A stretch of DNA of 64,000 bases, from NCBI RefSeq assembly GCF_017304615.1, contig NZ_JAFKLZ010000004.1, positions 124,001-188,000 on the forward strand, given 5' to 3'. The notes under the pieces are model-generated. The model searched no databases. It saw only the letters and a list, made by a program, of their open reading frames with translations, and was not told the DNA's origin. The DNA comes from Sphingomonas sp. GTDB taxonomy: Bacteria > Pseudomonadota > Alphaproteobacteria > Sphingomonadales > Sphingomonadaceae. Position 1 is the first letter of the stretch, and each line of letters opens with the position of its first letter. Shown here piece by piece: positions 1-64,000 of the stretch. The translations under genes and the position numbers were made by a program.

Positions 1-601
1 CATGGTCGGACAGCGACTGGCTGATCCCCGCCTGCTCGCGCGCGATCGAGCGGCTGCCATCACAGCCGACCAGATACCGGCCCGTCAGCCGTTCGCGCTC
101 GCCGGTGCGCGAGACGATCGAGAGTTCGGCGTGGTCGTCATTCTGCAAGGCCCCATCAACGGTCCAGCCATAGCGCACGTCGACGCAATCCAGTTCGGCG
201 GCTCGCGCTCGCAAGACCGTTTCGGTCGCGTATTGCGGCAATCGTTCGTTGTCGGCGGCGTAATAGGACCGGACGACATCGCGTTGCAGCCAATCGTAAT
301 GATGCCCGCTCAACAGCGTGCCGTAGGCCGTCAGCCCGCCGATCCCATATTCGACCGGGATGGTGCGGGCGGCGCGCAGCGCATCCTCGCAATGCCAGCT
401 GCGAAAATGCTCCATCGTCCGCTGGGTCAGGTTCTGGCCCTTCGGGATCGGCTGCGGCGTCGAATGCCGCTCGACGACGATCGTCCGTACGCCGCGCTGG
501 CCGAGTTCGATCGCCAGCCCCATACCGACCGGCCCGCCGCCCGAGATCAGCACGTCGGCATCGACCCGCGACGTGGCGCCGGCAGCTTCGTTCGCCATCA
601 T
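1..601 (-). CDS. FAD-dependent aromatic-ring monooxygenase, C-terminus outside window
   Basis: This is the N-terminal 200 residues of a PheA/TfdB/MhpA-type flavoprotein hydroxylase; the reading frame is open to the window edge. Near the N-terminus it has the FAD-binding loop SGGGPVGMGLAIELGQRG followed by an acidic residue closing the Rossmann unit (VVERH). Near residue 180 it has the second flavin signature, seen as GRYLVGCDGSRS. The family hydroxylates phenolic rings with NAD(P)H and O2; the substrate cannot be read here. Two adjacent ATGs exist (601 and 598); AAAGG lies 4 and 7 nt upstream of them, so 598 is equally possible. It is the last visible gene of the series receptor, MFS, NicX-like, monooxygenase, 33 nt after the NicX-like gene, so it probably acts on the same substrate. 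Confidence 0.85.
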   Translation of the reverse strand, partial: MMANEAAGATSRVDADVLISGGGPVGMGLAIELGQRGVRTIVVERHSTPQPIPKGQNLTQRTMEHFRSWHCEDALRAARTIPVEYGIGGLTAYGTLLSGHHYDWLQRDVVRSYYAADNERLPQYATETVLRARAAELDCVDVRYGWTVDGALQNDDHAELSIVSRTGERERLTGRYLVGCDGSRSIAREQAGISQSLSDH

Positions 602-634
602 GTACCTTTCAGTTGCAGCGCAACGGACGAGCGA

Positions 635-1648
635 TCAGGAGTCGCGCGTATTCCACTCATCGACCAGGATGTCGCCGCCGCGCGTCAGGACTTGTCCGTC
701 GACGGTGACTTCGGGCTTGTCGATCACGCCTTCGAGCCGGACGTTAGCGTGGCATGTGCCCCCCAGCGCGATCGTGTCGCCGACGCCGATATGAACGGCG
801 CCGTATTTCTTCTTGTCGGTGCGCATCAGGCCCGTCGGGGTCACGCGCGGGTTAAGGCCGATCGCGATCTCTGCCGGGCAGTTGTAATTGTTGGGGTTGG
901 GCCGCCGTTCGAGCAAGTCGCGCCAGATCGCTGCGCCGCGCCCGCCCTCGACATTCGTCACGCCCCCCCTTTCCACTGTCAGGATCAACGGCTCCTCCAG
1001 CCGGCCGGTGCTGTGCGCGGTAAGGTCGAACACGATCCTCCCCTCGCCGGTCCCCTCTTCCGGGCAGACATGCGTTTCGCCGTCGGGAAAGGCGCAGCCC
1101 GTGCCGCCCTTGCCCATCGGATGCGGAATACCCGCGATCGACCGGCCTATCCGCCCGCGGATCCCGGCGGTCAGATCAGTGCCGTTGGGGCATCGCACGC
1201 GCACGGTTTCTCCCGCGGTAAAGACATCCGCGAGCTTCTTGCCCAGCCGGTACAGGGCCGGGTAATCGGCGGTCCCCGGACCGCCCGGCGCGAGCATGTC
1301 CGGCGTTAGCTCCTCCATCAACACCACGCGCTTCATATGATCGCGCATGCGATGCGAGAAATCGGAGTGCGCCATCGCAGTGCTGGTGAGATAGAGGCAC
1401 AGATCGGTTTCGGGGTCGATTCCCGCCGCGATCAGCGGCTGCGGCGGGTTCCTGGTGTGTCCCTCGCGCTTGTTCATGATCGTGACGAGCGGTTCCGCGC
1501 CCAGTTCGGTCGCCGCCGCCTGCGCCGCTTGCCACAGGCTCGGGTCCATGCCGGTATCCGTCAGGATCATCACCCGTTCGCCGGGCTGGACGTTGTTGAG
1601 TTCCAGCGGGGTCCGCAAGACCTTGGTCAGATAGGCAAGATCAGTCAT
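635..1648 (-). CDS. NicX/M29-fold protein, copy 1 (2,5-dihydroxypyridine 5,6-dioxygenase-like)
   Basis: This protein of 337 residues has the fold of M29 aminopeptidases and of the ring-cleaving NicX dioxygenases. Metal-site-like segments are visible: PDGETHVCPEE, CPAEIAIGLNP and GAVHIGVGD. At the place where I expect the C-terminal HxD ligand pair of M29/NicX proteins the sequence reads RLE (in VRLEGVID), so the metal site may differ. The start at 1648 overlaps the stop of the MFS gene as ATGA; a longer upstream reading is shadow sequence of that gene. A close paralogue lies at 9023-10033; over the last 87 residues the two differ at 5 positions. I infer an oxygenase or hydrolase acting on a ring or an activated acid; its substrate is unknown. 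Confidence 0.75.
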   Translation of the reverse strand: MTDLAYLTKVLRTPLELNNVQPGERVMILTDTGMDPSLWQAAQAAATELGAEPLVTIMNKREGHTRNPPQPLIAAGIDPETDLCLYLTSTAMAHSDFSHRMRDHMKRVVLMEELTPDMLAPGGPGTADYPALYRLGKKLADVFTAGETVRVRCPNGTDLTAGIRGRIGRSIAGIPHPMGKGGTGCAFPDGETHVCPEEGTGEGRIVFDLTAHSTGRLEEPLILTVERGGVTNVEGGRGAAIWRDLLERRPNPNNYNCPAEIAIGLNPRVTPTGLMRTDKKKYGAVHIGVGDTIALGGTCHANVRLEGVIDKPEVTVDGQVLTRGGDILVDEWNTRDS

Positions 1649-2928
1649 TGGCGCCCCCCGTTCGGCATTGCGGATTCGGCTGCGCGGCGGCGGCGGTCGG
1701 CCCGGCCGAGCGGGATAGTGCACAACAGAGCAATCGTGGCGGGTACCACCATCATGCCGAGCGTGTGCGATACATCGAGCTTGAGGTCGATCAGCACGGC
1801 CGCGGTCAGCGTGCCGATCACGTTGCCCAACCGGCTCATCATGTTGCCCCAACCGACGCCGGTTGCCCGCACTGCCTTGGGATAGAGCGTCGCGTACAAC
1901 CCACGTTCCGCAGTGTGCGACCCGCTCGACAGCAAGCCGGCGATCAGCAGCATGCCCGTCCAGACCGGCACCGATGGCGGGACGACCAGGAACAGCGCCA
2001 TCGTCACGATCAACGCCAGGAAAGCGAACCGCAGCGCGACTGCCGCCCGGCCGATATCGACCAGAAAGGCGAGGACGATGCCGCTCATGACGCCCCCTAT
2101 GGACACGATCGCGGGCGCACGGGTGGATTCGCCGAGCGTCCAGCCGATTCCCGTCAGCATGGTCGGCAGCCAGTTGAGCATCACGAACAGGATGGACGCG
2201 TTGCAGAAGCCGAGCAGCCATAACGGCAAGGTGACGCCTATCAGGCCGGGTTCGAACAGCCGCAGGATCGGCCCCTTGCCCGCCAGTCCTTCCGACGGCT
2301 CTGCTTCCTCCCGGACTTCCACCGACGCGCCGCCGCGAAGGGCTGCGCCGATGACCAGCCCGAGCGCGATGCCCGCAACGCCACCGATCACGAACAGGCC
2401 GCGCCATCCCAGCGCCGCCGTGATGCCTGCGGCGCCGAACCCGCAAAGCGCGCTGCCGAGCGGGAGGTTCGTGGCGGCCAGAACAACCAGCAGGGCCCGC
2501 CGGTTACGCGGGAACTGATCGGCCATCAACGCCACGACGTTGGCGGTGGCGACACCGAACGCCAGGCCGGAAATGAAGCGCCACGCCACGACTTGCGTGA
2601 TCGAGGCCGCCGTGGCGGTCAACGTCACGCAGATACCGAGCAGAACGGTCGAGATCGTCACCGTCCATTTGCGGCTGAACCGGTCGCCGATCGGCGCAAG
2701 GAAGCCGTTGCCGATGATCGCGCCGATATTGAGTGCGACGATCGCCGTCCCCAGCCGCGTCGCATTGACCCCCAGTTCCTTGCCAAGCGTGGGCGCCGCG
2801 ATCGGCATCGCGGCCATATCGTATCCCTCGATCAGGAAAGTCAGCGCGCACAACAACAACGCGAACCACTGGTATCCGGTCAGGCCAAGCGGCCCGAGCG
2901 AATGCCTGACGGACAATCCCTCAATCAC
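1645..2928 (-). CDS. MFS transporter, aromatic acid:H+ symporter type
   Basis: This is a 427-residue, 12-helix major facilitator protein of the inner membrane. The first helix carries IEGYDMAAMPIAAP, corresponding to the DGFD-type motif of the AAHS (aromatic acid/H+ symporter) family, and the loop after helix 2 reads GDRFSRKW, the MFS signature. It probably imports the substrate of the neighbouring catabolic genes. It starts with GTG 12 nt after the receptor stop codon and its own stop overlaps the NicX-like gene, so the three are translated as one unit. The start has no clear Shine-Dalgarno, so a start a few codons downstream is possible. Confidence 0.85.
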   Translation of the reverse strand: MIEGLSVRHSLGPLGLTGYQWFALLLCALTFLIEGYDMAAMPIAAPTLGKELGVNATRLGTAIVALNIGAIIGNGFLAPIGDRFSRKWTVTISTVLLGICVTLTATAASITQVVAWRFISGLAFGVATANVVALMADQFPRNRRALLVVLAATNLPLGSALCGFGAAGITAALGWRGLFVIGGVAGIALGLVIGAALRGGASVEVREEAEPSEGLAGKGPILRLFEPGLIGVTLPLWLLGFCNASILFVMLNWLPTMLTGIGWTLGESTRAPAIVSIGGVMSGIVLAFLVDIGRAAVALRFAFLALIVTMALFLVVPPSVPVWTGMLLIAGLLSSGSHTAERGLYATLYPKAVRATGVGWGNMMSRLGNVIGTLTAAVLIDLKLDVSHTLGMMVVPATIALLCTIPLGRADRRRRAAESAMPNGGRQ

Positions 2929-2940
2929 GGGCCCGCGCCA

Positions 2941-5187
2941 TCAGAATCGTGTGGTCAGCGTCACACCGACTTCTCGCGGATCGCCATACACTCCCTGCCC
3001 CAGCCCACGTTGGTTGTTGCCGACGACCAGATAGGCCTTGTCGGTCAGGTTGGTCGAATACACCGCCAGACTTATCCGCTCGTTGGCGGACGTGAAGGTC
3101 ATGCGCGCGTTGAGCAGGCCATAAGCGGGCTGCAGGATGGTCGCGGCATCCGTGCTCGCTTCCTGCTGGTGCGATTTGTAGCCATAGTCGGCGCGCAGCG
3201 AGAGCTTTTCGCCGCCCGCGAACCGCACGTCATATTGCGCGCCGAGCGAATACGACCATTTGGGCGAGCGCGCGAGTTCCGACTTCAGCGTGATGCCCTG
3301 CGCCGTCCCGATATCGGTGTAACGCGCGTTGAGATAGCCACCCGCGAAGTTGATGCGGAACGCCGGCGTTATGACCGCGGCCCCTTCCACTTCCACACCA
3401 TCCATCTTCGCCGCGCCGACATTCTGCGTGAAGGTCGTCGTCGTCCCGGGGAACGACGCGGTCAGTTGGAGATTATTGTAGAGCGCGTGGAAATAGGTGG
3501 CGTTCAGGCGCAACTTGCGGTCGAGCAGGTCGGACCGGAACCCGAACTCGTAATTGGTCATCGTCTCGGCATCGTAAGGCGAAAAACCGTTGTTCGGCAG
3601 CGTCACGTCGTATCGGTCGTTGAACCCGCCGCTGCGGAAACCCTTCGACCAGGACGCGTAAGTCATCAACGTCGGCGTCCATTGCGCTTGCAGGACGACG
3701 CGCGGCGAGAAATTGGTGAAGTTGCCCTTGTTCTGGCCGACCACGAGAGGCTGCGTCGGCCTGCCATTGTCGGTCGATGCGAACGTCCGCTTGTATTCGC
3801 TGGTATAACGGCCGCCGACGGTCAGGCTGAATACGTCGGAGAAGTTATATGTTCCTTCCCCGAACAGCGCCTTGCTGGTGCCGTGGATTCGCACTTCTTC
3901 GTTGCGGGGCAACGTGCCGGGCACGTCGGTCCCTTCCACCCTGATGCGCGAGTTGCTCGGCTTGATGTCGAACAGATAGGCGCCGACGATCCACTTCAGG
4001 TTCGGCAGGTTGCCGATAAGCTGAAGCTCCTCCGAATACTGACGGTGGTGACGCGATTCATATTGCTCGTAATAAGCGTACGGTGTTCCATCGCGATCGA
4101 TGCTGTTCGATAGCGCATTCTTGCGCCAGGATGAGATCGACTTGATGTCGAGCCATGACGCCACCGACCAGTCCATCGTGACCGCGACACCGCCGACCTT
4201 CTGCCGCCGGAAGACGTCGCGGCTGGCATAGTTGGTGTAGGGATCGCCGGTCAGATATTTGGTCAGATCGATGCCGATCGCCTTGTATCTCTTGACGTTG
4301 CTGTCGTTGGGATCGACCGACAGGATCACGTTGCCGTCCCCGCGCGTGTCGTAGGTCGTATAGTCGCCCGTAATGCGGATCGAGAAGGAGTCGACCGGCT
4401 TCCCCACCACGTCCGCGCTAAGGAAGCGCGTGTTGAGGTTGTTGACGTCCTTATTGTTGTAAAGGCTGCGCACCGTCCCGTCGCGTGTCAGGACCGCGCC
4501 AGTGAATCGCGTGCGCAGATTGTCGGTTACCGGAATGTCGACGACCCCCGTCACCGCGATGCGGTTGTAGGAACCGTAGGTCATGCGAAGCTGCCCGCCG
4601 AATTTCTCCTTGGGCTCCTGCGTGATATATTGGATCGCGCCGCCCAGCGCATTCTTGCCGAACAGCGTTCCCTGCGGCCCGCGCAATACTTCGATGCGCT
4701 TCGGCTCGACCACCTGCAGCAGGGCACCGTCGGCGAACCCCTGATAGATGCCGTCGATATAGAGCGCGACCGGGGACTCGTCCTCGATCGCCGAACGGAC
4801 GGTGCCGACCCCACGGATCGCATAATTGCCGAAGGACGGCCCGGTGCCGCCGCCCGCCGCGACCACGTTGGGGATGAAGTTGGTCAATTCCAGCATGTTG
4901 GTCGCGCTGCGCGCCTGGATGTCGTCGGTGCTCAGCGATGTAACCGACACAGGCACGCGCTGGAGGTTTTCCTCGCGCCGACGCGCGGTGATGACGATGT
5001 CGCCGAGACCGACGCTGGAATCCTGCGGATCGGCGGCCGGGGCCAGCTGGCTCTGCGGCGCAGGTGCATCCGTCGCCGCCTGCGCGAGAGCCTCCACTGG
5101 CGCTATGGCCGTCATGGCGGCGCTGGCGGCCAGCAATTTCATGAAGCCGGCCCGCCCCCGGCCCCTGAGTGCCGGAACTCGCTGCAT
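2941..5187 (-). CDS. TonB-dependent outer-membrane receptor, copy 1
   Basis: This receptor of 748 residues sits in the outer membrane and would take up the pathway substrate with TonB energy. After a signal peptide (Ala-rich, ending in ALAQA) comes the plug domain: the TonB-box-like segment DIVITARRREENLQRVPVSV, then RGVGTVRSAIEDESPVALYIDG and RIEVLRGPQGTLFGKNALGG. The barrel ends in the terminal Phe (TLTTRF) typical for outer-membrane insertion. I chose the ATG at 5187 because GGAAG lies 5 nt upstream and it gives an intact signal peptide; an upstream extension of 39 codons lacks both. It is the first gene of a receptor, MFS, NicX-like, monooxygenase series. The lignin-dimer neighbourhood suggests an aromatic ligand (inference). 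Confidence 0.92.
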   Translation of the reverse strand: MQRVPALRGRGRAGFMKLLAASAAMTAIAPVEALAQAATDAPAPQSQLAPAADPQDSSVGLGDIVITARRREENLQRVPVSVTSLSTDDIQARSATNMLELTNFIPNVVAAGGGTGPSFGNYAIRGVGTVRSAIEDESPVALYIDGIYQGFADGALLQVVEPKRIEVLRGPQGTLFGKNALGGAIQYITQEPKEKFGGQLRMTYGSYNRIAVTGVVDIPVTDNLRTRFTGAVLTRDGTVRSLYNNKDVNNLNTRFLSADVVGKPVDSFSIRITGDYTTYDTRGDGNVILSVDPNDSNVKRYKAIGIDLTKYLTGDPYTNYASRDVFRRQKVGGVAVTMDWSVASWLDIKSISSWRKNALSNSIDRDGTPYAYYEQYESRHHRQYSEELQLIGNLPNLKWIVGAYLFDIKPSNSRIRVEGTDVPGTLPRNEEVRIHGTSKALFGEGTYNFSDVFSLTVGGRYTSEYKRTFASTDNGRPTQPLVVGQNKGNFTNFSPRVVLQAQWTPTLMTYASWSKGFRSGGFNDRYDVTLPNNGFSPYDAETMTNYEFGFRSDLLDRKLRLNATYFHALYNNLQLTASFPGTTTTFTQNVGAAKMDGVEVEGAAVITPAFRINFAGGYLNARYTDIGTAQGITLKSELARSPKWSYSLGAQYDVRFAGGEKLSLRADYGYKSHQQEASTDAATILQPAYGLLNARMTFTSANERISLAVYSTNLTDKAYLVVGNNQRGLGQGVYGDPREVGVTLTTRF

Positions 5188-5275
5188 CACGTCTTCCAAG
5201 GCGTCGCCCTCCCAATGTTCGGCGGTCTTCCGCTCGCTGTGCCAGGGCCGTCGTGGCAGGCCCGTTAGTGATGGG

Positions 5276-5358
5276 GGTATTCGGTTCGGGTCGGGCCTTG
5301 TCAAAGCCCCCTGCCCGGCTATCCCGCCTAGTTGGAAGAGAATTTCGCTGAACGGAAT
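5276..5358 (-). promoter_or_regulatory. Putative promoter and IclR-type operator of receptor operon 1
   Basis: The 200-nt gap between mmgE copy 1 and the receptor holds an inverted repeat ATTTCG-CTGAA-CGGAAT (5342-5358). It has one mismatch to the TTCCG-N5-CGGAA motif found at 7606, 10922, 23484 and 23505. Downstream of it on the minus strand is TTGACA (5304 to 5299), 17 nt, then AATACC (5281 to 5276), a good -35 with a weak -10. Such an arrangement suits an activated promoter. The -35 and operator are read directly; their use is inferred. Confidence 0.45.
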
Positions 5359-5387
5359 ATTCGGGTTTTAGCCTGCCCCGAAAGCGG

Positions 5388-6728
5388 TCAGCCGACCAGC
5401 AGCGGCCGCAATTCGCACACGTTCGGAATCGAGTCGACCCGCAGGACCTGCTCGATCAGCCGATCCGCCCTGTCGCCCAGGATCGGCGCCAGCAGGTCGC
5501 TCGCCTTGGCAACGATCTCCGCCTCGCTCATCGCGTTTGCGGGCGTCCCGCGCACATGCAGGGCGTGGTGGCGGAAAATCTTCCCGTCATGCGTTTCGAC
5601 CTCGACCAGCGCATCACGGCCCAGCCCGATCGTGTCGGAGGGAATGATCGTCACGCGTTCGCGCATCGCAAGCACCGCCGGATCGCGCATCCTCGCCTCG
5701 TCATGCGACGAATGGAAGGTCAGCGCGCCATCGACCGCCAGCAGAGCGAGCAGGTGCGCGGCATTAACGTTGGGCATGTTCCCGGTCACGACGCGCGCGC
5801 CGGTCGCACCGATGGTCGCGGCTATGCGCGCGATTGCGGTGGCGGTCAGCCCCTGATCCCGCATGATGACGTCGAGCGCATCGAGCGGTGCCTGCGCGGG
5901 GGTCGCGACGCACCATTTCTTGATCGACGTCTCGGCGACGTCGAACCGATCGCCGAGCGCCTCGATCGCCAGATACGGGTGCTGGGCGGAAAATGCCGAG
6001 AAAAAGCTTGGCGTGCCGTCCAGAACGTCGGCGACCCCGGTCATTCCCGATGCGACCATCAGCGCGGCCTGCACGCCGTTGCGCGCCGGCATGCCGGCGA
6101 AGTCGAACGCTTTCTCGATATGATCAGGGTCGCGCCGCCATGTCGTGATCCCTGCGCATTGCTGCGCCGCATACGACAACGCGAACCGGAACCGCCGCTC
6201 GTCGAGGTCGAGCAGGACACCCGCTGCCCCGGCCGCTCCGAACACGCCGCCGAACGCATGCGTATCGAAGCCCCGACCGAAAAAATCGTAGGAACCCAGC
6301 GCGAGCGCCATCCGGCAGCATAGGTCGTACCCAAGCGCGATCGCGCGCAGCAACATGACGCCGTCGGCTCCGGTCTTTTCCGCGACGGCCAGCGCCGCCG
6401 GAACAACCACGCTGCCGGGATGCGTCAACGATGCGGCGTGGGTGTCGTCGGTCTCGTCGGCATGAGCTGTCATCCCGTTGATGAGCGCCGCGTCGGCCGC
6501 GCCCAGCATCAGCGCGGTACCGGGTACGCAGGCGGCTGCCCCGGCCAGGGTGTCGGCATAGGCGATTGCGGCGACCCCCGCCGGCAACCGCGTGCCGGAA
6601 ATCATCGCGCTGAGCGTATCGAGCAAATGCAGCCGCGCGCGCTCGGCGGCTTTTTCGGGCAACGGGCGGGTGCGGGCGCCGGCGGCATAGGCAGCGAGCG
6701 CGGCGGTTATCGGCGCGGCATCGCTCAC
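5388..6728 (-). CDS. MmgE/PrpD family protein, copy 1
   Basis: This protein of 446 residues belongs to the MmgE/PrpD family, which includes 2-methylcitrate dehydratase and cis-aconitate decarboxylase. Family segments visible are AHADETDDTHAASLTHPGSV (near residue 90), DTHAFGGVFGAAGAAG and KKWCVATPAQAPLDA. Members add or remove water, or decarboxylate, on small polycarboxylic acids, which would fit the lower end of a ring-cleavage pathway; the actual substrate is unknown. The GTG start at 6728 overlaps the SDR stop as GTGA, so the two genes are coupled. A second family member, only distantly similar, lies at 7701-9005. Confidence 0.85.
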   Translation of the reverse strand: MSDAAPITAALAAYAAGARTRPLPEKAAERARLHLLDTLSAMISGTRLPAGVAAIAYADTLAGAAACVPGTALMLGAADAALINGMTAHADETDDTHAASLTHPGSVVVPAALAVAEKTGADGVMLLRAIALGYDLCCRMALALGSYDFFGRGFDTHAFGGVFGAAGAAGVLLDLDERRFRFALSYAAQQCAGITTWRRDPDHIEKAFDFAGMPARNGVQAALMVASGMTGVADVLDGTPSFFSAFSAQHPYLAIEALGDRFDVAETSIKKWCVATPAQAPLDALDVIMRDQGLTATAIARIAATIGATGARVVTGNMPNVNAAHLLALLAVDGALTFHSSHDEARMRDPAVLAMRERVTIIPSDTIGLGRDALVEVETHDGKIFRHHALHVRGTPANAMSEAEIVAKASDLLAPILGDRADRLIEQVLRVDSIPNVCELRPLLVG

Positions 6729-7474
6729 GCGCGGAACAGGCCACCGTTGACGTGGATCGTCTGACCAGTGACATAGCGGAAATCAGGGCCAGCCAAAGCG
6801 CGCACGACGCGCGCAATGTCTTCGGGTGCGCCGAGACGACGCATCGGGATGTTCTCGATCGGCTGGTGACGAGCCGCGCGTTCGGGGGGGTCGTCGGACG
6901 CCGCAACGCTGCCCGGCACGACGCAATTCACCGTCACACCCATCGGCCCGAAATAGGTCGCGAGCGATCGTGTCATCCCGATCAACCCCATCTTCGCCGC
7001 CGATACATGAGGTGTCTGCGGCGCGCCCAGGATCGCGAACAAACCGCCGATGTTAATGATCGCGCCGGACGCGTTGCGCGCGAGATAGGGTTCTGCGGCC
7101 TGCGCGCAGAGAAAGGCGCCGTCCAGCACAATATCGGTAACACCGTGCCACTCCTGAAGCGTCAGGTCGGACAGGCCCGAATGCGGGCGTTTCGCCGCGT
7201 TGTTGACGAGAATATCCAGCCCGCCCAGCGTATCGCTGCCGCGCGCCACCATCTCGCAAACCTGATCGCGATCACGCACGTCTGCCTTGATCGCAACCGC
7301 GCGCCGCCCGAGTGCCTCGATCTCGCGCAAGGCGTTGGCCGCTTGGCTCTCATCGTTCGAATAATTGATGATGATGTCGGCGCCAGCCCCCGCCAGTTCG
7401 CGCGCGATGGCAAGGCCGATCCGGCGCGATCCGCCCGTGACCAGTGCCACTCGCCCTTCCAGATCACGCACCAT
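6725..7474 (-). CDS. SDR-fold protein with altered catalytic residues
   Basis: This 249-residue protein is a short-chain dehydrogenase/reductase by fold: the nucleotide loop TGGSRRIG, then NNAAKR, and VNCVVPGS near the C-terminus. The active site is unusual. The Ser position reads INIGGLFA and the YxxxK motif reads HVSAAK, so Lys remains but Ser and Tyr are absent. It may therefore bind NAD(P) without normal reductase chemistry, or use the adjacent His. The ATG at 7474 has GGAG 8 nt upstream; another ATG at 7492 lacks one. It is the first gene of the minus-strand series, overlapping mmgE copy 1, and is divergent from mmgE copy 2 with a shared operator. Confidence 0.85.
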   Translation of the reverse strand: MVRDLEGRVALVTGGSRRIGLAIARELAGAGADIIINYSNDESQAANALREIEALGRRAVAIKADVRDRDQVCEMVARGSDTLGGLDILVNNAAKRPHSGLSDLTLQEWHGVTDIVLDGAFLCAQAAEPYLARNASGAIINIGGLFAILGAPQTPHVSAAKMGLIGMTRSLATYFGPMGVTVNCVVPGSVAASDDPPERAARHQPIENIPMRRLGAPEDIARVVRALAGPDFRYVTGQTIHVNGGLFRA

Positions 7475-7605
7475 TTCCTGAACTCCAGTCATCGTGGCGG
7501 CGGCGGCCAAACGGGGTCGCGAGCCCATCTCCGGCGGCCAGCGGTCCGGCGCGTCTACCCGGGTGGCCGTGCGAGGATCAATTGGTTCTTCCTGCCCTTA
7601 CCCGT

Positions 7606-7626
7606 CAATTCCGACCACCGGAATTG
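7606..7626. promoter_or_regulatory. Perfect inverted repeat CAATTCCG-N5-CGGAATTG, putative IclR operator
   Basis: There are two perfect 8-bp arms (7606-7613 and 7619-7626) around ACCAC. It is the strongest member of the TTCCG-N5-CGGAA set and lies between two divergent genes, 75 nt before mmgE copy 2 and 132 nt before the SDR gene. A TTGACG on the minus strand (7608 to 7603) overlaps the left arm and could be the -35 of the SDR operon. The nearby IclR gene (10048-10845) is the likely binder (inference). Confidence 0.6.
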
Positions 7627-7700
7627 TCCGGCCCGCCCCTTTCCGTTTCGCCGGCAACGAGTATTTCTTCGCCAATATTTCCATCTTTTTGCGGGATTTC

Positions 7701-9005
7701 ATGTCAGCGTTCATCGACCGTCTTTGCAACGCCGTCCTGACCTCCGCCAGTCGCGATGAGGACGTTCGGCGAGAGATTGGCCGCACCGTCGCCGACACCG
7801 TCGCGGTCGCGGCCGCGGGCTTCGCGGAGCCGGTCACGCAGTCGACGATCAGCGCCTATGCCGGTGCCGGTCCGCGAGCCTGGAACGGAACCGCGATCGA
7901 AAGCCGCGACGCCGCGGTGATGGTAAACGCGGTCGCCGCGCACGCGCTGGATTTCGACGACGTCTATCTGGACAGCGGCAGTCATTCGAGCGCGGTCATC
8001 GTTCCAGCGGCCCTGACGCTCGATGACGGACCCAGCCCCGACATGGTGATCGACGCCTGCGCGGCTGGGCTGGTCGCAGCACGCGGCGTCGGGATGATGC
8101 TGGGGCGCAAGCACTACCAGCGCGGATGGCATGCGACGAGCACCGTGGGCGTCTTCTCCGCGACGGCCGCCGCCGCCACGATCGCCGGGCTCGATTCGAT
8201 CCGCCTCCGGTACGCGTTCGGGCTGGCCGCCGCGATGGCCGGGGGGCTGCAGTTAAACTTCTCGACGATGGCCAAGCCAGCGCATGCCGGGTTCGCGGCC
8301 AGCGCCGGCATCCGCGCGGTGCGGCTTGCGGCCACCGGTGTGACGGCGGCGGACGACATTTTCGCGCCCGGCGGGTTCGGCGACCTGTATGATGCGGAAA
8401 ACCAAGGGGAGGACGACGATGTCTTTGCGCTCCGTCCCGACCGCGTCGCGGTCAAGCTCTTCCCCTCCTGCTACGCCACGTCCCGGCTGATCGGGGTCGC
8501 GCTCGACGCGCGGAGGGAAACCGGGCCGATCTTCGCGAATGCGGACGTGACCGCGCGGCTCACCACACCTGCGGGCAGCTTGCGCGTGCTGAAATACGAC
8601 CGCCCGACCGACGGCGCACAGGCCAAGTTCTCACCGACCTTTCCCGTGGCGGCGGCCTTGCTCGACGGATCGCCGGTGATCGCGCATTTCACCGCGGAAG
8701 GCGTGACGCGTTCCGACATTGCGGACATGATCGACCGCCTCGACATCGTCGAGGACCCAGATCGCTTCTACGACGGCAATCTTGAGACGGGTTCCGTCAC
8801 GCTCGAAATCTTCGATCGGGACGAGAGGATCGTGATGCGGGAGCGCTCGGCGATTCCCGGCACCGACGCGGATCCCGTCACGCGCGATAAGGTTCGCGAC
8901 AAGGCTGCCGGCTGTTTCGCGGCGTATCGCACGTCGTTCGGGGAGGACTTCCCCCTGTTGGCGCGCGTTCGCGCCATCCCGGAAGTCGCCCACTGGATCG
9001 ATTGA
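7701..9005 (+). CDS. MmgE/PrpD family protein, copy 2
   Basis: This protein of 434 residues has MmgE/PrpD features: AAHALDFDDVYLDSGSHSSA near residue 75, GWHATSTVGVFSATAAAA in the middle, and KLFPSCYATSRLIG in the second half. It shares family motifs with the copy at 5388 but the two are not close in sequence, so they may catalyse different steps or act on different isomers. The ATG at 7701 with GGGA 4 nt upstream gives the family N-terminus; an upstream extension would run through the operator. It is followed 17 nt later by NicX-like copy 2. Confidence 0.85.
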   Translation: MSAFIDRLCNAVLTSASRDEDVRREIGRTVADTVAVAAAGFAEPVTQSTISAYAGAGPRAWNGTAIESRDAAVMVNAVAAHALDFDDVYLDSGSHSSAVIVPAALTLDDGPSPDMVIDACAAGLVAARGVGMMLGRKHYQRGWHATSTVGVFSATAAAATIAGLDSIRLRYAFGLAAAMAGGLQLNFSTMAKPAHAGFAASAGIRAVRLAATGVTAADDIFAPGGFGDLYDAENQGEDDDVFALRPDRVAVKLFPSCYATSRLIGVALDARRETGPIFANADVTARLTTPAGSLRVLKYDRPTDGAQAKFSPTFPVAAALLDGSPVIAHFTAEGVTRSDIADMIDRLDIVEDPDRFYDGNLETGSVTLEIFDRDERIVMRERSAIPGTDADPVTRDKVRDKAAGCFAAYRTSFGEDFPLLARVRAIPEVAHWID

Positions 9006-9022
9006 TTGCATTAGAGGATTTT

Positions 9023-10033
9023 ATGACCGATTTCGCCCACCTGACGCAGGTGCTGCGTACACCGCTCGAACTGAACAACGTCAAAGCCGGTCAGAAGGTA
9101 ATGATCCTGACCGACACCGGCATGGATCCCATCCTGTGGCAGGCGTTGCAGGCCGCGACGGATCAGCTCGGCGCCGAGCCGATCGTCGCAATCATGAACA
9201 AGCGCGAGACCCATTCGACCGACCCGCTGCATCCCCTGATGGCCGCCGCGCTCGATGACGACACGGATCTGTGCCTCTATCTCACTAGCACCGCGATGGC
9301 GCACGCCAAGTTCAACGACGCGATGCAGGATGCGGGCAAGAGCATCGTGCTGATGGAGGAACTGACTCCGGCGATGCTTGCGCCCGGCGGGCCGGCCACC
9401 GCAGACTATCGAGCGCTGGACCGTCTCGGCAAACGGATCGCCGAGGCCTTCACCGCGGGAGACACCGTGCGCGTGACGTGCCCCAACGGCACGGACCTGA
9501 CCGCGAACATCACGGGCCGGATGGGCCGGTCGATCGCAGGCTTCCCGTTCCCGATGGGCACGGGATCAGGCTGCGCCTTCCCCGACGGCGAAGCACACGT
9601 CTGTCCCGTCGAGGGCACCGGCGAAGGACGCATCGTTTTCGATCTCACCGCGCACAATACCGGACTGCTCGAAGAGCCGATCGTGATGACGGTGGAAAAG
9701 GGCTTCGTGACCCGTATCGAGGGCGGCCGCGGCGCGGCGATCTGGCGCGATACGCTCGACCGGTTCGCGGACCCCAACAACTACAACTGCCCGGCAGAGA
9801 TCGCGATCGGGCTAAATCCGCGCGTGACTCCGACGGGCCTGATGCGCACCGACAAGAAGAAATACGGCGCCGTCCATATCGGTATCGGCGATACGATCGC
9901 GCTCGGAGGCACCTGTCATGCCCGGCTCCGCCTCGAAGGGGTCATCGACAAGCCCGAAGTCACCGTCGACGGCGAGGTGCTGACTCGCGGCGGCGACATC
10001 CTGGTCGACGAATGGAACACGCGCGACTCCTGA
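9023..10033 (+). CDS. NicX/M29-fold protein, copy 2
   Basis: This 336-residue paralogue of the protein at 635-1648 starts at the ATG at 9023, with GAGG 6 nt upstream; an earlier TTG (9002) overlaps the preceding gene and is less likely. The same metal-site-like segments are present (PDGEAHVCPVE, CPAEIAIGLNP, GAVHIGIGD), and again RLE stands where HxD is expected. The C-terminal part is nearly identical to copy 1 while the region around residues 60-120 is more diverged, so substrate preference may differ. It forms a two-gene unit with mmgE copy 2. Ring cleavage or hydrolysis is inferred from fold only. Confidence 0.75.
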   Translation: MTDFAHLTQVLRTPLELNNVKAGQKVMILTDTGMDPILWQALQAATDQLGAEPIVAIMNKRETHSTDPLHPLMAAALDDDTDLCLYLTSTAMAHAKFNDAMQDAGKSIVLMEELTPAMLAPGGPATADYRALDRLGKRIAEAFTAGDTVRVTCPNGTDLTANITGRMGRSIAGFPFPMGTGSGCAFPDGEAHVCPVEGTGEGRIVFDLTAHNTGLLEEPIVMTVEKGFVTRIEGGRGAAIWRDTLDRFADPNNYNCPAEIAIGLNPRVTPTGLMRTDKKKYGAVHIGIGDTIALGGTCHARLRLEGVIDKPEVTVDGEVLTRGGDILVDEWNTRDS

Positions 10034-10047
10034 TCGCGCGTGTTCGA

Positions 10048-10845
10048 TCAGTAGGCACGCATCCGCGCACTGTCATTGGCGTGGCTGAGCGCCGCCGCCC
10101 GCTCGCGCAGGATGGCGCCAAGTTCGGGTTCGCGCGACGGGTCGAAGCGGAATTCGGGGATCGTGAGGCACAGGCTGCCCACCGGCTTACCCGCACTATC
10201 GCACACCGGTGACGCCAAGCCCACCGCGCCCGCCATTCGCTGCGCGTTGGTCCGGGCATAACCACGCGCCGCGATGAGCCGCAGTTCCTCCCGAAACTCG
10301 GGATAGGGCGGCAACTCCGCCCCCGTCACCGGGGAGGGGCCGGTCTTGAGATAGATCGCCCGGATTTCGTTCTCGCACAGCGTCGCCAGGATCGCACGCC
10401 CCGACGCCCCCCACGCGATCGACAATTGTGAGAAAAGCTCGGGCCGATACGTCAGCGGATTTGGCGCCGCCACCGTGTGCACCAGCGTGAGCTTGTGTTC
10501 GGACGGCAGGTAGAGCGTCAGCATGCTGAACTCGCCAGATTCCGCCGACAGGCCCCGCATGATCGGGTCCGCGAGTTCGGTGAATCCCAGCTTGCGCGAT
10601 ACCAGGCATCCGAGCCGATACAATTCGCCCCCTACCCGATAGCTTTGAAAGCGCTTGCCGCGTTCGACGAAGCCCTGGTCCATCAGAAGATGAAGCAAGC
10701 GGTGAGCGGTGCTCGGCGGCAACGCCAAGTCGCGCGCCAACGTCGTGACCGCGACTTCGCCATCCTGTTCGGCGAGATAGCGGATTAACTCCGACGTTCG
10801 CGCTACCGTGCCGGTCGGACGCTCACGGGCACTTTCTTGCAGCAT
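10048..10845 (-). CDS. IclR-family transcriptional regulator 1
   Basis: This 265-residue regulator has an N-terminal winged helix-turn-helix (VTTLARDLALPPSTAHRLLHLL, described here only by its ends: residues about 33-54) and a C-terminal IclR effector domain (AWGASGRAILATL, RGYARTNAQRMAGAVGLASPV). IclR proteins of this sort usually sense an aromatic acid or a pathway intermediate and often activate the catabolic genes. ACGGGGAA precedes the ATG. It converges with NicX-like copy 2, and its own upstream region carries two tandem TTCCG-N5-CGGAA-type repeats, suggesting autoregulation. Confidence 0.92.
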   Translation of the reverse strand: MLQESARERPTGTVARTSELIRYLAEQDGEVAVTTLARDLALPPSTAHRLLHLLMDQGFVERGKRFQSYRVGGELYRLGCLVSRKLGFTELADPIMRGLSAESGEFSMLTLYLPSEHKLTLVHTVAAPNPLTYRPELFSQLSIAWGASGRAILATLCENEIRAIYLKTGPSPVTGAELPPYPEFREELRLIAARGYARTNAQRMAGAVGLASPVCDSAGKPVGSLCLTIPEFRFDPSREPELGAILRERAAALSHANDSARMRAY

Positions 10846-10905
10846 TTCCCCGTCCCATTCTTTCTTACTTTGGTCGGAGTTTTCGCCCCTCGGTCACGTT
10901 AGTCA

Positions 10906-10956
10906 ATAATATCGGAAACTTGTTCCGTTGAGCGGAACGATTTCAGTGAACGGACA
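10906..10956. promoter_or_regulatory. Tandem IclR-type operators upstream of IclR gene 1
   Basis: The perfect repeat GTTCCG-TTGAG-CGGAAC (10922-10938) is followed at a distance of 18 bp by the weaker ATTTCA-GTGAA-CGGACA (10940-10956). On the minus strand a TATTAT (10911 to 10906) could be the -10 of the IclR gene; its -35 region then lies under the first operator, which suits autorepression. Promoter use is inferred. Confidence 0.55.
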
Positions 10957-10992
10957 AGCAATAGGGGGAGGGCATCGGCCCTCCCCTGGCCG

Positions 10993-12423
<1,431 letters not shown>

Positions 12424-12471
12424 CTACAATGTTCAAGCCGCCGGCTACGCGGCGCTTGCCCCTTTTTATGC

Positions 12472-12501
12472 GTGACAATATTGGTATGCAATACATACAA
12501 T
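12472..12501 (+). promoter_or_regulatory. purU promoter with GTATG-N5-CATAC operator
   Basis: GTGACA (12472-12477), 18 nt, then TACAAT (12496-12501) form a candidate promoter for purU. The perfect inverted repeat GTATG-CAATA-CATAC (12484-12498) covers the spacer and part of the -10, a typical repressor position. The same repeat stands upstream of the aldehyde dehydrogenase gene at 35993-36009. The MarR encoded at the end of the purU operon is the nearest candidate binder (inference). The site would also affect the divergent ligM. Confidence 0.6.
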
Positions 12502-12528
12502 ATTAAACGCTCTGGGGAAGATGACGAA

Positions 12529-13386
12529 ATGACCCGAATGGCCCATATCCTCACGCTATCGTGCGCGGACCAGCCCGGCCTGGTCGCCGACATCGCCAGC
12601 CAGCTTTTCGCGGGCGGGGGCAACATCCTTGAGGCTCAGCAATTCGACGACGTCGAAACCGATCGCTTCTTCATGCGAATACTGTTCGACGCCGCGCCCG
12701 ATGCCGGCGAGGCGATCCGCGCGCGTATCGCGGATGCCGCCACACGTTTCGAAATGACCTGGCGGATGCGCGAACGTGACCGGCGGACGCGCGTGCTACT
12801 GCTCGTATCCAGGATGGATCATTGCCTGGGCGACCTGCTATATCGCACGCGCATCGGCGAACTGCCGATGGACGTGGCCGGCATCGTCTCCAATCACCCA
12901 CGCTCGGCGCTCAACGTGTCGTTGATCGGCGACATCCCGTTTCATCACCTGCCGATCAAGCCCGATACCAAGCCGCAGCAGGAAGCGCAGATCAAGGCGC
13001 TGGTCGATCAGACCGGCGCCGAGCTGGTGGTGCTGGCGCGATACATGCAGATATTGTCGGATGATCTCGCGACCTTCCTGTCAGGACGCTGCATCAACAT
13101 CCATCACAGTTTCCTGCCCGGCTTCAAAGGCGCCAAACCGTACCACCAGGCGCATGCGCGTGGCGTGAAGATGATCGGGGCGACGGCCCATTACATCACT
13201 GCAGACCTCGATGAAGGGCCGATTATCGTGCAGGATGTCGAGGCGGTGAGCCACGCCGATACGCCCGAGGACATGGTCCGCAAGGGCCGCGACATCGAAC
13301 GGCGCGTGCTGGCCCGCGCGGTGCGCTATCAGTTGGAGGATCGCGTCCTGCTGAACGGCACCAAAACCATCGTTTTTACTGGCTGA
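12529..13386 (+). CDS. purU: Formyltetrahydrofolate deformylase PurU
   Basis: This 285-residue enzyme hydrolyses 10-formyl-THF to THF and formate. An N-terminal ACT domain ([20 protein letters not shown]) is followed by a formyltransferase-like hydrolase domain with [27 protein letters not shown] and [17 protein letters not shown], containing the Asn, His and Asp catalytic set. The ATG at 12529 has GGGGAAG 8 nt upstream. In a LigM-using cell this step frees THF for further demethylation. folD follows after 6 nt. Confidence 0.96.
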
Positions 13387-13392
13387 TCCGTC

Positions 13393-14253
13393 GTGGCGGT
13401 AGTGATTGACGGCAAGGCGCTTGCAGAGCGCGTGACACGCGAGACGGCGCTGCGTGCAGCGAACCTGACCTCCGAACGGGGGATCGTTCCGGGACTGGCG
13501 GTGATCCTGATCGGTGACGATCCGGCCAGCCGAATCTACGTTGACCGCAAGGTCGCGCAGGCAAGCAAAGCCGGGGTGCGTTCGTTTGAGCATCGCCTGC
13601 CCGCCGACACGCCGGAACAGGAATTGCTGCGGCTGATCGCGGCGTCCAACGCGGACCCCGCGGTGCACGGCATCCTTATCCAATTGCCGCTTCCGCCCCA
13701 GATCGATTCGGCGCGCGTGCTCGACGCGATCGATCCGACGAAGGACGTCGATGGCTTTCATCCCGTGAATGTCGGCAGGCTGTCCACGGGGACCGGCGGA
13801 TTGGTGCCGTGCACGCCGCTCGGATGCATGCTGCTGTTGGAAACGGTAATCGACGATTTCAGCGGGCTGAAGGCAGTCGTGATCGGCAAATCGAACATCG
13901 TCGGCAAGCCGGTGGCGCTGCTCCTCCTCGAACGCGAATGCACCGTGACGGTCACGCATATCCTCACCCGGAACCTTCCAGAGATCGCCCGCACGGCGGA
14001 CATCTTGGTGGTGGCCGCGGGTAGCCCGGGGCTGGTCGAGGGTAGCTGGATAAAACCCGGCGCGGTGGTAATCGATGTCGGCATCAACCGCGTCTCCGGC
14101 ATCGACGGCCGGGCGCCGATCGTTGGCGATGTCGCGCGCGAAGGGGTGGATCATGCCGCCGCAATCACGCCAGTGCCGGGCGGTGTCGGCCCGATGACGA
14201 TCGCATGCCTGCTGGCCAATACAGTGCGCGCCGCCGAACGCCATGGCGTTTGA
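13393..14253 (+). CDS. folD: Methylenetetrahydrofolate dehydrogenase/cyclohydrolase FolD
   Basis: This 286-residue bifunctional enzyme oxidises 5,10-methylene-THF to methenyl-THF and hydrolyses it to 10-formyl-THF, feeding PurU. The active-site segment DPASRIYVDRKVAQASKAG holds the Tyr and Lys of the family; DPTKDVDGFHPVN, PCTPLGCM and the nucleotide loop VVIGKSNIVGKPVA follow. It starts with GTG, 6 nt after purU. Its place between purU and folB and opposite ligM indicates a dedicated copy for O-demethylation; a housekeeping copy may exist elsewhere. Confidence 0.96.
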   Translation: MAVVIDGKALAERVTRETALRAANLTSERGIVPGLAVILIGDDPASRIYVDRKVAQASKAGVRSFEHRLPADTPEQELLRLIAASNADPAVHGILIQLPLPPQIDSARVLDAIDPTKDVDGFHPVNVGRLSTGTGGLVPCTPLGCMLLLETVIDDFSGLKAVVIGKSNIVGKPVALLLLERECTVTVTHILTRNLPEIARTADILVVAAGSPGLVEGSWIKPGAVVIDVGINRVSGIDGRAPIVGDVAREGVDHAAAITPVPGGVGPMTIACLLANTVRAAERHGV

Positions 14254-14608
14254 AAGCGAAGCGCTGCACGAAGTCACGGTGACCGCGCTTCAAGTCGCGG
14301 CGGACATTGGCGTTTACACACACGAGCATGGTCGCCCCCAGCCGTTGCTCGTCGACGTCATCGTTCGGATCACACCGCCCGAGGCTGACCGGCTGGAACA
14401 GAGCATCGATTACCAGCGCATCGCCGACGACGCTTACAAACTAGGCACCAGCCGCATCGCGCTGATCGAAACATATGCGCTGCGATTGGCGCAATGCTGT
14501 CTTTCGCATCCGCGCGCCCTTGCCGCCGAAGTTCGTGTTTCCAAACCCGGCGCGTTGCGTGGGGCGCTTGCGGGTACGCGCGTCCTGCTGACTCGGACGC
14601 TCGCATGA
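14243..14608 (+). CDS. folB: Dihydroneopterin aldolase-type protein (FolB)
   Basis: This 121-residue protein of the FolB tunnelling fold makes 6-hydroxymethyl-dihydropterin for folate synthesis. It shows IGVYTHEHGRPQPLLVDV (the conserved segment with the catalytic Glu), DYQRIADDAYKL, IETYALRLAQ and VRVSKPGAL, with the Lys of the family's KP motif. The start overlaps folD by 11 nt. Having a folate-synthesis gene inside a demethylation operon suggests that THF supply is raised together with demand. Sequence alone does not separate aldolase from epimerase activity. Confidence 0.85.
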   Translation: MAFESEALHEVTVTALQVAADIGVYTHEHGRPQPLLVDVIVRITPPEADRLEQSIDYQRIADDAYKLGTSRIALIETYALRLAQCCLSHPRALAAEVRVSKPGALRGALAGTRVLLTRTLA

Positions 14609-14684
14609 CGCGGATGTCGAATACTGGACCTTGTCGCCGTAATCGCGCAGGGCATCTACAGATGAATCTTACTGACGGGGGTTG

Positions 14685-15143
14685 GTGTTGACGCAACCAA
14701 ATTATGCGCCGCCAACGGACGACGGGGGGATCGGCGCCATTGGCGACATCCTGGGGTTCCATATCCGCCTGGCGCACGGCGCAGTCTATCGCCACTTCAT
14801 GGACACGTTCGAGCATCTCGGACTGACACAGAAACAGGTCTCCGTGCTGTGGCTGATGGACGACCATCCCGGTATCGCTCAAGCAGAACTCGCGAGACGG
14901 CTCCAAATGGATCGCGCCACCGTGATGGCGATCGTAAACCGGTTGCAAGCGCGCGACTTTCTCGAGCGAGGCCAATCGAGCGAGGACCGGCGGCGCCAGA
15001 CGCTGACGCTGCGCCCTGCAGGGAAGGCCGCGCTTGTGGAGGCGCGCAAGGCGATCGCGGAACATGAGAAATGGCTGAAGCAGCGTTTCAACAAGCGCGA
15101 ATTCAAGCAGCTGATCGGACTGCTGACGCGAATACACGGCTAG
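14685..15143 (+). CDS. MarR-family regulator 1
   Basis: This 152-residue protein has the MarR layout: N-terminal dimer helix, then QKQVSVLWLMDD, AELARRLQMDRATVMAIVNR (recognition helix) and the wing SSEDRRRQTLTL. Such proteins repress aromatic catabolic genes and release DNA on binding a CoA thioester or phenolic acid. The GTG at 14685 has GGGGG 4 nt upstream; TTG at 14682 or 14688 is possible. It ends the purU-folD-folB series (76-nt gap) and converges with the Rieske beta gene 3 nt away. It is the best candidate for the GTATG-N5-CATAC sites. Confidence 0.9.
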   Translation: MLTQPNYAPPTDDGGIGAIGDILGFHIRLAHGAVYRHFMDTFEHLGLTQKQVSVLWLMDDHPGIAQAELARRLQMDRATVMAIVNRLQARDFLERGQSSEDRRRQTLTLRPAGKAALVEARKAIAEHEKWLKQRFNKREFKQLIGLLTRIHG

Positions 15144-15146
15144 AAT

Positions 15147-15641
15147 TCAGATCGAATAGAAATCGACGACCGTGGGAATGGTATCGTTTAGCAGCACGAT
15201 TTTCTTAGCGGCGATCCGCCATGCGCCGCTCTCCATTCTTAGCCGATGCTGATAGCGGCCGAAAAAGGAATGGCTGCGCTCCGCGCGTACATCGTGCAAG
15301 TGCACGACGAAGGATGCGGTGACATCCGCCACTTCCGCACCGCTGCTCGAGACGACCACATTGCTGATGCAATGGACGCAGCGCGGTCTCGGCCTCGACG
15401 CGACCGATTGCCCGGATCTCGCACGGACGACACGATCCTCCAAACCGGTGCGGCCTTCGTAATAGATCAATGACAACTCTACGCCCGGGTCGGCGGTCAG
15501 CGTCTCCTCATCCCGCCAAGCGGGCATCCAGAATATCGCGTCGTGGGTGTAGAGATTGAGCCATTCGTCCCACCGCCCGTAGTCGAGCAGCGCGGCCTCA
15601 CGGTAGAGCAGGTCTTCCGCTTCGGCGCGGTTCAGCGTCAT
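15147..15641 (-). CDS. Aromatic ring-hydroxylating dioxygenase, beta subunit
   Basis: This 164-residue small subunit of a BenAB-type Rieske dioxygenase has a structural role in the hexameric oxygenase. Family features: AEDLLYREAALLDYGRWDEWLNLY (read as residues about 8-31), FWMPAW, SLIYYEGRTGLEDRV, SNVVV, and the C-terminal GRYQHRLRMESGAWRIAAKK. The start overlaps the alpha subunit stop as ATGA. It is the last gene of the receptor-TauD-ThDP-MFS-alpha-beta operon. Confidence 0.92.
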   Translation of the reverse strand: MTLNRAEAEDLLYREAALLDYGRWDEWLNLYTHDAIFWMPAWRDEETLTADPGVELSLIYYEGRTGLEDRVVRARSGQSVASRPRPRCVHCISNVVVSSSGAEVADVTASFVVHLHDVRAERSHSFFGRYQHRLRMESGAWRIAAKKIVLLNDTIPTVVDFYSI

Positions 15642-16990
15642 GGCCTCAATCCCTCGAGCACCGGGCCCAGCCGCCGAGCCCACTCGCGATAATAAGCGTG
15701 GTAAAGCGTCTCGTCGCACAGCTGCGAATCCGCGAGCACGCTGCGCGCCGGGGCGACGCCGATCGCATCGGACAACGGGTTGCCGCCTTCTCGGCTCGCC
15801 ATCATGCCGCGCGCATAGCCCTGCAGCCACGGATCAACCGGGCTCGCATGGCCGCGCTGGCAGCTTTCATAAGCTGTCGTGTCGTCGGGCGTGGCCATCC
15901 CGGAAGGATTGAAGAAATCCTCATACTGTCGGATCCGCTGGCGGCGTGCCGCGGCGCTTTCGCCTTTCGGCGCGATGCACCAGGTCCGCATCAGCGTGCG
16001 CCCGGACGCAAGCGGCTGGATGACTCGCAACTGGCTCGACGCATTTTCGGCGATCTGGAGGTTCGGGAAGATCGTCAGGTTGCGCATGTTGAACACCCAG
16101 TCGCGCCCCGCATCGCCGTGGCGCGCGCGGATCGCGTCGGCGCTTTCATGCAGCGGATGAGCCTCCGCGTCGCCGATACGCCCCCAGTTGAGCACGTGGC
16201 CGTGATCAAAACTGTAGCTGCCGCCCTGTACGCCCTCGGCATCTTCGCGCCACGCCTGTGATTCTTCCCAGATGGATCGCACGGCGGTCGCGCCTTCGCC
16301 GCACTGCCGACGTTCCATGATCTTTATGTAGGAGGGGTGCGTCGAGGTGAAGTGGTAGGCGTCCGAACAGTTTTCGAGCTGGAGTTTCCAATTTGCGTCA
16401 TAGGTGAAGCTTACCGCGCCGGGCACCAGCTCGATCCCCGCCTCGGGTTGGCCCACGACCAGGTCCAGGAAGTGCGCGGCCTCGCCGAGATGCTCCGCGA
16501 GCGGCGGGACGCCAGGCTCGAGACTGCCGAACAGGAACCCGGCATGTTCGGCAAAGTGCGGCAGCGCAGCGAGATCGTGACCGTCGCGGTCGAACGACTC
16601 GGTATAGCAACCCGCGCGCTGCCACTTGATCCCGCGGTTCCGGCCCGCGCTGTCGAATGTCCAGCTGTGGTACGGGCAGACGTGGAGACGAGAATTGCCC
16701 TGCTGCGTCTGGGCTACCTGCGCCCCTTTGTGGGGGCAGGAATTGACGAAGGCGCGCAACTGGCCGTCGCCGTCGCGCATCACCAGGATCGGGACCCTGC
16801 CCGCTCGCGTCGTGAAGAAATCATGCGCGGCGGGCGCTTGCGACGCGAGGCCGAGAAATACCCAGCCGCCCTCGAAAATGTGCTGCATCTCGAGTTCGAA
16901 CAGCTCAGGCTCGCGAAATATTGCGCGATTGACGCGGAACACGCCGTCGCCCGGACGATCGTCGATCAACCAGGACAAAGCGGCCGTCAC
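15638..16990 (-). CDS. Aromatic ring-hydroxylating dioxygenase, alpha subunit (benzoate/toluate type)
   Basis: The large subunit has 450 residues. The Rieske [2Fe-2S] site is CPHKGAQV ... CPYHSWTF, and the mononuclear iron site is ENCSDAYHFTSTHPSY (D-x2-H-x4-H). The C-terminal IAPKGES ... RIRQYEDFFNPSGMATPDD is characteristic of BenA/XylX/AntA enzymes, which make cis-diols from benzoate-like acids. The third iron ligand region reads IFPNLQIAENAS, so Glu (or Asn) appears where Asp is usual. The GTG start at 16990 overlaps the MFS stop. No ferredoxin, reductase or diol dehydrogenase gene is next to it, so electrons must come from elsewhere. Confidence 0.93.
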   Translation of the reverse strand: MTAALSWLIDDRPGDGVFRVNRAIFREPELFELEMQHIFEGGWVFLGLASQAPAAHDFFTTRAGRVPILVMRDGDGQLRAFVNSCPHKGAQVAQTQQGNSRLHVCPYHSWTFDSAGRNRGIKWQRAGCYTESFDRDGHDLAALPHFAEHAGFLFGSLEPGVPPLAEHLGEAAHFLDLVVGQPEAGIELVPGAVSFTYDANWKLQLENCSDAYHFTSTHPSYIKIMERRQCGEGATAVRSIWEESQAWREDAEGVQGGSYSFDHGHVLNWGRIGDAEAHPLHESADAIRARHGDAGRDWVFNMRNLTIFPNLQIAENASSQLRVIQPLASGRTLMRTWCIAPKGESAAARRQRIRQYEDFFNPSGMATPDDTTAYESCQRGHASPVDPWLQGYARGMMASREGGNPLSDAIGVAPARSVLADSQLCDETLYHAYYREWARRLGPVLEGLRP

Positions 16991-18291
16991 GCCGTGGCGC
17001 CTGTGGACTCGACCTCGCTTTGGGATACTGCGGCGGCGTAACGGCGTCCGGCTCGCCAGAAGCACATAGCGGCCAGCACTGGGGTTATGGCGATAAGCAA
17101 CATCGAATAGCGGATCGCTTCGTGGCCGAGGCGATCCTTGAGCAGATCGTTGACGATCCCGACCGCGGTCGGGCCGAGCGCATTGCCGATCAGACTGGCG
17201 CCGAGCAACACTACCGAGATGGCCAGTGCGCGGCGGCGTGGGCCAACGATCGTCACGACTGCGGCGAAGATCGGCGCCTGGTGGATCAACGTGAAGAAAC
17301 TGCTGATCGCAAAACCGCCTATCCAGGCGGCGTAGCTATTCCCCAGCAGGAACACGGCTTCCGCCGGGCCGGCCAGCAGGCAGGCGATCGCCGGAATGCC
17401 GATCCGCCAAAACGCGCGATCCTTGGGCAGTCGGTCGATCAGCGCGCCCCCCATCAGGATACCGGCAAGCCCGATCAACCCGCGCGTCGGGCCGACGATG
17501 TTCGCAACCTCGCTGACAGACAAATGATGGACCCGCACGAAAAAGGTCGGCGTCCACGCCCCCGCCGCCCAGACATTCGCCCCCATCAGTGTCACACCCG
17601 CGAAGATCCACGCAAAGCAGCGGTCGGAAAAAAGAGCGGCAAGATCTCCCCAAAGCGACCGCGCGAACGATAGGCGGGCTGGCGCCGGAGACATGCGCGG
17701 CGGTTCCTTGACGGTGAACATCGTCACCAGCGCGAGAATGACGCCCGGCAGTCCCATCACCACGAACATCGCGCGCCAGCCGTAGTGCTGGGCGATCCAC
17801 CCGGCGAGCGGGAAGAGGGCGATATAGGCAAGCGGCGCGGCGGCACCAAAGATGGCGAGCGCCAGCGGCCGGCGATCCGGCTTGAAAAGATCGGCAATGA
17901 TCGAGTTCGACGGCGCCATCCCGCACGCCTCTCCCGCGCCCATCAGCAACCGCACGGCGCCCAGCTGCCAGATCGTCGCGACGTAGCCGGTGAGCGCCGT
18001 CATCACGCTCCAGAACGCCAATCCGGCGGCTATGATGTTGCGCCGGTTCACGCGGTCCGCGAGCCAGGCGATCGGGATGCCGAGCGTCGAGTAAAAGAGG
18101 ATGAAGGCGAGGCCGGACACCAGGCCAAGCACCGTATCGGACGACCCCAGTTCTTTCTTGATCGCTGGCAGCGCGAGTCCGAGCAGCGAGCGGTCGAGGT
18201 AGTTGAAGACCGAAACGAACGTCAGCACGATCAGCGGCCATGTCGCCGGCCACGGCCAGGGCGACCGATCGGCGGCGCGTGCGTCGCTCAC
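16987..18291 (-). CDS. MFS transporter (Spinster-like)
   Basis: This 434-residue, 12-helix inner-membrane permease has FVSVFNYLDRSLLGLALP in helix 1 and the MFS loop ADRVNRRN between helices 2 and 3, with GAGEACGMAPSNSIIADLF in helix 4-5, as in Spinster-like carriers often found beside aromatic degradation genes. It has a GTG start overlapping the ThDP enzyme stop, and its own stop overlaps the Rieske alpha start. The cargo is probably the acid oxidised by the dioxygenase (inference). Confidence 0.88.
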   Translation of the reverse strand: MSDARAADRSPWPWPATWPLIVLTFVSVFNYLDRSLLGLALPAIKKELGSSDTVLGLVSGLAFILFYSTLGIPIAWLADRVNRRNIIAAGLAFWSVMTALTGYVATIWQLGAVRLLMGAGEACGMAPSNSIIADLFKPDRRPLALAIFGAAAPLAYIALFPLAGWIAQHYGWRAMFVVMGLPGVILALVTMFTVKEPPRMSPAPARLSFARSLWGDLAALFSDRCFAWIFAGVTLMGANVWAAGAWTPTFFVRVHHLSVSEVANIVGPTRGLIGLAGILMGGALIDRLPKDRAFWRIGIPAIACLLAGPAEAVFLLGNSYAAWIGGFAISSFFTLIHQAPIFAAVVTIVGPRRRALAISVVLLGASLIGNALGPTAVGIVNDLLKDRLGHEAIRYSMLLIAITPVLAAMCFWRAGRRYAAAVSQSEVESTGATA

Positions 18292-19916
18292 AGCCGCGAC
18301 GCCCGCGTTTCTTGTGCGGTGATGAATTCGAGTAGTGCCGGCTGGCCCGCCTCGGTCGCCGCTATACCGCGCCGTATCGCCGGGACAATCTCGTCGGGTT
18401 GGGAAATGCGCTCGCCATACCCCCCCATTGCCCTTGCAAACGCGGCATAGTCGCCCGAAATGTCCGTCGCGCGGAACCGGTCAGTGGCGACCGGCATGAT
18501 CGGCAACTCGATCGCCATGGCCGAGTTGTTGAGCAGGATCGACAGGATCGGCAAGCGCTCCCGCACGGCCGTCTCGAAATCCATTCCGGTAAAGCCGATC
18601 GCGGCATCGCCCCACACATTGATGCACAATTTGCCGGGACAGGCGAGCTTCGCCCCCATCGCCAGCCCTAGCCCGTAACCAAGCTGTGTCGATTTGCCCC
18701 AGCCGATATAGCTGAGCGGTGTCCGCGTCTTCCAATAGGGGGTCAACTGGTCGCGCGGAGAACCCGCGTCATGCGTGATGATCGTGTTGGCGACATCCAC
18801 CGTGTGCTGCAGGTCCCACAATACGCGATAGGGACTGAGCGGCGTGTCGTCGCTTTCGAGCAGCGGCAACCAGCCGGCAAGCCATTGCGCCTCGATCTCG
18901 GCGATCTCCGCCGCGACAGGCCCGGGATCGCGCGCGCTGGTCAACCGGTCACGGCATGCGTCGACCAGCATCGCCAGCGTCAGCCGCGCGTCCCCGATCA
19001 GCGCGTCGATGCACGGCACGCCCTTGTTGAGGTCCGCGGGGTCGAGCGTTGCGTGAACGATGTTCGCCCCCACCGGCATGGAGACCCCGAAAGCAGTCTC
19101 CGAAAAGCTGCAGCCGATGCCGAGGATGAGATCGGCCCGGTCGAGGAAGTGACGTAACTGGCCCGGAATCGCAGCCCCGCCGGATCCCAGCGCGAGGGGA
19201 TGCGTCTCATCGAACGCGCTCTTGCCCTCTAGGGTCGTGGAAACGGGCGCGGCGAGCAGCTCCGCGAGCACCCGCAGCTCGGCATAGGCCTCGGCCCAAT
19301 GTACGCCCTGCCCGGCATGAATGACGAGCCGTTTGGCCGCCACCAGGCGCTCGGCGACGCGCGCGATCGCGTCGGGATCGGGCGCGGTGCGCGTCGAGAC
19401 AACAGGCGTATAGGCCAGCGGCTCGGGCATGTCCTCCTCGAGCACATCCCACGGCATCTCGACGAGAGCGGGGCGCAACCGGCCGTTGCGCAGCGCGGTA
19501 AAGGCTCGACGCAGAATGGCGGGCGTTTCCGCAGCAAGCAGAATGGGCTCGGCTGTCTTGGTGATGTCGCGCATCGCGATGCAGGCGTTGTAATTGTCCG
19601 GCACATGAGCGATCCGCCGCGCATAGCCTTGCGGCAAGACCAGCACGGGCACGCTCTCGGAATAAGCCTGAGCCACCCCTCCGTACGCGTTTTCGGTTCC
19701 CGGCCCATGTTGCATGGCGAACACGCCCATGCGGCGGCCGCGCGTCATGCGCGAGAGGGCGTCCGCCATATGCAATCCGGTCCGTTCCTGCCGGACGATT
19801 ACCGTGCGGATACCGGCCGCGGCAGCCTGTTCGAGCACCGCGTTCCGCGGATAACCGAAGACGACGTCGATCCCCTCCAGCCTGAGGATTTCGGCAATCG
19901 CCGTGCTGACTTTCAT
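18288..19916 (-). CDS. Thiamine-diphosphate enzyme, acetolactate-synthase-like
   Basis: This 542-residue protein has the three-domain ThDP layout. The cofactor-activating Glu is E44 in VRQERTGLHMADA. The C-terminal Mg/ThDP motif starts at WGDAAIGFTG and ends at LLNNSAMAIE (GDx~27N). The middle domain contains GIGCSFSE, with no obvious FAD requirement. Similar proteins decarboxylate 2-oxo acids or cleave or carboligate them; the substrate is not recognisable, and the glyoxylate carboligase, oxalyl-CoA and sulfoacetaldehyde types do not fit clearly. It is coupled by ATGA to the TauD-like gene and by GTGA to the MFS. Confidence 0.85.
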   Translation of the reverse strand: MKVSTAIAEILRLEGIDVVFGYPRNAVLEQAAAAGIRTVIVRQERTGLHMADALSRMTRGRRMGVFAMQHGPGTENAYGGVAQAYSESVPVLVLPQGYARRIAHVPDNYNACIAMRDITKTAEPILLAAETPAILRRAFTALRNGRLRPALVEMPWDVLEEDMPEPLAYTPVVSTRTAPDPDAIARVAERLVAAKRLVIHAGQGVHWAEAYAELRVLAELLAAPVSTTLEGKSAFDETHPLALGSGGAAIPGQLRHFLDRADLILGIGCSFSETAFGVSMPVGANIVHATLDPADLNKGVPCIDALIGDARLTLAMLVDACRDRLTSARDPGPVAAEIAEIEAQWLAGWLPLLESDDTPLSPYRVLWDLQHTVDVANTIITHDAGSPRDQLTPYWKTRTPLSYIGWGKSTQLGYGLGLAMGAKLACPGKLCINVWGDAAIGFTGMDFETAVRERLPILSILLNNSAMAIELPIMPVATDRFRATDISGDYAAFARAMGGYGERISQPDEIVPAIRRGIAATEAGQPALLEFITAQETRASRL

Positions 19917-20869
19917 GACCCGGCCGCGTCTCCGGGGCCGAGCGGCCGCTCTCCCACCACCGTGGTGCGGATCAAATGGCGACGCTCATACTTGAAATCG
20001 TGAATGCCGCGATGCAGCGTGAAGCGATTGTCCCACACGAGCAGCGTATCCTTATGCCACTTCACGCGGCAGTGATAATGGAGGTGCTGTGCCAGACTCT
20101 GCAGGTAGGCCAACAGCGCGCGGCTCTCCTCCTCGCTCCAGCCGACGAAGTGTTTGAAATAGGCGGTCGTCGCGAACAGAGCCTTACGCCCCGTAACGGG
20201 ATGAGTGCGGACCGCCGGATGAATATTCTCTAGCTGATCCTCCGCGAAATCGTGGCTCTCCCGCAGCCGCAGCCGCTTTTCCGGCGCGAGCTTTTCGTTT
20301 TTCGACCAGATGTCCTTGCCCGAATAGACAACCTGCAGCCCGTCGAGCAGCGCCTTCATCCCCGATGAAAGGTTTTCATAGACCAGATAAGCATTGGAAA
20401 AGGCGGTATCGCCCCCCCATTGCGGCACTTCCAATGCGCGCATCACTATGCATTTGGGCGGGCGCAGGAGGAACGGGCTGTCGGTGTGGAAGTGTTCGAA
20501 CGAGGGCACGACATTTTCCGGTTCGTGCGCCTCCCGACGAACCTCCTGCATGTCGCGGTGACCGTCATAGATCGGCGCTTGCGGCAACTCGGTGAGTTCC
20601 CCGAAATGCCGCGAAAAGGCCTTATGCTGCTCCGGCGTCAAATCCTGATCGCGAAACACGATGACGAGAAAATGCTCGAATGCCTTCATGATCTCGGCGA
20701 GCACCTCGGGGTCGAGATCCCCACGCAGATCGACCCCGCTGATCTCGCAGCCGCAAGCGCCGGAAATAGGCGTGACTCCGATCCGATGAAACTCGGGCAT
20801 CGGCAGCCCGGCGACTATCGGTTGCCCGGCCGGGTCCCTGGGTTCGACGAGGTTCGGCTGACTGGCCAC
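19913..20869 (-). CDS. TauD/TfdA-family Fe(II)/2-oxoglutarate dioxygenase
   Basis: This 318-residue enzyme has the iron triad visible as HFHTDSPF (His and Asp) and TLHRGIHDF (distal His), with the 2-oxoglutarate Arg in RRHLIRTTV. Members hydroxylate next to a heteroatom, releasing sulfite, phenol or an aldehyde from taurine-, aryloxyacetate- or ether-like substrates. In this operon an aryl ether or aryloxy-acid would make sense, but that is inference. GTG start with AGGAA 5 nt upstream; 72 nt after the receptor gene and overlapping the ThDP gene. Confidence 0.9.
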   Translation of the reverse strand: MASQPNLVEPRDPAGQPIVAGLPMPEFHRIGVTPISGACGCEISGVDLRGDLDPEVLAEIMKAFEHFLVIVFRDQDLTPEQHKAFSRHFGELTELPQAPIYDGHRDMQEVRREAHEPENVVPSFEHFHTDSPFLLRPPKCIVMRALEVPQWGGDTAFSNAYLVYENLSSGMKALLDGLQVVYSGKDIWSKNEKLAPEKRLRLRESHDFAEDQLENIHPAVRTHPVTGRKALFATTAYFKHFVGWSEEESRALLAYLQSLAQHLHYHCRVKWHKDTLLVWDNRFTLHRGIHDFKYERRHLIRTTVVGERPLGPGDAAGS

Positions 20870-20941
20870 GAAAGTTCCTTACAAAATGAACTGAGGCGGT
20901 AGCCGGAGACGGCTTGCGGCCACCTCCGGCATCCCCCTGGA

Positions 20942-23404
20942 TCAGAAGTTGCGCTTCAGCGTCACCGCCCAGGTCCGCGGTTCGCCAGGCGATCCCTGGA
21001 TCGAGTTGGTCGAACCACGATTGTCGAAAATGTCGGTGTAATAGAGTTTGTTGGTCGCGTTGCGGACTTCGCCGGAAATCTCCCAATCACCGTTGGACGT
21101 CGCATAGGTGAGTCGGAGATTCAGCAGCGTTCGCCCAGGGACGAGTCCGAAAATATCGCGCCCCCCGGTCGCCGCGTCGACGTTGTTGGAGTTGCGGTTG
21201 AACGCATCCTCGTGCGCGACGTCGAAGCGCGGCGTCAGCGTTCCCGCCGAGCCGAGCTCGATCTTATACTGGGCGCTCACGCTCCATTGCCACGGTGAAA
21301 TATAGACGCCCTTGTCCTCAAGCCCGATGCCGGAACTGGCCGCGATCGCGCTGATCGATGTGTACCTGAAGTAAAGATACGCGAGCGAGGCGTCGATCGA
21401 CAGGCCCCGCAACGGACGGAGCGACAGCTCGGCTTCGAAGCCTTTGACGTCGGCCTTGCCGGCATTGAGCGGCAGTGCGCATGGCGTAACCGGCGCAAAC
21501 GGGCAGCTCGAAACCGAGACGAGGATGTTGTCGTATTTGTTGATGAAAGCCGATGCGTTGAGGCGAAGCATGCGATCGAACAAGTCGCTTTTGAAACCCG
21601 CCTCATACGCCGTCAGCGTTTCCGCCTGGTGCGGCAGCGCCTGCGCGGGGAAGAACGGACGGGGATTGATCCCGCCCCCTTTGAAACCCGTCGAAATCTG
21701 GCCGTAGACCATCAGCTCGCTGCTAGGCCTGAATTGAACGGCGCCGCGATAGTCGAAGCGATCGCCGGCATATTTCCCGACCAGGCCGTTCAGCGAAGCG
21801 AGTGACGGCGGCACCGCGCCACCCGAGGAGGAGCCCGGCACGCCGAGGCGTCCGTAGATGAAGCTCTTGGTCTGATCCGTGTACCGCAATCCGCCGATCA
21901 AGGTCACCTGCGGAATCGGTGTCAATTCGGCGTTGATGAACCCCGCCTTTGTCCGGGCCGGCACCGAATTGTCCTCGATGAAGTCGAGCGTCGTCAGCGT
22001 GACGCGCGACCGGTTGCGGCTGCGCTTGTCGAAGTAGAAGCCGCCGACGGTAACGTTCAGGATGTCGCCGATCGCGGCGGTCAGACGTACTTCCTGGCTG
22101 AACTGTCGGTTATAGATCGCGTTGGCCTGAATCGTGGGGCTGAGCGGCGATCCGTCGCCCGACGTATAGACGCCGTCGAACTTGCGATAGGCGGTGATCG
22201 AGGTCAGCGTGACCTTATCGGCGAGTTCCGCAGTGATTGTCCCCGCTACGCCCCAACTGTTGATCGACGCCCTGTTGGGCGCGGCCCACGGCGCGGAACC
22301 GTCACGCGGCGCAAGGTTCGTGTTGTTCTCGTAATTGACGTACGGGCTGTTGGTATAGGTATCTTGCGCGTACGGGCCGAACGGCGAATAGCTGATAAAG
22401 GGCGATCCGGTCGCCGTGCCATAAACGTTGCCATTAAGGACGTACGGCGCGGCAACGGGCGTTGCGACGCCGGTCAGTGTCGAACCGGGCGCAGCGTTGC
22501 GGCCGACATAGAGCAATGTCGTCGGCCCGTCCTCGCTGGAGTCTCGAGTCACGTCACCCGTCAGATCCACAGTGATCCGCGAGGTTGGCAGCCAGCGCAG
22601 CGCTAGACGGCCGGCCACGTAATCCTTACCGCCCTGCGTCCCCAGCTTGCAGCCGTTGCCGACGACCGAACTAGGCACCGTCGAACCGGGATGCGTGCAC
22701 GCATAGTCGAGCCGCGTGACGTACCCGTCCTTGCGCACACCAGCACCCGATAGCCTGGCGAACAGCTGGTCAGGGATGAGCGTGATGTTGGTCGCGCCGC
22801 GAATCTCGACCCGGTTATAACTACCGTACGTCGCCGACAGAAAACCGTCGGTGCTGCCGTCCGGCTTCTTCGAATAGAGCTTGATCGCGCCACCGATCGA
22901 ATTCTGGCCTGCCAACGTACCCTGGGGGCCGCGCAGGATTTCAACGCGCTCCAGATCGAGCAAGTTGAGCATCGAGCCGTGCAAGGTCGGAAGATAAACG
23001 TCATCGACATAGATGCCGACGCCGGGTTCAAGTGCAAAGGTCGTGTCGCGTTGACCGACGCCGCGGATATAGGCGACGACCGACGGTCCATAGGTGGCCG
23101 AGGCCGCGCGCAACGTGACGTTCGGCGCGTAGCCGCCCAGATCGGCGACGGTGATCTGCCCGCGCTCGCTGAGCTGCTCCCCGCTCATGGCGGTGATCGC
23201 GATCGGAACGTCCTGAAGCTTTTGACCGCGAAACTGCGCGGTGACGACAATATCATCGCCCTGCGGGCTATTGTCCGTCGTCGTTGCGGTGGTCGTGGTG
23301 GCCTGGCCGTCAGACTGCGCGGCGGCAGGCGCCGCGATCCCCAGCGCGCCCGCGATCGCCACGAGTGAAGTGGCGGCGTTCAATCGGCTAAAACTTAGCG
23401 CCAT
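20942..23404 (-). CDS. TonB-dependent outer-membrane receptor, copy 2
   Basis: This 820-residue receptor has a signal peptide starting MALSFSRLNAATSL and ending in AAPAAAQ. The plug carries DIVVTAQFRGQKLQDVPIAI, YIRGVGQRDTTFALEPGVG and RVEILRGPQGTLAGQNSIGG; the barrel ends in VTLKRNF with terminal Phe. The ATG at 23404 has GGAGGAAG upstream; the longer reading upstream runs through the promoter. It is the first gene of the six-gene operon ending in the Rieske beta subunit and very likely imports its aromatic substrate. It is only distantly similar to receptor copy 1. Confidence 0.93.
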   Translation of the reverse strand: MALSFSRLNAATSLVAIAGALGIAAPAAAQSDGQATTTTATTTDNSPQGDDIVVTAQFRGQKLQDVPIAITAMSGEQLSERGQITVADLGGYAPNVTLRAASATYGPSVVAYIRGVGQRDTTFALEPGVGIYVDDVYLPTLHGSMLNLLDLERVEILRGPQGTLAGQNSIGGAIKLYSKKPDGSTDGFLSATYGSYNRVEIRGATNITLIPDQLFARLSGAGVRKDGYVTRLDYACTHPGSTVPSSVVGNGCKLGTQGGKDYVAGRLALRWLPTSRITVDLTGDVTRDSSEDGPTTLLYVGRNAAPGSTLTGVATPVAAPYVLNGNVYGTATGSPFISYSPFGPYAQDTYTNSPYVNYENNTNLAPRDGSAPWAAPNRASINSWGVAGTITAELADKVTLTSITAYRKFDGVYTSGDGSPLSPTIQANAIYNRQFSQEVRLTAAIGDILNVTVGGFYFDKRSRNRSRVTLTTLDFIEDNSVPARTKAGFINAELTPIPQVTLIGGLRYTDQTKSFIYGRLGVPGSSSGGAVPPSLASLNGLVGKYAGDRFDYRGAVQFRPSSELMVYGQISTGFKGGGINPRPFFPAQALPHQAETLTAYEAGFKSDLFDRMLRLNASAFINKYDNILVSVSSCPFAPVTPCALPLNAGKADVKGFEAELSLRPLRGLSIDASLAYLYFRYTSISAIAASSGIGLEDKGVYISPWQWSVSAQYKIELGSAGTLTPRFDVAHEDAFNRNSNNVDAATGGRDIFGLVPGRTLLNLRLTYATSNGDWEISGEVRNATNKLYYTDIFDNRGSTNSIQGSPGEPRTWAVTLKRNF

Positions 23405-23450
23405 AATCTTCCTCCCCAACGCCGCCCGTTTTTCCGGTGCGGTCGACGCT

Positions 23451-23479
23451 ATCAAAGATGTTGATCAATCAACTGTCAA
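23451..23479 (-). promoter_or_regulatory. Receptor-operon promoter with a MarR-type operator in its spacer
   Basis: On the minus strand TTGACA (23479 to 23474), exactly 17 nt, then TTTGAT (23456 to 23451) form a good sigma-70-type promoter 47 nt before the receptor start. The perfect inverted repeat GTTGAT-CA-ATCAAC (23460-23473) fills the spacer, so a bound protein would block the polymerase. The same palindrome recurs at 24335, 28796 and 31881. Confidence 0.7.
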
Positions 23480-23483
23480 TGCG

Positions 23484-23521
23484 TTTCCGCAGGGTGGAAC
23501 TGTTATTCCGTATTACGGAAT
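23484..23521. promoter_or_regulatory. Tandem IclR-type operators upstream of the receptor-operon -35
   Basis: Two sites lie 21 bp apart, two helical turns: TTTCCG-CAGGG-TGGAAC (23484-23500, one arm mismatch) and ATTCCG-TATTA-CGGAAT (23505-23521, whose palindrome extends inward to give 8-bp arms). Their centres lie about 48 and 69 bp upstream of the expected transcription start, a usual place for IclR activators. The IclR gene 2 stop codon is 25 nt away. Confidence 0.65.
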
Positions 23522-23546
23522 TGGGTACGGCGCAGCGCCGTCGTTG

Positions 23547-24317
23547 TTAGCTGTGTGAGATGGCCGCCATCTCGGTAAGCTTCTGTGCCGCGTCGCGGAC
23601 CGAGAGCGCGAGATCGTCCTCGAGATGTCGCTGATACCGTTTGGACGGCATCGTGAGGCCCAAGCAGCCCAGAATCCCCCTGTCGGCGTCGAATATCGGC
23701 GCGGCCATGCCGGCAATATCGTAGCGAGGATCGTAGTAGCGGGCGAAACCACGCTCCCGAACCAGCTCCAGTTCCTTGTGCAATTCGCTTCGTGTCGAAC
23801 GCGGCCTCCCTGTGAGCGGACCGACGGTGCACTCGCGCAACACGATTTCGATCTCGCCTTCGGAGAGAAAGGCCAGGATTGCGTGCCCCAGCGATCCCCA
23901 GGGCAGCGAAATCTCCACGCCGCGCTCGACCGCGAAGCGAAGCGGATTCGGCGTAATCGCGACGTCCGCGATCGTCGCCGTGCGGGATACCGGGCTGTAG
24001 AGGCAGAGCACAGCCGTTTCCTGCCACTGGGAAACCAATGCTTCGAGGAATGGGCGGGCGCTACGCACCAGATCGAACGCGGCGACAAGCTGCGACGCGA
24101 GCCGATGAAGTTCCCGCCCCGGGCGGTAGCTTTGGCCTCCCCCGCGTTCGACGAACCCGGAACGCAAGAATACTTGAAGCAGGCGATGCACGGAACTTAG
24201 CGGAAGATCGGCACGCGCCGCCAGTTCGCCGAGCGAAAACTGGGGAGCCCCGCTGGCGATCAACTTCAGCAGATAGACCAGCCGGTCTCCGGAGCCGCGC
24301 GGCGCTTTCGATGTCAT
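23547..24317 (-). CDS. IclR-family transcriptional regulator 2
   Basis: This 256-residue regulator has a winged helix (FSLGELAARADLPLSSVHRL) followed by the effector domain (LPWGSLGHAILAFLSEGE, RGFARYYDPRYDIAGMAAPI). It lies just upstream of, and in the same direction as, the receptor-Rieske operon and probably controls it. The ATG at 24317 was preferred over one at 24353 because the GTTGAT-AA-ATCAAC palindrome (24335-24348) would otherwise lie inside the gene. The Shine-Dalgarno is weak (TTGGA). Confidence 0.9.
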   Translation of the reverse strand: MTSKAPRGSGDRLVYLLKLIASGAPQFSLGELAARADLPLSSVHRLLQVFLRSGFVERGGGQSYRPGRELHRLASQLVAAFDLVRSARPFLEALVSQWQETAVLCLYSPVSRTATIADVAITPNPLRFAVERGVEISLPWGSLGHAILAFLSEGEIEIVLRECTVGPLTGRPRSTRSELHKELELVRERGFARYYDPRYDIAGMAAPIFDADRGILGCLGLTMPSKRYQRHLEDDLALSVRDAAQKLTEMAAISHS

Positions 24318-24334
24318 TCGCGTCCAATTCCGGT

Positions 24335-24348
24335 GTTGATAAATCAAC
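24335..24348. promoter_or_regulatory. GTTGAT-AA-ATCAAC palindrome between iclR 2 and the SnoaL-like gene
   Basis: A perfect 6-bp-arm inverted repeat lies 17 nt before the iclR gene 2 start (minus) and 49 nt before the SnoaL-like gene (plus). It can serve both divergent units and belongs to the same operator family as 23460, 28796 and 31881. Confidence 0.6.
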
Positions 24349-24397
24349 GTCATTGCCCGATGGTGGCCGAACCACAAGCGGGAGGATGCGCGGCAAT

Positions 24398-24808
24398 ATG
24401 TCGCACGCGGGCATGTTCGAGCAATATATGGCGGCATTCAACGCCGGCGATGCCGATCGGTACGCCCGCTTCTACGCGCCGCAAATCCGCTTCCGCAACG
24501 GCGCCAGCACCGAGCTGGTCGGTCCGGCGGCGATCGTCGACTATTACCGATCGTTCGCCGGACGGATGTCGCGCGTCATCGAGGTGCGCGCGGTTGCCTG
24601 GGGCGAACGGGCATTCGCCGCGGCGCTGGCGTCACGCTTCACGGTGCTCGCGGACAAGGTGCCTTTTGGGGGGGGAATGCTCGGCGCCGGGGATCGGGTC
24701 CACCTCGAAAGCATGGCTCTTTATGAACTCGATGGTGCGCAATTCGCCCGCATCGAAGCCACCACGCTGACCCGTCGCATCGAACGCCGGGAGGAGACAA
24801 GCCAATGA
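24398..24808 (+). CDS. SnoaL-like (NTF2-fold) protein
   Basis: This 136-residue protein has the NTF2/SnoaL cone fold: FEQYMAAFNAGDADRYARFY at the N-terminus, then GPAAIVDYYRSF, and a C-terminal beta-sheet segment. Proteins of this fold are small cofactor-free lyases, isomerases or cyclases. Sphingomonad enzymes that remove formaldehyde from diarylpropane or phenylcoumaran lignin dimers to give stilbenes belong to the same superfamily, which is suggestive beside a lignostilbene dioxygenase, but I see no direct proof. The ATG at 24398 has GGAGG 12 nt upstream; an in-frame ATG at 24386 abuts that GGAGG. The stop overlaps the MFS start as ATGA. Confidence 0.75.
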   Translation: MSHAGMFEQYMAAFNAGDADRYARFYAPQIRFRNGASTELVGPAAIVDYYRSFAGRMSRVIEVRAVAWGERAFAAALASRFTVLADKVPFGGGMLGAGDRVHLESMALYELDGAQFARIEATTLTRRIERREETSQ

Positions 24809-26163
24809 TCGCGCCACCGCAGGAGCCCCCCAGTGCGGCCGTCCACCGCACCAAGGCCATGGTATTCATGCTGTTCGCCGTGTGCGCAATGAACTTTGCG
24901 GATCGAGCGGTTTTTTCGGCGCTCGCGCAAACGATCAAGGCCGACCTGCGGTTGAGCGACCTTGAACTTGGCCTGCTGCAGGGGCTGGTTTTCGCATTGC
25001 TCTATGCGTTGGTCGGTTTGCCGATCGGGCTTCTTGCCGAACGCCACTCGCGAAAGCGCATCGTCGCCGCGGCGACGGCGATATGGTCCGCGGCGACGCT
25101 CGCCACCGGCCTCGCGACCAATTTCCTGCAGCTCGCGGCGAGCCGGTTGATCGTCGGAATGGGCGAAGCCGGGTTCACGCCCTGCGCCGCCTCCATGGTG
25201 GGTGATGTCGCGCCGCGCGATAAGCGTGCGTCGACCATGTCGCTGGTGCTACTGGGGACTCCGGTCGGCATTTTCGCGGGTGCGACGATAGCGGGACTGA
25301 TCGCGGCAAGCTGGGGCTGGCGCGCCGCTTTCGTCGCGTTCAGCATTCCCGGCCTTATTATCGCCGCGCTGTTCCTGCTCATCGTGGAAGAACCGCATCG
25401 CGGGATGACGGACAATACCGCCGCGCCAGAGAGCGCGCCGCCGATCGGCACATTCCTGGCGACTGTAGCGGGAAACCGATCGCTGGTCTGGGTCATCGCA
25501 GGCGGCAGCCTTGCCGGATTCGGCATGACCTCTATCTCGCAATTCCTGGCGGTGTTCCTCGCCCGCGCACACGGCCTTGGCGTCCGCGAAGCCGCAGCGA
25601 CGTTCGGGTCGGTATCGGGAATATCGATTGCGCTCGGGCTGTTGGTCGGCAGCTTCGGGACCGACTATCTCTCCCGCCGCGATCCGCGCTGGCCGGCCTG
25701 GGGAGCAGCGATCGGCCTCGTGTGCGCGCCACCCATCTATCTGGCGGCGTTCCACGCCGGTTCGCTGTCGGTTTCGATTGCACTCCTGCTCTTGGCCGGT
25801 TCGTTCCTCCTGATGTTTTTCGGCCCCACCGCGGGCATGATCCAGAACCTGTTGCCGCCACGGATGCGCGCCAGCGGGGTGGCGCTCTACACCCTGCTGT
25901 ACACGCTCATCGGTTCAGGTCTCGGGCCGGTTTTCGTCGGGGGAATGAGCGACCTGTTCGCCGCGCGAGCCTATGGCACCAGCTACACCATCGATTGTCC
26001 GCATGGCCTTGCGCCTGCGGGCGCACTCGCCGAACGGGCCGCGTCATGCGCTGCCGCGTCGGCCTCAGGCATACAAATGGCGCTTTCGCTGGCGGTATTG
26101 TCGCTCTTCGTGGCGGGGGCCTGCTTCCTGCTTGCCGCGCCGGGGCTGAAACGCAGCGCGTGA
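24805..26163 (+). CDS. MFS transporter (Spinster-like), second copy of this type
   Basis: This 452-residue permease has about 12 membrane segments. Helix 1 reads FAVCAMNFADRAVFSALAQ, the signature loop is AERHSRKR, and RLIVGMGEAGFTPCAASMVG marks helices 4-5. A periplasmic or cytoplasmic loop near residues 395-425 contains three Cys. It is translationally coupled to the SnoaL-like gene, so both probably serve one substrate. It ends 8 nt before the convergent DUF3237 gene. Confidence 0.88.
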   Translation: MIAPPQEPPSAAVHRTKAMVFMLFAVCAMNFADRAVFSALAQTIKADLRLSDLELGLLQGLVFALLYALVGLPIGLLAERHSRKRIVAAATAIWSAATLATGLATNFLQLAASRLIVGMGEAGFTPCAASMVGDVAPRDKRASTMSLVLLGTPVGIFAGATIAGLIAASWGWRAAFVAFSIPGLIIAALFLLIVEEPHRGMTDNTAAPESAPPIGTFLATVAGNRSLVWVIAGGSLAGFGMTSISQFLAVFLARAHGLGVREAAATFGSVSGISIALGLLVGSFGTDYLSRRDPRWPAWGAAIGLVCAPPIYLAAFHAGSLSVSIALLLLAGSFLLMFFGPTAGMIQNLLPPRMRASGVALYTLLYTLIGSGLGPVFVGGMSDLFAARAYGTSYTIDCPHGLAPAGALAERAASCAAASASGIQMALSLAVLSLFVAGACFLLAAPGLKRSA

Positions 26164-26171
26164 ACTCGGAC

Positions 26172-26621
26172 TCAAACCAACGCGTAGTAGCGGAACAGTG
26201 AGCGGTCCGGACCCGTCAGCCGCTCGCCCCCGCCGACGATCACTGTACGCGACAGCCAGTCGTGCGGCCCGGCGGGAACGCGAAAATAGGGGGTCAGACG
26301 GAAATAGGAAGGCTGTGGTTCACCCGGCTTAGGCCTGATTAGATAGCCCCGATTCTGAATGTAGATCTTCGTCCCGTCTTCAGCCTGGAGCAGATAGTGG
26401 GCGCTCAACTCGATCGTGCCGTCGTCGCGCACCAGCGCATAGTCCGCCCCGCTGTGCGGCACCACGGTTCCCGACAGCCGCGGCCCGCTGATCTTCCCGC
26501 CGATCGCCGGCGTATAGCCCTGACTCCCGCCACCGGGCAGCGGCCCGAAAATCTCGCGATCCGCGCCGAACAAAACTTCGATGTCGAACACATGCTCGAG
26601 GCGACAATCGGCTGGACTCAT
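26172..26621 (-). CDS. DUF3237 protein A
   Basis: This 149-residue protein belongs to the DUF3237 family, a beta-barrel of unknown function. Conserved stretches: HVFDIEVLFG, GGKISGPRLSGTVVPHSGAD, LSAHYLLQAEDGTKIYIQNRG and VPAGPHDWLSRTVIVG. The start overlaps the hydrolase stop as ATGA. It is the third gene of a DUF3237-hydrolase-DUF3237 operon and is clearly related to protein B (28290-28772), which shares the motif order but has an insertion after the NRGY segment. Confidence 0.85.
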   Translation of the reverse strand: MSPADCRLEHVFDIEVLFGADREIFGPLPGGGSQGYTPAIGGKISGPRLSGTVVPHSGADYALVRDDGTIELSAHYLLQAEDGTKIYIQNRGYLIRPKPGEPQPSYFRLTPYFRVPAGPHDWLSRTVIVGGGERLTGPDRSLFRYYALV

Positions 26622-28285
26622 GTCTGGTCCTCCCTGGGCGGAACGAAGGGCAGCAGGATCGACGAATCGAACACGCCCCCGGTGCGAATGATGTGGGTGC
26701 CCGCGTTGCGGGTCTGTTCGTGCATCGGGAAGGGCAGGAACACCCCCTCCTCCTTGCGATAGATGTCGTGCCCCGCCACGATCAGCCGCAGCGTCTCCCC
26801 CGCGGAGAAGCGCGCCGAGAAAGGCCAGATCTCGATCTCCACCAACACGCACGCGCCCGGCTCCAGCCGCTCCTCGTACGTATGCAGATGAACCGGCTGT
26901 TCGGGCCGCGATCGCGCCGGATCGAGCGCCCGATGGCTCACCCGCTGCCAGCCGAGCGCCACGGGCCCGTTTTCGTAGAACGCGTAGAAGGTGAAGCCGA
27001 CATGCCCGCCCGCGGTATTGATCTTTTGGAGCGCCACGAACAGGTCGACATCGTCGCTGCCATCGGCCTCAACCCACAAGCGCAGGCTGGCATGGCCGGT
27101 GATTTCGGTGTCAGTATCGAAGCTCAGGTCGAACGCCACGCTTCCCGTCTCCGCCGGATAACGCGCCTCCGCCTCGGCCGGTTCGCGGGCGGTCAGCGCC
27201 CCGTTCGCCGCGTCGAGCGCCAGCCGCCGGTAATCGGTGCGCGCAATCGGCCATTCCCGCTCGGCCCGTTCCTCGGCGACGCCGTGCCGCTCGCGCACTT
27301 CGATCCGCACCTTTGGCCAGGCGGGCAAAGACGTCGGCCGGTCGCGCAGGTAATGGTCGAAAAAGGCGAGCTGACGCTTGCGGCTTTCGGAGCGGTAATA
27401 ATGCGCCCATTTCTTCTGGCCGTGGATCTCCAGCCATTTCTCCGCCGACCCCATCCGCCGGTATGCCTCGATCGTTCCGCGCAGGTGCAGCCCCTGATCG
27501 GACCAACTCGCCACGACATAGGCCGGCTGGCGGATCGCCTCGAGATCGAACTCCTTCGAACGCCAATAATCGTCGATAAGTTGGTGCGCGTTGATGTTCG
27601 CCCAGCTGTCTTCGGTGCGGTGAAGCGACCATTGGATGTTGTCGCACGCGCGCGGCAGGAAACTCGTTTCCAGGATGCCGCCATGATAGGCGAACTCGCG
27701 GTACCAGTCCGAAAACGCTTCCCATGGATTGAGCGCGGCGAGCGGACCGGGCCTGAGCGGTGCGACCAGATACTGGATGCCGGCGAGGTAGGATACGCCG
27801 CTTATCCCCACGCGCCCGTTCGCCCAGGGCAGCCGCCCCAGCCATTCGATCGCGTCGGCGCAATCCTCGGCCTCCTGGGAGCCGTTGTGATGAAAGTCCC
27901 CGCCCGACAGCCATGCACCGCGCGGATCGACTACGGCGACGGCAAAGCCCTGCTCGCCCCACCATACCGGATCAGGCGCCTCGAACGCGGTCAGGTCCGA
28001 CAGCCAATCGGGGTCCACCCCCGACCGCGGCCAGAACACCCTGTCGGTCAGCGCGTGCTTGCCATAGGGGCCCCAGGCCAGCAGCAGCGGCACGCCGGAC
28101 ATGGCGTTTTCGGGGCGGTAGACGTCGCACAGCAACTCAACCCCGTCGCGCAGCGGAATGCGGCAATTGCGTTCGATGATCAGCCCGCGTTCGACGCGGC
28201 GGTGATAATCCGCGGGCGGCAGCGGCGGCTTGGTCGGGTGGGTGTACGGGTCGGTTCCCGCGCGCATCGACGGCTGGAAGCGCAT
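26618..28285 (-). CDS. CocE/NonD-family serine hydrolase
   Basis: This 555-residue alpha/beta hydrolase has the CocE/X-Pro peptidase layout. The N-terminal catalytic domain has VYRPEN, GPYGKHAL and the nucleophile loop VGISGVSYLAG; Asp is probably in WSDQGLH and His in KKWAHYY. The C-terminal jelly-roll domain begins near residue 370. Family members cleave esters, amides or acyl-peptide bonds. There is no obvious signal peptide, so it is probably cytoplasmic. The ATG at 28285 follows the DUF3237 B stop by 4 nt. Sandwiched between two DUF3237 genes, it may hydrolyse an ester or lactone made or bound by them. Confidence 0.85.
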   Translation of the reverse strand: MRFQPSMRAGTDPYTHPTKPPLPPADYHRRVERGLIIERNCRIPLRDGVELLCDVYRPENAMSGVPLLLAWGPYGKHALTDRVFWPRSGVDPDWLSDLTAFEAPDPVWWGEQGFAVAVVDPRGAWLSGGDFHHNGSQEAEDCADAIEWLGRLPWANGRVGISGVSYLAGIQYLVAPLRPGPLAALNPWEAFSDWYREFAYHGGILETSFLPRACDNIQWSLHRTEDSWANINAHQLIDDYWRSKEFDLEAIRQPAYVVASWSDQGLHLRGTIEAYRRMGSAEKWLEIHGQKKWAHYYRSESRKRQLAFFDHYLRDRPTSLPAWPKVRIEVRERHGVAEERAEREWPIARTDYRRLALDAANGALTAREPAEAEARYPAETGSVAFDLSFDTDTEITGHASLRLWVEADGSDDVDLFVALQKINTAGGHVGFTFYAFYENGPVALGWQRVSHRALDPARSRPEQPVHLHTYEERLEPGACVLVEIEIWPFSARFSAGETLRLIVAGHDIYRKEEGVFLPFPMHEQTRNAGTHIIRTGGVFDSSILLPFVPPREDQT

Positions 28286-28289
28286 CCCC

Positions 28290-28772
28290 CTATTCCACGA
28301 CGAAATAATGGATCCGGTTGGCGCCAGGCGTCTTTTCCGCGACGCCGACAAACACATGCTGAGACAGCCATTCGTGAGGGCCGGCGGGCGCGTCGAAACG
28401 CGGGGTTACGCGCATATAATAGTCGCCGAACTCGACTGGTTCGTTGCGGCGCATCTTTTCGGCGATCTCCGGACTGCGCGCCCAGCGATACCCGCGATTT
28501 TCCAGGTAGATGATTGCGCCGTCATCCGCCTCCAGCAAGTATCGCGCGTCGAAATCTATCACGCCGTTGGGACGCGACAGCGGAAAGTCACCGCCCGACA
28601 TCGGTACGACGCGCCCGTTCAGCCGGGGGCCTTCAACTACCCCTTCCGCGGCGTAGATTGCCGCCCGCATGTCGCCCCGCACGGCAGGTTTCACCCAATA
28701 TGGCTTGGACAGGACGATCGAGATGGTGAAGGCATGGCTGAGGCCTGGCGTAAAAGGATGTTGTCCGCTCAT
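28290..28772 (-). CDS. DUF3237 protein B
   Basis: This 160-residue second DUF3237 protein shows GVVEGPRLNGRVVPMSGGDF, DFDARYLLEADDGAIIYLEN and DAPAGPHEWLSQHVFVGVAE. Compared with protein A it has an extra charged stretch (EIAEKMRRNEP). The ATG at 28772 has no evident Shine-Dalgarno, so the message may be leaderless or start slightly downstream. It is the first gene of the operon; a GTTGAT-type palindrome lies 24 nt upstream. Confidence 0.85.
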   Translation of the reverse strand: MSGQHPFTPGLSHAFTISIVLSKPYWVKPAVRGDMRAAIYAAEGVVEGPRLNGRVVPMSGGDFPLSRPNGVIDFDARYLLEADDGAIIYLENRGYRWARSPEIAEKMRRNEPVEFGDYYMRVTPRFDAPAGPHEWLSQHVFVGVAEKTPGANRIHYFVVE

Positions 28773-28795
28773 GGATTAGGGTAGAAGCGGATATA

Positions 28796-28809
28796 GTTGA
28801 TTTGTCAAC
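28796..28809. promoter_or_regulatory. GTTGAT-TT-GTCAAC palindrome between the DUF3237 operon and marR 2
   Basis: Arms GTTGA and TCAAC match perfectly. On the minus strand TTGACA (28808 to 28803) inside the palindrome could be the -35 of the DUF3237 operon, so binding would repress it. The divergent marR gene starts 60 nt away, which fits autoregulation by that MarR. Confidence 0.6.
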
Positions 28810-28869
28810 ATCTACTGCCAACAGCTGCATAGTCGAGACAGATCGGGCCGGGGGAATTAGAAGGGCAGG

Positions 28870-29379
28870 ATGAACAGCATCAGATCGCGCGCGGCCGCAC
28901 CTCTTGAAGAGCCGAATCCAAAGAGGTTCGTATTCGGACCGTCGCAAATCCCCTACCGCATATTATTGCTGTCCAAGATGATCGATCGGGTCACTGCGCA
29001 GCACGTTCGCGACACAGCCGAACTGACGCTCGCGCAATGGCGCGTGCTGACGCATGTTGAGATGATGGGCAAATGCAGCGCCGCGGAAGTGGCGAGCGCC
29101 GCCTATTCGGACCGCGCGGAAGTGAGCCGTGCGATTGCGGCGCTGGAGGAGCGTGGACTGGTTCACCGCGAAAGCAATCCGCGCAACCGCAAGAGCAGTC
29201 TGGTTTCGCTGACCACCGAAGGTCGCGCGATCCACGCGAGCGTCCGCGGAGAGCGCGGGAAGTTCTATGAGCAATGGTTGACCGACCTGAACTCCGAAGA
29301 GCGTGTCGCGCTCGACGCGGGCCTGGAGAAGATCACCGGGCGGATCGTGCTTAGCGCACCCGAAATGTTCGACCTTTAA
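28870..29379 (+). CDS. MarR-family regulator 2
   Basis: This 169-residue protein has the MarR winged helix: LTLAQWRVLTHVEMMGK, SAAEVASAAYSDRAEVSRAI (recognition helix), then the wing ESNPRNRKSSLVSLT. GGGCAGG directly precedes the ATG. It is divergent from the DUF3237 operon with a palindromic site between them and convergent with the PanE-like gene. It is my favoured binder for all four GTTGAT-N2-ATCAAC sites, because MarR dimers commonly bind such short-spacer palindromes (inference). Confidence 0.92.
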   Translation: MNSIRSRAAAPLEEPNPKRFVFGPSQIPYRILLLSKMIDRVTAQHVRDTAELTLAQWRVLTHVEMMGKCSAAEVASAAYSDRAEVSRAIAALEERGLVHRESNPRNRKSSLVSLTTEGRAIHASVRGERGKFYEQWLTDLNSEERVALDAGLEKITGRIVLSAPEMFDL

Positions 29380-29387
29380 TACCGCGA

Positions 29388-30311
29388 TCAGGCCAACCCG
29401 ATGCTGGCTTCGATGATCCGGACCAGATCGCTAAGCGTGTCGCAGACCGGCGTCGGCACGCCCGCTCGTCCGCCTTCCGCGGCGATGGCGCCGTTGATCG
29501 CTTCGATTTCGCTGCGCCGCCGCGCTTCCCTGTCCTGTAGCATCGACGCCTTGTGGCCGCCATGCTCGCGCAACGCAGCGTCGATCTGCGCAAGCACGGC
29601 GTCGCGATCGAGCGCGAGGCCTTTGGCGGCAGCGACAGAAGCGGTTTCATCGACGACGGCGCTGGCGATTCGACGTCCCGGTTGGTTGTCGATCCCTGCG
29701 TTCGTCACCTGACAGATCATCCCGACGGCATTCAGCGCAGCGTTGAACGCCAGCTTCTCCCACATCGCCACGGCGACTTGCGGGTGCCGGTGCACCGCGA
29801 AGCGGGCCCGAGCGAGCAAATCGGCGACTGCCGCAAAATGATCGCGGTCGGTGCCGTCGAATGTCCCGATCTGCAGACTGGCGAAACCGCTGGTGCTGAC
29901 CGAACGGGCATCGGTCAGATCCGCTGGAATGACCGCGGTGCCCATTAACACGCGGGCGGCGTCGAACGCGTCCGCCAGCAATTCGGCATTGCCGATCCCG
30001 TTTTGCAGCGTCAGCGCGATGGGTCGGAAGCGTCGCAGATGCGCCACCGACGCAAGCGCGCCTGCGCTATGCATCGCCTTGGTGAAGAGGATTACCAGAT
30101 CGACGGGTCCGGGGACGTCCACTGCGCGCGCCGCTCTGACACGCACCGTGCGGCTGCCGCCGTCATCAGTGAACGCGATACCTTGGGCGGCGAGCGCGGC
30201 GAGCCGGTCTTCATCGACATCCACCACGGTAACGTCGGCGCCCGCTTCGCTCAGCCGCGCGGCAAACAGGCAGCCCATCGCACCCGCGCCGATGATCGCG
30301 ACCGATCGCAC
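29388..30311 (-). CDS. Ketopantoate reductase-like (ApbA/PanE) dehydrogenase
   Basis: This 307-residue NADPH enzyme has AIIGAGAMGCLFAARLSEAG at the N-terminus, TKAMHSAGA, LQNGIGNAELLAD, the catalytic Lys in WEKLAFNAALNAV, and the C-terminal substrate segment KASMLQDREARRRSEIEAIN. PanE-family proteins reduce 2-oxo acids. Next to a benzoylformate-decarboxylase-like gene a substrate other than ketopantoate is likely. A GTG start at 30311 was chosen; TTG at 30320 (GAGG 9 nt upstream, overlapping the preceding stop as TTGA) is a real alternative. Confidence 0.85.
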   Translation of the reverse strand: MRSVAIIGAGAMGCLFAARLSEAGADVTVVDVDEDRLAALAAQGIAFTDDGGSRTVRVRAARAVDVPGPVDLVILFTKAMHSAGALASVAHLRRFRPIALTLQNGIGNAELLADAFDAARVLMGTAVIPADLTDARSVSTSGFASLQIGTFDGTDRDHFAAVADLLARARFAVHRHPQVAVAMWEKLAFNAALNAVGMICQVTNAGIDNQPGRRIASAVVDETASVAAAKGLALDRDAVLAQIDAALREHGGHKASMLQDREARRRSEIEAINGAIAAEGGRAGVPTPVCDTLSDLVRIIEASIGLA

Positions 30312-30316
30312 GCGAC

Positions 30317-31867
30317 TCAAGGAACGAGGACCTCGACCAGGGTCGGTCCGGGTTCCGAGAACGACCAGGTCAAAGCAGCGTCGAGTTCTTCGGGCGTCGT
30401 GGCGCGACGCGACGGCACCCCATGTCCCTTGCCGATCGCGACGAAATCCAGCCCCGAAAGATCGGTGCCCTCGACTTGGTCCAGCCCGAAATGGCGGCCG
30501 AAATGCTCGAGCGCTTCGTAGCGACGATTGGCGATCACGATCACGCTGACCGGCACTCGCGCCCGGCTGGCGCTGAACAGAGCCTGGATCGAATACATTG
30601 CCGAGCCGTCGCCGAGCAAAGCGATAACGCGTGCGCCCGGCCGCCCCATCGCCACCCCCACTGCTGCAGGCAAGCCGTAACCCAGTCCACCGCCCGCGGT
30701 CGTGTAGAACGTGTCGGGGCGGAGCATCGGGAGCCATCGCTGCATGGCCGGCCGGCTCGACGGCGCCTCCTCCACTACAATGGCGTCGGGGGTACGCAAC
30801 GCCGCGATTCGCGCCATGACCAGCGCATCGCTCATTTCCGCGGGCGCGGGCTCGGGGTTCTCCAGCGGCGGCAAAGGTTTTCGCAACGAAGGGCCTGCGC
30901 CGGCAAGAAAGGCAAGCGCCATGCCGCTGTCCGCGACGATCGCGTTGCCACCCGGCGCACAGCTGAGGACCGCCGGGTCGTCATCGATGATCCACAGCGC
31001 CGTGTCCGCCGGCAGATGCGGTCCATCGGCTTCGGTATGGTAAAGATTGAGGGGTCCGCCAACAGCCACGACCAGATCATGCTTTGCCAGGCGGGCGACG
31101 ATTTCGCCCCGGCTTGCCGGCAGGAACCCCTGGAACAGCCGATGGTCTTCGGGAAAGACATTACGGGCGGCGAACGGCGCGACGTGGACGGCGGCTCGCT
31201 GCCCCTCGGCCAGCGCGATCGCTTCGTCCCACCCCTGGGCGCGCGCAACGCCGGCGCCGAGCACCAGCGCCGGGCTTTCCGCCGCGCCGAGTTCGTGCGC
31301 GAGCCGCGCGAGGGCTGCCGGATCGCCCGGATTGCGCACGGCAAAGCTGCGCCCTGCCACTGCTTCGCCGGGTCGGTCCCAGTCATCGACCGGGACCGAG
31401 ACGAAACAGGGGCCGAACGGTGGCGTCATCGCGGTTCGATAGGCACGCGCGATTGCCAGCGGCACGTCGGCGGCGCGCGCCGGTTCGCAGGACCATTTGA
31501 CGAAGGGGCGGGGAAATTCGGTCGGCCGTTCGGCATAAAGAAAGGGCTCGAACGGCAGGATCGATCGCGCCTGTTGCCCCGCCGTCACGACCAGCGGCGT
31601 CCTATTTCTGAATGCGGTGAAAACGTTGCCGAGCGCATGGCCGACCCCGGCCGAGCTGTGCAGATTGACGAAAGCCGCGTTGCCCGTCGCCTGGGCATAG
31701 CCATCCGCCATGGCCACCACGCTCGCCTCCTGCAGTCCGAGCATATACTCGAAGTCCGCGGGGAAATCCCGGAACAACGGCAGTTCTGTCGACCCCGGAT
31801 TCCCGAATATCCGAGTCATTCCCAAGCTGCGCAGCAAGTCGATGGCAATGGCGCGAACCGTGCTCAT
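30317..31867 (-). CDS. Benzoylformate decarboxylase-like ThDP enzyme
   Basis: This 516-residue protein follows Pseudomonas benzoylformate decarboxylase along its length. The residues known to be catalytic there, Ser26, Glu47, His70 and His281, are present as S26 (FGNPGSTELP), E47 (LQEASVV), H70 (NLHSSAG) and H277 (NLYHTEAD). The ThDP/Mg motif GDGSAMYSIQAL lies near residue 420. It should decarboxylate an aryl-glyoxylate to an aromatic aldehyde, here perhaps a methoxylated one such as vanilloylformate (inference). It is divergent from the stilbene dioxygenase gene and upstream of the PanE-like gene. Confidence 0.9.
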   Translation of the reverse strand: MSTVRAIAIDLLRSLGMTRIFGNPGSTELPLFRDFPADFEYMLGLQEASVVAMADGYAQATGNAAFVNLHSSAGVGHALGNVFTAFRNRTPLVVTAGQQARSILPFEPFLYAERPTEFPRPFVKWSCEPARAADVPLAIARAYRTAMTPPFGPCFVSVPVDDWDRPGEAVAGRSFAVRNPGDPAALARLAHELGAAESPALVLGAGVARAQGWDEAIALAEGQRAAVHVAPFAARNVFPEDHRLFQGFLPASRGEIVARLAKHDLVVAVGGPLNLYHTEADGPHLPADTALWIIDDDPAVLSCAPGGNAIVADSGMALAFLAGAGPSLRKPLPPLENPEPAPAEMSDALVMARIAALRTPDAIVVEEAPSSRPAMQRWLPMLRPDTFYTTAGGGLGYGLPAAVGVAMGRPGARVIALLGDGSAMYSIQALFSASRARVPVSVIVIANRRYEALEHFGRHFGLDQVEGTDLSGLDFVAIGKGHGVPSRRATTPEELDAALTWSFSEPGPTLVEVLVP

Positions 31868-31880
31868 GGGCCGCACTTTA

Positions 31881-31910
31881 GTTGATTTATCAATACATGC
31901 TAGATATGTT
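31881..31910. promoter_or_regulatory. GTTGAT-TT-ATCAAT operator and promoter of the stilbene dioxygenase gene
   Basis: The palindrome at 31881-31894 has perfect TTGAT/ATCAA arms. On the plus strand TTGATT (31882-31887), 17 nt, then TATGTT (31905-31910) form a candidate promoter for the dioxygenase, with its -35 inside the palindrome. A weaker repeat GTTG-N5-CAAC follows at 31908-31920. The benzoylformate-decarboxylase-like gene starts 14 nt away on the other strand, so both are probably controlled here. Confidence 0.6.
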
Positions 31911-31952
31911 GATCTGCAACGGCGTTTGTCGGCGCACATCAGCGAGGTCCGA

Positions 31953-33422
31953 ATGAGCAGCTTTCCCGACACCCCGGCCTTCACCGGATTCAACGCCCCC
32001 TCCAGGGTCGAGGCCGATGTGTTCGACCTTGCGGTAGAGGGCACGATTCCGTCCGAAATCCGCGGCACCTTTTATCGCGTCCAGCCCGACCCGCAGTTTC
32101 CGCCGCTGCTCGGCAACGACATTCCGTTCAACGGCGACGGCATGATTGCCCGTTTCCATTTCGAGGATGGCCGCGTCCATTTCCGCCAGCGCTGGGCGCG
32201 GACCGACAAATGGAAGCTCGAACATGCTGCCGGCCGGTCGTTGTTCGGCGCCTACCGCAACCCGCTGACCGACGATCCGGCCGCCAAGGGCACGATCCGC
32301 GGCACCGCCAACACCAACGCTTTCCTCCACGGCGGCAGGCTCTATGCCCTGAAGGAAGACAGCCCGGCCCTGGTGATGGATCCGGATACGCTGGAGACAT
32401 TCGGCTATACCGATTTCGGCGGCGATACGGGCCGGCGCATGACGGGCGAGACCTTTACCGCACACCCCAAGGTCGATCCGGAAACCGGCGACATGATCGG
32501 CTTCGGCTATGCCTCGAAGGGCATCTGCACGCGCGACATGACCTATTACGAGGTGGCGCCCAACGGGACGCTCAAGCGCGAGATCTGGTTTGAGAATCCC
32601 TATTACTGCATGATGCACGACTTCGCGATCACGCGCGATTATGCGCTATTCCACGTCGTCCCGATCGTCAGCAGCTGGGAAAGGCTGGCGGAGGGCAAGC
32701 CGCATTTCGGGTTCGACACCACGCTGCCCGTCCATCTCGGCGTGCTGCCGCGGCGCGAAGGCGCGACCGCGACGGACATTCGCTGGTTCACGACGGAAAA
32801 TTGTTTCGCCAGCCACGTGATGAACGCCTTTCAGGACGGCGATCGCATCCATTTCGACACGCCGGTCGCGAAGAACAACATGTTCCCCTTCTTTCCCGAC
32901 GTGCACGGCGCGCCCTTTAACCCGGCGGAATCGGCCAGCTTCCTGACGCGCTGGACCGTCGACATGGCATCCAACAGCGACGAATTCGAAAGCCGGACCC
33001 GCTTGACCAACATGGCTGGTGAATTTCCGCGGATCGACGATCGCTACCAGGGCTTGCCCTACCGCTACGGTTGGCTGCTGGTTATCGACCCCACCAAGCC
33101 GGTCGAGTTGAAGGGCGGCAGCGCGGGCGGCGCAGTGATGAACACGCTGGGCCTGATCGACCACAACACCGGCACCGAGCAGAGCTGGTGGTGCGGCCCA
33201 GTCTCCAGCCTGCAGGAACCCTGCTTCATCCCGCGCGGTCCCGACGCGCCGGAGGGCGACGGATGGATCGTCCAGATCTGCAACCGGCTGGAGGAACGCG
33301 CCAGCGACCTGCTGCTGTTCGACGCGACCGAGATCGCCAGGGGTCCGATCGCCAGCGCGCGAATCCCGGTGCGGATGCGCTTTGGCCTCCACGGCAACTG
33401 GCTCGCTGCCGAGGCCGCCTGA
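31953..33422 (+). CDS. Lignostilbene dioxygenase-type carotenoid cleavage oxygenase
   Basis: This 489-residue seven-bladed propeller oxygenase uses Fe(II) and O2 to split a C=C bond. The four iron His are H171 (FTAHPKVDP), H222 (MMHDFAIT), H288 (FASHVMNA) and H480 (GLHGNW), spaced as in sphingomonad LsdA. The substrate-phenol residues I recall for lignostilbene dioxygenases, Phe59, Tyr101 and Lys134, are present at the same numbers. A hydroxystilbene is therefore the expected substrate, giving two aromatic aldehydes such as vanillin. GAGG lies 5 nt before the ATG. It is divergent from the benzoylformate-decarboxylase-like gene and convergent with ligW. Confidence 0.93.
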   Translation: MSSFPDTPAFTGFNAPSRVEADVFDLAVEGTIPSEIRGTFYRVQPDPQFPPLLGNDIPFNGDGMIARFHFEDGRVHFRQRWARTDKWKLEHAAGRSLFGAYRNPLTDDPAAKGTIRGTANTNAFLHGGRLYALKEDSPALVMDPDTLETFGYTDFGGDTGRRMTGETFTAHPKVDPETGDMIGFGYASKGICTRDMTYYEVAPNGTLKREIWFENPYYCMMHDFAITRDYALFHVVPIVSSWERLAEGKPHFGFDTTLPVHLGVLPRREGATATDIRWFTTENCFASHVMNAFQDGDRIHFDTPVAKNNMFPFFPDVHGAPFNPAESASFLTRWTVDMASNSDEFESRTRLTNMAGEFPRIDDRYQGLPYRYGWLLVIDPTKPVELKGGSAGGAVMNTLGLIDHNTGTEQSWWCGPVSSLQEPCFIPRGPDAPEGDGWIVQICNRLEERASDLLLFDATEIARGPIASARIPVRMRFGLHGNWLAAEAA

Positions 33423-33428
33423 CGTCGC

Positions 33429-34490
33429 TCAGCCCGCCTTGAATCCGAACACCCGCTCCGCATTGGTCTGCATCAGCTTGCGCAGCACCGCCAGCGGCAC
33501 GTCGAGATTGTCGTGCGTACGCACTTCGTTCGCCACATACTGATAGGGGTAGTCCATCGCGTACATCACGCGATCCTCGCCCATCACGTCGATGCACAGC
33601 TTGATCGCCGGCTCCCAAGGCAGGCCGCTGGTCGTGGCGATCACATTCTCGCGCATGCACGCGATTAGATCCTTCTTCAGCGGCTTCATCCGCTCGTAGC
33701 GGCCCGATCGCACCCCGGCCTGATGCATGAAATTCAGCCGGAACAGCCAATAGGGCAACGCCTCGCCGCCATGGCCGACGATGATCTGCAGATCGGGATA
33801 CCGATCGAAGATGCCAATCGTCATCAATCGAAGCAGGTGCATCCCCGTCTCGACTCCGAAACCGAAGATCGCCCCGTCCAGCCCCGCCTCCAGCAGTGGA
33901 TCGATCATCGAATCCGGGGGCGATTGCGGATGGATGTAAAGCGGCTGTCCCGTGTCGGCGAGCGCGCGGAAGATTGGATCGAAGAAAGGCTCGTCGAGAT
34001 AGCGGCCCTGGGTGTGGCTGTTGACCATCACGCCCTTAAAGCCGAGTTCGTCCTTACCACGCCGGATTTCCGCGGCCGACCAGTCCGGATCTTGCGGGGC
34101 GATGCTGGCCAGGCCGACATAGCGCTTCGGGTGCCGTTCCACAGCAGCGGCCAATTGATCGTTGGCCCGCGTGACGATGCCCTTCGCCTCTTCCGCGTCG
34201 AACGGCTGGCCGCCCGGTGACGTCAGTGCGAGCACCGCGACGTCGATCCCGGCCGCATCCATATCGGCGATCCGGCGGTCGTCGAGATCGACCAGCCGTT
34301 CCATGATGGTCATTGCCCGCTCCGACGGGGACTGGCCGTAAAAGCCCCACAGCGAGGTCGTCCCCTTGTCCGCTCGCCCTTCGCGGATCAGCCGCAGAAG
34401 GCCGTCGATCTGTTCGCGCGTGGCGAAGGCTTCCTCGGTCGCGATGCGCAGATAGCCGCGGCTGCCGCCGGTTTCGAGGGCGTGAGTCAT
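33429..34490 (-). CDS. ligW: 5-carboxyvanillate decarboxylase LigW
   Basis: This 353-residue metal-dependent decarboxylase of the amidohydrolase superfamily follows Sphingobium LigW almost throughout. The Mn-site residues are recognisable: E19 (IATEEAFATRE), H187 (YIHPQS), H240 (IVGHGGEALPYW) and D313 (AMDYPYQYV), matching Glu19, His188, His241 and Asp314 with a one-residue shift. It converts 5-carboxyvanillate, an intermediate of biphenyl- and phenylcoumaran-type lignin dimers, to vanillate and CO2. The start overlaps the aldehyde dehydrogenase stop as ATGA, so the two are coupled. The usual meta-cleavage partners (ligZ, ligY) are absent here. Confidence 0.93.
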   Translation of the reverse strand: MTHALETGGSRGYLRIATEEAFATREQIDGLLRLIREGRADKGTTSLWGFYGQSPSERAMTIMERLVDLDDRRIADMDAAGIDVAVLALTSPGGQPFDAEEAKGIVTRANDQLAAAVERHPKRYVGLASIAPQDPDWSAAEIRRGKDELGFKGVMVNSHTQGRYLDEPFFDPIFRALADTGQPLYIHPQSPPDSMIDPLLEAGLDGAIFGFGVETGMHLLRLMTIGIFDRYPDLQIIVGHGGEALPYWLFRLNFMHQAGVRSGRYERMKPLKKDLIACMRENVIATTSGLPWEPAIKLCIDVMGEDRVMYAMDYPYQYVANEVRTHDNLDVPLAVLRKLMQTNAERVFGFKAG

Positions 34491-35917
34491 GCTTCGTGTA
34501 CCGCCTTTGTAATGAGACACGCCTGGAGGCCCTCGGGGCCGTCCTCGCTGCCATGTCCGGACCATTTGACGCCGCCGAATGGCGAGTCCGCGCCGCCGAT
34601 CATCGACGTGTTGACGCCGACCATTCCCGCTTCGAGCTCGCGCGCGACCCGCTTCTGCCGCGTCGCGTCCGCGGTCCAGAGGTAGGCGGCGAGCCCATAG
34701 GGCAGCCGGTTCGCCTCGGCGAGCATCTCCGCCTCATCGCGGTACGGATTGATGATCGCGACCGGGCCGAACGGCTCCTCGTTCATCACCTCAGCCTCGG
34801 TCGGCACTTCGCTCAGCACGGTTGGCGCGAAGAAGAATCCCTGATTGCCGATTCGCTGGCCGCCCGCGTCGAGCCTGCCGCCCCGCGCGACCGCGTCCGC
34901 GATCAGCCGCTCCATCGCCTCCGGACGCCGCGCATTCGCCATGGGGCCCATCTGCGATTGCGGATCGAGTCCGTCGCCCACCCGAAGACTCCGCGCGCGT
35001 TCGACAAAGCCGTCGCGAAAGCGGGCGAATACGTCCTGCTGCACGATGTAGCGCGTCGGCGACACGCAGACTTGCCCTGCGTTGCGCCATTTGGACGCCG
35101 CCATCGTATCGAGCGCGCGATCGACATCGGCATCGTCGAACACGAGCACCGGTCCGTGTCCGCCGAGTTCCATCGTGGTGCGCTTCAGGTCCTCGGCGGC
35201 GAGCTTGATCAGATGCCTGCCGACCGTGGTCGATCCGGTGAAGCTCAGCTTGCGGATCACCGGCGAGGCAAGAAGATGGCGCGAAACCTCGTCCGGCACA
35301 CCGAACACCGCCTGCGCGACCCCCGGGGGCAAACCCGCGTCGATCAGACATTGCAGAACCCCCAACGCCGATGCCGGAGTTTCCTCGGCCGCCTTGAGGA
35401 TCACCGAACAGCCGGCCGCGATCGGCGCGCCGAGTTTCCTTCCTGGATTGCCCGCGGGGAAATTCCAGGGTGCGAAGGCCGCGACAGGTCCGACTGGCTC
35501 ATGCGTAACGATCGAACGCTGTTCCGGCCCGCGCACCAAGGCGCGCCCATAGATGCGATGGCATTCGCCGGCATAAAACGCGAACAGCCCCGCCACCATT
35601 GCCACCTCGATCCGGGCTTCCGCGAGCGTCTTGCCTTGCTCGAGCGTCATGACACGAGCGAGCGTATCGGCACGCTCGTGAAGCAATCTGGCCGCGCCGT
35701 TGAGAACGCTGGCGCGCAGATGGGGCGTGGAATGACGCCATTCGCGGTAACTGCGAGCGGCCGCGTCCAGCGCAAGATCGAGATCGGCGGCCTCGGCGAG
35801 CGGTAGTTCGCCAAGCACGTCGCCATTCGCTGGATTTACGACCGGGAACGTTCGCCGCGCACCCCCTGCGATCCGTTCGCCGTCGATGTACAGGTAGAGA
35901 TCGGGGAAACGATCCAC
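34487..35917 (-). CDS. NAD(P)-dependent aldehyde dehydrogenase
   Basis: This 476-residue aldehyde dehydrogenase is of the succinate-semialdehyde/aromatic aldehyde type. It has PWNFPAGNPGRKLGAP, FTGSTTVGRHL (NAD loop), the catalytic Glu in MELGGHGPVLVF and the catalytic Cys in NAGQVCVSPTRYIV. Coupled to ligW and near a stilbene dioxygenase, it would oxidise vanillin or a 5-formyl intermediate to the carboxylate that LigW then removes (inference). GTG start with GGAG 6 nt upstream. A GTATG-N5-CATAC operator lies 76 nt upstream. Confidence 0.92.
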   Translation of the reverse strand: MDRFPDLYLYIDGERIAGGARRTFPVVNPANGDVLGELPLAEAADLDLALDAAARSYREWRHSTPHLRASVLNGAARLLHERADTLARVMTLEQGKTLAEARIEVAMVAGLFAFYAGECHRIYGRALVRGPEQRSIVTHEPVGPVAAFAPWNFPAGNPGRKLGAPIAAGCSVILKAAEETPASALGVLQCLIDAGLPPGVAQAVFGVPDEVSRHLLASPVIRKLSFTGSTTVGRHLIKLAAEDLKRTTMELGGHGPVLVFDDADVDRALDTMAASKWRNAGQVCVSPTRYIVQQDVFARFRDGFVERARSLRVGDGLDPQSQMGPMANARRPEAMERLIADAVARGGRLDAGGQRIGNQGFFFAPTVLSEVPTEAEVMNEEPFGPVAIINPYRDEAEMLAEANRLPYGLAAYLWTADATRQKRVARELEAGMVGVNTSMIGGADSPFGGVKWSGHGSEDGPEGLQACLITKAVHEA

Positions 35918-35992
35918 TTTTTACTCCCCTCCGCAGCCAGCGCCGTTGCGATGAAAGGCAACGATCCACAAAACGATAACGCGGAAGCAATC

Positions 35993-36009
35993 TGTATGGA
36001 AGGCATACA
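35993..36009. promoter_or_regulatory. TGTATG-GAAGG-CATACA operator upstream of the aldehyde dehydrogenase gene
   Basis: Perfect 6-bp arms (35993-35998 and 36004-36009) with a 5-bp spacer match the core and spacing of the ligM/purU site at 12484-12498. The remaining sequence between the dehydrogenase gene and the tRNA (35918-36175) shows no gene and no convincing -10 box. Confidence 0.55.
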
Positions 36010-36175
36010 ATTTGCCGCCCGGCGTCCGGCCTGTGGCTGGGATAGCGCCGATCGTTACCCGCTGCCGTTTTATACGTCGAAGACGAGGATACGGGTCTCG
36101 ACGCACAGCTGAAAAATGTCTTCGGGAACGCGCCGCCCCGGGCCCGCTCCATTCTTAACTGTTGCGCTGGCGGGC

Positions 36176-36250
36176 TGGCTGGGGCGCCAGGATTCGAACC
36201 TGGGAATGGCGGCACCAAAAGCCGCTGCCTTACCACTTGGCGACGCCCCA
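36176..36250 (-). tRNA. tRNA-Gln(TTG)
   Basis: This 75-nt cloverleaf has a 7-bp acceptor stem TGGGGCG/CGCCCCA, anticodon stem GCGGC/GCCGC with loop TTTTGGT (anticodon TTG), T-arm CCAGG-TTCGAAT-CCTGG, discriminator G and an encoded CCA. Its 3' end faces the accessory region, the usual orientation for islands integrated at tRNA genes, though no integrase is in the window. Confidence 0.97.
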
Positions 36251-36336
36251 GCGTGCCGTGCCGGCCCGGCGCGTCTACGCGTGCCGGTTGGGCGGGAAGG
36301 CGCGCTTATAGCGGCGCTTGCCCGCCTGCCAACCCT

Positions 36337-37425
36337 TTAGAGGCGTTGCAGCCAGCCATGCGTGTCGGGCGCTGCGCCGGTCTGCACCGCGACCAGAGCG
36401 GCGCGGAGCGACGTGCTTAACTGCCCCGGTCCGCCCGACCCGATCGTGAAGTCGCCCGACGTCGCCTTGACCGCGCCGATCGGCGTCACCACCGCCGCGG
36501 TGCCACAGGCGAACGCCTCGGTCAGCCGGCCGCTGGCGGCATCGGCGCGCCAGTCGTCGAGCGAATAGCGTTCCTCGCGTACCGTGATCCCACGGTCGCG
36601 CGCCAGTGCGATCAGCGAATCGCGCGTGATCCCGGCGAGGATCGTGTCGCTGAGCGGCGGGGTCGAAATCGATCCGTCGTCGAACACGAAGAACACGTTC
36701 ATACCGCCGAGTTCCTCGACATATTTGCGCTCGACCGCGTCGAGGAACACGACCTGATCGCACCCTTTGGCGATCGCCTCGGACTGCGCGGCGAGGCTGG
36801 CGGCGTAATTGCCGCCGCACTTCGCCGCCCCCGTCCCGCCCGGCGCGGCGCGGGTGTAATTCTCCGACGCCCAGATCGTCACTGCTTTGGGTCCGCCCTT
36901 GAAATACGCGCCGACCGAGGAGGCGAGGACCATGTAGATGTAATCGGACGACGGCTTGACGCCCAGGAACGTCTCGCTCGCGATCATGAACGGGCGCAGG
37001 TAAAGCGCGCCGCCGTCGCTCGTCGGGATCCAGTCGATTTCGCTTTCGACGAGCGCACGGCACGATTCGACGAACAGTTCCTCGGGCAGTTCGGGCATTG
37101 CCAGCCGCCGCGCCGACGCGGCAAAACGCCGCGCATTGGCTCCCGGCCGAAACAGGACGGTGCCGCCGTCGGCTGTGCGATACGCTTTGAGTCCTTCGAA
37201 AATCTCCTGCGCATAGTGCAGGACTGCGCAAGCCGGATCGACCGTCAGCGGCTGGCGCGGCGCGATTGCAAGATCGTGCCAGCCGTCCGTCGCGTTATAG
37301 TGCGCGACCGCCATGTGATCGGTGAACACGCGGCCGAAACCGGGATCGGCCATCCGCTCGATGCGGACATCGGCGGGGGTTGGCGAAGCGGTGGGGCTCA
37401 GTGGAAAGGTGGTGGCGATGGTCAT
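36337..37425 (-). CDS. ilvE: Branched-chain amino acid aminotransferase
   Basis: This 362-residue fold-type IV PLP enzyme transfers the amino group in the last step of Val/Leu/Ile synthesis. HYAQEIFEGLKAYR lies near the N-terminus, the PLP Lys is in AAKCGGNYAASL, and GGMNVFFVFDDG is followed by ITVREERYSLDDW. Length fits the larger IlvE subgroup. I chose the ATG at 37425, preceded by GGGA; an upstream extension overlaps the divergent marR gene. It is the first core gene after the tRNA. Confidence 0.95.
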   Translation of the reverse strand: MTIATTFPLSPTASPTPADVRIERMADPGFGRVFTDHMAVAHYNATDGWHDLAIAPRQPLTVDPACAVLHYAQEIFEGLKAYRTADGGTVLFRPGANARRFAASARRLAMPELPEELFVESCRALVESEIDWIPTSDGGALYLRPFMIASETFLGVKPSSDYIYMVLASSVGAYFKGGPKAVTIWASENYTRAAPGGTGAAKCGGNYAASLAAQSEAIAKGCDQVVFLDAVERKYVEELGGMNVFFVFDDGSISTPPLSDTILAGITRDSLIALARDRGITVREERYSLDDWRADAASGRLTEAFACGTAAVVTPIGAVKATSGDFTIGSGGPGQLSTSLRAALVAVQTGAAPDTHGWLQRL

Positions 37426-37486
37426 GGTTCCCGTCCCATAGCGCGGGAAAATCGGTGCGTCCAAGGCTTGCGGGACGGTGATTGCG

Positions 37487-38020
37487 ATGGCAGAACCGGT
37501 CAACATGACTGCCACAACCCCTACCGCTTCGGCCCAATTCCTTCGCGAAAACGAAATCCGGCGCGGCAGCGAACTGTTGTTCTTCGCTTATAGCCGCGTG
37601 ACGCGCATGATCGATGACCGGCTCGGCGCGAACAGCATCGGACGTGCTCACCACCGCGCGTTGTATTTCATAGGTCGCCATCCCGACATTTCGGTCAGCG
37701 AATTGCTCGCGATCCTGGGCGTGACGAAGCAATCGCTCGGCCGCGTGCTGACCGAGTTGGAGGAGCGCAAGCTGGTCCAGGCACGCGTCGGCGATCGCGA
37801 CCGGCGTCAGCGGCTACTGCGCCTCACCGATCAAGGGTACGCGCTCGATATGGAGTTGTTCAATGCCAGCCGCGACCTGATGGCGAACGCTTATGTTCAG
37901 GCGGGGCAGCAAGCGGTGAGTGGATTCTGGGCGGTGCTCGAAGGACTGATTCCCGACGCGGAACGCGCACGTATCCATTCGTGGCGCGAAAATTCGGTGC
38001 CCCCGGGCGAGCGCCCGTAG
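37487..38020 (+). CDS. MarR-family regulator 3
   Basis: This 177-residue protein has a MarR winged helix: AHHRALYFIGRHPDISVSEL, LGVTKQSLGRVLTELEER and the wing RVGDRDRRQRLLRLT. It is divergent from ilvE with about 60 nt between starts. Such ilvE-marR pairs occur in sphingomonads, but the target is not evident. GTG at 37478 or ATG at 37505 are other possible starts. Confidence 0.88.
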   Translation: MAEPVNMTATTPTASAQFLRENEIRRGSELLFFAYSRVTRMIDDRLGANSIGRAHHRALYFIGRHPDISVSELLAILGVTKQSLGRVLTELEERKLVQARVGDRDRRQRLLRLTDQGYALDMELFNASRDLMANAYVQAGQQAVSGFWAVLEGLIPDAERARIHSWRENSVPPGERP

Positions 38021-38062
38021 CGCAAACGCGCGAACGCCCATAACGCGAGCGCGCAAACGGTC

Positions 38063-38875
38063 TTAACGCTTCGCTTCCGCCGCCATTTCGCGGCCGCGAC
38101 GCTCGGCGGCGGCGAGCGTTTCGGTCATCAGCTTTACCAGCGCGTCGTCGCGGTCGAGCACGTTCAGGCCCTGCCGCGTCGATCCGCCCGGGCTGGCGAC
38201 CCGATCGGCCAGCTTCGCGGGCGATGCATCCGACGACGCCGCCATCGCCGCCGCGCCATCGACCGTCGCCAGCGCCAGCCGCGCGGCCTGATCGCCGGGA
38301 ATGCCGAGCGCCTCGCCCGCCGCCGCCAGCGCGTCGATGAAGCGGAACAGGAACGCCGGGCCGCACCCTTCGAGTGTGCCCATCGCACCGTACATCGCCT
38401 CGTCATCGGTCCATTCGACCAGTCCGAGCGGCGCCATCAGCGCGGCGACCGCGTCCTTCGCCGATTGCGGCGCGGCCTTGCCGTGCAACACGACCACGCC
38501 CTTGCCTAGCGCAACGGGTAGGTTCGGCATCGCCCGCACGATCGCGGGGCCGGGAAACCGCTCGGCGAGCGTCGTTTCCTCGACCCCAGCTAGGATCGAC
38601 ACCAGCAACGGCGCCTGCGCGATCACCGCACCGTGCGTCACAACGATCTCGTCGAGTTGCTGCGGCTTCATGCCGAGCATCACGAGGTCGGGTGGCGGCC
38701 CGTCGGGCAAGGTTCGCGCTTGGCGAACATGGCCGGGCAGCGTACGATCATGACGATTGACGACATCGACCGTGTTGGCGGCAACGACGCCGCTCTCGAT
38801 CCAACACTCCAGCATCGCGCCCGCCATGTTGCCGCAGCCGATCAGCCACAGGCGTTTGGGAACCGCGATGCTCAC
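38063..38875 (-). CDS. proC: Pyrroline-5-carboxylate reductase
   Basis: This 270-residue NADPH enzyme of proline synthesis has LWLIGCGNMAGAMLECWI at the N-terminus, MLGMKPQQLDEIV, VRAMPNLPVALGKG, and the C-terminal dimer and active-site segment EGCGPAFLFRFIDAL ... SPGGSTRQGL. GTG start overlapping the ybjN stop as GTGA. It is the second gene of a ybjN-proC pair. Confidence 0.94.
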   Translation of the reverse strand: MSIAVPKRLWLIGCGNMAGAMLECWIESGVVAANTVDVVNRHDRTLPGHVRQARTLPDGPPPDLVMLGMKPQQLDEIVVTHGAVIAQAPLLVSILAGVEETTLAERFPGPAIVRAMPNLPVALGKGVVVLHGKAAPQSAKDAVAALMAPLGLVEWTDDEAMYGAMGTLEGCGPAFLFRFIDALAAAGEALGIPGDQAARLALATVDGAAAMAASSDASPAKLADRVASPGGSTRQGLNVLDRDDALVKLMTETLAAAERRGREMAAEAKR

Positions 38876-39378
38876 GCCTCGCCCTGCGTCTCCGTCATCG
38901 ACGCGGCGAGCGCTTCCTTGGGCGTCTTGCCGCCCCACAGGACGAATTGGAACACGGGGTAGAAGCGTTCGCACTCGTCGATCGCCGATTCGATCAGCAG
39001 TTCGGCGTTTTCCAGGCTGAGCGTGCCGCCGTCGGTGCCGTCGATCACCGCGGCATGGCGATACAGCACGATCCCGCTTGACGACCACAATTCGAAATGG
39101 CCAATCCAGAGTTGTTCGTTGATCAGCCCGATCGCTTCGTAGATCGCGCCGCGACGCTCATCGTCGGTGACGCGGATGTCAGGGAAAGCGAGGAACTGCA
39201 GCACGCTGTCCTCCTCGCGCCACAACGCGCGGAGCTCGTATTGCGTCCAGCTTCCCTTGACCGTCGCGACCACCTCGTCGTCGTGGCGCTGATGGTCCCA
39301 GCCATGCGCGGCGTAGTAGTTCTCGATCATATCGATCGGCGCCGCGTCCTCACGCGACAGATCGTTTTCATCGAGCAT
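38872..39378 (-). CDS. YbjN domain-containing protein
   Basis: This 168-residue YbjN-type protein is related by fold to type III secretion chaperones and may affect stress or protein stability; its precise role is unknown. Features: MIENYYAAHGWDHQR, ALWREEDSVLQFLAFPD, IGHFELWSSSGIVLYRHA. It is coupled to proC by a GTGA overlap, as is common in alphaproteobacteria. Confidence 0.85.
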   Translation of the reverse strand: MLDENDLSREDAAPIDMIENYYAAHGWDHQRHDDEVVATVKGSWTQYELRALWREEDSVLQFLAFPDIRVTDDERRGAIYEAIGLINEQLWIGHFELWSSSGIVLYRHAAVIDGTDGGTLSLENAELLIESAIDECERFYPVFQFVLWGGKTPKEALAASMTETQGEA

Positions 39379-39483
39379 CGTGGGTCTCGCAGTTCATTGC
39401 GGGCGATTCTGCGCGCGCGCGGCCAGCCACGCAACGACGGCCGTGGAGAAAGCTGTGGAAAATCGGTTAGGCCCCTGTGAACA

Positions 39484-39747
39484 TCAGGCTTTGGGCTTCG
39501 GCTTCGCGGCGCCGGCCTCAAGCTTATCGAGCCGCGCTTTCAGCGCTTCATTCTCGTCGCGCGCGGCGGCGGCCATCGCCTTGACCGCTTCGAACTCCTC
39601 GCGGCTGACGAAATCGAGCCCGCCGATCCATTCGCGCGCACGCTCCCGCGTCGCGGCTTCGGCCTCGCGGCCCATCCCGGCCAGCGTGCCGGCGGCGCCG
39701 TTCACGAACTTCACCACATCGTCGAACAGGCGGTTTTCGGACTGCAT
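39484..39747 (-). CDS. ubiK: Ubiquinone biosynthesis accessory factor UbiK family protein
   Basis: This 87-residue protein of the BMFP/UbiK family has a short amphipathic N-terminal half, then a coiled coil (FVSREEFEAVKAMAAAARDE, ALKARLDKLE) and a Lys/Pro/Ala tail. UbiK helps the ubiquinone-synthesis complex at the membrane. ATG at 39747 with AGGAAG 6 nt upstream. About 105 nt separate it from ybjN; nothing else is seen there. Confidence 0.85.
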   Translation of the reverse strand: MQSENRLFDDVVKFVNGAAGTLAGMGREAEAATRERAREWIGGLDFVSREEFEAVKAMAAAARDENEALKARLDKLEAGAAKPKPKA

Positions 39748-39767
39748 CGCAACTTCCTTCGAAAAAA

Positions 39768-40319
39768 TCAGATCGTCATCTGGGCATCCGACGACGACGG
39801 CACAAGCGCCTCGGCATTCGGGTTGAGCTGCATGATACTCCAGTTGAGCATCCCCGCGAAGCACAGCCAGGCCAGATACGGCACCATCAGCCACGCCGCC
39901 GCCGTGCGGATGCGACCGAACACTAAGGTGGCGACGAGCGCGGAGACGAACATCGCGACGATGATCAGGAATGCCGCGAACACTTGGTGTGCGCCAAAAA
40001 AGACCGGGGTCCAAGCGAGGTTGAACACCATCTGCAAGCCGAACAACGCGATCGCGAGCCCGCGATAGCGCGATCCACGCGCGTTGAGGATCATCGCCAA
40101 CGCCAGCCCCATCAAGATATACAGCGCGGTCCACGCGATCGGGAATACCCAGCCAGGCGGATTAAAGGCGGGCTTGGCGAGCGCCGCATACCAGACGTTC
40201 TGCTCTCCCGATGGCACCAGCCGGCTCGATGCGAAGCCGAGCAGTACGATCAGTGGCACCGTCACCATCGCCCAGCGCAGGAAGGCCCAGCGTAATTGTC
40301 CCTTGGTCGCGAGTTCCAT
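39768..40319 (-). CDS. tspO: TspO/MBR family membrane protein
   Basis: This 183-residue five-helix membrane protein is of the tryptophan-rich sensory protein/benzodiazepine receptor family. Family residues: ALAKPAFNPPGWVFPIAWTA, FNLAWTPVFFGAHQ, PYLAWLCFAGMLNWSIMQLN. It binds porphyrins and links oxidative stress to tetrapyrrole use. ATG at 40319 with AGGA 5 nt upstream. It lies 20 nt before ubiK in the same direction. Confidence 0.93.
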   Translation of the reverse strand: MELATKGQLRWAFLRWAMVTVPLIVLLGFASSRLVPSGEQNVWYAALAKPAFNPPGWVFPIAWTALYILMGLALAMILNARGSRYRGLAIALFGLQMVFNLAWTPVFFGAHQVFAAFLIIVAMFVSALVATLVFGRIRTAAAWLMVPYLAWLCFAGMLNWSIMQLNPNAEALVPSSSDAQMTI

Positions 40320-40360
40320 GTTCGTCCTTGTTGCGGTGCCCGCGTGCGAACGCAAGCGGT

Positions 40361-41101
40361 CTAGGCGGTTAACGTTGCTCCGATCAGGAACTCTATATTG
40401 CCCTCGGGGCCGGTAATCGGGCTCTGCGTCACGCCGGTGACCGCCCAGCCGCTACCCGCCAGCCAGTCGGCGACCTCTCGACATACGCGTTCGTGCACGG
40501 CGGGATCGCGCACCACGCCGCCCTTGCCGACCTCGTCGCGGCCCGCCTCGAACTGCGGCTTGATCAACGCGAGCAGCCGCGCGCCCGGCCGCCGAGCGAA
40601 GCGAATCGGCGTCTCCAGCACCTTCGCCAGGCCGATGAAGCTCGCATCGCACACGATCAGGTCGACGGGTTCGGGGATATGCGCGTCGGTCAGCACGCGC
40701 GCGCTGGTCTGTTCGTGGACGACGACTCGCTCGTCCTGGCGCAGTTTCCACGCCAGCTGGTTGGTCCCGCTGTCGACCGCATAGACTCGCGCCGCCCCGC
40801 GCGTGAGCAGCACGTCGGTGAAACCGCCGGTCGACGACCCCACGTCGATCGCCACCGCGCCCGTCACGTCCCAGCCGAAATGATCCAGACCGTGCGCCAG
40901 CTTGATTCCCCCGCGCGAGACCCAGGGATGGTCGCGGCCCTTGACCTCGACCGCCGCATCCTCGGCCAGCATCTGGCCCGGCTTTTCGATCTTGCGGTCG
41001 CCCGCGAACGCCAGCCCCGCCATGATCAGCGCCTGCGCTCGCGTCCGGCTTTCCGCCAGCCCGCGATCGGCGATCAACTGGTCGGCGCGCACCTTTGCCA
41101 T
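40361..41101 (-). CDS. tlyA: TlyA-family rRNA 2'-O-methyltransferase/hemolysin A homologue
   Basis: This 246-residue protein has an N-terminal S4 RNA-binding domain (VRADQLIADRGLAESRTRAQ, read as residues 4-23) and an FtsJ-type SAM methyltransferase domain with AIDVGSSTGGFTDVLL, VDLIVCDASFIGL and LLALIKPQFEAGRDEVGKGG (the K of the K-D-K-E set). It acts on rRNA. The ATG at 41101 was chosen by family alignment; no good Shine-Dalgarno is present. Often found near dxs in alphaproteobacteria, as here. Confidence 0.93.
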   Translation of the reverse strand: MAKVRADQLIADRGLAESRTRAQALIMAGLAFAGDRKIEKPGQMLAEDAAVEVKGRDHPWVSRGGIKLAHGLDHFGWDVTGAVAIDVGSSTGGFTDVLLTRGAARVYAVDSGTNQLAWKLRQDERVVVHEQTSARVLTDAHIPEPVDLIVCDASFIGLAKVLETPIRFARRPGARLLALIKPQFEAGRDEVGKGGVVRDPAVHERVCREVADWLAGSGWAVTGVTQSPITGPEGNIEFLIGATLTA

Positions 41102-41281
41102 GAGGCGGCAGTGGCCCCGAAATCCGACTGGCGCAACCGGCATTCGATTCGTCGCAGAGTCTATTCCTATCTATGAACTAGGAATTGCATTCGGCGTTGG
41201 GGAGAGGGTGAAAAAAGCTGCGCGGTCGTCCCCTAGAGCGCCCCGCCGCCTTCTTCCCACCACGCTTGGTGGAGGCACGAT

Positions 41282-41953
41282 ATGGGTCTGTTCACGCATC
41301 CCGACGGTACGCTCCCGACGATTCTCACGGTTCCCGGCCTCGGCGGATCGGGACCAAGTCATTGGCAGACCTTGTGGGAGAAGGCGCGGCCCGACACGCA
41401 CCGAGTCGAACTCGGCCTGTGGAACGCCCCGCACCGCAACACCTGGGTGACGAAGATCGACCAAGCCGTCCGCCAGGCGCAAGCCCCCGTAATCCTCGCG
41501 GCGCACTCGCTCGGTTGCCTGGCGGTCGCGTGGTGGGCGGAGATGAGCCCGCAGCCTTATGGCTGGCCGGTGGCCGGCGCACTGCTCGTCGCACCCGCTG
41601 ACGCCGACCGCGCCGACGCTGCGACCGAACTGAAGGGCTTCGCGCCGACACCGCGCAAGGCCCTTCCTTTCCCGTCGATCCTCGTCGCGTCGACCGACGA
41701 CCCGTGGATCGACATCGGCAGCGCGCGCAGCCTCGCGTCGTTCTGGGGCAGCCATTTCGTCGACGCCGGCGCGCAGGGCCATCTCAACGCGGCCAGCGGC
41801 ATCGGCTGGTGGGAAGAAGGCCGCCGCCTGCTCGACCGCGTGATCGCGGCGTCGGGCGACCGCTCAGGCCACGCGCTCACCCCCAGCGAGGCGCGCAGCG
41901 TGCTCGCGATCAACGCGACCGACGCGGCGCAAGAGTATTATTTGGGGCGGTGA
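41282..41953 (+). CDS. RBBP9/YdeN-family alpha/beta hydrolase
   Basis: This 223-residue serine hydrolase has the oxyanion segment VPGLGGSGPSHWQ, nucleophile Ser in AAHSLGCLAV, Asp in ASTDDPW and His in QGHLNAASGIGWW. The substrate is unknown. The last 45 residues after the catalytic domain (LTPSEARSVLAINATDAAQE) are an unusual addition. GGAGG precedes the ATG at 41282. Confidence 0.88.
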   Translation: MGLFTHPDGTLPTILTVPGLGGSGPSHWQTLWEKARPDTHRVELGLWNAPHRNTWVTKIDQAVRQAQAPVILAAHSLGCLAVAWWAEMSPQPYGWPVAGALLVAPADADRADAATELKGFAPTPRKALPFPSILVASTDDPWIDIGSARSLASFWGSHFVDAGAQGHLNAASGIGWWEEGRRLLDRVIAASGDRSGHALTPSEARSVLAINATDAAQEYYLGR

Positions 41954-42020
41954 CGACGCGGCTCCTTGATTTGGCACGAGATGACCTTTAATTAGGTCTC
42001 GGAACAGGTCAGGACGAGCC

Positions 42021-42269
42021 ATGGTCGATCCGCTTCTCGCCGATGCCAGCATCAGCATCAGCGATTTCAAGAAGAATCCCTCCGCCGCCATCGCCGCTGC
42101 GGAGGGCTTTCCCGTGGCGATCCTGAACCGCAACAAGCCGTCGGCGTACCTCATTCCGGCAAAGGCCTGGGAAGCATTGGTCGAACGGCTCGAAGACGCC
42201 GAACTCGCGGCGATCGTACGGACGCGCTCTGGGGAGACGCCGGTGCCGATCTCCCTCGATGACCTATGA
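42021..42269 (+). CDS. Type II antitoxin, StbD/YefM-like
   Basis: This 82-residue antitoxin has an N-terminus of Phd/YefM type (SISDFKKNPSAAIAAAEGF, VAILNRNKPSAYLIPA), the DNA-binding dimer fold. The tail EDAELAAIVRTRSGETPVPI ending in SLDDL resembles the C-terminal toxin-wrapping part of E. coli RelB (DAELVEIV ... TLDEL). It therefore joins the two antitoxin types, as in StbD. It overlaps the toxin gene by 11 nt and probably represses the pair's promoter. Confidence 0.9.
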   Translation: MVDPLLADASISISDFKKNPSAAIAAAEGFPVAILNRNKPSAYLIPAKAWEALVERLEDAELAAIVRTRSGETPVPISLDDL

Positions 42270-42543
42270 CCTCGCGTTTCTGCCAAGCGCGCTGAAAGAA
42301 TGGCGCAAGCTCGGCGCGACGGTTCGTGAGCAGTTTAAGAAGAAACTAGCCGACCGCCTTCTCGACCCGCGGGTACCCGCTGATGCCCTGTCGGGCCTCG
42401 ACGATTGCTACAAGATCAAGCTTCGTGCCGCGGGATTCCGGCTGGTCTATCGTGTCGATGACACCACGATCACGGTCGTGGTGGTGGCCGTCGGCAAGCG
42501 AGAGCGCAACGCGGTGTATAAGGCGGCTGCGAAACGGACCTGA
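42259..42543 (+). CDS. relE: RelE-family mRNA interferase toxin
   Basis: This 94-residue ribosome-dependent endoribonuclease has the catalytic residues of E. coli RelE (Lys52, Lys54, Arg61, Arg81, Tyr87) at identical numbers: K52 and K54 in CYKIKLRAAG, R61, R81 in VGKRERNAVY, and Y87. It appears active. The start lies inside the antitoxin gene, assuring antitoxin excess. It converges with dxs 7 nt away. Confidence 0.95.
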   Translation: MTYDLAFLPSALKEWRKLGATVREQFKKKLADRLLDPRVPADALSGLDDCYKIKLRAAGFRLVYRVDDTTITVVVVAVGKRERNAVYKAAAKRT

Positions 42544-42550
42544 ATTTCGC

Positions 42551-44476
42551 TCAAGCCCGCGCGCCCTCCACGACGCCCGCGGCATTATGCCGCAGCGCCT
42601 TCAGCACCGTCTCCACGATCGCATCCGCGTCGAGCCCCGCCTCCGCGTACTGAACCTCGGGCTTGTCCTGGTCCTGGAACGTGTCGGGCAAGCGCAGCGT
42701 GCGGAGCTTCAGCCCCGCGTCGATCAGGCCGGTGTCGCTCGCGAGCGTCAAGACGTGCGCGCCGAGGCCGCCGACCGAGCCTTCCTCGATCGTCACCGCG
42801 ACTTCGTGGGTGGTCAGCAGCTTGCGGATCAGTTCCTCGTCGAGCGGCTTGGCGAAACGCAGGTCCGCGACGGTCGTGGACAAGCCCTTCGCGTCGAGCG
42901 CGTCGGCCGCCTTCAGCGCCTCCGCCCGCCGCGTGCCGAGCGACAGGATAGCGACCTTCTTGCCCTCGCGGACGATGCGCCCCTTGCCGATCGCCAGTCG
43001 CTCCGCGACCTCGGGCAGCGCGACCCCGGTGCCGTTGCCGCGCGGATACCGCACCGCGATCGGCCCGCTGTCGTGCAAGGCGGCGGTGTGGGTCATGTGG
43101 ATGAGTTCGGCCTCATCCGCCGCCGCCATCACCACGAAATTGGGCAGGGTCGCCAGATAGGTTACATCGAAACTGCCGGCATGCGTCGCGCCGTCGGCAC
43201 CGACGAGGCCAGCGCGATCGATCGCGAACCGCACCGGCAAATTCTGGATCGCGACATCGTGGACGACCTGGTCATAGGCGCGCTGCAGGAAGGTCGAATA
43301 AATCGCGCAGAACGGCCGCATGCCCTGCGCCGCCAGCCCCGCCGCGAAGGTCACCGCATGCTGTTCGGCAATGCCGACGTCGAAGGTGCGGTCGGGATAG
43401 ACCTTGGCGAAACGGTCGAGCCCTGTCCCCGACGGCATCGCCGCGGTAATCGCCACGATCCGGGGATCGGCGTCCGCGTCCTTGATCAACTGGTCGGCGA
43501 ACACGTTCTGATAGGCGGGCGGTCCCGGCGGCGCCTTGGCCTGCGCGCCGGTGATGACGTCGAACTTCTGGACGCCGTGATATTTGTCCGACGCCGCCTC
43601 GGCCGGACCATAGCCCTTGCCCTTCTTGGTCACGACATGGACCAGAATAGGCCCGCGCTCGCTGTCGCGAACATTTTCCAGCACCGGGATCAAATGGTCC
43701 AGATTGTGCCCGTCGATCGGCCCGACATAATAAAAGCCGAGTTCTTCGAACAGCGTGCCGCCGGTCACCATGCCGCGCGTGAATTCCTCGGCCTTTTGGG
43801 CGGCGTTATGGACTCGGCGCGAAATCTTGGCGGTGATCCGCTTGGCGAGGTTGCGCAGCCCGAGATACTCGCTCGACGACACCATCCGCGCCAGATACGC
43901 CGACAGCCCGCCGACCGGCGGTGCGATCGACATGTCGTTGTCGTTGAGGATCACGACCAGCCGGTTGCCCGCGGCCTCGGCGTTGTTCATCGCCTCGTAC
44001 GCCATCCCCGCCGACATCGCGCCGTCGCCGATCACCGCGATCGCCTTGCCCGGTTTGCCCGACAGCTTGTTGGCGATCGCGAAGCCCAGCGCCGCCGAGA
44101 TCGAGGTCGAGCTGTGCGCCGCGCCGAACGGATCGTATTCGCTCTCGCTGCGCTTGGTGAAGCCCGACAGCCCGCCGCCCTGACGCAGGGTACGGATGCG
44201 GTCGCGCCGCCCGGTCAGGATCTTGTGCGGATAGCATTGGTGACCGACGTCCCAGATCAGCCGGTCGTCGGGCGTGTTGAAGACATAGTGAATTGCGGTG
44301 GTCAGTTCGACCACGCCGAGCCCCGACCCGAGATGCCCGCCCGTGGTGCCAACCGCGCTTATCGTCTCCGCGCGCAGTTCGTCGGCGAGTTGCCGAAGCT
44401 GTTTGGGATCGAGTTTGCGAAGATCGGCAGGCGTCGAAACAGTATCGAGCAGCGGCGTCGAAGGTAGATCAGCCAT
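42551..44476 (-). CDS. dxs: 1-deoxy-D-xylulose-5-phosphate synthase
   Basis: This 641-residue ThDP enzyme makes DXP from pyruvate and glyceraldehyde-3-phosphate, the entry to the MEP isoprenoid route. Features: [18 protein letters not shown], the ThDP motif [32 protein letters not shown] and the C-terminal transketolase domain. Full family length with ATG at 44476. It stands alone between the toxin gene and the rpsI terminator. Confidence 0.97.
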
Positions 44477-44560
44477 CGGGTGATGTTACCCCAGCCGACG
44501 ACGGCTGTCGATTGACTGCGTTAAGGCGTCGACGCGGCGCGCGCGACCAGCCTAGAAGCA

Positions 44561-44587
44561 AAAGGGCGGCCCCAGGGGCCGCCCTTT
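44561..44587 (-). terminator. Rho-independent terminator of rplM-rpsI
   Basis: A perfect 12-bp stem AAAGGGCGGCCC/GGGCCGCCCTTT with a 3-nt loop is followed on the minus strand by a T-rich run (TTTTGCTT). It lies 49 nt after the rpsI stop and could also act in the other direction. Confidence 0.85.
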
Positions 44588-44635
44588 CTTTCCTGTGCAA
44601 GCGGGTCGGGATTGGCGACGCCAATCCATTCGCTC

Positions 44636-45184
44636 TTAGCGCTTCGAGAACTGAAAGCTGCGACGCGCCTTCGCGCGGCCATACTTCTTGCGCTCGACGG
44701 TGCGGCTGTCGCGAGTCAGGAAACCCGCCCGCTTCACCGGGGTGCGCAGCGCCGGCTCGTACTTGGTGATCGCCTGGCTGATGCCGTGCTTCACCGCGCC
44801 GGCCTGGCCCGAGAGGCCACCGCCCTTGACGGTCGCGACAACGTCATACTGACCCTCGCGCTCGGCGACGCCGAACACCTGGTTGATGACGAGACGCAGC
44901 GACGGACGCGCGAAATAGACTTCCAGGTCACGGCCGTTGATCGTGATCTTGCCCGTGCCCGGCTTCAGCCAGACGCGCGCGACGGCATCCTTACGGCGGC
45001 CAGTCGCATAGGCGCGGCCCTGCGCGTCGATTTCCTGCTCGCGCAGCGGGGCAGGCTCGGGAGCTGGACCGCTGTTGTTCGCCGCATCCGCGTTCGCAAC
45101 GACGGCATCGGGAGTCTGACCGGCAGCAATCGCGCCGAGATCAGCGAGGGACTGGCGCCCGTCGGAATTATTGGCGTCGGCCAT
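44636..45184 (-). CDS. rpsI: 30S ribosomal protein S9
   Basis: This 182-residue protein has the S9 core from [20 protein letters not shown] onward: [32 protein letters not shown], and the P-site tail ending in FQFSKR. The first 50 residues are an acidic/Ala-rich extension not found in E. coli S9 but usual in sphingomonads. ATG overlaps the rplM stop by one base (TAATG). Confidence 0.97.
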
Positions 45185-45663
45185 TATGCGCCCACCTTGT
45201 TCTTGCGGCTCATCGCCGCGATGTCCAAAACTTCGGGGTTCTGAGCTTCGTGCGGATGCTCCGACCCGGCGAAGATGCGCAGGTTGCGCATCTGCTGACG
45301 GCCCAGCGGACCGCGCGGGATCATGCGCTCCACGGCCTTTTCCAGCACGCGCTCCGGGAACTTGCCCTCGAGCACCTTGCCCGCGGTGATCCCCTTGATG
45401 CCGCCGGCATAACCGGTGTGCTTGTAATAGACCTTGTCGGCCAGCTTCTTGCCGGTGAACCGGATCTTGTCCGCGTTGATGACGATGACGTTGTCACCGC
45501 AATCTACGTGCGGGGTGAAGCTGGTCTTATGCTTGCCGCGCAGCACGTTGGCGATCACCACCGCGGCGCGACCGACCACCAGGCCGTCGGCATCGACGAT
45601 ATGCCACTTCTTCTCCACCTCGTGCGGCTTCGCCGGCTTGGTGGTCTTCATCAGCGCCTTCAT
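45184..45663 (-). CDS. rplM: 50S ribosomal protein L13
   Basis: This 159-residue protein shows L13 features: [48 protein letters not shown] and [12 protein letters not shown]. Start at ATG 45663 (GAGG 9 nt upstream); ATG 45651 (AAGG 6 nt upstream) is possible. First gene of the rplM-rpsI operon. Confidence 0.97.
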
Positions 45664-45697
45664 GGCGGTTGACCTCTTTGGCTGTAGAAAACAAACG

Positions 45698-45719
45698 CGC
45701 GGCCCCAGGCGGGGCCGCG
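45698..45719 (-). promoter_or_regulatory. GC-rich hairpin in the rplM leader
   Basis: A perfect 9-bp stem CGCGGCCCC/GGGGCCGCG with loop AGGC lies 35-56 nt before the rplM start; on the minus strand it is followed by GTTTGTTTTC. It may terminate ctaA transcripts or act as an L13 leader attenuator. The two cannot be told apart from sequence. Confidence 0.5.
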
Positions 45720-45730
45720 TTCGTGGCGGC

Positions 45731-45759
45731 CAAATGCAATCGAACTGGGCCCAAGTCAA
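45731..45759 (-). promoter_or_regulatory. Candidate rplM promoter
   Basis: On the minus strand TTGACT (45759 to 45754), 17 nt, then CATTTG (45736 to 45731) lie just upstream of the leader hairpin. The -35 is good and the -10 poor, as is often the case in alphaproteobacteria. Confidence 0.4.
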
Positions 45760-45786
45760 GCAAAACCGGGCTTTTGCTGACGGGTA

Positions 45787-46809
45787 TTATGATACCCGAT
45801 CGGTTGCTCGCGTGCCGATGACGTGGATGCCCCACGTTACCGCGATTACCAGCAGCGCGCCGACGAGTTGGTGAAGCCCCGCCAGCGTGACGTTCACGTC
45901 GCTCATGACGGTCGCGATGCCGAGCAGGATCTGCGTCCCGAACGCGATATGGATCGCGACCGAAGCACGGCGATAGAGCGGCTTCACCTTGCGCGCCAGC
46001 CACACGAGCATGACCACCGCGGCCCACGCCCACCAGCGGTGGATGAAGTGCACGATCGCCGGATCGTCGAACAGCATATGGCCGATCGACTCGCCGCTCT
46101 GCGTCGGGCCGGGAAACACCGACCCGTTCATCAGGGGCCAGTCGTTCGCCACCCGCCCGGCGCGCAAGCCCGCCATCAGCGCGCCGTAAAGCAACTGGAT
46201 TGCCAGGATCGCCCCTGCCGCTAGCCCGAACCCGGTCAGTCGCGCGGGCCTCGCCCCCGGATCGCGCGCCAGCCGCCTGAGGTCGAGCGCCGTCCACACC
46301 ATCCCCGCCAGCGTGAACAACGCCGTCAGCAAGTGCGTCGCGAGCCAGCCCGGCGCCACTTCGGTCCGATGGGTCAACCCCGACCGCACCATCAACCAGC
46401 CGAACGTCCCCTGCAGACAAATCAGCGCGAACAGCGCGAACAGCCGCAGGAAATAGCCGCGTGGGATCTGCCGCCGCGCGGCGAACCACACGAACGGGAT
46501 CAGATACGCCATCCCGATGATCCGCCCGAGGAAGCGGTGGAAATATTCCCAGAAGAAGATCGTCTTGAACCCGGCGAGCGTCATGCCGTGGTTGATCGCC
46601 TCATATTGCGGAATCTTGCGGTAATTGGCGAACTCGGCCTGCCACTGCGCGTCGGTCAGCGGCGGGACGATGCCGGTCAACGGCTTCCACTCGGTGATCG
46701 ACAGCCCCGATTCGGTCAGCCGCGTAACGCCGCCGACCACGACGATCGCGACGATCAGTGCGGCGACGATGTAGAGCCAATTGGCGATGGCGCGGGGACG
46801 GATGGTCAT
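45787..46809 (-). CDS. ctaA: Heme A synthase (CtaA/Cox15)
   Basis: This 340-residue, eight-helix membrane protein oxidises heme O to heme A for cytochrome aa3 oxidase. Features: GGVTRLTESGLSITEWKPLT, the four heme-ligand His regions (WEYFHRFLGR, ATHLLTALF, FIHRWWAW, GLHQLVGA), and GPTQSGESIGHMLF. Length and order fit type 2 Cox15. A CGGGTAT-TATG-ATACCCG hairpin (45781-45798) overlaps the stop codon. Confidence 0.95.
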   Translation of the reverse strand: MTIRPRAIANWLYIVAALIVAIVVVGGVTRLTESGLSITEWKPLTGIVPPLTDAQWQAEFANYRKIPQYEAINHGMTLAGFKTIFFWEYFHRFLGRIIGMAYLIPFVWFAARRQIPRGYFLRLFALFALICLQGTFGWLMVRSGLTHRTEVAPGWLATHLLTALFTLAGMVWTALDLRRLARDPGARPARLTGFGLAAGAILAIQLLYGALMAGLRAGRVANDWPLMNGSVFPGPTQSGESIGHMLFDDPAIVHFIHRWWAWAAVVMLVWLARKVKPLYRRASVAIHIAFGTQILLGIATVMSDVNVTLAGLHQLVGALLVIAVTWGIHVIGTRATDRVS

Positions 46810-46832
46810 ACGAGGCCGCTATACTCTTCGGT

Positions 46833-46905
46833 ATTCCCGCGAAAGCGGGAATCCGGAGTCTCTTTCGATCTGCCCGTAACCCTGGGCTCCCGCCTTCGCG
46901 GGAGC
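46833..46905. repeat. Pair of dispersed palindromic elements
   Basis: Two perfect hairpins lie 33 bp apart: ATTCCCGC-GAAA-GCGGGAAT (46833-46852) and GCTCCCGC-CTTC-GCGGGAGC (46886-46905). They share the CCCGC/GCGGG core and are of the REP type seen scattered in sphingomonad genomes. They sit between ctaA and the DUF3035 gene. Confidence 0.75.
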
Positions 46906-46918
46906 ACTGGAAGTTGGA

Positions 46919-47329
46919 TCAGTTCGCCGACGTCCGCGCGTATTGCCCGTCGCCCTGGGGCGCGGCGACGATGTCGCGGGTGGTGCCGCCCTTGTCGACG
47001 ATCTTGGTGTCGGGATCGCCGGCGTCGGAACGCACGCCCGGGCTCGCCGAATCGCCGCCAGCCGAATCGAGCGTCGACTTCTCGCCCTGGCTGCGCGGGG
47101 CCGACCCGCCGAACAGCGCGTCGAGCGCCTGTGCCGAGGGATTGTTGTCCTGCGGCCGAGCGACGCCCGGCTGCGGCGGACGCAGCGAGAAATCGGGCGG
47201 AACGATCAGCGGCTGCGTACGCGCGACGGCGAATTCGTCCGGGCGGACGCGGTCATAGCCACGCTTGCCGCAGGCGGAGAGGGTCAGGGCCACGCTCGCA
47301 ACCGCGACGACCGTTACAAACTTACGCAT
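46919..47329 (-). CDS. DUF3035 lipoprotein
   Basis: This 136-residue secreted protein has a lipobox signal peptide ending LTLSACGKRG and is therefore anchored to a membrane. The mature part is Pro- and Asp-rich and low in structure (VPPDFSLRPPQPG is the conserved DUF3035 core). Function unknown; the family is often linked to lspA, as here, with an 8-nt overlap. Confidence 0.85.
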   Translation of the reverse strand: MRKFVTVVAVASVALTLSACGKRGYDRVRPDEFAVARTQPLIVPPDFSLRPPQPGVARPQDNNPSAQALDALFGGSAPRSQGEKSTLDSAGGDSASPGVRSDAGDPDTKIVDKGGTTRDIVAAPQGDGQYARTSAN

Positions 47330-47843
47330 TCGAATTCTCCACTTCGCCCGGCTCGGCCTTCGGCTTGTCGCGGACCAACAGGGCCCGCACGAGCAGGATG
47401 AGCACGCCTATCGTAATCGCCGCATCGGCAAGATTGAAGGTCAAAAACGGCGACCAGTCGCCGAAGTGCAGATTGGCGTAATCCTGTACATAGCCCAATC
47501 GCAAGCGGTCGAGGATGTTGCCCAGCGCGCCGCCCGCGATCATGCCGAGCGCGACCTGGTCCTGCCGGTTCCTCTCACGCCACATCCATACCAGCACCGC
47601 GCACGCGATCGCACCGGTCAGCACGACCAGCATCCACGCATTTTCGGGCGCGACTTTCAGGAAGCCGAGCGACACGCCAGGATTGTGGACGTTCTGCAGT
47701 TTGAAGATCGGCAGCAATTCGCGCTCGTCATATTCGCCGATCGCGAGCGGGCCGACGACCAGCCATTTGACGAACTGGTCGAGCACGAAGATCAGCATCG
47801 CCGCGATCAGCCCGGCCTTGGGGGTGGGGGTGGGCCGGGTCAT
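47322..47843 (-). CDS. lspA: Lipoprotein signal peptidase
   Basis: This 173-residue, four-helix membrane aspartic peptidase removes lipoprotein signal peptides. The catalytic Asp residues are in GGALGNILDRLR and TFNLADAAITIG; KLQNVHNPGVSLGFL is also conserved. ATG overlaps the ileS stop as ATGA. Its substrate DUF3035 lipoprotein is encoded just downstream. Confidence 0.95.
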   Translation of the reverse strand: MTRPTPTPKAGLIAAMLIFVLDQFVKWLVVGPLAIGEYDERELLPIFKLQNVHNPGVSLGFLKVAPENAWMLVVLTGAIACAVLVWMWRERNRQDQVALGMIAGGALGNILDRLRLGYVQDYANLHFGDWSPFLTFNLADAAITIGVLILLVRALLVRDKPKAEPGEVENSNA

Positions 47844-50704
47844 GCCACCACCCCCGCGCAGCGATCGCACAACGCGCCGTCCACCGTCACTTCGGGCAAG
47901 TGCCGCCAGCACCGGCCGCATTTCAGATAATCGGTACGCGTGACGCCAAGGTCGCCCTTGGTCACCTTCGCAACGATGAACGTCTCCGCCAGCGCGGCGG
48001 GGTCGGCGGGCAAGGTCGGCACGGTCACTTCGGCCTCCAGGCTCGACTTGATCACCTTGTCGCGGCGGAACGGCTCGATCACCTCCGTCACTTGCGCGCG
48101 AAGGCTGCGGATGTCGTCCCAATTGGTCGCTAGCGGCGTGTCGCCCGGCAGCTTCGGCAGCACCGGCCAATCGAGCAGATGCACCGATCCGTCCTCGCTC
48201 GGGAACCGTTCCTGCCACGCTTCCTCGGTGGTGAAGCACAGGATCGGCGCGGCATACCGCACCAGCGCGTGGAACAGCACGTCAAGCACCGTGCGATACG
48301 ACCGACGCTTGATGTCGTCGGCCGCGTCGCAATAGAGCGAATCCTTGCGGATATCGAAGAAGAATGCCGACAGATCGTCCTGCGCGAAATCGGTCAAAAG
48401 GCGCAGGTAACGGTTGAACTCGAACGCTTCCGCCGCCGCCTTCAGTTCGACGTCCAGATCGCCGAGCAGGTCGAGCACGTATCGCTCCAGCGCCGGCATG
48501 TCCGTCGGCGCGACGCGTTCCGCCTCGCTGAACCCATCGAGCGCACCCAGTAGATAGCGGAACGTGTTGCGCAGCTTGCGATACGCGTCGGAAGTCGTGG
48601 CGAGCACTTCCTTGCCGATCCGCACGTCCTCGAAATAATCGACCGACACCACCCACATGCGCAGGATGTCGGCCCCGCTCTCTGCGATGATCTTGAGCGG
48701 ATCGACCACGTTACCGAGGCTCTTCGACATCTTGCGGCCGTTGCCGTCGAGCGCGAAGCCGTGGGTCAGCACCGCATCGTACGGTGCCCGCCCGCGCGTC
48801 CCGCAGCTTTCGAGCAGCGACGACTGGAACCAGCCGCGATGCTGATCCGACCCTTCGAGGTACAAATCGGCGCGGACGCCCTCGCCATAGCGCGCCTCGA
48901 TCGTGAAGGCGTGGGTCGACCCGCTGTCGAACCACACGTCGAGAATGTCGTTGATCGGCTCGTAATCGGCCAGCGCGTAATCCGGGCCGAGCAGCGCCTG
49001 ATGGTCTGCGGTGAACCAGGCATCCGCGCCGCCCGCCTCGAACGCCTTGACGATACGATCGTTGACCGCACGGTCGCGCAGATACTCGCCGGTCGCGCGA
49101 TGGACGTAAAGCGCGATCGGCACGCCCCAGGCGCGCTGGCGGCTGATCACCCAGTCGGGCCGCCCTTCGACCATCGACCGGATGCGGTTCTTGCTCCGTT
49201 CGGGCACCCAGCGCGTCCGCTCGATCGCGTCGAGCGCAAGGCCGCGAAGCGTCGGCCCGTTGCCGATCCCCAGCCCGACGGTGGACGGACTCAGCCCCGT
49301 CGCGTCGATCGTCGGCAATTGCGACGCAATCACCGCTTCCGCGGACACTTCCGACTGGTCCATCGGGATGAACCATTGCGGCGTGGCGCGTTGGATCACC
49401 TTCGCCTTGGAACGCCACGAATGCGGATAGCTGTGCGCGAAATCGTCCGACGCCGCGAGCAGCGCGCCCGCCGCGCGCAAGTCGGCGCAGATCGGCCCAT
49501 CGCTGGCGACGAACTTCTTGTTGATGACGCTCCCCTGCCCGCCGAGCCACGGCCAGTCATGCCGATAGAAGCCCGCGCCGTCGACCGCGAACACCGGGTC
49601 GATGCCGTGCGCCTTGCACAACAGGAAGTCGTCCTCGCCATGATCGGGGGCCATGTGGACGAGGCCCGTGCCCTGATCGGTCGTGACGAAATCGCCCGGC
49701 AGGAACGGGCGCGGTTTCGCGAAGAACCCGCCGAGTGCGTGCATTGGGTGGCGAGCGACGGCGCCGGCGAGATCGGAGCCCCGATAGATCTTGACGTTGG
49801 TTTCGCCACTCGGCGGCGCAGCGGCGCCCTTTTCATTCGCGCCAGTGCGGATCGAGAGAGCGTAACATAGGTCTTCAGCGACAAGATATTCACGGTCGCC
49901 GTAGCGCACCAAAACATAGTCGATATCAGGCCCATACGCGAGCGCCTGGTTCACCGGGATCGTCCACGGCGTCGTCGTCCAGATCACCGCATGCGCACCG
50001 ACCAGTTCGGGCGCGTTCGGCGCCTCCACGATCTCGAACGCCACGTCGATCTGGGTCGACACGACATCCTCATACTCGACCTCGGCCTCGGCCAAAGCGG
50101 TCTTCTCTACCGGCGACCACATCACCGGCTTGGCGCCGCGATAGAGCTGGCCGCTCTCGGCGAACTTGAGCAATTCGCCGACGATCACCGCTTCCGACGC
50201 AAAATTCATCGTCAAATACGGATCATCCCATTCGCCCATCACGCCGAGCCGCTGAAACTGCTCGCGCTGCACCGCGACCCAGCGTTCGGCATAGGCGCGG
50301 CATTCGGCGCGGAACTGCGCGACGGGCACGTCGTCCTTGTTCAGCTTCTTCGCGCGATACGCTTCCTCGACCTTCCACTCGATCGGCAGGCCGTGACAGT
50401 CCCAGCCGGGCACATAGGGCGCGTCGTAACCAAGGAGCGTGCGGCTGCGGACGATGACGTCCTTCAGCACCTTGTTCATCGCATGCCCCATATGGATGTC
50501 GCCATTGGCATACGGGGGGCCGTCGTGGAGGATCCAGCGCTTGCGGTCCTTGCGCTGTTCGCGAAGCCTCCCGTACAAATCCATCGCCGCCCAGCGCGCG
50601 AGGATCGCCGGCTCCTTCGCCGCCAGCCCGGCCTTCATCGGGAAGTCGGTCTTGGGCAGGAAGACGGTGTCGCGGTAATCGGCGGGGGTGCTGGCGTCGG
50701 TCAT
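47840..50704 (-). CDS. ileS: Isoleucyl-tRNA synthetase
   Basis: This 954-residue class I synthetase has the HIGH motif as GDIHMGHAMNK, the KMSKS motif as GRKMSKSLGN, an editing domain in between, and a C-terminal zinc site CGRCWRHLPE ... LCDRCAG. ATG at 50704 fits the family N-terminus; an upstream extension of 39 codons runs through a dispersed repeat. The order ileS-lspA is conserved in many bacteria. Confidence 0.97.
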   Translation of the reverse strand: MTDASTPADYRDTVFLPKTDFPMKAGLAAKEPAILARWAAMDLYGRLREQRKDRKRWILHDGPPYANGDIHMGHAMNKVLKDVIVRSRTLLGYDAPYVPGWDCHGLPIEWKVEEAYRAKKLNKDDVPVAQFRAECRAYAERWVAVQREQFQRLGVMGEWDDPYLTMNFASEAVIVGELLKFAESGQLYRGAKPVMWSPVEKTALAEAEVEYEDVVSTQIDVAFEIVEAPNAPELVGAHAVIWTTTPWTIPVNQALAYGPDIDYVLVRYGDREYLVAEDLCYALSIRTGANEKGAAAPPSGETNVKIYRGSDLAGAVARHPMHALGGFFAKPRPFLPGDFVTTDQGTGLVHMAPDHGEDDFLLCKAHGIDPVFAVDGAGFYRHDWPWLGGQGSVINKKFVASDGPICADLRAAGALLAASDDFAHSYPHSWRSKAKVIQRATPQWFIPMDQSEVSAEAVIASQLPTIDATGLSPSTVGLGIGNGPTLRGLALDAIERTRWVPERSKNRIRSMVEGRPDWVISRQRAWGVPIALYVHRATGEYLRDRAVNDRIVKAFEAGGADAWFTADHQALLGPDYALADYEPINDILDVWFDSGSTHAFTIEARYGEGVRADLYLEGSDQHRGWFQSSLLESCGTRGRAPYDAVLTHGFALDGNGRKMSKSLGNVVDPLKIIAESGADILRMWVVSVDYFEDVRIGKEVLATTSDAYRKLRNTFRYLLGALDGFSEAERVAPTDMPALERYVLDLLGDLDVELKAAAEAFEFNRYLRLLTDFAQDDLSAFFFDIRKDSLYCDAADDIKRRSYRTVLDVLFHALVRYAAPILCFTTEEAWQERFPSEDGSVHLLDWPVLPKLPGDTPLATNWDDIRSLRAQVTEVIEPFRRDKVIKSSLEAEVTVPTLPADPAALAETFIVAKVTKGDLGVTRTDYLKCGRCWRHLPEVTVDGALCDRCAGVVA

Positions 50705-50751
50705 AGGTGCGGGGGCATTAGCGTGTGAAATATCCCACGTCATCTCCTCCT

Positions 50752-50835
50752 TCGTCATGCCGGACTTGATCGGGCATCCCGCTTCTTTCTTCTGCGCTGG
50801 AAAAGCGGGAGCCCGGATCAAGTCCGGGGTGACGA
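50752..50835. repeat. Dispersed inverted repeat between ribF and ileS
   Basis: Arms of about 35 bp with a few mismatches: the left begins TCGTCATGCCGGACTTGATC (50752) and the right (50799-50835) reads the same on the other strand as TCGTCACCCCGGACTTGATC. The element supplies the last codons and stop of ribF. A related element lies at 51812-51902. Confidence 0.8.
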
Positions 50836-51786
50836 GTGAGCAAGTAGCCGCTTCGCCGTCGCGACATCCTCCGCCATCTGCGCCATCAGCGCGTCCATCG
50901 TGTCGAACTTCGCCTCTGGCCGGATGAAGTCGACCAGTTCGACCGCGATCGTCCGGCCATAGAGGTCGCCGCTGAAGTCGAAGAAATAGGGTTCGAGCAA
51001 TTCCTTCGGTGGATCGAAGCTCGGCCGCACGCCCAGGTTCGCCGCGCCGTCGAGCACACGGCCCCCAAAAGTCGAATTGGCGGGGAGCCGCCCGCGCACC
51101 GCATAGATGCCGAACTTCGGGCGCAGGTAATTGGCCATGTCGACATTCGCTGTCGGAAAGCCGAGCGTCCGTCCGACCTTGTCACCATGCTGCACCACGC
51201 CCTCGATCGTGTAGGGCCGCGTCAGCAAACGCGCCGCCGCGCGCGGGTCGCCATTGCGCAGCGCCTCGCGGATACGAGTCGAGGACACCGTCTCGCCGTC
51301 GAGCCGCACCGGCGCGATCGTATCGACCGCAAAACCATTCGCCTCGCCCAGCGCGCGCATCAGGGGGATGTCGCCGCTCCGCCCCTTGCCGAAAGTGAAG
51401 TCCTCCCCCGTCGCGACCCCCGCCACGCCGAGATCGCCAACCAGCCGCTCGGTCACGAACGCTTCCGCCGACAGCGCGGCAAGCGCGGCATCGAACTCGA
51501 ATACGTACATCGCGTCCACGCCCGCTTCCGCGAACAATTGCTGGCGCTGATCGAGGCTGGTCAGCCGGAAATACGCGCTATCGGGCCGGAAATAGCGCAT
51601 GGGGTGCGGGTCGAACGTCGCAACGATCGCCGGCCGGCCCGCCGCGCGCGCGCGCTCGACCGCGCGGCCGACCACCGCCTGGTGCCCGAGGTGAAACCCG
51701 TCGAAATTGCCGAGCGCGACGAAGCCGCCGCGCAGATGCCCGGGGACCGCCGAGCCGCTGGAAAGCCGCTCCATGCGTTCGGGCAT
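50818..51786 (-). CDS. ribF: Bifunctional riboflavin kinase/FAD synthetase
   Basis: This 322-residue enzyme has an N-terminal FMN adenylyltransferase domain (ALGNFDGFHLGHQAVV, TFDPHPMRYF, GEDFTFGKGRSGD, VSSTRIREAL) and a C-terminal flavokinase domain (GDKVGRTLGFPTANV, YFFDFSGDLYG). ATG at 51786 with GGGAAG 10 nt upstream; 51774 is an alternative. The final residues (SSPRT) are encoded by a dispersed repeat, so the C-terminus is locally atypical. Confidence 0.95.
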   Translation of the reverse strand: MPERMERLSSGSAVPGHLRGGFVALGNFDGFHLGHQAVVGRAVERARAAGRPAIVATFDPHPMRYFRPDSAYFRLTSLDQRQQLFAEAGVDAMYVFEFDAALAALSAEAFVTERLVGDLGVAGVATGEDFTFGKGRSGDIPLMRALGEANGFAVDTIAPVRLDGETVSSTRIREALRNGDPRAAARLLTRPYTIEGVVQHGDKVGRTLGFPTANVDMANYLRPKFGIYAVRGRLPANSTFGGRVLDGAANLGVRPSFDPPKELLEPYFFDFSGDLYGRTIAVELVDFIRPEAKFDTMDALMAQMAEDVATAKRLLAHSSPRT

Positions 51787-51811
51787 TACGGGGAGCTTCC
51801 CGCACACACAA

Positions 51812-51902
51812 CCGTCATGCCGGACTTGTTCAGGCATCCAAGGTGCTGCAGGCAACGTCGCTTGTGGAGGGTTGGACCCCGCAACAAGTGCGGGGTGACG
51901 GT
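51812..51902. repeat. Dispersed inverted repeat between folA and ribF
   Basis: An imperfect inverted repeat: left ACCGTCATGCCGGACTTGTT and right, on the other strand, ACCGTCACCCCGCACTTGTT, with about 30 bp between the arms. It shares GTCATGCCGGACTTG with the element at 50752. It fills the whole folA-ribF gap and touches the folA stop codon. Confidence 0.75.
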
Positions 51903-52384
51903 CAGGGTTTGGCGAGCGTCACGAAGCTATAGGCCGGCCGGCCACTCTCGGCGGCATGCTCCTCACGCGCCACTTCGCGCCAACCGTCGAAGCCCGGCAC
52001 CACCGTATCGCCCTCCGGCGCGATATCGACTTCGGTCAGTTCGACGCGGTCCGCGCGGTCGAGAAACAGCGCGTAGATCTCCGCCCCGCCGATCACGGAA
52101 GCGTCGCCGCCCGTAAGCGCCAGCGCTTCGTCCACCGAATGCGCGACCTCCGCGCCCTCGGCCGACCAGTCCCGGTCGCGCGTCAGCACGATATGCCGCC
52201 GCCCGGGCAGTGGCCGCGAAAAGCTCTCGAACGTCTTGCGCCCCATGATCATCGCCTTGCCCCCCCCTGACTCTCCAAGGGTCAGCGCCTTGAACCGCTT
52301 GAGGTCGGCGGGCAGGTGCCAGGGGATTGTCCCCTTGTTGCCGATCACGCCGTTCGCGGCGCGCGCGAGGACCAGGGTGATCAA
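51902..52384 (-). CDS. folA: Dihydrofolate reductase
   Basis: This 160-residue NADPH enzyme regenerates THF after thymidylate synthesis. Features: [20 protein letters not shown] with the catalytic acidic residue as Asp in [22 protein letters not shown] and [11 protein letters not shown]. It begins with TTG that overlaps the thyA stop as TTGA, so it depends on thyA translation. Confidence 0.95.
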
Positions 52385-53175
52385 ACCGCCACCGGCGCCT
52401 TGATATGCGCCTGCGCCTCATATCCCGCGAGCTGGAAATCCTCATATTCGTAGGTGTCGATCGACGGCGGCTTGCGCAGGATTTCGAGGCGCGGCAGCGG
52501 CCCCGGCTCGCGCCCGAGTTGCTCGCGCGCTTGTTCCAGGTGGTTCGAATAAAGGTGGCAATCGCCGCCGGTCCACACGAACTCGCCGACCTCGAGCCCC
52601 GCCTGCTGCGCGAGCATGTGGGTGAGTAGCGCATAGCTCGCGATGTTGAACGGCACGCCGAGGAAGATGTCGGCCGAGCGCTGGTAGAGCTGGAGCGACA
52701 GCTTCCCGTTCGCGACATAGCATTGGAACAGGCAGTGGCACGGCGCGAGCGCCATGGCGTGGAGTTCGCCGGGGTTCCACGCGCTTACCACCATCCGGCG
52801 GCTGGCAGGATTGACCTTCAGCGTCTCGATCAGCTCGGCGATCTGGTCGACATGTCCGCCGTCCGCGGTCGCCCAGTCACGCCATTGCTTGCCATAGACG
52901 GGCCCGAGATCACCCTTCTCGTCGGCCCACTCGTCCCAGATGCTCACCTTGCGGTCCTGCAACCACTGCACATTGGTGTCGCCGCGCAGGAACCAAAGCA
53001 ACTCGACGATGATCGAGCGGAGGTGGAGCTTCTTGGTGGTGAGCATGGGGAAACCCTGGCTCAAGTCGAAGCGCATCTGGTGGCCGAACACGCTCAGCGT
53101 GCCGGTGCCGGTACGGTCCATCTGCTCCGCCCCGTGATCGAGCACGCGCTGCATCAGGTCGAGATATTGCCGCAT
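52381..53175 (-). CDS. thyA: Thymidylate synthase
   Basis: This 264-residue enzyme methylates dUMP using methylene-THF. The catalytic Cys is in [12 protein letters not shown]; also present are [39 protein letters not shown] and the C-terminal IKAPVAV. ATG at 53175 gives exactly the E. coli length; GTG at 53184 is possible. First gene of the thyA-folA pair. Confidence 0.97.
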
Positions 53176-53281
53176 GGGTGTCACTTACCGTGCGCGGATG
53201 AGGTCGCCAAGCGCGCGCAAAGCATCCGCCGTGGATAAGTCGTCAATTGGTTGGTGAGCTTGCTCCGCACAGCATAAGGTC

Positions 53282-53683
53282 ATGAGATCGGGACCTTTCG
53301 AACGGCGCGACGATGAGCCGCGCGACCGCGATTGGGCGTGTCGGCTGTTCGCCGGCATCGCGGCCGAGCGATCGGAGGTCGTCGTCCTGGTCTATTTCGA
53401 TCCGGAATGGAGATACCTCGGCGCACGGCATTGCGCGTCGGACGCACCGGGCCGCATCACCCTGCCGGTTCGCGAAATCATGCGCGACGCGCTGAGCCTC
53501 GACGTGCGGCTGGTGATGATGGCGCACAACCACCCGAGCGGGGATCACCGGCCGAGCGAGGACGATCTGGCGGTAACGTCGCGCCTGTCGCGGACGCTGG
53601 ACGCGATCGAGGTGCGGCTGGTCGATCACCTGATCCTCGGCCGCGACGGCTGCACCAGCCTGCGCGACGAAGGCTATCTCTAA
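53282..53683 (+). CDS. RadC-like JAB-domain protein lacking the N-terminal part
   Basis: This 133-residue protein consists of little more than the RadC JAB domain, with the metal motif in MMAHNHPSGDHRPSEDD and DHLILGRDG. Full RadC proteins also have a helix-hairpin-helix region of about 100 residues, missing here, so this is a short domain protein rather than RadC itself. Function unknown. It may be an old truncation, but the frame is intact. It converges with the methyltransferase gene across a long inverted repeat. Confidence 0.8.
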   Translation: MRSGPFERRDDEPRDRDWACRLFAGIAAERSEVVVLVYFDPEWRYLGARHCASDAPGRITLPVREIMRDALSLDVRLVMMAHNHPSGDHRPSEDDLAVTSRLSRTLDAIEVRLVDHLILGRDGCTSLRDEGYL

Positions 53684-53696
53684 ACCGCGATTCGCC

Positions 53697-53762
53697 ATTG
53701 CGAGCGCAGCGAAGCAATCCACGGGATCGCCTGGCGCTGGATTGCTTCGCTGCGCTCGCAAT
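53697..53762. repeat. Long perfect inverted repeat (25-bp arms)
   Basis: Arms 53697-53721 and 53738-53762 are perfectly complementary over 25 bp around a 16-nt loop; the left arm starts ATTGCGAGCGCAGCGAAGCA. This is a dispersed element type seen in sphingomonads and other proteobacteria. Lying between two convergent genes it can end both transcripts. Confidence 0.85.
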
Positions 53763-53778
53763 AGCGGGACTATTGCGG

Positions 53779-54498
53779 TTAGCTGATCAGCCGGCAGGCC
53801 TTGATTGTCTTCGGCTCCGGTCGCGCGCCGACCGCGCGGAACCGCGCCATGTAGCCGCCCGCCGAGGGCATGTCGTCGAACGCCACCAGCTCGTACCCGA
53901 CCGCCGCGAATTCGCATTGCAGCAGCTTGGGCGGCGTGCCGTGATCCTGCGTGCGGCGATTGGCGTCGACCACGACAATCTCGCCGGCCGGTTTCAGCGA
54001 CGGGCGGATGCGCCAGAGGAATTCGTATGGCTGCTCGATCTCGTGGTACATGTGGACCATCACGATCCGGTCGAAACTATTGTCGGGCAGCTTCGGATTG
54101 GCCGGGTCGCCCAGCTTCACGCTGACATTGTCGAGCCGGTCGCGAACCACACGCTGGGCCAGCGCGTCGCGCACCTCCGGCACGATGTCCTCCGCCACGA
54201 CGCGCCCGTCCTTGCCGACGCGGCTCGCGAGACGGATCGTGTAATAACCCTCGCCCGCGCCGATGTCGGCGACGGTCATGCCCTTGGCGATACCCGCCTT
54301 GTTCATCACCTCGCCGGCTTCGTTGAGTCGGTCGCGCGCTTCCTCGGTCGACCAGCGCGGCGAAACGATCTTCGCGACCGGGCGGTCGGCGGCCGGGAAC
54401 GGGCCTACGTTGTCGGGCTTGTCGCGTACTTCCACCGGCCCGCCGTCGCATGCTGCAAGCAACAGCAATCCGGCGACGAGCGACGCGGCGCGGATCAA
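53779..54498 (-). CDS. Lipoprotein with class I SAM-dependent methyltransferase domain
   Basis: This 239-residue protein has a signal peptide with lipobox (LLLLAACDGG), then a Rossmann methyltransferase domain with TVADIGAGEGYYTIRLA (SAM loop), FDRIVMVHMYHEI and GEIVVVDANRRT. An exported methyltransferase is odd because SAM is cytoplasmic; its role is unknown. It begins with TTG overlapping the prfB stop as TTGA, which may keep expression low. Confidence 0.82.
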   Translation of the reverse strand: MIRAASLVAGLLLLAACDGGPVEVRDKPDNVGPFPAADRPVAKIVSPRWSTEEARDRLNEAGEVMNKAGIAKGMTVADIGAGEGYYTIRLASRVGKDGRVVAEDIVPEVRDALAQRVVRDRLDNVSVKLGDPANPKLPDNSFDRIVMVHMYHEIEQPYEFLWRIRPSLKPAGEIVVVDANRRTQDHGTPPKLLQCEFAAVGYELVAFDDMPSAGGYMARFRAVGARPEPKTIKACRLIS

Positions 54499-55622
54499 TC
54501 CACGTCCTCCACCTCGACCGCTTCGCCGGTCACGCGCTGCGACAGCGCCGCCGCCATGAACGCTTCGAGATCGCCGTCGAGCACATCGGCCGGGCTGGTC
54601 GAGGTAACGCCGGTGCGCAAGTCCTTCACCAACTGATAGGGCTGGAGCACGTAGCTGCGGATCTGGTGACCCCAGCCGATGTCGGTCTTGCTCGCATTCT
54701 CGGCATTGGCGGCCGCTTCGCGCTCGGCCAGTTCGCGTTCGTAGAGCCGTGCGCGGAGCTGGTTGTACGCCTCTGCCTTGTTCTTGTGCTGCGACCGCTG
54801 GTTCTGGCACTGCACGACGATCCCGGTTGGGATGTGCGTGATGCGCACCGCGGAGTCGGTCGTGTTGATGTGCTGCCCGCCCGCGCCCGACGCGCGATAG
54901 GTGTCGATGCGCAGGTCGCTTTCGTTGTAATTGACCTCGATATTCTCATCGACGACCGGATAGACCCAGACGCTGGCGAAGCTGGTGTGGCGACGCGCGG
55001 CGCTGTCATAGGGGCTGATGCGGACCAGGCGATGCACGCCGCTCTCGGTCTTGGCGTAGCCATAGGCGTTCTCGCCCTTGAGCAGCAACGTCGCCGACTT
55101 GATCCCGGCCTGTTCCCCCGAATGCTGGTCGACCAGTTCCACCTTGAGTCCGTGGCGTTCGCCCCAGCGCTGGTACATGCGGCTGAGCATACCCGCCCAG
55201 TCCTGGCTCTCGGTCCCGCCTGCGCCCGCGTTGATCTCGATATAGGTGTCGTTGGCATCGGCCTCGCCGGCCAGTAGCGCCTGGATCTTGTCGTGTTCGG
55301 CGCGCTTGGCGAGGTCGGCCAGCGCCTCGACCGCCTGCCCTTCCAGGTCGGCGTCGCCCTCCGCCTCGGCCATTTCGACCAGCTCGACGTTGTCGCTCAG
55401 TTCCTGTTCGATCTGGCGCGTCGCGGTGATGGCCTCGTCCAGCCGGCGGCGTTCGCGCATGACTTCCTGCGCGGCCTTCGGGTCGTTCCACAGCGCCTGG
55501 TCCTCGACGCGTGCGTTGAGTTCGTCGAGCCGGCGCAGCGCGCGGTCCCAGTCGAGGAATCGCCGCAGCAACGCCAGCGCCTCGTTGATCGTATCGACAT
55601 GCGATTGCGCTTCGGCGCGCAT
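54495..55622 (-). CDS. prfB: Peptide chain release factor 2
   Basis: This 375-residue factor recognises UGA and UAA. The GGQ hydrolysis motif is in ASGAGGQHINTTDSA; the recognition region reads SPYDSAARRHTSFAS. The coding frame is continuous through LLRRFLDWDR, where E. coli prfB has its in-frame UGA, so the programmed frameshift is absent. ATG at 55622 with TTGGAG 8 nt upstream. Confidence 0.96.
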   Translation of the reverse strand: MRAEAQSHVDTINEALALLRRFLDWDRALRRLDELNARVEDQALWNDPKAAQEVMRERRRLDEAITATRQIEQELSDNVELVEMAEAEGDADLEGQAVEALADLAKRAEHDKIQALLAGEADANDTYIEINAGAGGTESQDWAGMLSRMYQRWGERHGLKVELVDQHSGEQAGIKSATLLLKGENAYGYAKTESGVHRLVRISPYDSAARRHTSFASVWVYPVVDENIEVNYNESDLRIDTYRASGAGGQHINTTDSAVRITHIPTGIVVQCQNQRSQHKNKAEAYNQLRARLYERELAEREAAANAENASKTDIGWGHQIRSYVLQPYQLVKDLRTGVTSTSPADVLDGDLEAFMAAALSQRVTGEAVEVEDVD

Positions 55623-55694
55623 CGGAAAACTCCAAATTCTAACGTGACGCGCGCGGTCAAACGCCACGCACACTGCAACATATAATGTCGCGAC

Positions 55695-58193
55695 CTAGTA
55701 GATACCGCCCTGCCGTTGCAAGAAATCGCCGTCGTCGCTCGACTTGGGCGGCGGCGGGGCCTTTGTCGGCGCGACGGTGGGCACGTCGCGGCGGATCGGG
55801 CCACGGCGCATCTCGCTCTCGGGCTTGAACGCTTCCCAGATCACCGACGCCTTGGGATCATCAGTCGGCCACGCGCCATAGACCGGCTTGCCGGACGCGC
55901 GATCGATCCGCACCATCTGGATACCCGGCGGCGCGCGGAACGGCAGTTTGGGCATGCCTTCATACGCCTTGACCGCCCATTCCTTGAAAATCGGCGCGGC
56001 GAGCGTGCCGCCCTGGGCATAGCCGCCCAGGTTCACCGGGCTGTCGTACCCGATATAGACGCCCGCGATCATCTGGGGCGTCCCGCCGATGAACCACACG
56101 TCCTTCGGCCCCGAATTGGTGCCGGTCTTGCCGAACATCGGCCGGTCAAGGTCGCGCAGCACGACCGCGGTGCCCCGCTGGATCACCCCTTCCGCGATAT
56201 GCACCATTTGATAGGCGCTCATCGGCTCGACGATCTGCTTGAGGCGGACGACCGGGCGCGGCATCGGCTTGCCGTTCCAGTCGGGCGCGTTGCAGCGATC
56301 GCACGGACGCCAATTCTCCGGCCAGATCACGTTGCCCCGGCGATCCTGTACATAGTCGATCAGGGTCGACGGCCGCCCGCGCCCGTTATTCTCCAGGATA
56401 GAATAAGCGTTGACCATCCGCGACACGGTGGTCTCCCCGGCACCGAGCGAGAAGGAGAGATAGGGCGGGTATTTGCCGACGCCGATCGCGTCCATCAGCT
56501 TGACGACGTTGGACATGCCGGTCTGCGCCGCCGCGCGCACCGTCATCAGGTTGCGCGACTGCTCGACGCCCCATCGCATCGTATGCGGACCGGACCCGCC
56601 ACCGCCACCGAAGTTGCGGAAGCATTTCTGACCCAGCCGCCCGCCCTGATAGACGCAGAACGGTCCGTCGACGATGATCGACGCCGGGGTCATCCCCGCC
56701 TGGAGCGCGGCGGCATAAACGATCGGCTTGATGGTCGATCCCGGCTGGCGCATCGCCTGGGTGGTGCGGTTGAACGCCTGGACGCGGCTGTCGAACCCAC
56801 CCTGCATCGCCAGAATGCGGCTGGTCCCCGGTTCCTCGACCAGGAAACCACCCGAAATCTTTGGGATCGAGCGCAGCGCATAGCCGCCGCCCTCCGGCGC
56901 GACCGCCAGGATGTCGCCCACCTTGATCGCGTCCGCGGCGACCCCGCCGCCGCCCCGGATCGGCATCGACGCCGCACCGCGCGACATTGTACCCGTCTTG
57001 CCGTTCGCGAAGCCGAGTTGGAAGTCGCCGTCCGCGCTCCTCACGATCGCCGCCTGCCAGTCCTCATAATCGAGTGCGACGTTGCTGCCGAGCAGAGCGC
57101 TCTGCCAGCTCGACCCGATCTCGACATGCTTGAGCGGCCCGGTCCAGCCGCGACCCTTGTCGTAGCGGAGCAGGCCGTTCCGGAGCGCCTTCTGCGCGAG
57201 CATTTGCTGGTTGGGGTCGAACGAGGTTCGGATCCACAGGCCGCCCGCATAGACGCTGTACGGATTGCGCCCGCCATCGGCATTCTCGCCGAACTTCTCG
57301 ATAAGCTGGCGGCGGACTTCTTCCATGAAATAACCCGGCACCGATTCGAATGATGCGGTGCGCTTGTTGACCGTCCCGAGCGGCGAATTGACCGCGGCGT
57401 CGTGCTGCGCCTGGGTGATGTAGCCGTTAGCCAGCATCTCGTTGAGCACATAGTTGCGCCGCGCCAACGCTTTCTCGGTCTGGCGATCGGGGTCATAGCT
57501 CGACGGCGCTTTCGGCAGCACGGCCAGGTACGCAAACTCCGGAATGGTCAGCTGGCTGACGTCCTTGTCGAAATAAGCGTGCGCCGCCGCTTCGACGCCG
57601 TAAGCGTTGCGGCCGAGGAAGATCGTGTTGAGATAGATTTCCAGGATCTGCTGCTTGGTCAGCGCGTTTTCGATGCGATAGGCGAGCACCGCTTCCTTGA
57701 GCTTGCGGGTATAGCTGACCTCGTTGCCAATCAGCAGGTTTTTCGCGACTTGCTGCGTGATCGTCGATGCGCCCCGCGCGCGCTTGCCGCTGAACATATT
57801 GTCCCACACGGCCGAGACGACGCCCATGTAATCGACGCCGTGGTGCGAGAAGAACGTCTTGTCCTCCGCCGACAGGAACGCGCCGACCAGCAGCTTGGGA
57901 TATTCGTCGAAACTGAGCTGCACGCGGCGTTCGCGGGCATAGGTATAGACTGGCATGCCGTTGGTATCGCGCACGTTGGACGGCAGCGGCGGCTCATAGG
58001 TCTTGAGCGTATCGACCGAAGGCAGCCCTGGCAGCACGAAGATCGCCATCGCGGCAATTCCAAGCATGCCGAGCGCGGCGAAAAACGCCAGCATCTTGAC
58101 CCACCAGCGCCGCCACATGCGCCGCAGGAAGCCCGGACCGCCGGGGTCGCGCTTGATCGTGTAGGTCGTGCTTTCGGAAGCGTCGGCGGCCAT
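55695..58193 (-). CDS. mrcA: Penicillin-binding protein 1A (glycosyltransferase/transpeptidase)
   Basis: This 832-residue bifunctional cell-wall synthase has an N-terminal cytoplasmic tail and one membrane helix (residues about 34-55), then the GT51 domain (SAEDKTFFSHHGVDY, GASTITQQVAKN). The transpeptidase domain has SxxK in RQPGSTIKP, SxN as SRN in VEQSRNLM, and KTG in FGKTGTNSGPKD. The C-terminal 30 residues are Pro/Lys-rich. It makes and cross-links peptidoglycan. About 70 nt upstream of prfB. Confidence 0.96.
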   Translation of the reverse strand: MAADASESTTYTIKRDPGGPGFLRRMWRRWWVKMLAFFAALGMLGIAAMAIFVLPGLPSVDTLKTYEPPLPSNVRDTNGMPVYTYARERRVQLSFDEYPKLLVGAFLSAEDKTFFSHHGVDYMGVVSAVWDNMFSGKRARGASTITQQVAKNLLIGNEVSYTRKLKEAVLAYRIENALTKQQILEIYLNTIFLGRNAYGVEAAAHAYFDKDVSQLTIPEFAYLAVLPKAPSSYDPDRQTEKALARRNYVLNEMLANGYITQAQHDAAVNSPLGTVNKRTASFESVPGYFMEEVRRQLIEKFGENADGGRNPYSVYAGGLWIRTSFDPNQQMLAQKALRNGLLRYDKGRGWTGPLKHVEIGSSWQSALLGSNVALDYEDWQAAIVRSADGDFQLGFANGKTGTMSRGAASMPIRGGGGVAADAIKVGDILAVAPEGGGYALRSIPKISGGFLVEEPGTSRILAMQGGFDSRVQAFNRTTQAMRQPGSTIKPIVYAAALQAGMTPASIIVDGPFCVYQGGRLGQKCFRNFGGGGGSGPHTMRWGVEQSRNLMTVRAAAQTGMSNVVKLMDAIGVGKYPPYLSFSLGAGETTVSRMVNAYSILENNGRGRPSTLIDYVQDRRGNVIWPENWRPCDRCNAPDWNGKPMPRPVVRLKQIVEPMSAYQMVHIAEGVIQRGTAVVLRDLDRPMFGKTGTNSGPKDVWFIGGTPQMIAGVYIGYDSPVNLGGYAQGGTLAAPIFKEWAVKAYEGMPKLPFRAPPGIQMVRIDRASGKPVYGAWPTDDPKASVIWEAFKPESEMRRGPIRRDVPTVAPTKAPPPPKSSDDGDFLQRQGGIY

Positions 58194-58248
58194 AGGGCAC
58201 CCGCCTTAGCAAATCCGCGCGCGGTTGCCAGCGATGTTCGACGGTCTG

Positions 58249-59532
58249 CTAGTTCGTCGCCATCCGCTTGGCGAAATTGATCTCCACCGCGCGCAGCACG
58301 CTGGTCGCGATGCGTTTGCGGCCTTCGTCCGAGTCGAGGAATGCGGCATCGTCGGGGTTCGAGATATAGCCCGTCTCGAACAGGATCGACGGCATGTCGG
58401 GCGCCTTCAACACCATCAGCGCCGCCATCTTGTGGAAGTTGGCGCGCAAGGGGATCAGCGGCGCGGCCTCGCGGCCGAGCAGGCGGGCGAAGGCGGCCGA
58501 GGCATTCATCGTCTCGCGCTGCGTCAGGTCGATCAGGATCGACGAGACGTCGGCATTCTCCCCGCCCAGGTCGATCCCACCGATGATGTCCGCCTTGTTC
58601 TCCCGCGACGCGAGCTTGGCGGCTTCCTTGTCCGACGCGATTTCGGAGAGGGTATAGACCGACGCGCCGGTCGCATCCCCGGACCCCACGCTGTCGCAAT
58701 GGATCGAGATGAACAGATCGGCCTTGAGCTTACGCGCGATGCCGTATCGTTCCTGCAGGACGAGAAAGCGATCGTCTTCCCGCGTCAGGGCGACGCGAAC
58801 ACGCCCCGACTTGAGCAATTCGTCGCGAATCGCCTTGGCAATCTTGAGCGTCACGTCCTTTTCACGAAGGCCGGAGCTTGGCGAGACGGCCCCGGGATCA
58901 AACCCGCCATGCCCGGCGTCGATCACCACCAGGGGTCGCGACGGATCGCCATCGACGCGCGGCAGATCGAGCTTCTTGCTCGACCTCGGCACTGGCAACG
59001 ACACGGCATAACTGGCCGGGGTCAGCCTGGTGTCGGGCATGTTGAACGGCGGCAGGAAGCGCAGCTTTCCCGCGGCCGCGGCGCGCGCGAAATCGGCATT
59101 GTCCACGGTCCTGAGCTGCAGCGTCAGCTGACGGCCATCGTCGCCGAACCGCCCGCTGGTGACGACGGCAGGACGAGTCAGGTCGAACACCACGCGCGCC
59201 CCGCCGTCGCGCGCGCCCTCGCGCACCGCGCCAACCAGCCCCCCGGTTTCGATAGTCCCGCCGGGTGCCGCGCCGGTCACGTCGAGCGCGACGCGATCGG
59301 GCGACGGAAGCAGGAAGCTCGCCGCGTCCGCCACGCGGGCGTCGAACGTCACGACGATCGAATCGTTCTTGACCTCGACGCGCTGGATCGTTCCGGCCCA
59401 GGCGGGACTACCGCCGAACCAAAGCGCCAGAAGTGCGAGAATGAACGACACGAGCCTGTAATGGCGCGCAGGCTCGCCGCCGGTCCAGCGAAAAACCGTC
59501 CTGCAAAATGCCCTCTTGATGCGCCCGATCAT
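58249..59532 (-). CDS. N-acetylmuramoyl-L-alanine amidase (AmiC type)
   Basis: This 427-residue exported zinc amidase has a signal peptide or membrane helix near residues 25-45 (LLALWFGGSPAWA), an AMIN domain, and an Amidase_3 domain with VVIDAGHGGFDPGA (zinc His), LREKDVTLKIA (zinc Glu) and FISIHCDSVG (zinc His). It cleaves the peptide from glycan strands at division. ATG at 59532 or GTG at 59556; neither has a clear Shine-Dalgarno. Same direction as the PBP1A gene, 56 nt before it. Confidence 0.93.
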   Translation of the reverse strand: MIGRIKRAFCRTVFRWTGGEPARHYRLVSFILALLALWFGGSPAWAGTIQRVEVKNDSIVVTFDARVADAASFLLPSPDRVALDVTGAAPGGTIETGGLVGAVREGARDGGARVVFDLTRPAVVTSGRFGDDGRQLTLQLRTVDNADFARAAAAGKLRFLPPFNMPDTRLTPASYAVSLPVPRSSKKLDLPRVDGDPSRPLVVIDAGHGGFDPGAVSPSSGLREKDVTLKIAKAIRDELLKSGRVRVALTREDDRFLVLQERYGIARKLKADLFISIHCDSVGSGDATGASVYTLSEIASDKEAAKLASRENKADIIGGIDLGGENADVSSILIDLTQRETMNASAAFARLLGREAAPLIPLRANFHKMAALMVLKAPDMPSILFETGYISNPDDAAFLDSDEGRKRIATSVLRAVEINFAKRMATN

Positions 59533-59984
59533 GCGAATGGTTATCGGCGCGCTCACTATCCGCGGGGTGAAGCGACATGGTTAACCGCGGATTAGGCTTT
59601 TCCTTTCAAGTGAAAACGGCCGGATACTGCCAGTTGATGCGCGGCCGTCGGGATGCTACCTCAATGTGCAACCGGCCGTTCGTATGATTTGCGTGGGGTC
59701 CGGTCCCACGGCCGCCCCGGCGTTTTTCGGACAAGGCGGCTTATCCAGGTTGACGCGCGCAATGATGCATTTCCCCCGATCCACGACCCGCCCGGCACTT
59801 GCCGGCGGCCGTGCTGACGGGGGTGTCCCGGGCCAGGCGCCCGGGCGTGCTCTGCGCGCGAAAGACGCACACCCACCCATCCGCACAGCCCGGCACCGGA
59901 CTGACAATCCGCTGGCCGGCAGCGCGCGATTTATCGGCGCGCCCCCTCCTGCATTCACGGAGCGGCGCGCCCGGAGAACACTAA
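59533..59984. promoter_or_regulatory. Divergent intergenic region: long rne leader
   Basis: A 452-nt stretch without a gene lies between the amidase and rne. It is GC-rich and can fold: CCCGGG repeated 7 nt apart at about 59828-59846, and two GGCGCGCC palindromes at about 59935-59972 just before the start. No promoter could be fixed with confidence. A structured leader is known for rne autoregulation in enterobacteria; a similar role here is inference. Confidence 0.4.
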
Positions 59985-62606
59985 ATGACCATGCGTATGT
60001 TGATCGACGCACGCCACCGGGAAGAAACCCGCGTGGCGGTCGTCAAGGGAAACCGCATCGAGGAATTTGATTTCGAGAGTGCCGAGCGCAAGCAGCTCAA
60101 GGGGAATATCTATCTAGCCAAGGTTACGCGGGTCGAACCGTCGCTCCAGGCGGCGTTCATCGATTATGGCGGCAACCGTCACGGCTTCCTCGCCTTCTCG
60201 GAAATCCACCCCGATTACTATCAGATCCCGAAGGAGGATCGCGACGCGCTGCTTCGTGAAGAGGCCGAGCACGCCGCGGAAGAAGCCGCCCTGCGCGCCG
60301 AACTCGATGCCGAGGACGATGAGCACGAAGAAGGCGACGACGAGGATCACGACCACGATCACGAACCGTCCGAGGCGGAACTCGAACGGCTCGACGACGA
60401 TGGCGCGCCCGACGAGGACGTTGCCGCGGAACATGAAAGCAAGGGGCGCAACCGCCGCCGCGGGAACGGGTCGGACGATCAGGTGGAGGCGCTGCGCCAG
60501 CGCCGCATGAATCTGCGTCGCCGCTACAAAATCCAGGACGTCATCAAGCGCCGCCAGGTGCTGCTGGTCCAGGTCGTCAAGGAAGAGCGCGGCAACAAGG
60601 GCGCGGCACTGACCACGTACCTTTCGCTCGCCGGGCGTTATTGCGTGCTGATGCCCAACACGTCGCACGGTGGCGGGATCAGCCGCAAGATTTCGAACGC
60701 GGGCGACCGCAAGCGACTCAAGTCGATCATGGCGGACCTCAAGCTGCCGCCGTCGATGGGCTGCATCGTCCGCACGGCGGGGCTCCAGCGCACCAAGGTC
60801 GAGATCAAGCGCGACTTCGACTATCTCGCCCGGTTGTGGGACGAGATCCGCGAGAAGACCCTCGCCTCCGCCGCGCCCGCGCTCGTCTATGGCGACAGCG
60901 ACCTGATGAAGCGCGCGATCCGCGACATCTACAACAAGGACATCGACGAGGTGATCGTCGAAGGCGACGAAGGCTATCGCCACGCCAAGGAGTTCATGAA
61001 ACTCCTGATGCCGAGCCACGCCCGCCGCGTGAAGCACTACAGCGACCCCGTGCCACTGTTCCAGCGCGCCGGCGTCGAGGATCAGCTGTCCGCGATGTAC
61101 AATCCGGTCGTCCAGTTGAAGTCGGGCGGCTATCTGGTCATCAACCCGACCGAGGCGTTGGTTTCGATCGACATCAACTCGGGCCGCTCCACCCGCGAGC
61201 ATAATATCGAGCAGACCGCGACCGCGACCAACCTCGAAGCCGCGCACGAAATCGCCCGCCAGCTGCGCTTGCGCGACATGGCCGGGCTGGTCGTGATCGA
61301 CTTCATCGACATGGACAACAATTCGAACGTCCGCAAAGTCGAGAAGGCGATGAAGGAGGCGCTCAAGAACGATCGCGCCCGCATCCAGGTCGGCCGCATC
61401 TCCGGTTTCGGCCTGATGGAAATGAGCCGCCAGCGGCTGCGCACCGGCGTGCTTGAGGCTTCGACGCGCCAGTGCCCGCACTGCGAGGGCACGGGTCTGG
61501 TCCGCACGGCATCGTCCGCCGGCCTGTCGGCGCTGCGCCTGATCGAGGACGAGGCCGCACGCGGCCGTGGTTCGGTCCTGACGCTCCGCGCGAGCCAGGA
61601 AGCCGCGATCTACGTGCTCAACAAGAAGCGCGCCGACATTGCCGAGATCGAGGATCGCTACGGCGTCCAGGTCGTAATCCTGCCAGATGGCGAGACCGAA
61701 GGGGCGCGCATGTCGGTCGAGGCGAGCGGCCCGCCCCCCGCCTATCAGCCGAAGTTCGAGCAGGTCGTCGAGGAAGAGGAAGACGATTACGTCGAGGAAG
61801 AGATCGACGAGGTCGAGGACGAATCCGAAGACGACGACCGTCCGCAGCGCGGTGCGCCGCGCGAGCGTTCGGGTGAAGACGACGGCGAAAGCGGGCGAAA
61901 GCGCCGCCGCCGCCGTCGCGGCCGTCGCGGCCGTGGCCGTCCAGAGGGTGAGGAAGGCGCCGATGCCGTCACGCAGCAGCCCGAAGGCGACGCCGCGGAT
62001 AGTGACGAAGAAGGCGATGACGCGACCGAGCGCGTAACCGCCGACGAGGAAGGCGAACCCCGCCGCCGCGGCCGCCGTCGTGGTCGACGCGGTCGGCGTG
62101 GCGAGGGCAGCGCTGATGTCGCGCCGGCCGCCGAGGAAGCCGATGCCGCCGACGCCGGCGCGGTAGTCGCGACGCACGCTAACCCCGATGTGCCGGTCGA
62201 TGTCGCGCCCGACGCCGAGGAGACGGAAGCGGCGCCGAAGCGGTCGCGTCGTCGTCCCCGCGCTCGCGCCGCAGAGGAGGCCGTGACACCTGCTCCGGTC
62301 GTCGAGGCCGCGCCGGAACCGGAACCTGAAGCGCCGGCCAAGCCCAAGCGCACGCGCAAGAAAGCCGCCCCCGCCGCCGAGGAAGCCGCTCCGGCCGAAA
62401 CCGTCGCTGCCGAGGAACCAGCACCCGCCAAGCCGAAGCGCACACGCAAGAAGGCCGAACCCGCCCCTGCGGCGGCGAATGACGCCGACGAAGCCGCCGC
62501 CACGCTGGCCCCCGCGGACGAGGCCGTACCGGCCGACGCTACGGCAGGAACCGACGAGAACGCCGAACCGCGCCGCGGCTGGTGGCAGCGCACGTTCGGC
62601 GCGTAA
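59985..62606 (+). CDS. rne: Ribonuclease E/G
   Basis: This 873-residue endoribonuclease is the core of the RNA degradosome. An S1 domain (LKGNIYLAKVTRVEPSLQAA) is split by an acidic insertion at residues about 90-160 rich in Glu, Asp and His. Catalytic Asp residues lie in VSIDINSGRS and VVIDFIDMDN, and the zinc link is CPHCEGTG. The C-terminal 270 residues are disordered: an acidic stretch, two Arg-rich RNA-binding blocks (KRRRRRRGRRGRGRP and RRRGRRRGRRGRRG) and repeats of KPKRTRKKA. GGAG lies upstream of the ATG at 59985. Confidence 0.96.
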   Translation: MTMRMLIDARHREETRVAVVKGNRIEEFDFESAERKQLKGNIYLAKVTRVEPSLQAAFIDYGGNRHGFLAFSEIHPDYYQIPKEDRDALLREEAEHAAEEAALRAELDAEDDEHEEGDDEDHDHDHEPSEAELERLDDDGAPDEDVAAEHESKGRNRRRGNGSDDQVEALRQRRMNLRRRYKIQDVIKRRQVLLVQVVKEERGNKGAALTTYLSLAGRYCVLMPNTSHGGGISRKISNAGDRKRLKSIMADLKLPPSMGCIVRTAGLQRTKVEIKRDFDYLARLWDEIREKTLASAAPALVYGDSDLMKRAIRDIYNKDIDEVIVEGDEGYRHAKEFMKLLMPSHARRVKHYSDPVPLFQRAGVEDQLSAMYNPVVQLKSGGYLVINPTEALVSIDINSGRSTREHNIEQTATATNLEAAHEIARQLRLRDMAGLVVIDFIDMDNNSNVRKVEKAMKEALKNDRARIQVGRISGFGLMEMSRQRLRTGVLEASTRQCPHCEGTGLVRTASSAGLSALRLIEDEAARGRGSVLTLRASQEAAIYVLNKKRADIAEIEDRYGVQVVILPDGETEGARMSVEASGPPPAYQPKFEQVVEEEEDDYVEEEIDEVEDESEDDDRPQRGAPRERSGEDDGESGRKRRRRRRGRRGRGRPEGEEGADAVTQQPEGDAADSDEEGDDATERVTADEEGEPRRRGRRRGRRGRRGEGSADVAPAAEEADAADAGAVVATHANPDVPVDVAPDAEETEAAPKRSRRRPRARAAEEAVTPAPVVEAAPEPEPEAPAKPKRTRKKAAPAAEEAAPAETVAAEEPAPAKPKRTRKKAEPAPAAANDADEAAATLAPADEAVPADATAGTDENAEPRRGWWQRTFGA

Positions 62607-62616
62607 GGACCGCCAC

Positions 62617-62658
62617 GCCCTGCGCTTCATGGCGGGTTCACTCGCCGGAGCGCAGGGC
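62617..62658 (+). terminator. Hairpin after rne
   Basis: A perfect 10-bp stem GCCCTGCGCT/AGCGCAGGGC encloses a further GGCG/CGCC pair, 10 nt after the rne stop. There is no T-run, so it may act as an RNA-stabilising 3' structure or a Rho-assisted end. Confidence 0.5.
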
Positions 62659-62703
62659 GACGGCCGCATTGATCGACACGGCGAACGGGCGGATAATCGG
62701 CGT

Positions 62704-64000
62704 ATGAAGCGTTATTTCGCGATTTTTGCCGCGTTGATCCTGATCTGGGTGCAGCCCGCGCGCGCCCAGTCGATCCTGCGCGATGCCGAGACCGAGGCGA
62801 TGTTCAAAGACATGTCGCGGCAAATGATCATCGCCGCCGGCCTGTCGCCCAACAACGTCCAGGTCGTGCTGGTCAACGACGATTCGATCAACGCCTTCGT
62901 GGTCGGCGGCCAGACCGTTTATATCCACTCGGGCCTGATCCAGGCGGCCGACAACGCCAACCAGGTGCAGGGCGTGATCGCGCACGAACTCGGCCACATC
63001 GCTGATGGGCATGTCGTGCTTGCCGACGCCGGCTACAAACCGGCGCTCGGCATCTCGCTGCTCAGCATGGTGCTCGGCATCGCCGCGGTCGCCGCCGGTG
63101 CGGGCGAAGCCGGCGCCGGTATCTTCGCGGCCGGGCAACAGGCCGCACTCGGCAAGGTGCTCGCCTTCACCCGCGTTCAGGAAGCGACCGCCGACGCGAC
63201 CGGCGCCAAGTTCCTCCGCGAAGCGGGAATCAGCGGCAAAGGCATGCTGCAATTCTTCAAGAAACTGGCGAACGAGGAATATAGCTACGGCCTCGCCAAC
63301 ATCGATCCCTATGCGCAGACCCACCCGTTGTCGAACGAGCGCGTCGCGACGCTAACCGCCGACCTGAAGGCGTCACCGGCCTGGAACACCCCGCTAGACC
63401 CGGCACTGGAGGAGCGTTTCAAGCGCGTGAAGGCCAAGTTGGAGGGCTATGTCGCCCCCTATGCGCGCACGCTCAACGATTATCCCGAGGGCGATAATTC
63501 GATCTACGCGCGCTACGCCCGTGCCTATGCGTGGCACAAGGCCGGTTATCCCGACAAAGCCGACGCGGAAACGCTCGCGCTGATCGCGGCGCGCCCGCAC
63601 GATCCCTATTTCCTCGAAATCCGCGGACAGATCCTGCTCGAGGCCGGGCGGCCCCGAGATGCGATCGCCCCGCTCAAGGAAGCGAGCGAACTGACTCGAT
63701 ACGACCCGCTGATCGTCACGACCTACGGCCACGCGCTGATCGCGACCGAGGATAAGAGCAACTATGCCGAAGCGGAACGCGTGCTTCGCATCGCGGTCAA
63801 CAAGGACAGCGACAATCCGTTCGCCTGGTATCAGCTCGGTACCGTCTATGAACTGAAGGGCGACACCCCGCGCGCGATGCTCGCCACCGCCGAACGCGCC
63901 AGCATGACCGGTGACTTCCGCACCGCGGTGTACAGCGCGCGCGGCGCGATGGCCGGATTGCCGCCCAATTCGGCCGACTGGATCCGTGCGCAGGACATCG
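62704..64000 (+). CDS. M48-family metalloprotease with TPR repeats (BepA-like), C-terminus outside window
   Basis: The first 432 residues are present and the frame is open at the edge. A signal peptide (MKRYFAIFAALILIWVQPARAQ, given here as residues 1-22) is followed by the gluzincin domain with zinc motif VIAHELGHIADGH and third-ligand region RVQEATADATGAKFL. From residue about 260 come TPR-like helices (YARAYAWHKAGYPDKADAET, PFAWYQLGTVYELKGD). It would act in the periplasm on outer-membrane protein quality control. ATG at 62704 gives an intact signal peptide. Confidence 0.92.
   Translation, partial: MKRYFAIFAALILIWVQPARAQSILRDAETEAMFKDMSRQMIIAAGLSPNNVQVVLVNDDSINAFVVGGQTVYIHSGLIQAADNANQVQGVIAHELGHIADGHVVLADAGYKPALGISLLSMVLGIAAVAAGAGEAGAGIFAAGQQAALGKVLAFTRVQEATADATGAKFLREAGISGKGMLQFFKKLANEEYSYGLANIDPYAQTHPLSNERVATLTADLKASPAWNTPLDPALEERFKRVKAKLEGYVAPYARTLNDYPEGDNSIYARYARAYAWHKAGYPDKADAETLALIAARPHDPYFLEIRGQILLEAGRPRDAIAPLKEASELTRYDPLIVTTYGHALIATEDKSNYAEAERVLRIAVNKDSDNPFAWYQLGTVYELKGDTPRAMLATAERASMTGDFRTAVYSARGAMAGLPPNSADWIRAQDI

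Follow-up and report, generated by a model that had tools for sequence, protein, structure and literature searches.

Paired IclR-type sites and a MarR-type spacer palindrome in the predicted promoter of a TonB receptor operon of Sphingomonas sp.

Gene cluster and promoter architecture

The window considered here, the whole 64,000-nucleotide stretch of Sphingomonas sp. DNA that was analysed, contains a cluster in which the gene for a TonB-dependent receptor (TBDR2; 20942–23404, minus strand; Pfam Plug and beta-barrel domains) is followed on the same strand by genes for a TauD-type dioxygenase, a TPP enzyme, an MFS transporter, and the alpha and beta subunits of a Rieske oxygenase (15147–20869). 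Their close same-strand spacing suggests that 15147–23404 is one operon, of which the receptor gene would be the first. A LigM-type O-demethylase and a lignostilbene dioxygenase encoded in the cluster both score above the NCBIfam cut-off, and the Rieske oxygenase is nearest to benzoate dioxygenase but below the cut-off for benzoate dioxygenase; given these three enzymes, regulatory ligands of stilbene or lignin type are a reasonable guess. LigM adjoins PurU-like and FolD-like genes (10993–14253), and these genes, named by eye, would make up a set for O-demethylation that recycles its own tetrahydrofolate. Regulators encoded in the window include MarR2 (28870–29379, plus strand; Pfam MarR), IclR2 (23547–24317, minus strand; Pfam HTH_IclR and IclR_C), and IclR1 (10048–10845).

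Direct reading of the minus strand before the receptor gene gives TTGACA-N17-TTTGAT with GTTGATTGATCAAC inside the spacer, as the original prediction had stated. The −35 hexamer TTGACA (23474–23479, read 23479 to 23474) is followed directly by this palindrome (23460–23473, read 23473 to 23460), which occupies 14 of the 17 spacer bases, and TTTGAT (23451–23456, read 23456 to 23451) would serve as a poor −10 element. The two TTCCG-N5-CGGAA-type repeats that had been proposed upstream of the −35 element are likewise present, with starts 21 bp apart: the distal palindrome (23506–23520) is perfect, and the proximal one (23485–23499; one mismatch) ends 5 bp before the −35 hexamer, so that the minus-strand order is distal TTCCGTAATACGGAA, 6 bp, proximal TTCCACCCTGCGGAA, 5 bp, TTGACA, GTTGATTGATCAAC, and TTTGAT. 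Measured from a transcription start that is only projected, at 23444, the two sites are centred at about −69 and −48. The two hexamers probably constitute the core promoter of the receptor operon itself; a sigma-70 consensus scan called no promoter at TTGACA-N17-TTTGAT.

Palindromes like that in the spacer recur in the cluster. A second perfect copy (24335–24348), which the original prediction overlooked, lies directly before IclR2, between it and the divergent SnoaL/MFS genes, so that IclR2 may itself be under the control of MarR2. Copies with one mismatch to GTTGATNNATCAAC are found between MarR2 and the DUF3237 gene (28796–28809; an exact GTTGA-N4-TCAAC) and between the lignostilbene dioxygenase and TPP enzyme genes (31881–31894). 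All three are kept in Sphingomonas caeni. As expected of a MarR-repressed promoter, the receptor palindrome lies within the predicted core promoter and a candidate operator is present at the promoter of MarR2 itself. The lignostilbene dioxygenase promoter (31870–31956) reads TTGATT-N17-TATGTT with the MarR-type palindrome over the −35 element and spacer, in a block that is identical in S. caeni.

Rarity and conservation of the sites

Both site types are rare in the 3.34 Mb genome. Exact GTTGATNNATCAAC occurs twice (window positions 23460 and 24335), both times in this cluster, and the reversed control does not occur; at one mismatch or fewer there are six matches, four of them within 8.4 kb (window positions 23460–31894), and at two or fewer there are 56, vs. 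22 for the control. The looser GTTGA-N4-TCAAC is found three times in the genome, always in this cluster (control, 1), and three times in the 4.1 Mb of S. caeni (control, 0), where one copy precedes MarR2, another precedes IclR2, and the third is part of the receptor promoter. Perfect TTCCG-N5-CGGAA has six matches (control, 2), of which three lie in the window, all of them intergenic provided that the ATG at 7701 is the start codon of the MmgE gene. The 36-bp pair with 21 bp spacing is unique in this genome at three mismatches or fewer (1 match; control, 0), and over 14 genomes the same search returned 22 matches vs. 7 for the control.

Receptor promoters were compared across relatives beginning with a search of 397 genomes of the family, 13 of which contained an IclR2 match at E ≤ 1e-45, giving 15 loci including the present one; S. 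caeni LB-2 (86% identity) was added from a separate scan. Twelve of the 15 family loci together with S. caeni supplied 13 receptor promoters beside IclR2 orthologs of 45–100% identity. Those left out had no receptor gene downstream (L031 and L073) or a receptor gene that was not directly downstream (L033); L040 (25% identity) was not used, and L038 and L039 were not counted beside G115:C5 and G032:C14.

The distal IclR palindrome is present at no more than one mismatch in 13/13 of these promoters, and the proximal one at 0–3 mismatches in 12/13, having been lost (7 mismatches) in genome G235; the pair at 21 bp is accordingly found in 12 of the 13. The spacer palindrome is all-or-none: it is exact in seven promoters, starting directly after the −35 hexamer in six and one base later in G195, and it stands at 6–7 mismatches in the other six. 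In each of genomes G069 and G193, one promoter has it and another lacks it. On a protein tree of IclR2, promoters with and without the MarR operator are mixed; the middle of this tree is unresolved and three branches are open, so that only the mixing is put forward and no history of gain or loss is claimed.

The gene order from the aldehyde dehydrogenase through LigM is kept in S. caeni, and neither IclR1 nor the genes beyond it had an ortholog in the stretch of that genome examined. Across four intergenic regions aligned between the two genomes, the MarR-type palindromes lie inside blocks of 15–24 identical bases, and the IclR sites vary at some inner bases. The sites are thus conserved, keep a constant spacing, and co-occur with two types of regulator.

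Regulator assignment and alternative modes of control

A MarR repressor with its operator in the spacer would ordinarily be read as blocking the promoter, and the spacer palindrome is probably bound by MarR2, because GTTGA-N4-TCAAC tracks MarR2-type genes. Within 230 nt upstream of 24 MarR2-type loci, this motif is found at one mismatch or fewer in 13 (8 of them exact), at two mismatches in 4, and not at all in 7 including G195; random stretches of equal length contain it at one mismatch or fewer in 1.6% (window) to 5.6% (loci examined) of cases, the latter background coming from loci that are themselves enriched in sites. The 24 loci are related to one another, and binomial values for the upstream palindrome are therefore descriptive only. 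A MarR2 relative (E ≤ 1e-15, 36–100% identity) occurs in 7/7 genomes with the spacer palindrome, and none was found in G114. The association is incomplete in both directions: G115, G032, and G235 (a distant relative, 30% identity) have a MarR2 relative and lack the spacer palindrome, and 11/24 MarR2-type genes lack the motif upstream at one mismatch or fewer, including that of G195, yet the receptor promoter of G195 contains the palindrome. Elsewhere, an exact GTTGA-N4-TCAAC adjoins DUF3237 relatives in three other genomes (L042, L045, and L102), with a SnoaL relative on its other side in L042 and L045, so that the MarR2-type regulon seems, by gene neighbourhood, to follow DUF3237/SnoaL relatives.

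The upstream pair, for its part, tracks IclR2 orthologs, which makes IclR2 the likely binder of its TTCCG-N5-CGGAA sites. Taken together, these assignments describe a composite promoter, blocked by MarR2 and activated by IclR2, which we consider the best account of the sequence data and hold with moderate confidence. A MarR2 dimer on the spacer palindrome would keep RNA polymerase off the −35 and −10 elements of the receptor/TauD/TPP/MFS/Rieske operon, and IclR2, most likely as two dimers bound to the same side of the helix, would occupy the pair (centres at about −48 and −69) and recruit polymerase to this promoter, whose −35 element is good and whose −10 element is poor. Full expression would then require both that MarR2 be released by its ligand and that IclR2 be present and active. 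The dual control by a MarR-type and an IclR-type protein that had been proposed at the outset is therefore likely, its binders being well supported by the comparison of relatives; the sign of IclR2 action, for which the evidence is geometric, and the AND logic are well-motivated predictions.

MarR2 would have three further targets: the promoter of its own gene, that of the lignostilbene dioxygenase gene, and the site immediately before IclR2. The operon and IclR2 each have a candidate operator, in this genome as in S. caeni, which suggests a coherent feed-forward loop in which MarR2 blocks IclR2 and the operon and IclR2 activates the operon; since a perfect MarR-type site stands just before IclR2, the two signals may not be independent. 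They may amount to one signal with a delay or, if IclR2 has a ligand of its own, to a true two-input gate. The site at 24335 is common to the divergent SnoaL/MFS pair, which it also faces, and the step from MarR2 to IclR2 is for this reason uncertain. In the 300 nt before IclR2, GTTGA-N4-TCAAC occurs at one mismatch or fewer in 5/16 loci, namely the present one and S. caeni (both exact), G069-C4, G193-C200, and G115, the last of which is without the spacer palindrome. An exact site in G381 and G319 heads a row of same-strand genes leading to IclR2, probably as one transcript, and in the stretch examined of G195 no operator was seen before IclR2 or at the head of the gene row leading there.

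The same distribution of MarR-type operators, at four intergenic regions including that before IclR2, means that one ligand could open everything, and in Sphingobium sp. SYK-6 a receptor gene is under the control of DdvR alone (PMC6874591, in the portion available). MarR2 by itself might thus set induction, with the IclR pair as a constant helper site and an operon that needs a single signal. Such an arrangement is possible but rather doubtful: IclR2 has a full IclR_C ligand-binding domain, and the pair is kept in promoters that lack the MarR operator, where IclR2 must be the regulator.

That IclR2 is an activator of the receptor operon is quite probable from the geometry of the promoters. A TTGA hexamer follows the pair by 5–6 bp in 13/13 receptor promoters, in a count whose script favoured placements with TTGA; a fair test is therefore provided by the 22 pair matches over 14 genomes, which were collected without regard to the −35 element. 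Seventeen of the 22 lie at IclR2 relatives or their targets and, with G115 added by hand, make 18 rows and 17 different sequences, and the five away from IclR2 relatives serve as controls, of which three are readable. The distance between the pair and TTGA is exactly 5 or 6 bp in 16/17 different sequences (the exception being the second pair of G235) and in 0/3 readable chance matches. The G069-C9 pair, which is among the 16, is directed toward a TauD-type gene instead of a receptor. The sites are therefore placed as in activator-dependent sigma-70 promoters, at a constant distance from the −35 element, and an activator that touches polymerase requires just such an invariant, non-overlapping placement, which favours activation.

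IclR2-type pairs are also found between IclR2 relatives and a divergent gene at L031 and L073 (G144 and G392) and at L028 and L029 (G069-C9 and G193-C150); here too, 6 bp separate the pair from TTGA. The divergent gene of G069-C9 is identified as TauD-type by tblastn, and those of G144 and G392 were so classed by eye.

Many IclR-family proteins are repressors, among them PheR of Sphingobium (PMC13273656, in the portion available). Both regulators might accordingly repress, IclR2 on the pair hindering polymerase at the −35 and its upstream element while MarR2 blocks the spacer, an arrangement of two locks with one or two keys. This is unlikely, because the pair ends at a constant 5–6 bp before the −35 hexamer without overlapping it, whereas PheR covers −21 to +23 (PMC13273656, same portion). 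Moreover, a repressing IclR2 that was itself repressed by MarR2 would presumably work against induction.

The choice between the two IclR proteins named in the original prediction, IclR1 and IclR2, falls to IclR2. The recognition helix of IclR1 is similar to that of IclR2 and a perfect TTCCG-N5-CGGAA precedes the gene of IclR1 at 10923, so that IclR1 could act at the pair by itself or jointly with IclR2. For the remaining 11 of the 12 genomes searched, however, matching to IclR1 at E ≤ 1e-25 returned nothing but the IclR2 orthologs, and the pair is conserved there; a role for IclR1 at the pair is improbable, and as main binder it is unnecessary. IclR-type palindromes upstream of IclR1 (10923–10937), of the MmgE/PrpD gene (7609–7623), and of a second TonB receptor (5343–5357; one mismatch) possibly belong to a separate IclR1 regulon in the same window.

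An origin of the sites as chance palindromes is scarcely credible and was rejected: TTCCG-N5-CGGAA at two mismatches or fewer is no commoner in the window than chance (44 vs. 48.8 expected), but the genome-wide rarity and clustering of the sites, the counts of the pair against its control, and conservation in 13 promoters all oppose it.

The composite promoter of MarR2 and IclR2 may accordingly be viewed as a natural AND gate within a feed-forward loop, in which the MarR spacer operator is gained or lost as a separate cassette on a constant IclR-activated receptor promoter, a view to which we give about an even chance. The IclR pair and −35 element are constant and the MarR operator is either complete or missing altogether, with both states within G069 and within G193, where like promoters with and without the block would have been left in one genome. 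If so, the locus would be a compact, sequence-defined case of an existing promoter that acquires a second input. The arrangement further predicts how, in some sphingomonads, an outer-membrane receptor is linked to a pathway that includes a lignostilbene dioxygenase, and a two-input sensor could be built from the promoter parts.

Relationship to known regulatory systems

The closest likenesses for the MarR side come from other sphingomonads, in each case as described in the available portions of the articles. DdvR of Sphingobium sp. SYK-6 is a MarR-type repressor of a TonB receptor gene and lignin-aromatic catabolic genes (ddvT, ligXa), as proposed here for MarR2, but the text on that system mentions no IclR protein, unlike the present promoter (PMC6874591). 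DesR of the same strain is of MarR type, is autoregulated, and has an inverted repeat that overlaps the ligM −35 element, all of which is alike; its repeat, GTTTGTGTAACATAC, differs, and no IclR protein appears in the DesR text (PMC6888825). Saro_0803 of Novosphingobium aromaticivorans is a MarR-like repressor of the gene nov1 for a stilbene-cleaving enzyme, with an operator near the −10 box (PMC10046596), and MarR2 likewise has a candidate operator at a lignostilbene dioxygenase gene. The Saro_0803 operator GCAATA-N6-TATTGC differs from the MarR2-type palindrome (PMC10046596), and MarR2 falls outside the Saro_0803 family (NF053777), scoring 34.9 bits against an NCBIfam cut-off of 200.

For the IclR side, available portions of a survey give the group 1 operator consensus of the family as GKTYCRYW3-4RYGRAMC and report tandem sites in 94 orthologous groups with 18–22 nt between centres (PMC8222616). 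The 21 bp spacing of the present pair, next to its regulator gene, lies within that range, and in the same portions no promoter shared by group 1 with a MarR protein was found (PMC8222616). By eye, the distal site fits this consensus except at the outer G and C, which are A and T here, and the proximal site fits more weakly. Among activators, PbaR of Sphingobium is reportedly of the IclR family and XylS belongs to the AraC/XylS family. XylS at Pm is a likeness in working only, with two activator repeats stacked upstream of the −35 element and the nearer one essential; it differs in that these are direct repeats and the nearer one overlaps the −35 element by two bases (PMC4225500, in part). PheR of Sphingobium sp. 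SHPJ-2 is likewise a sphingomonad protein of the IclR family that regulates an aromatic ring-hydroxylating cluster; it differs in acting as a repressor, with a GCAACG core and a footprint that spans −21 to +23 (PMC13273656, in part). AcsR, a MarR protein of Corynebacterium whose deletion raises the IclR gene genR, was set aside as a precedent, the article reporting in its available portion that AcsR failed to bind the genR promoter (PMC13118786).

Titles and the beginnings of abstracts in the open-access literature, from which subscription papers are mostly absent, yielded no receptor promoter with both an IclR and a MarR protein. Each part of the present promoter is thus of a known kind, and their combination appears new within the open-access literature searched.
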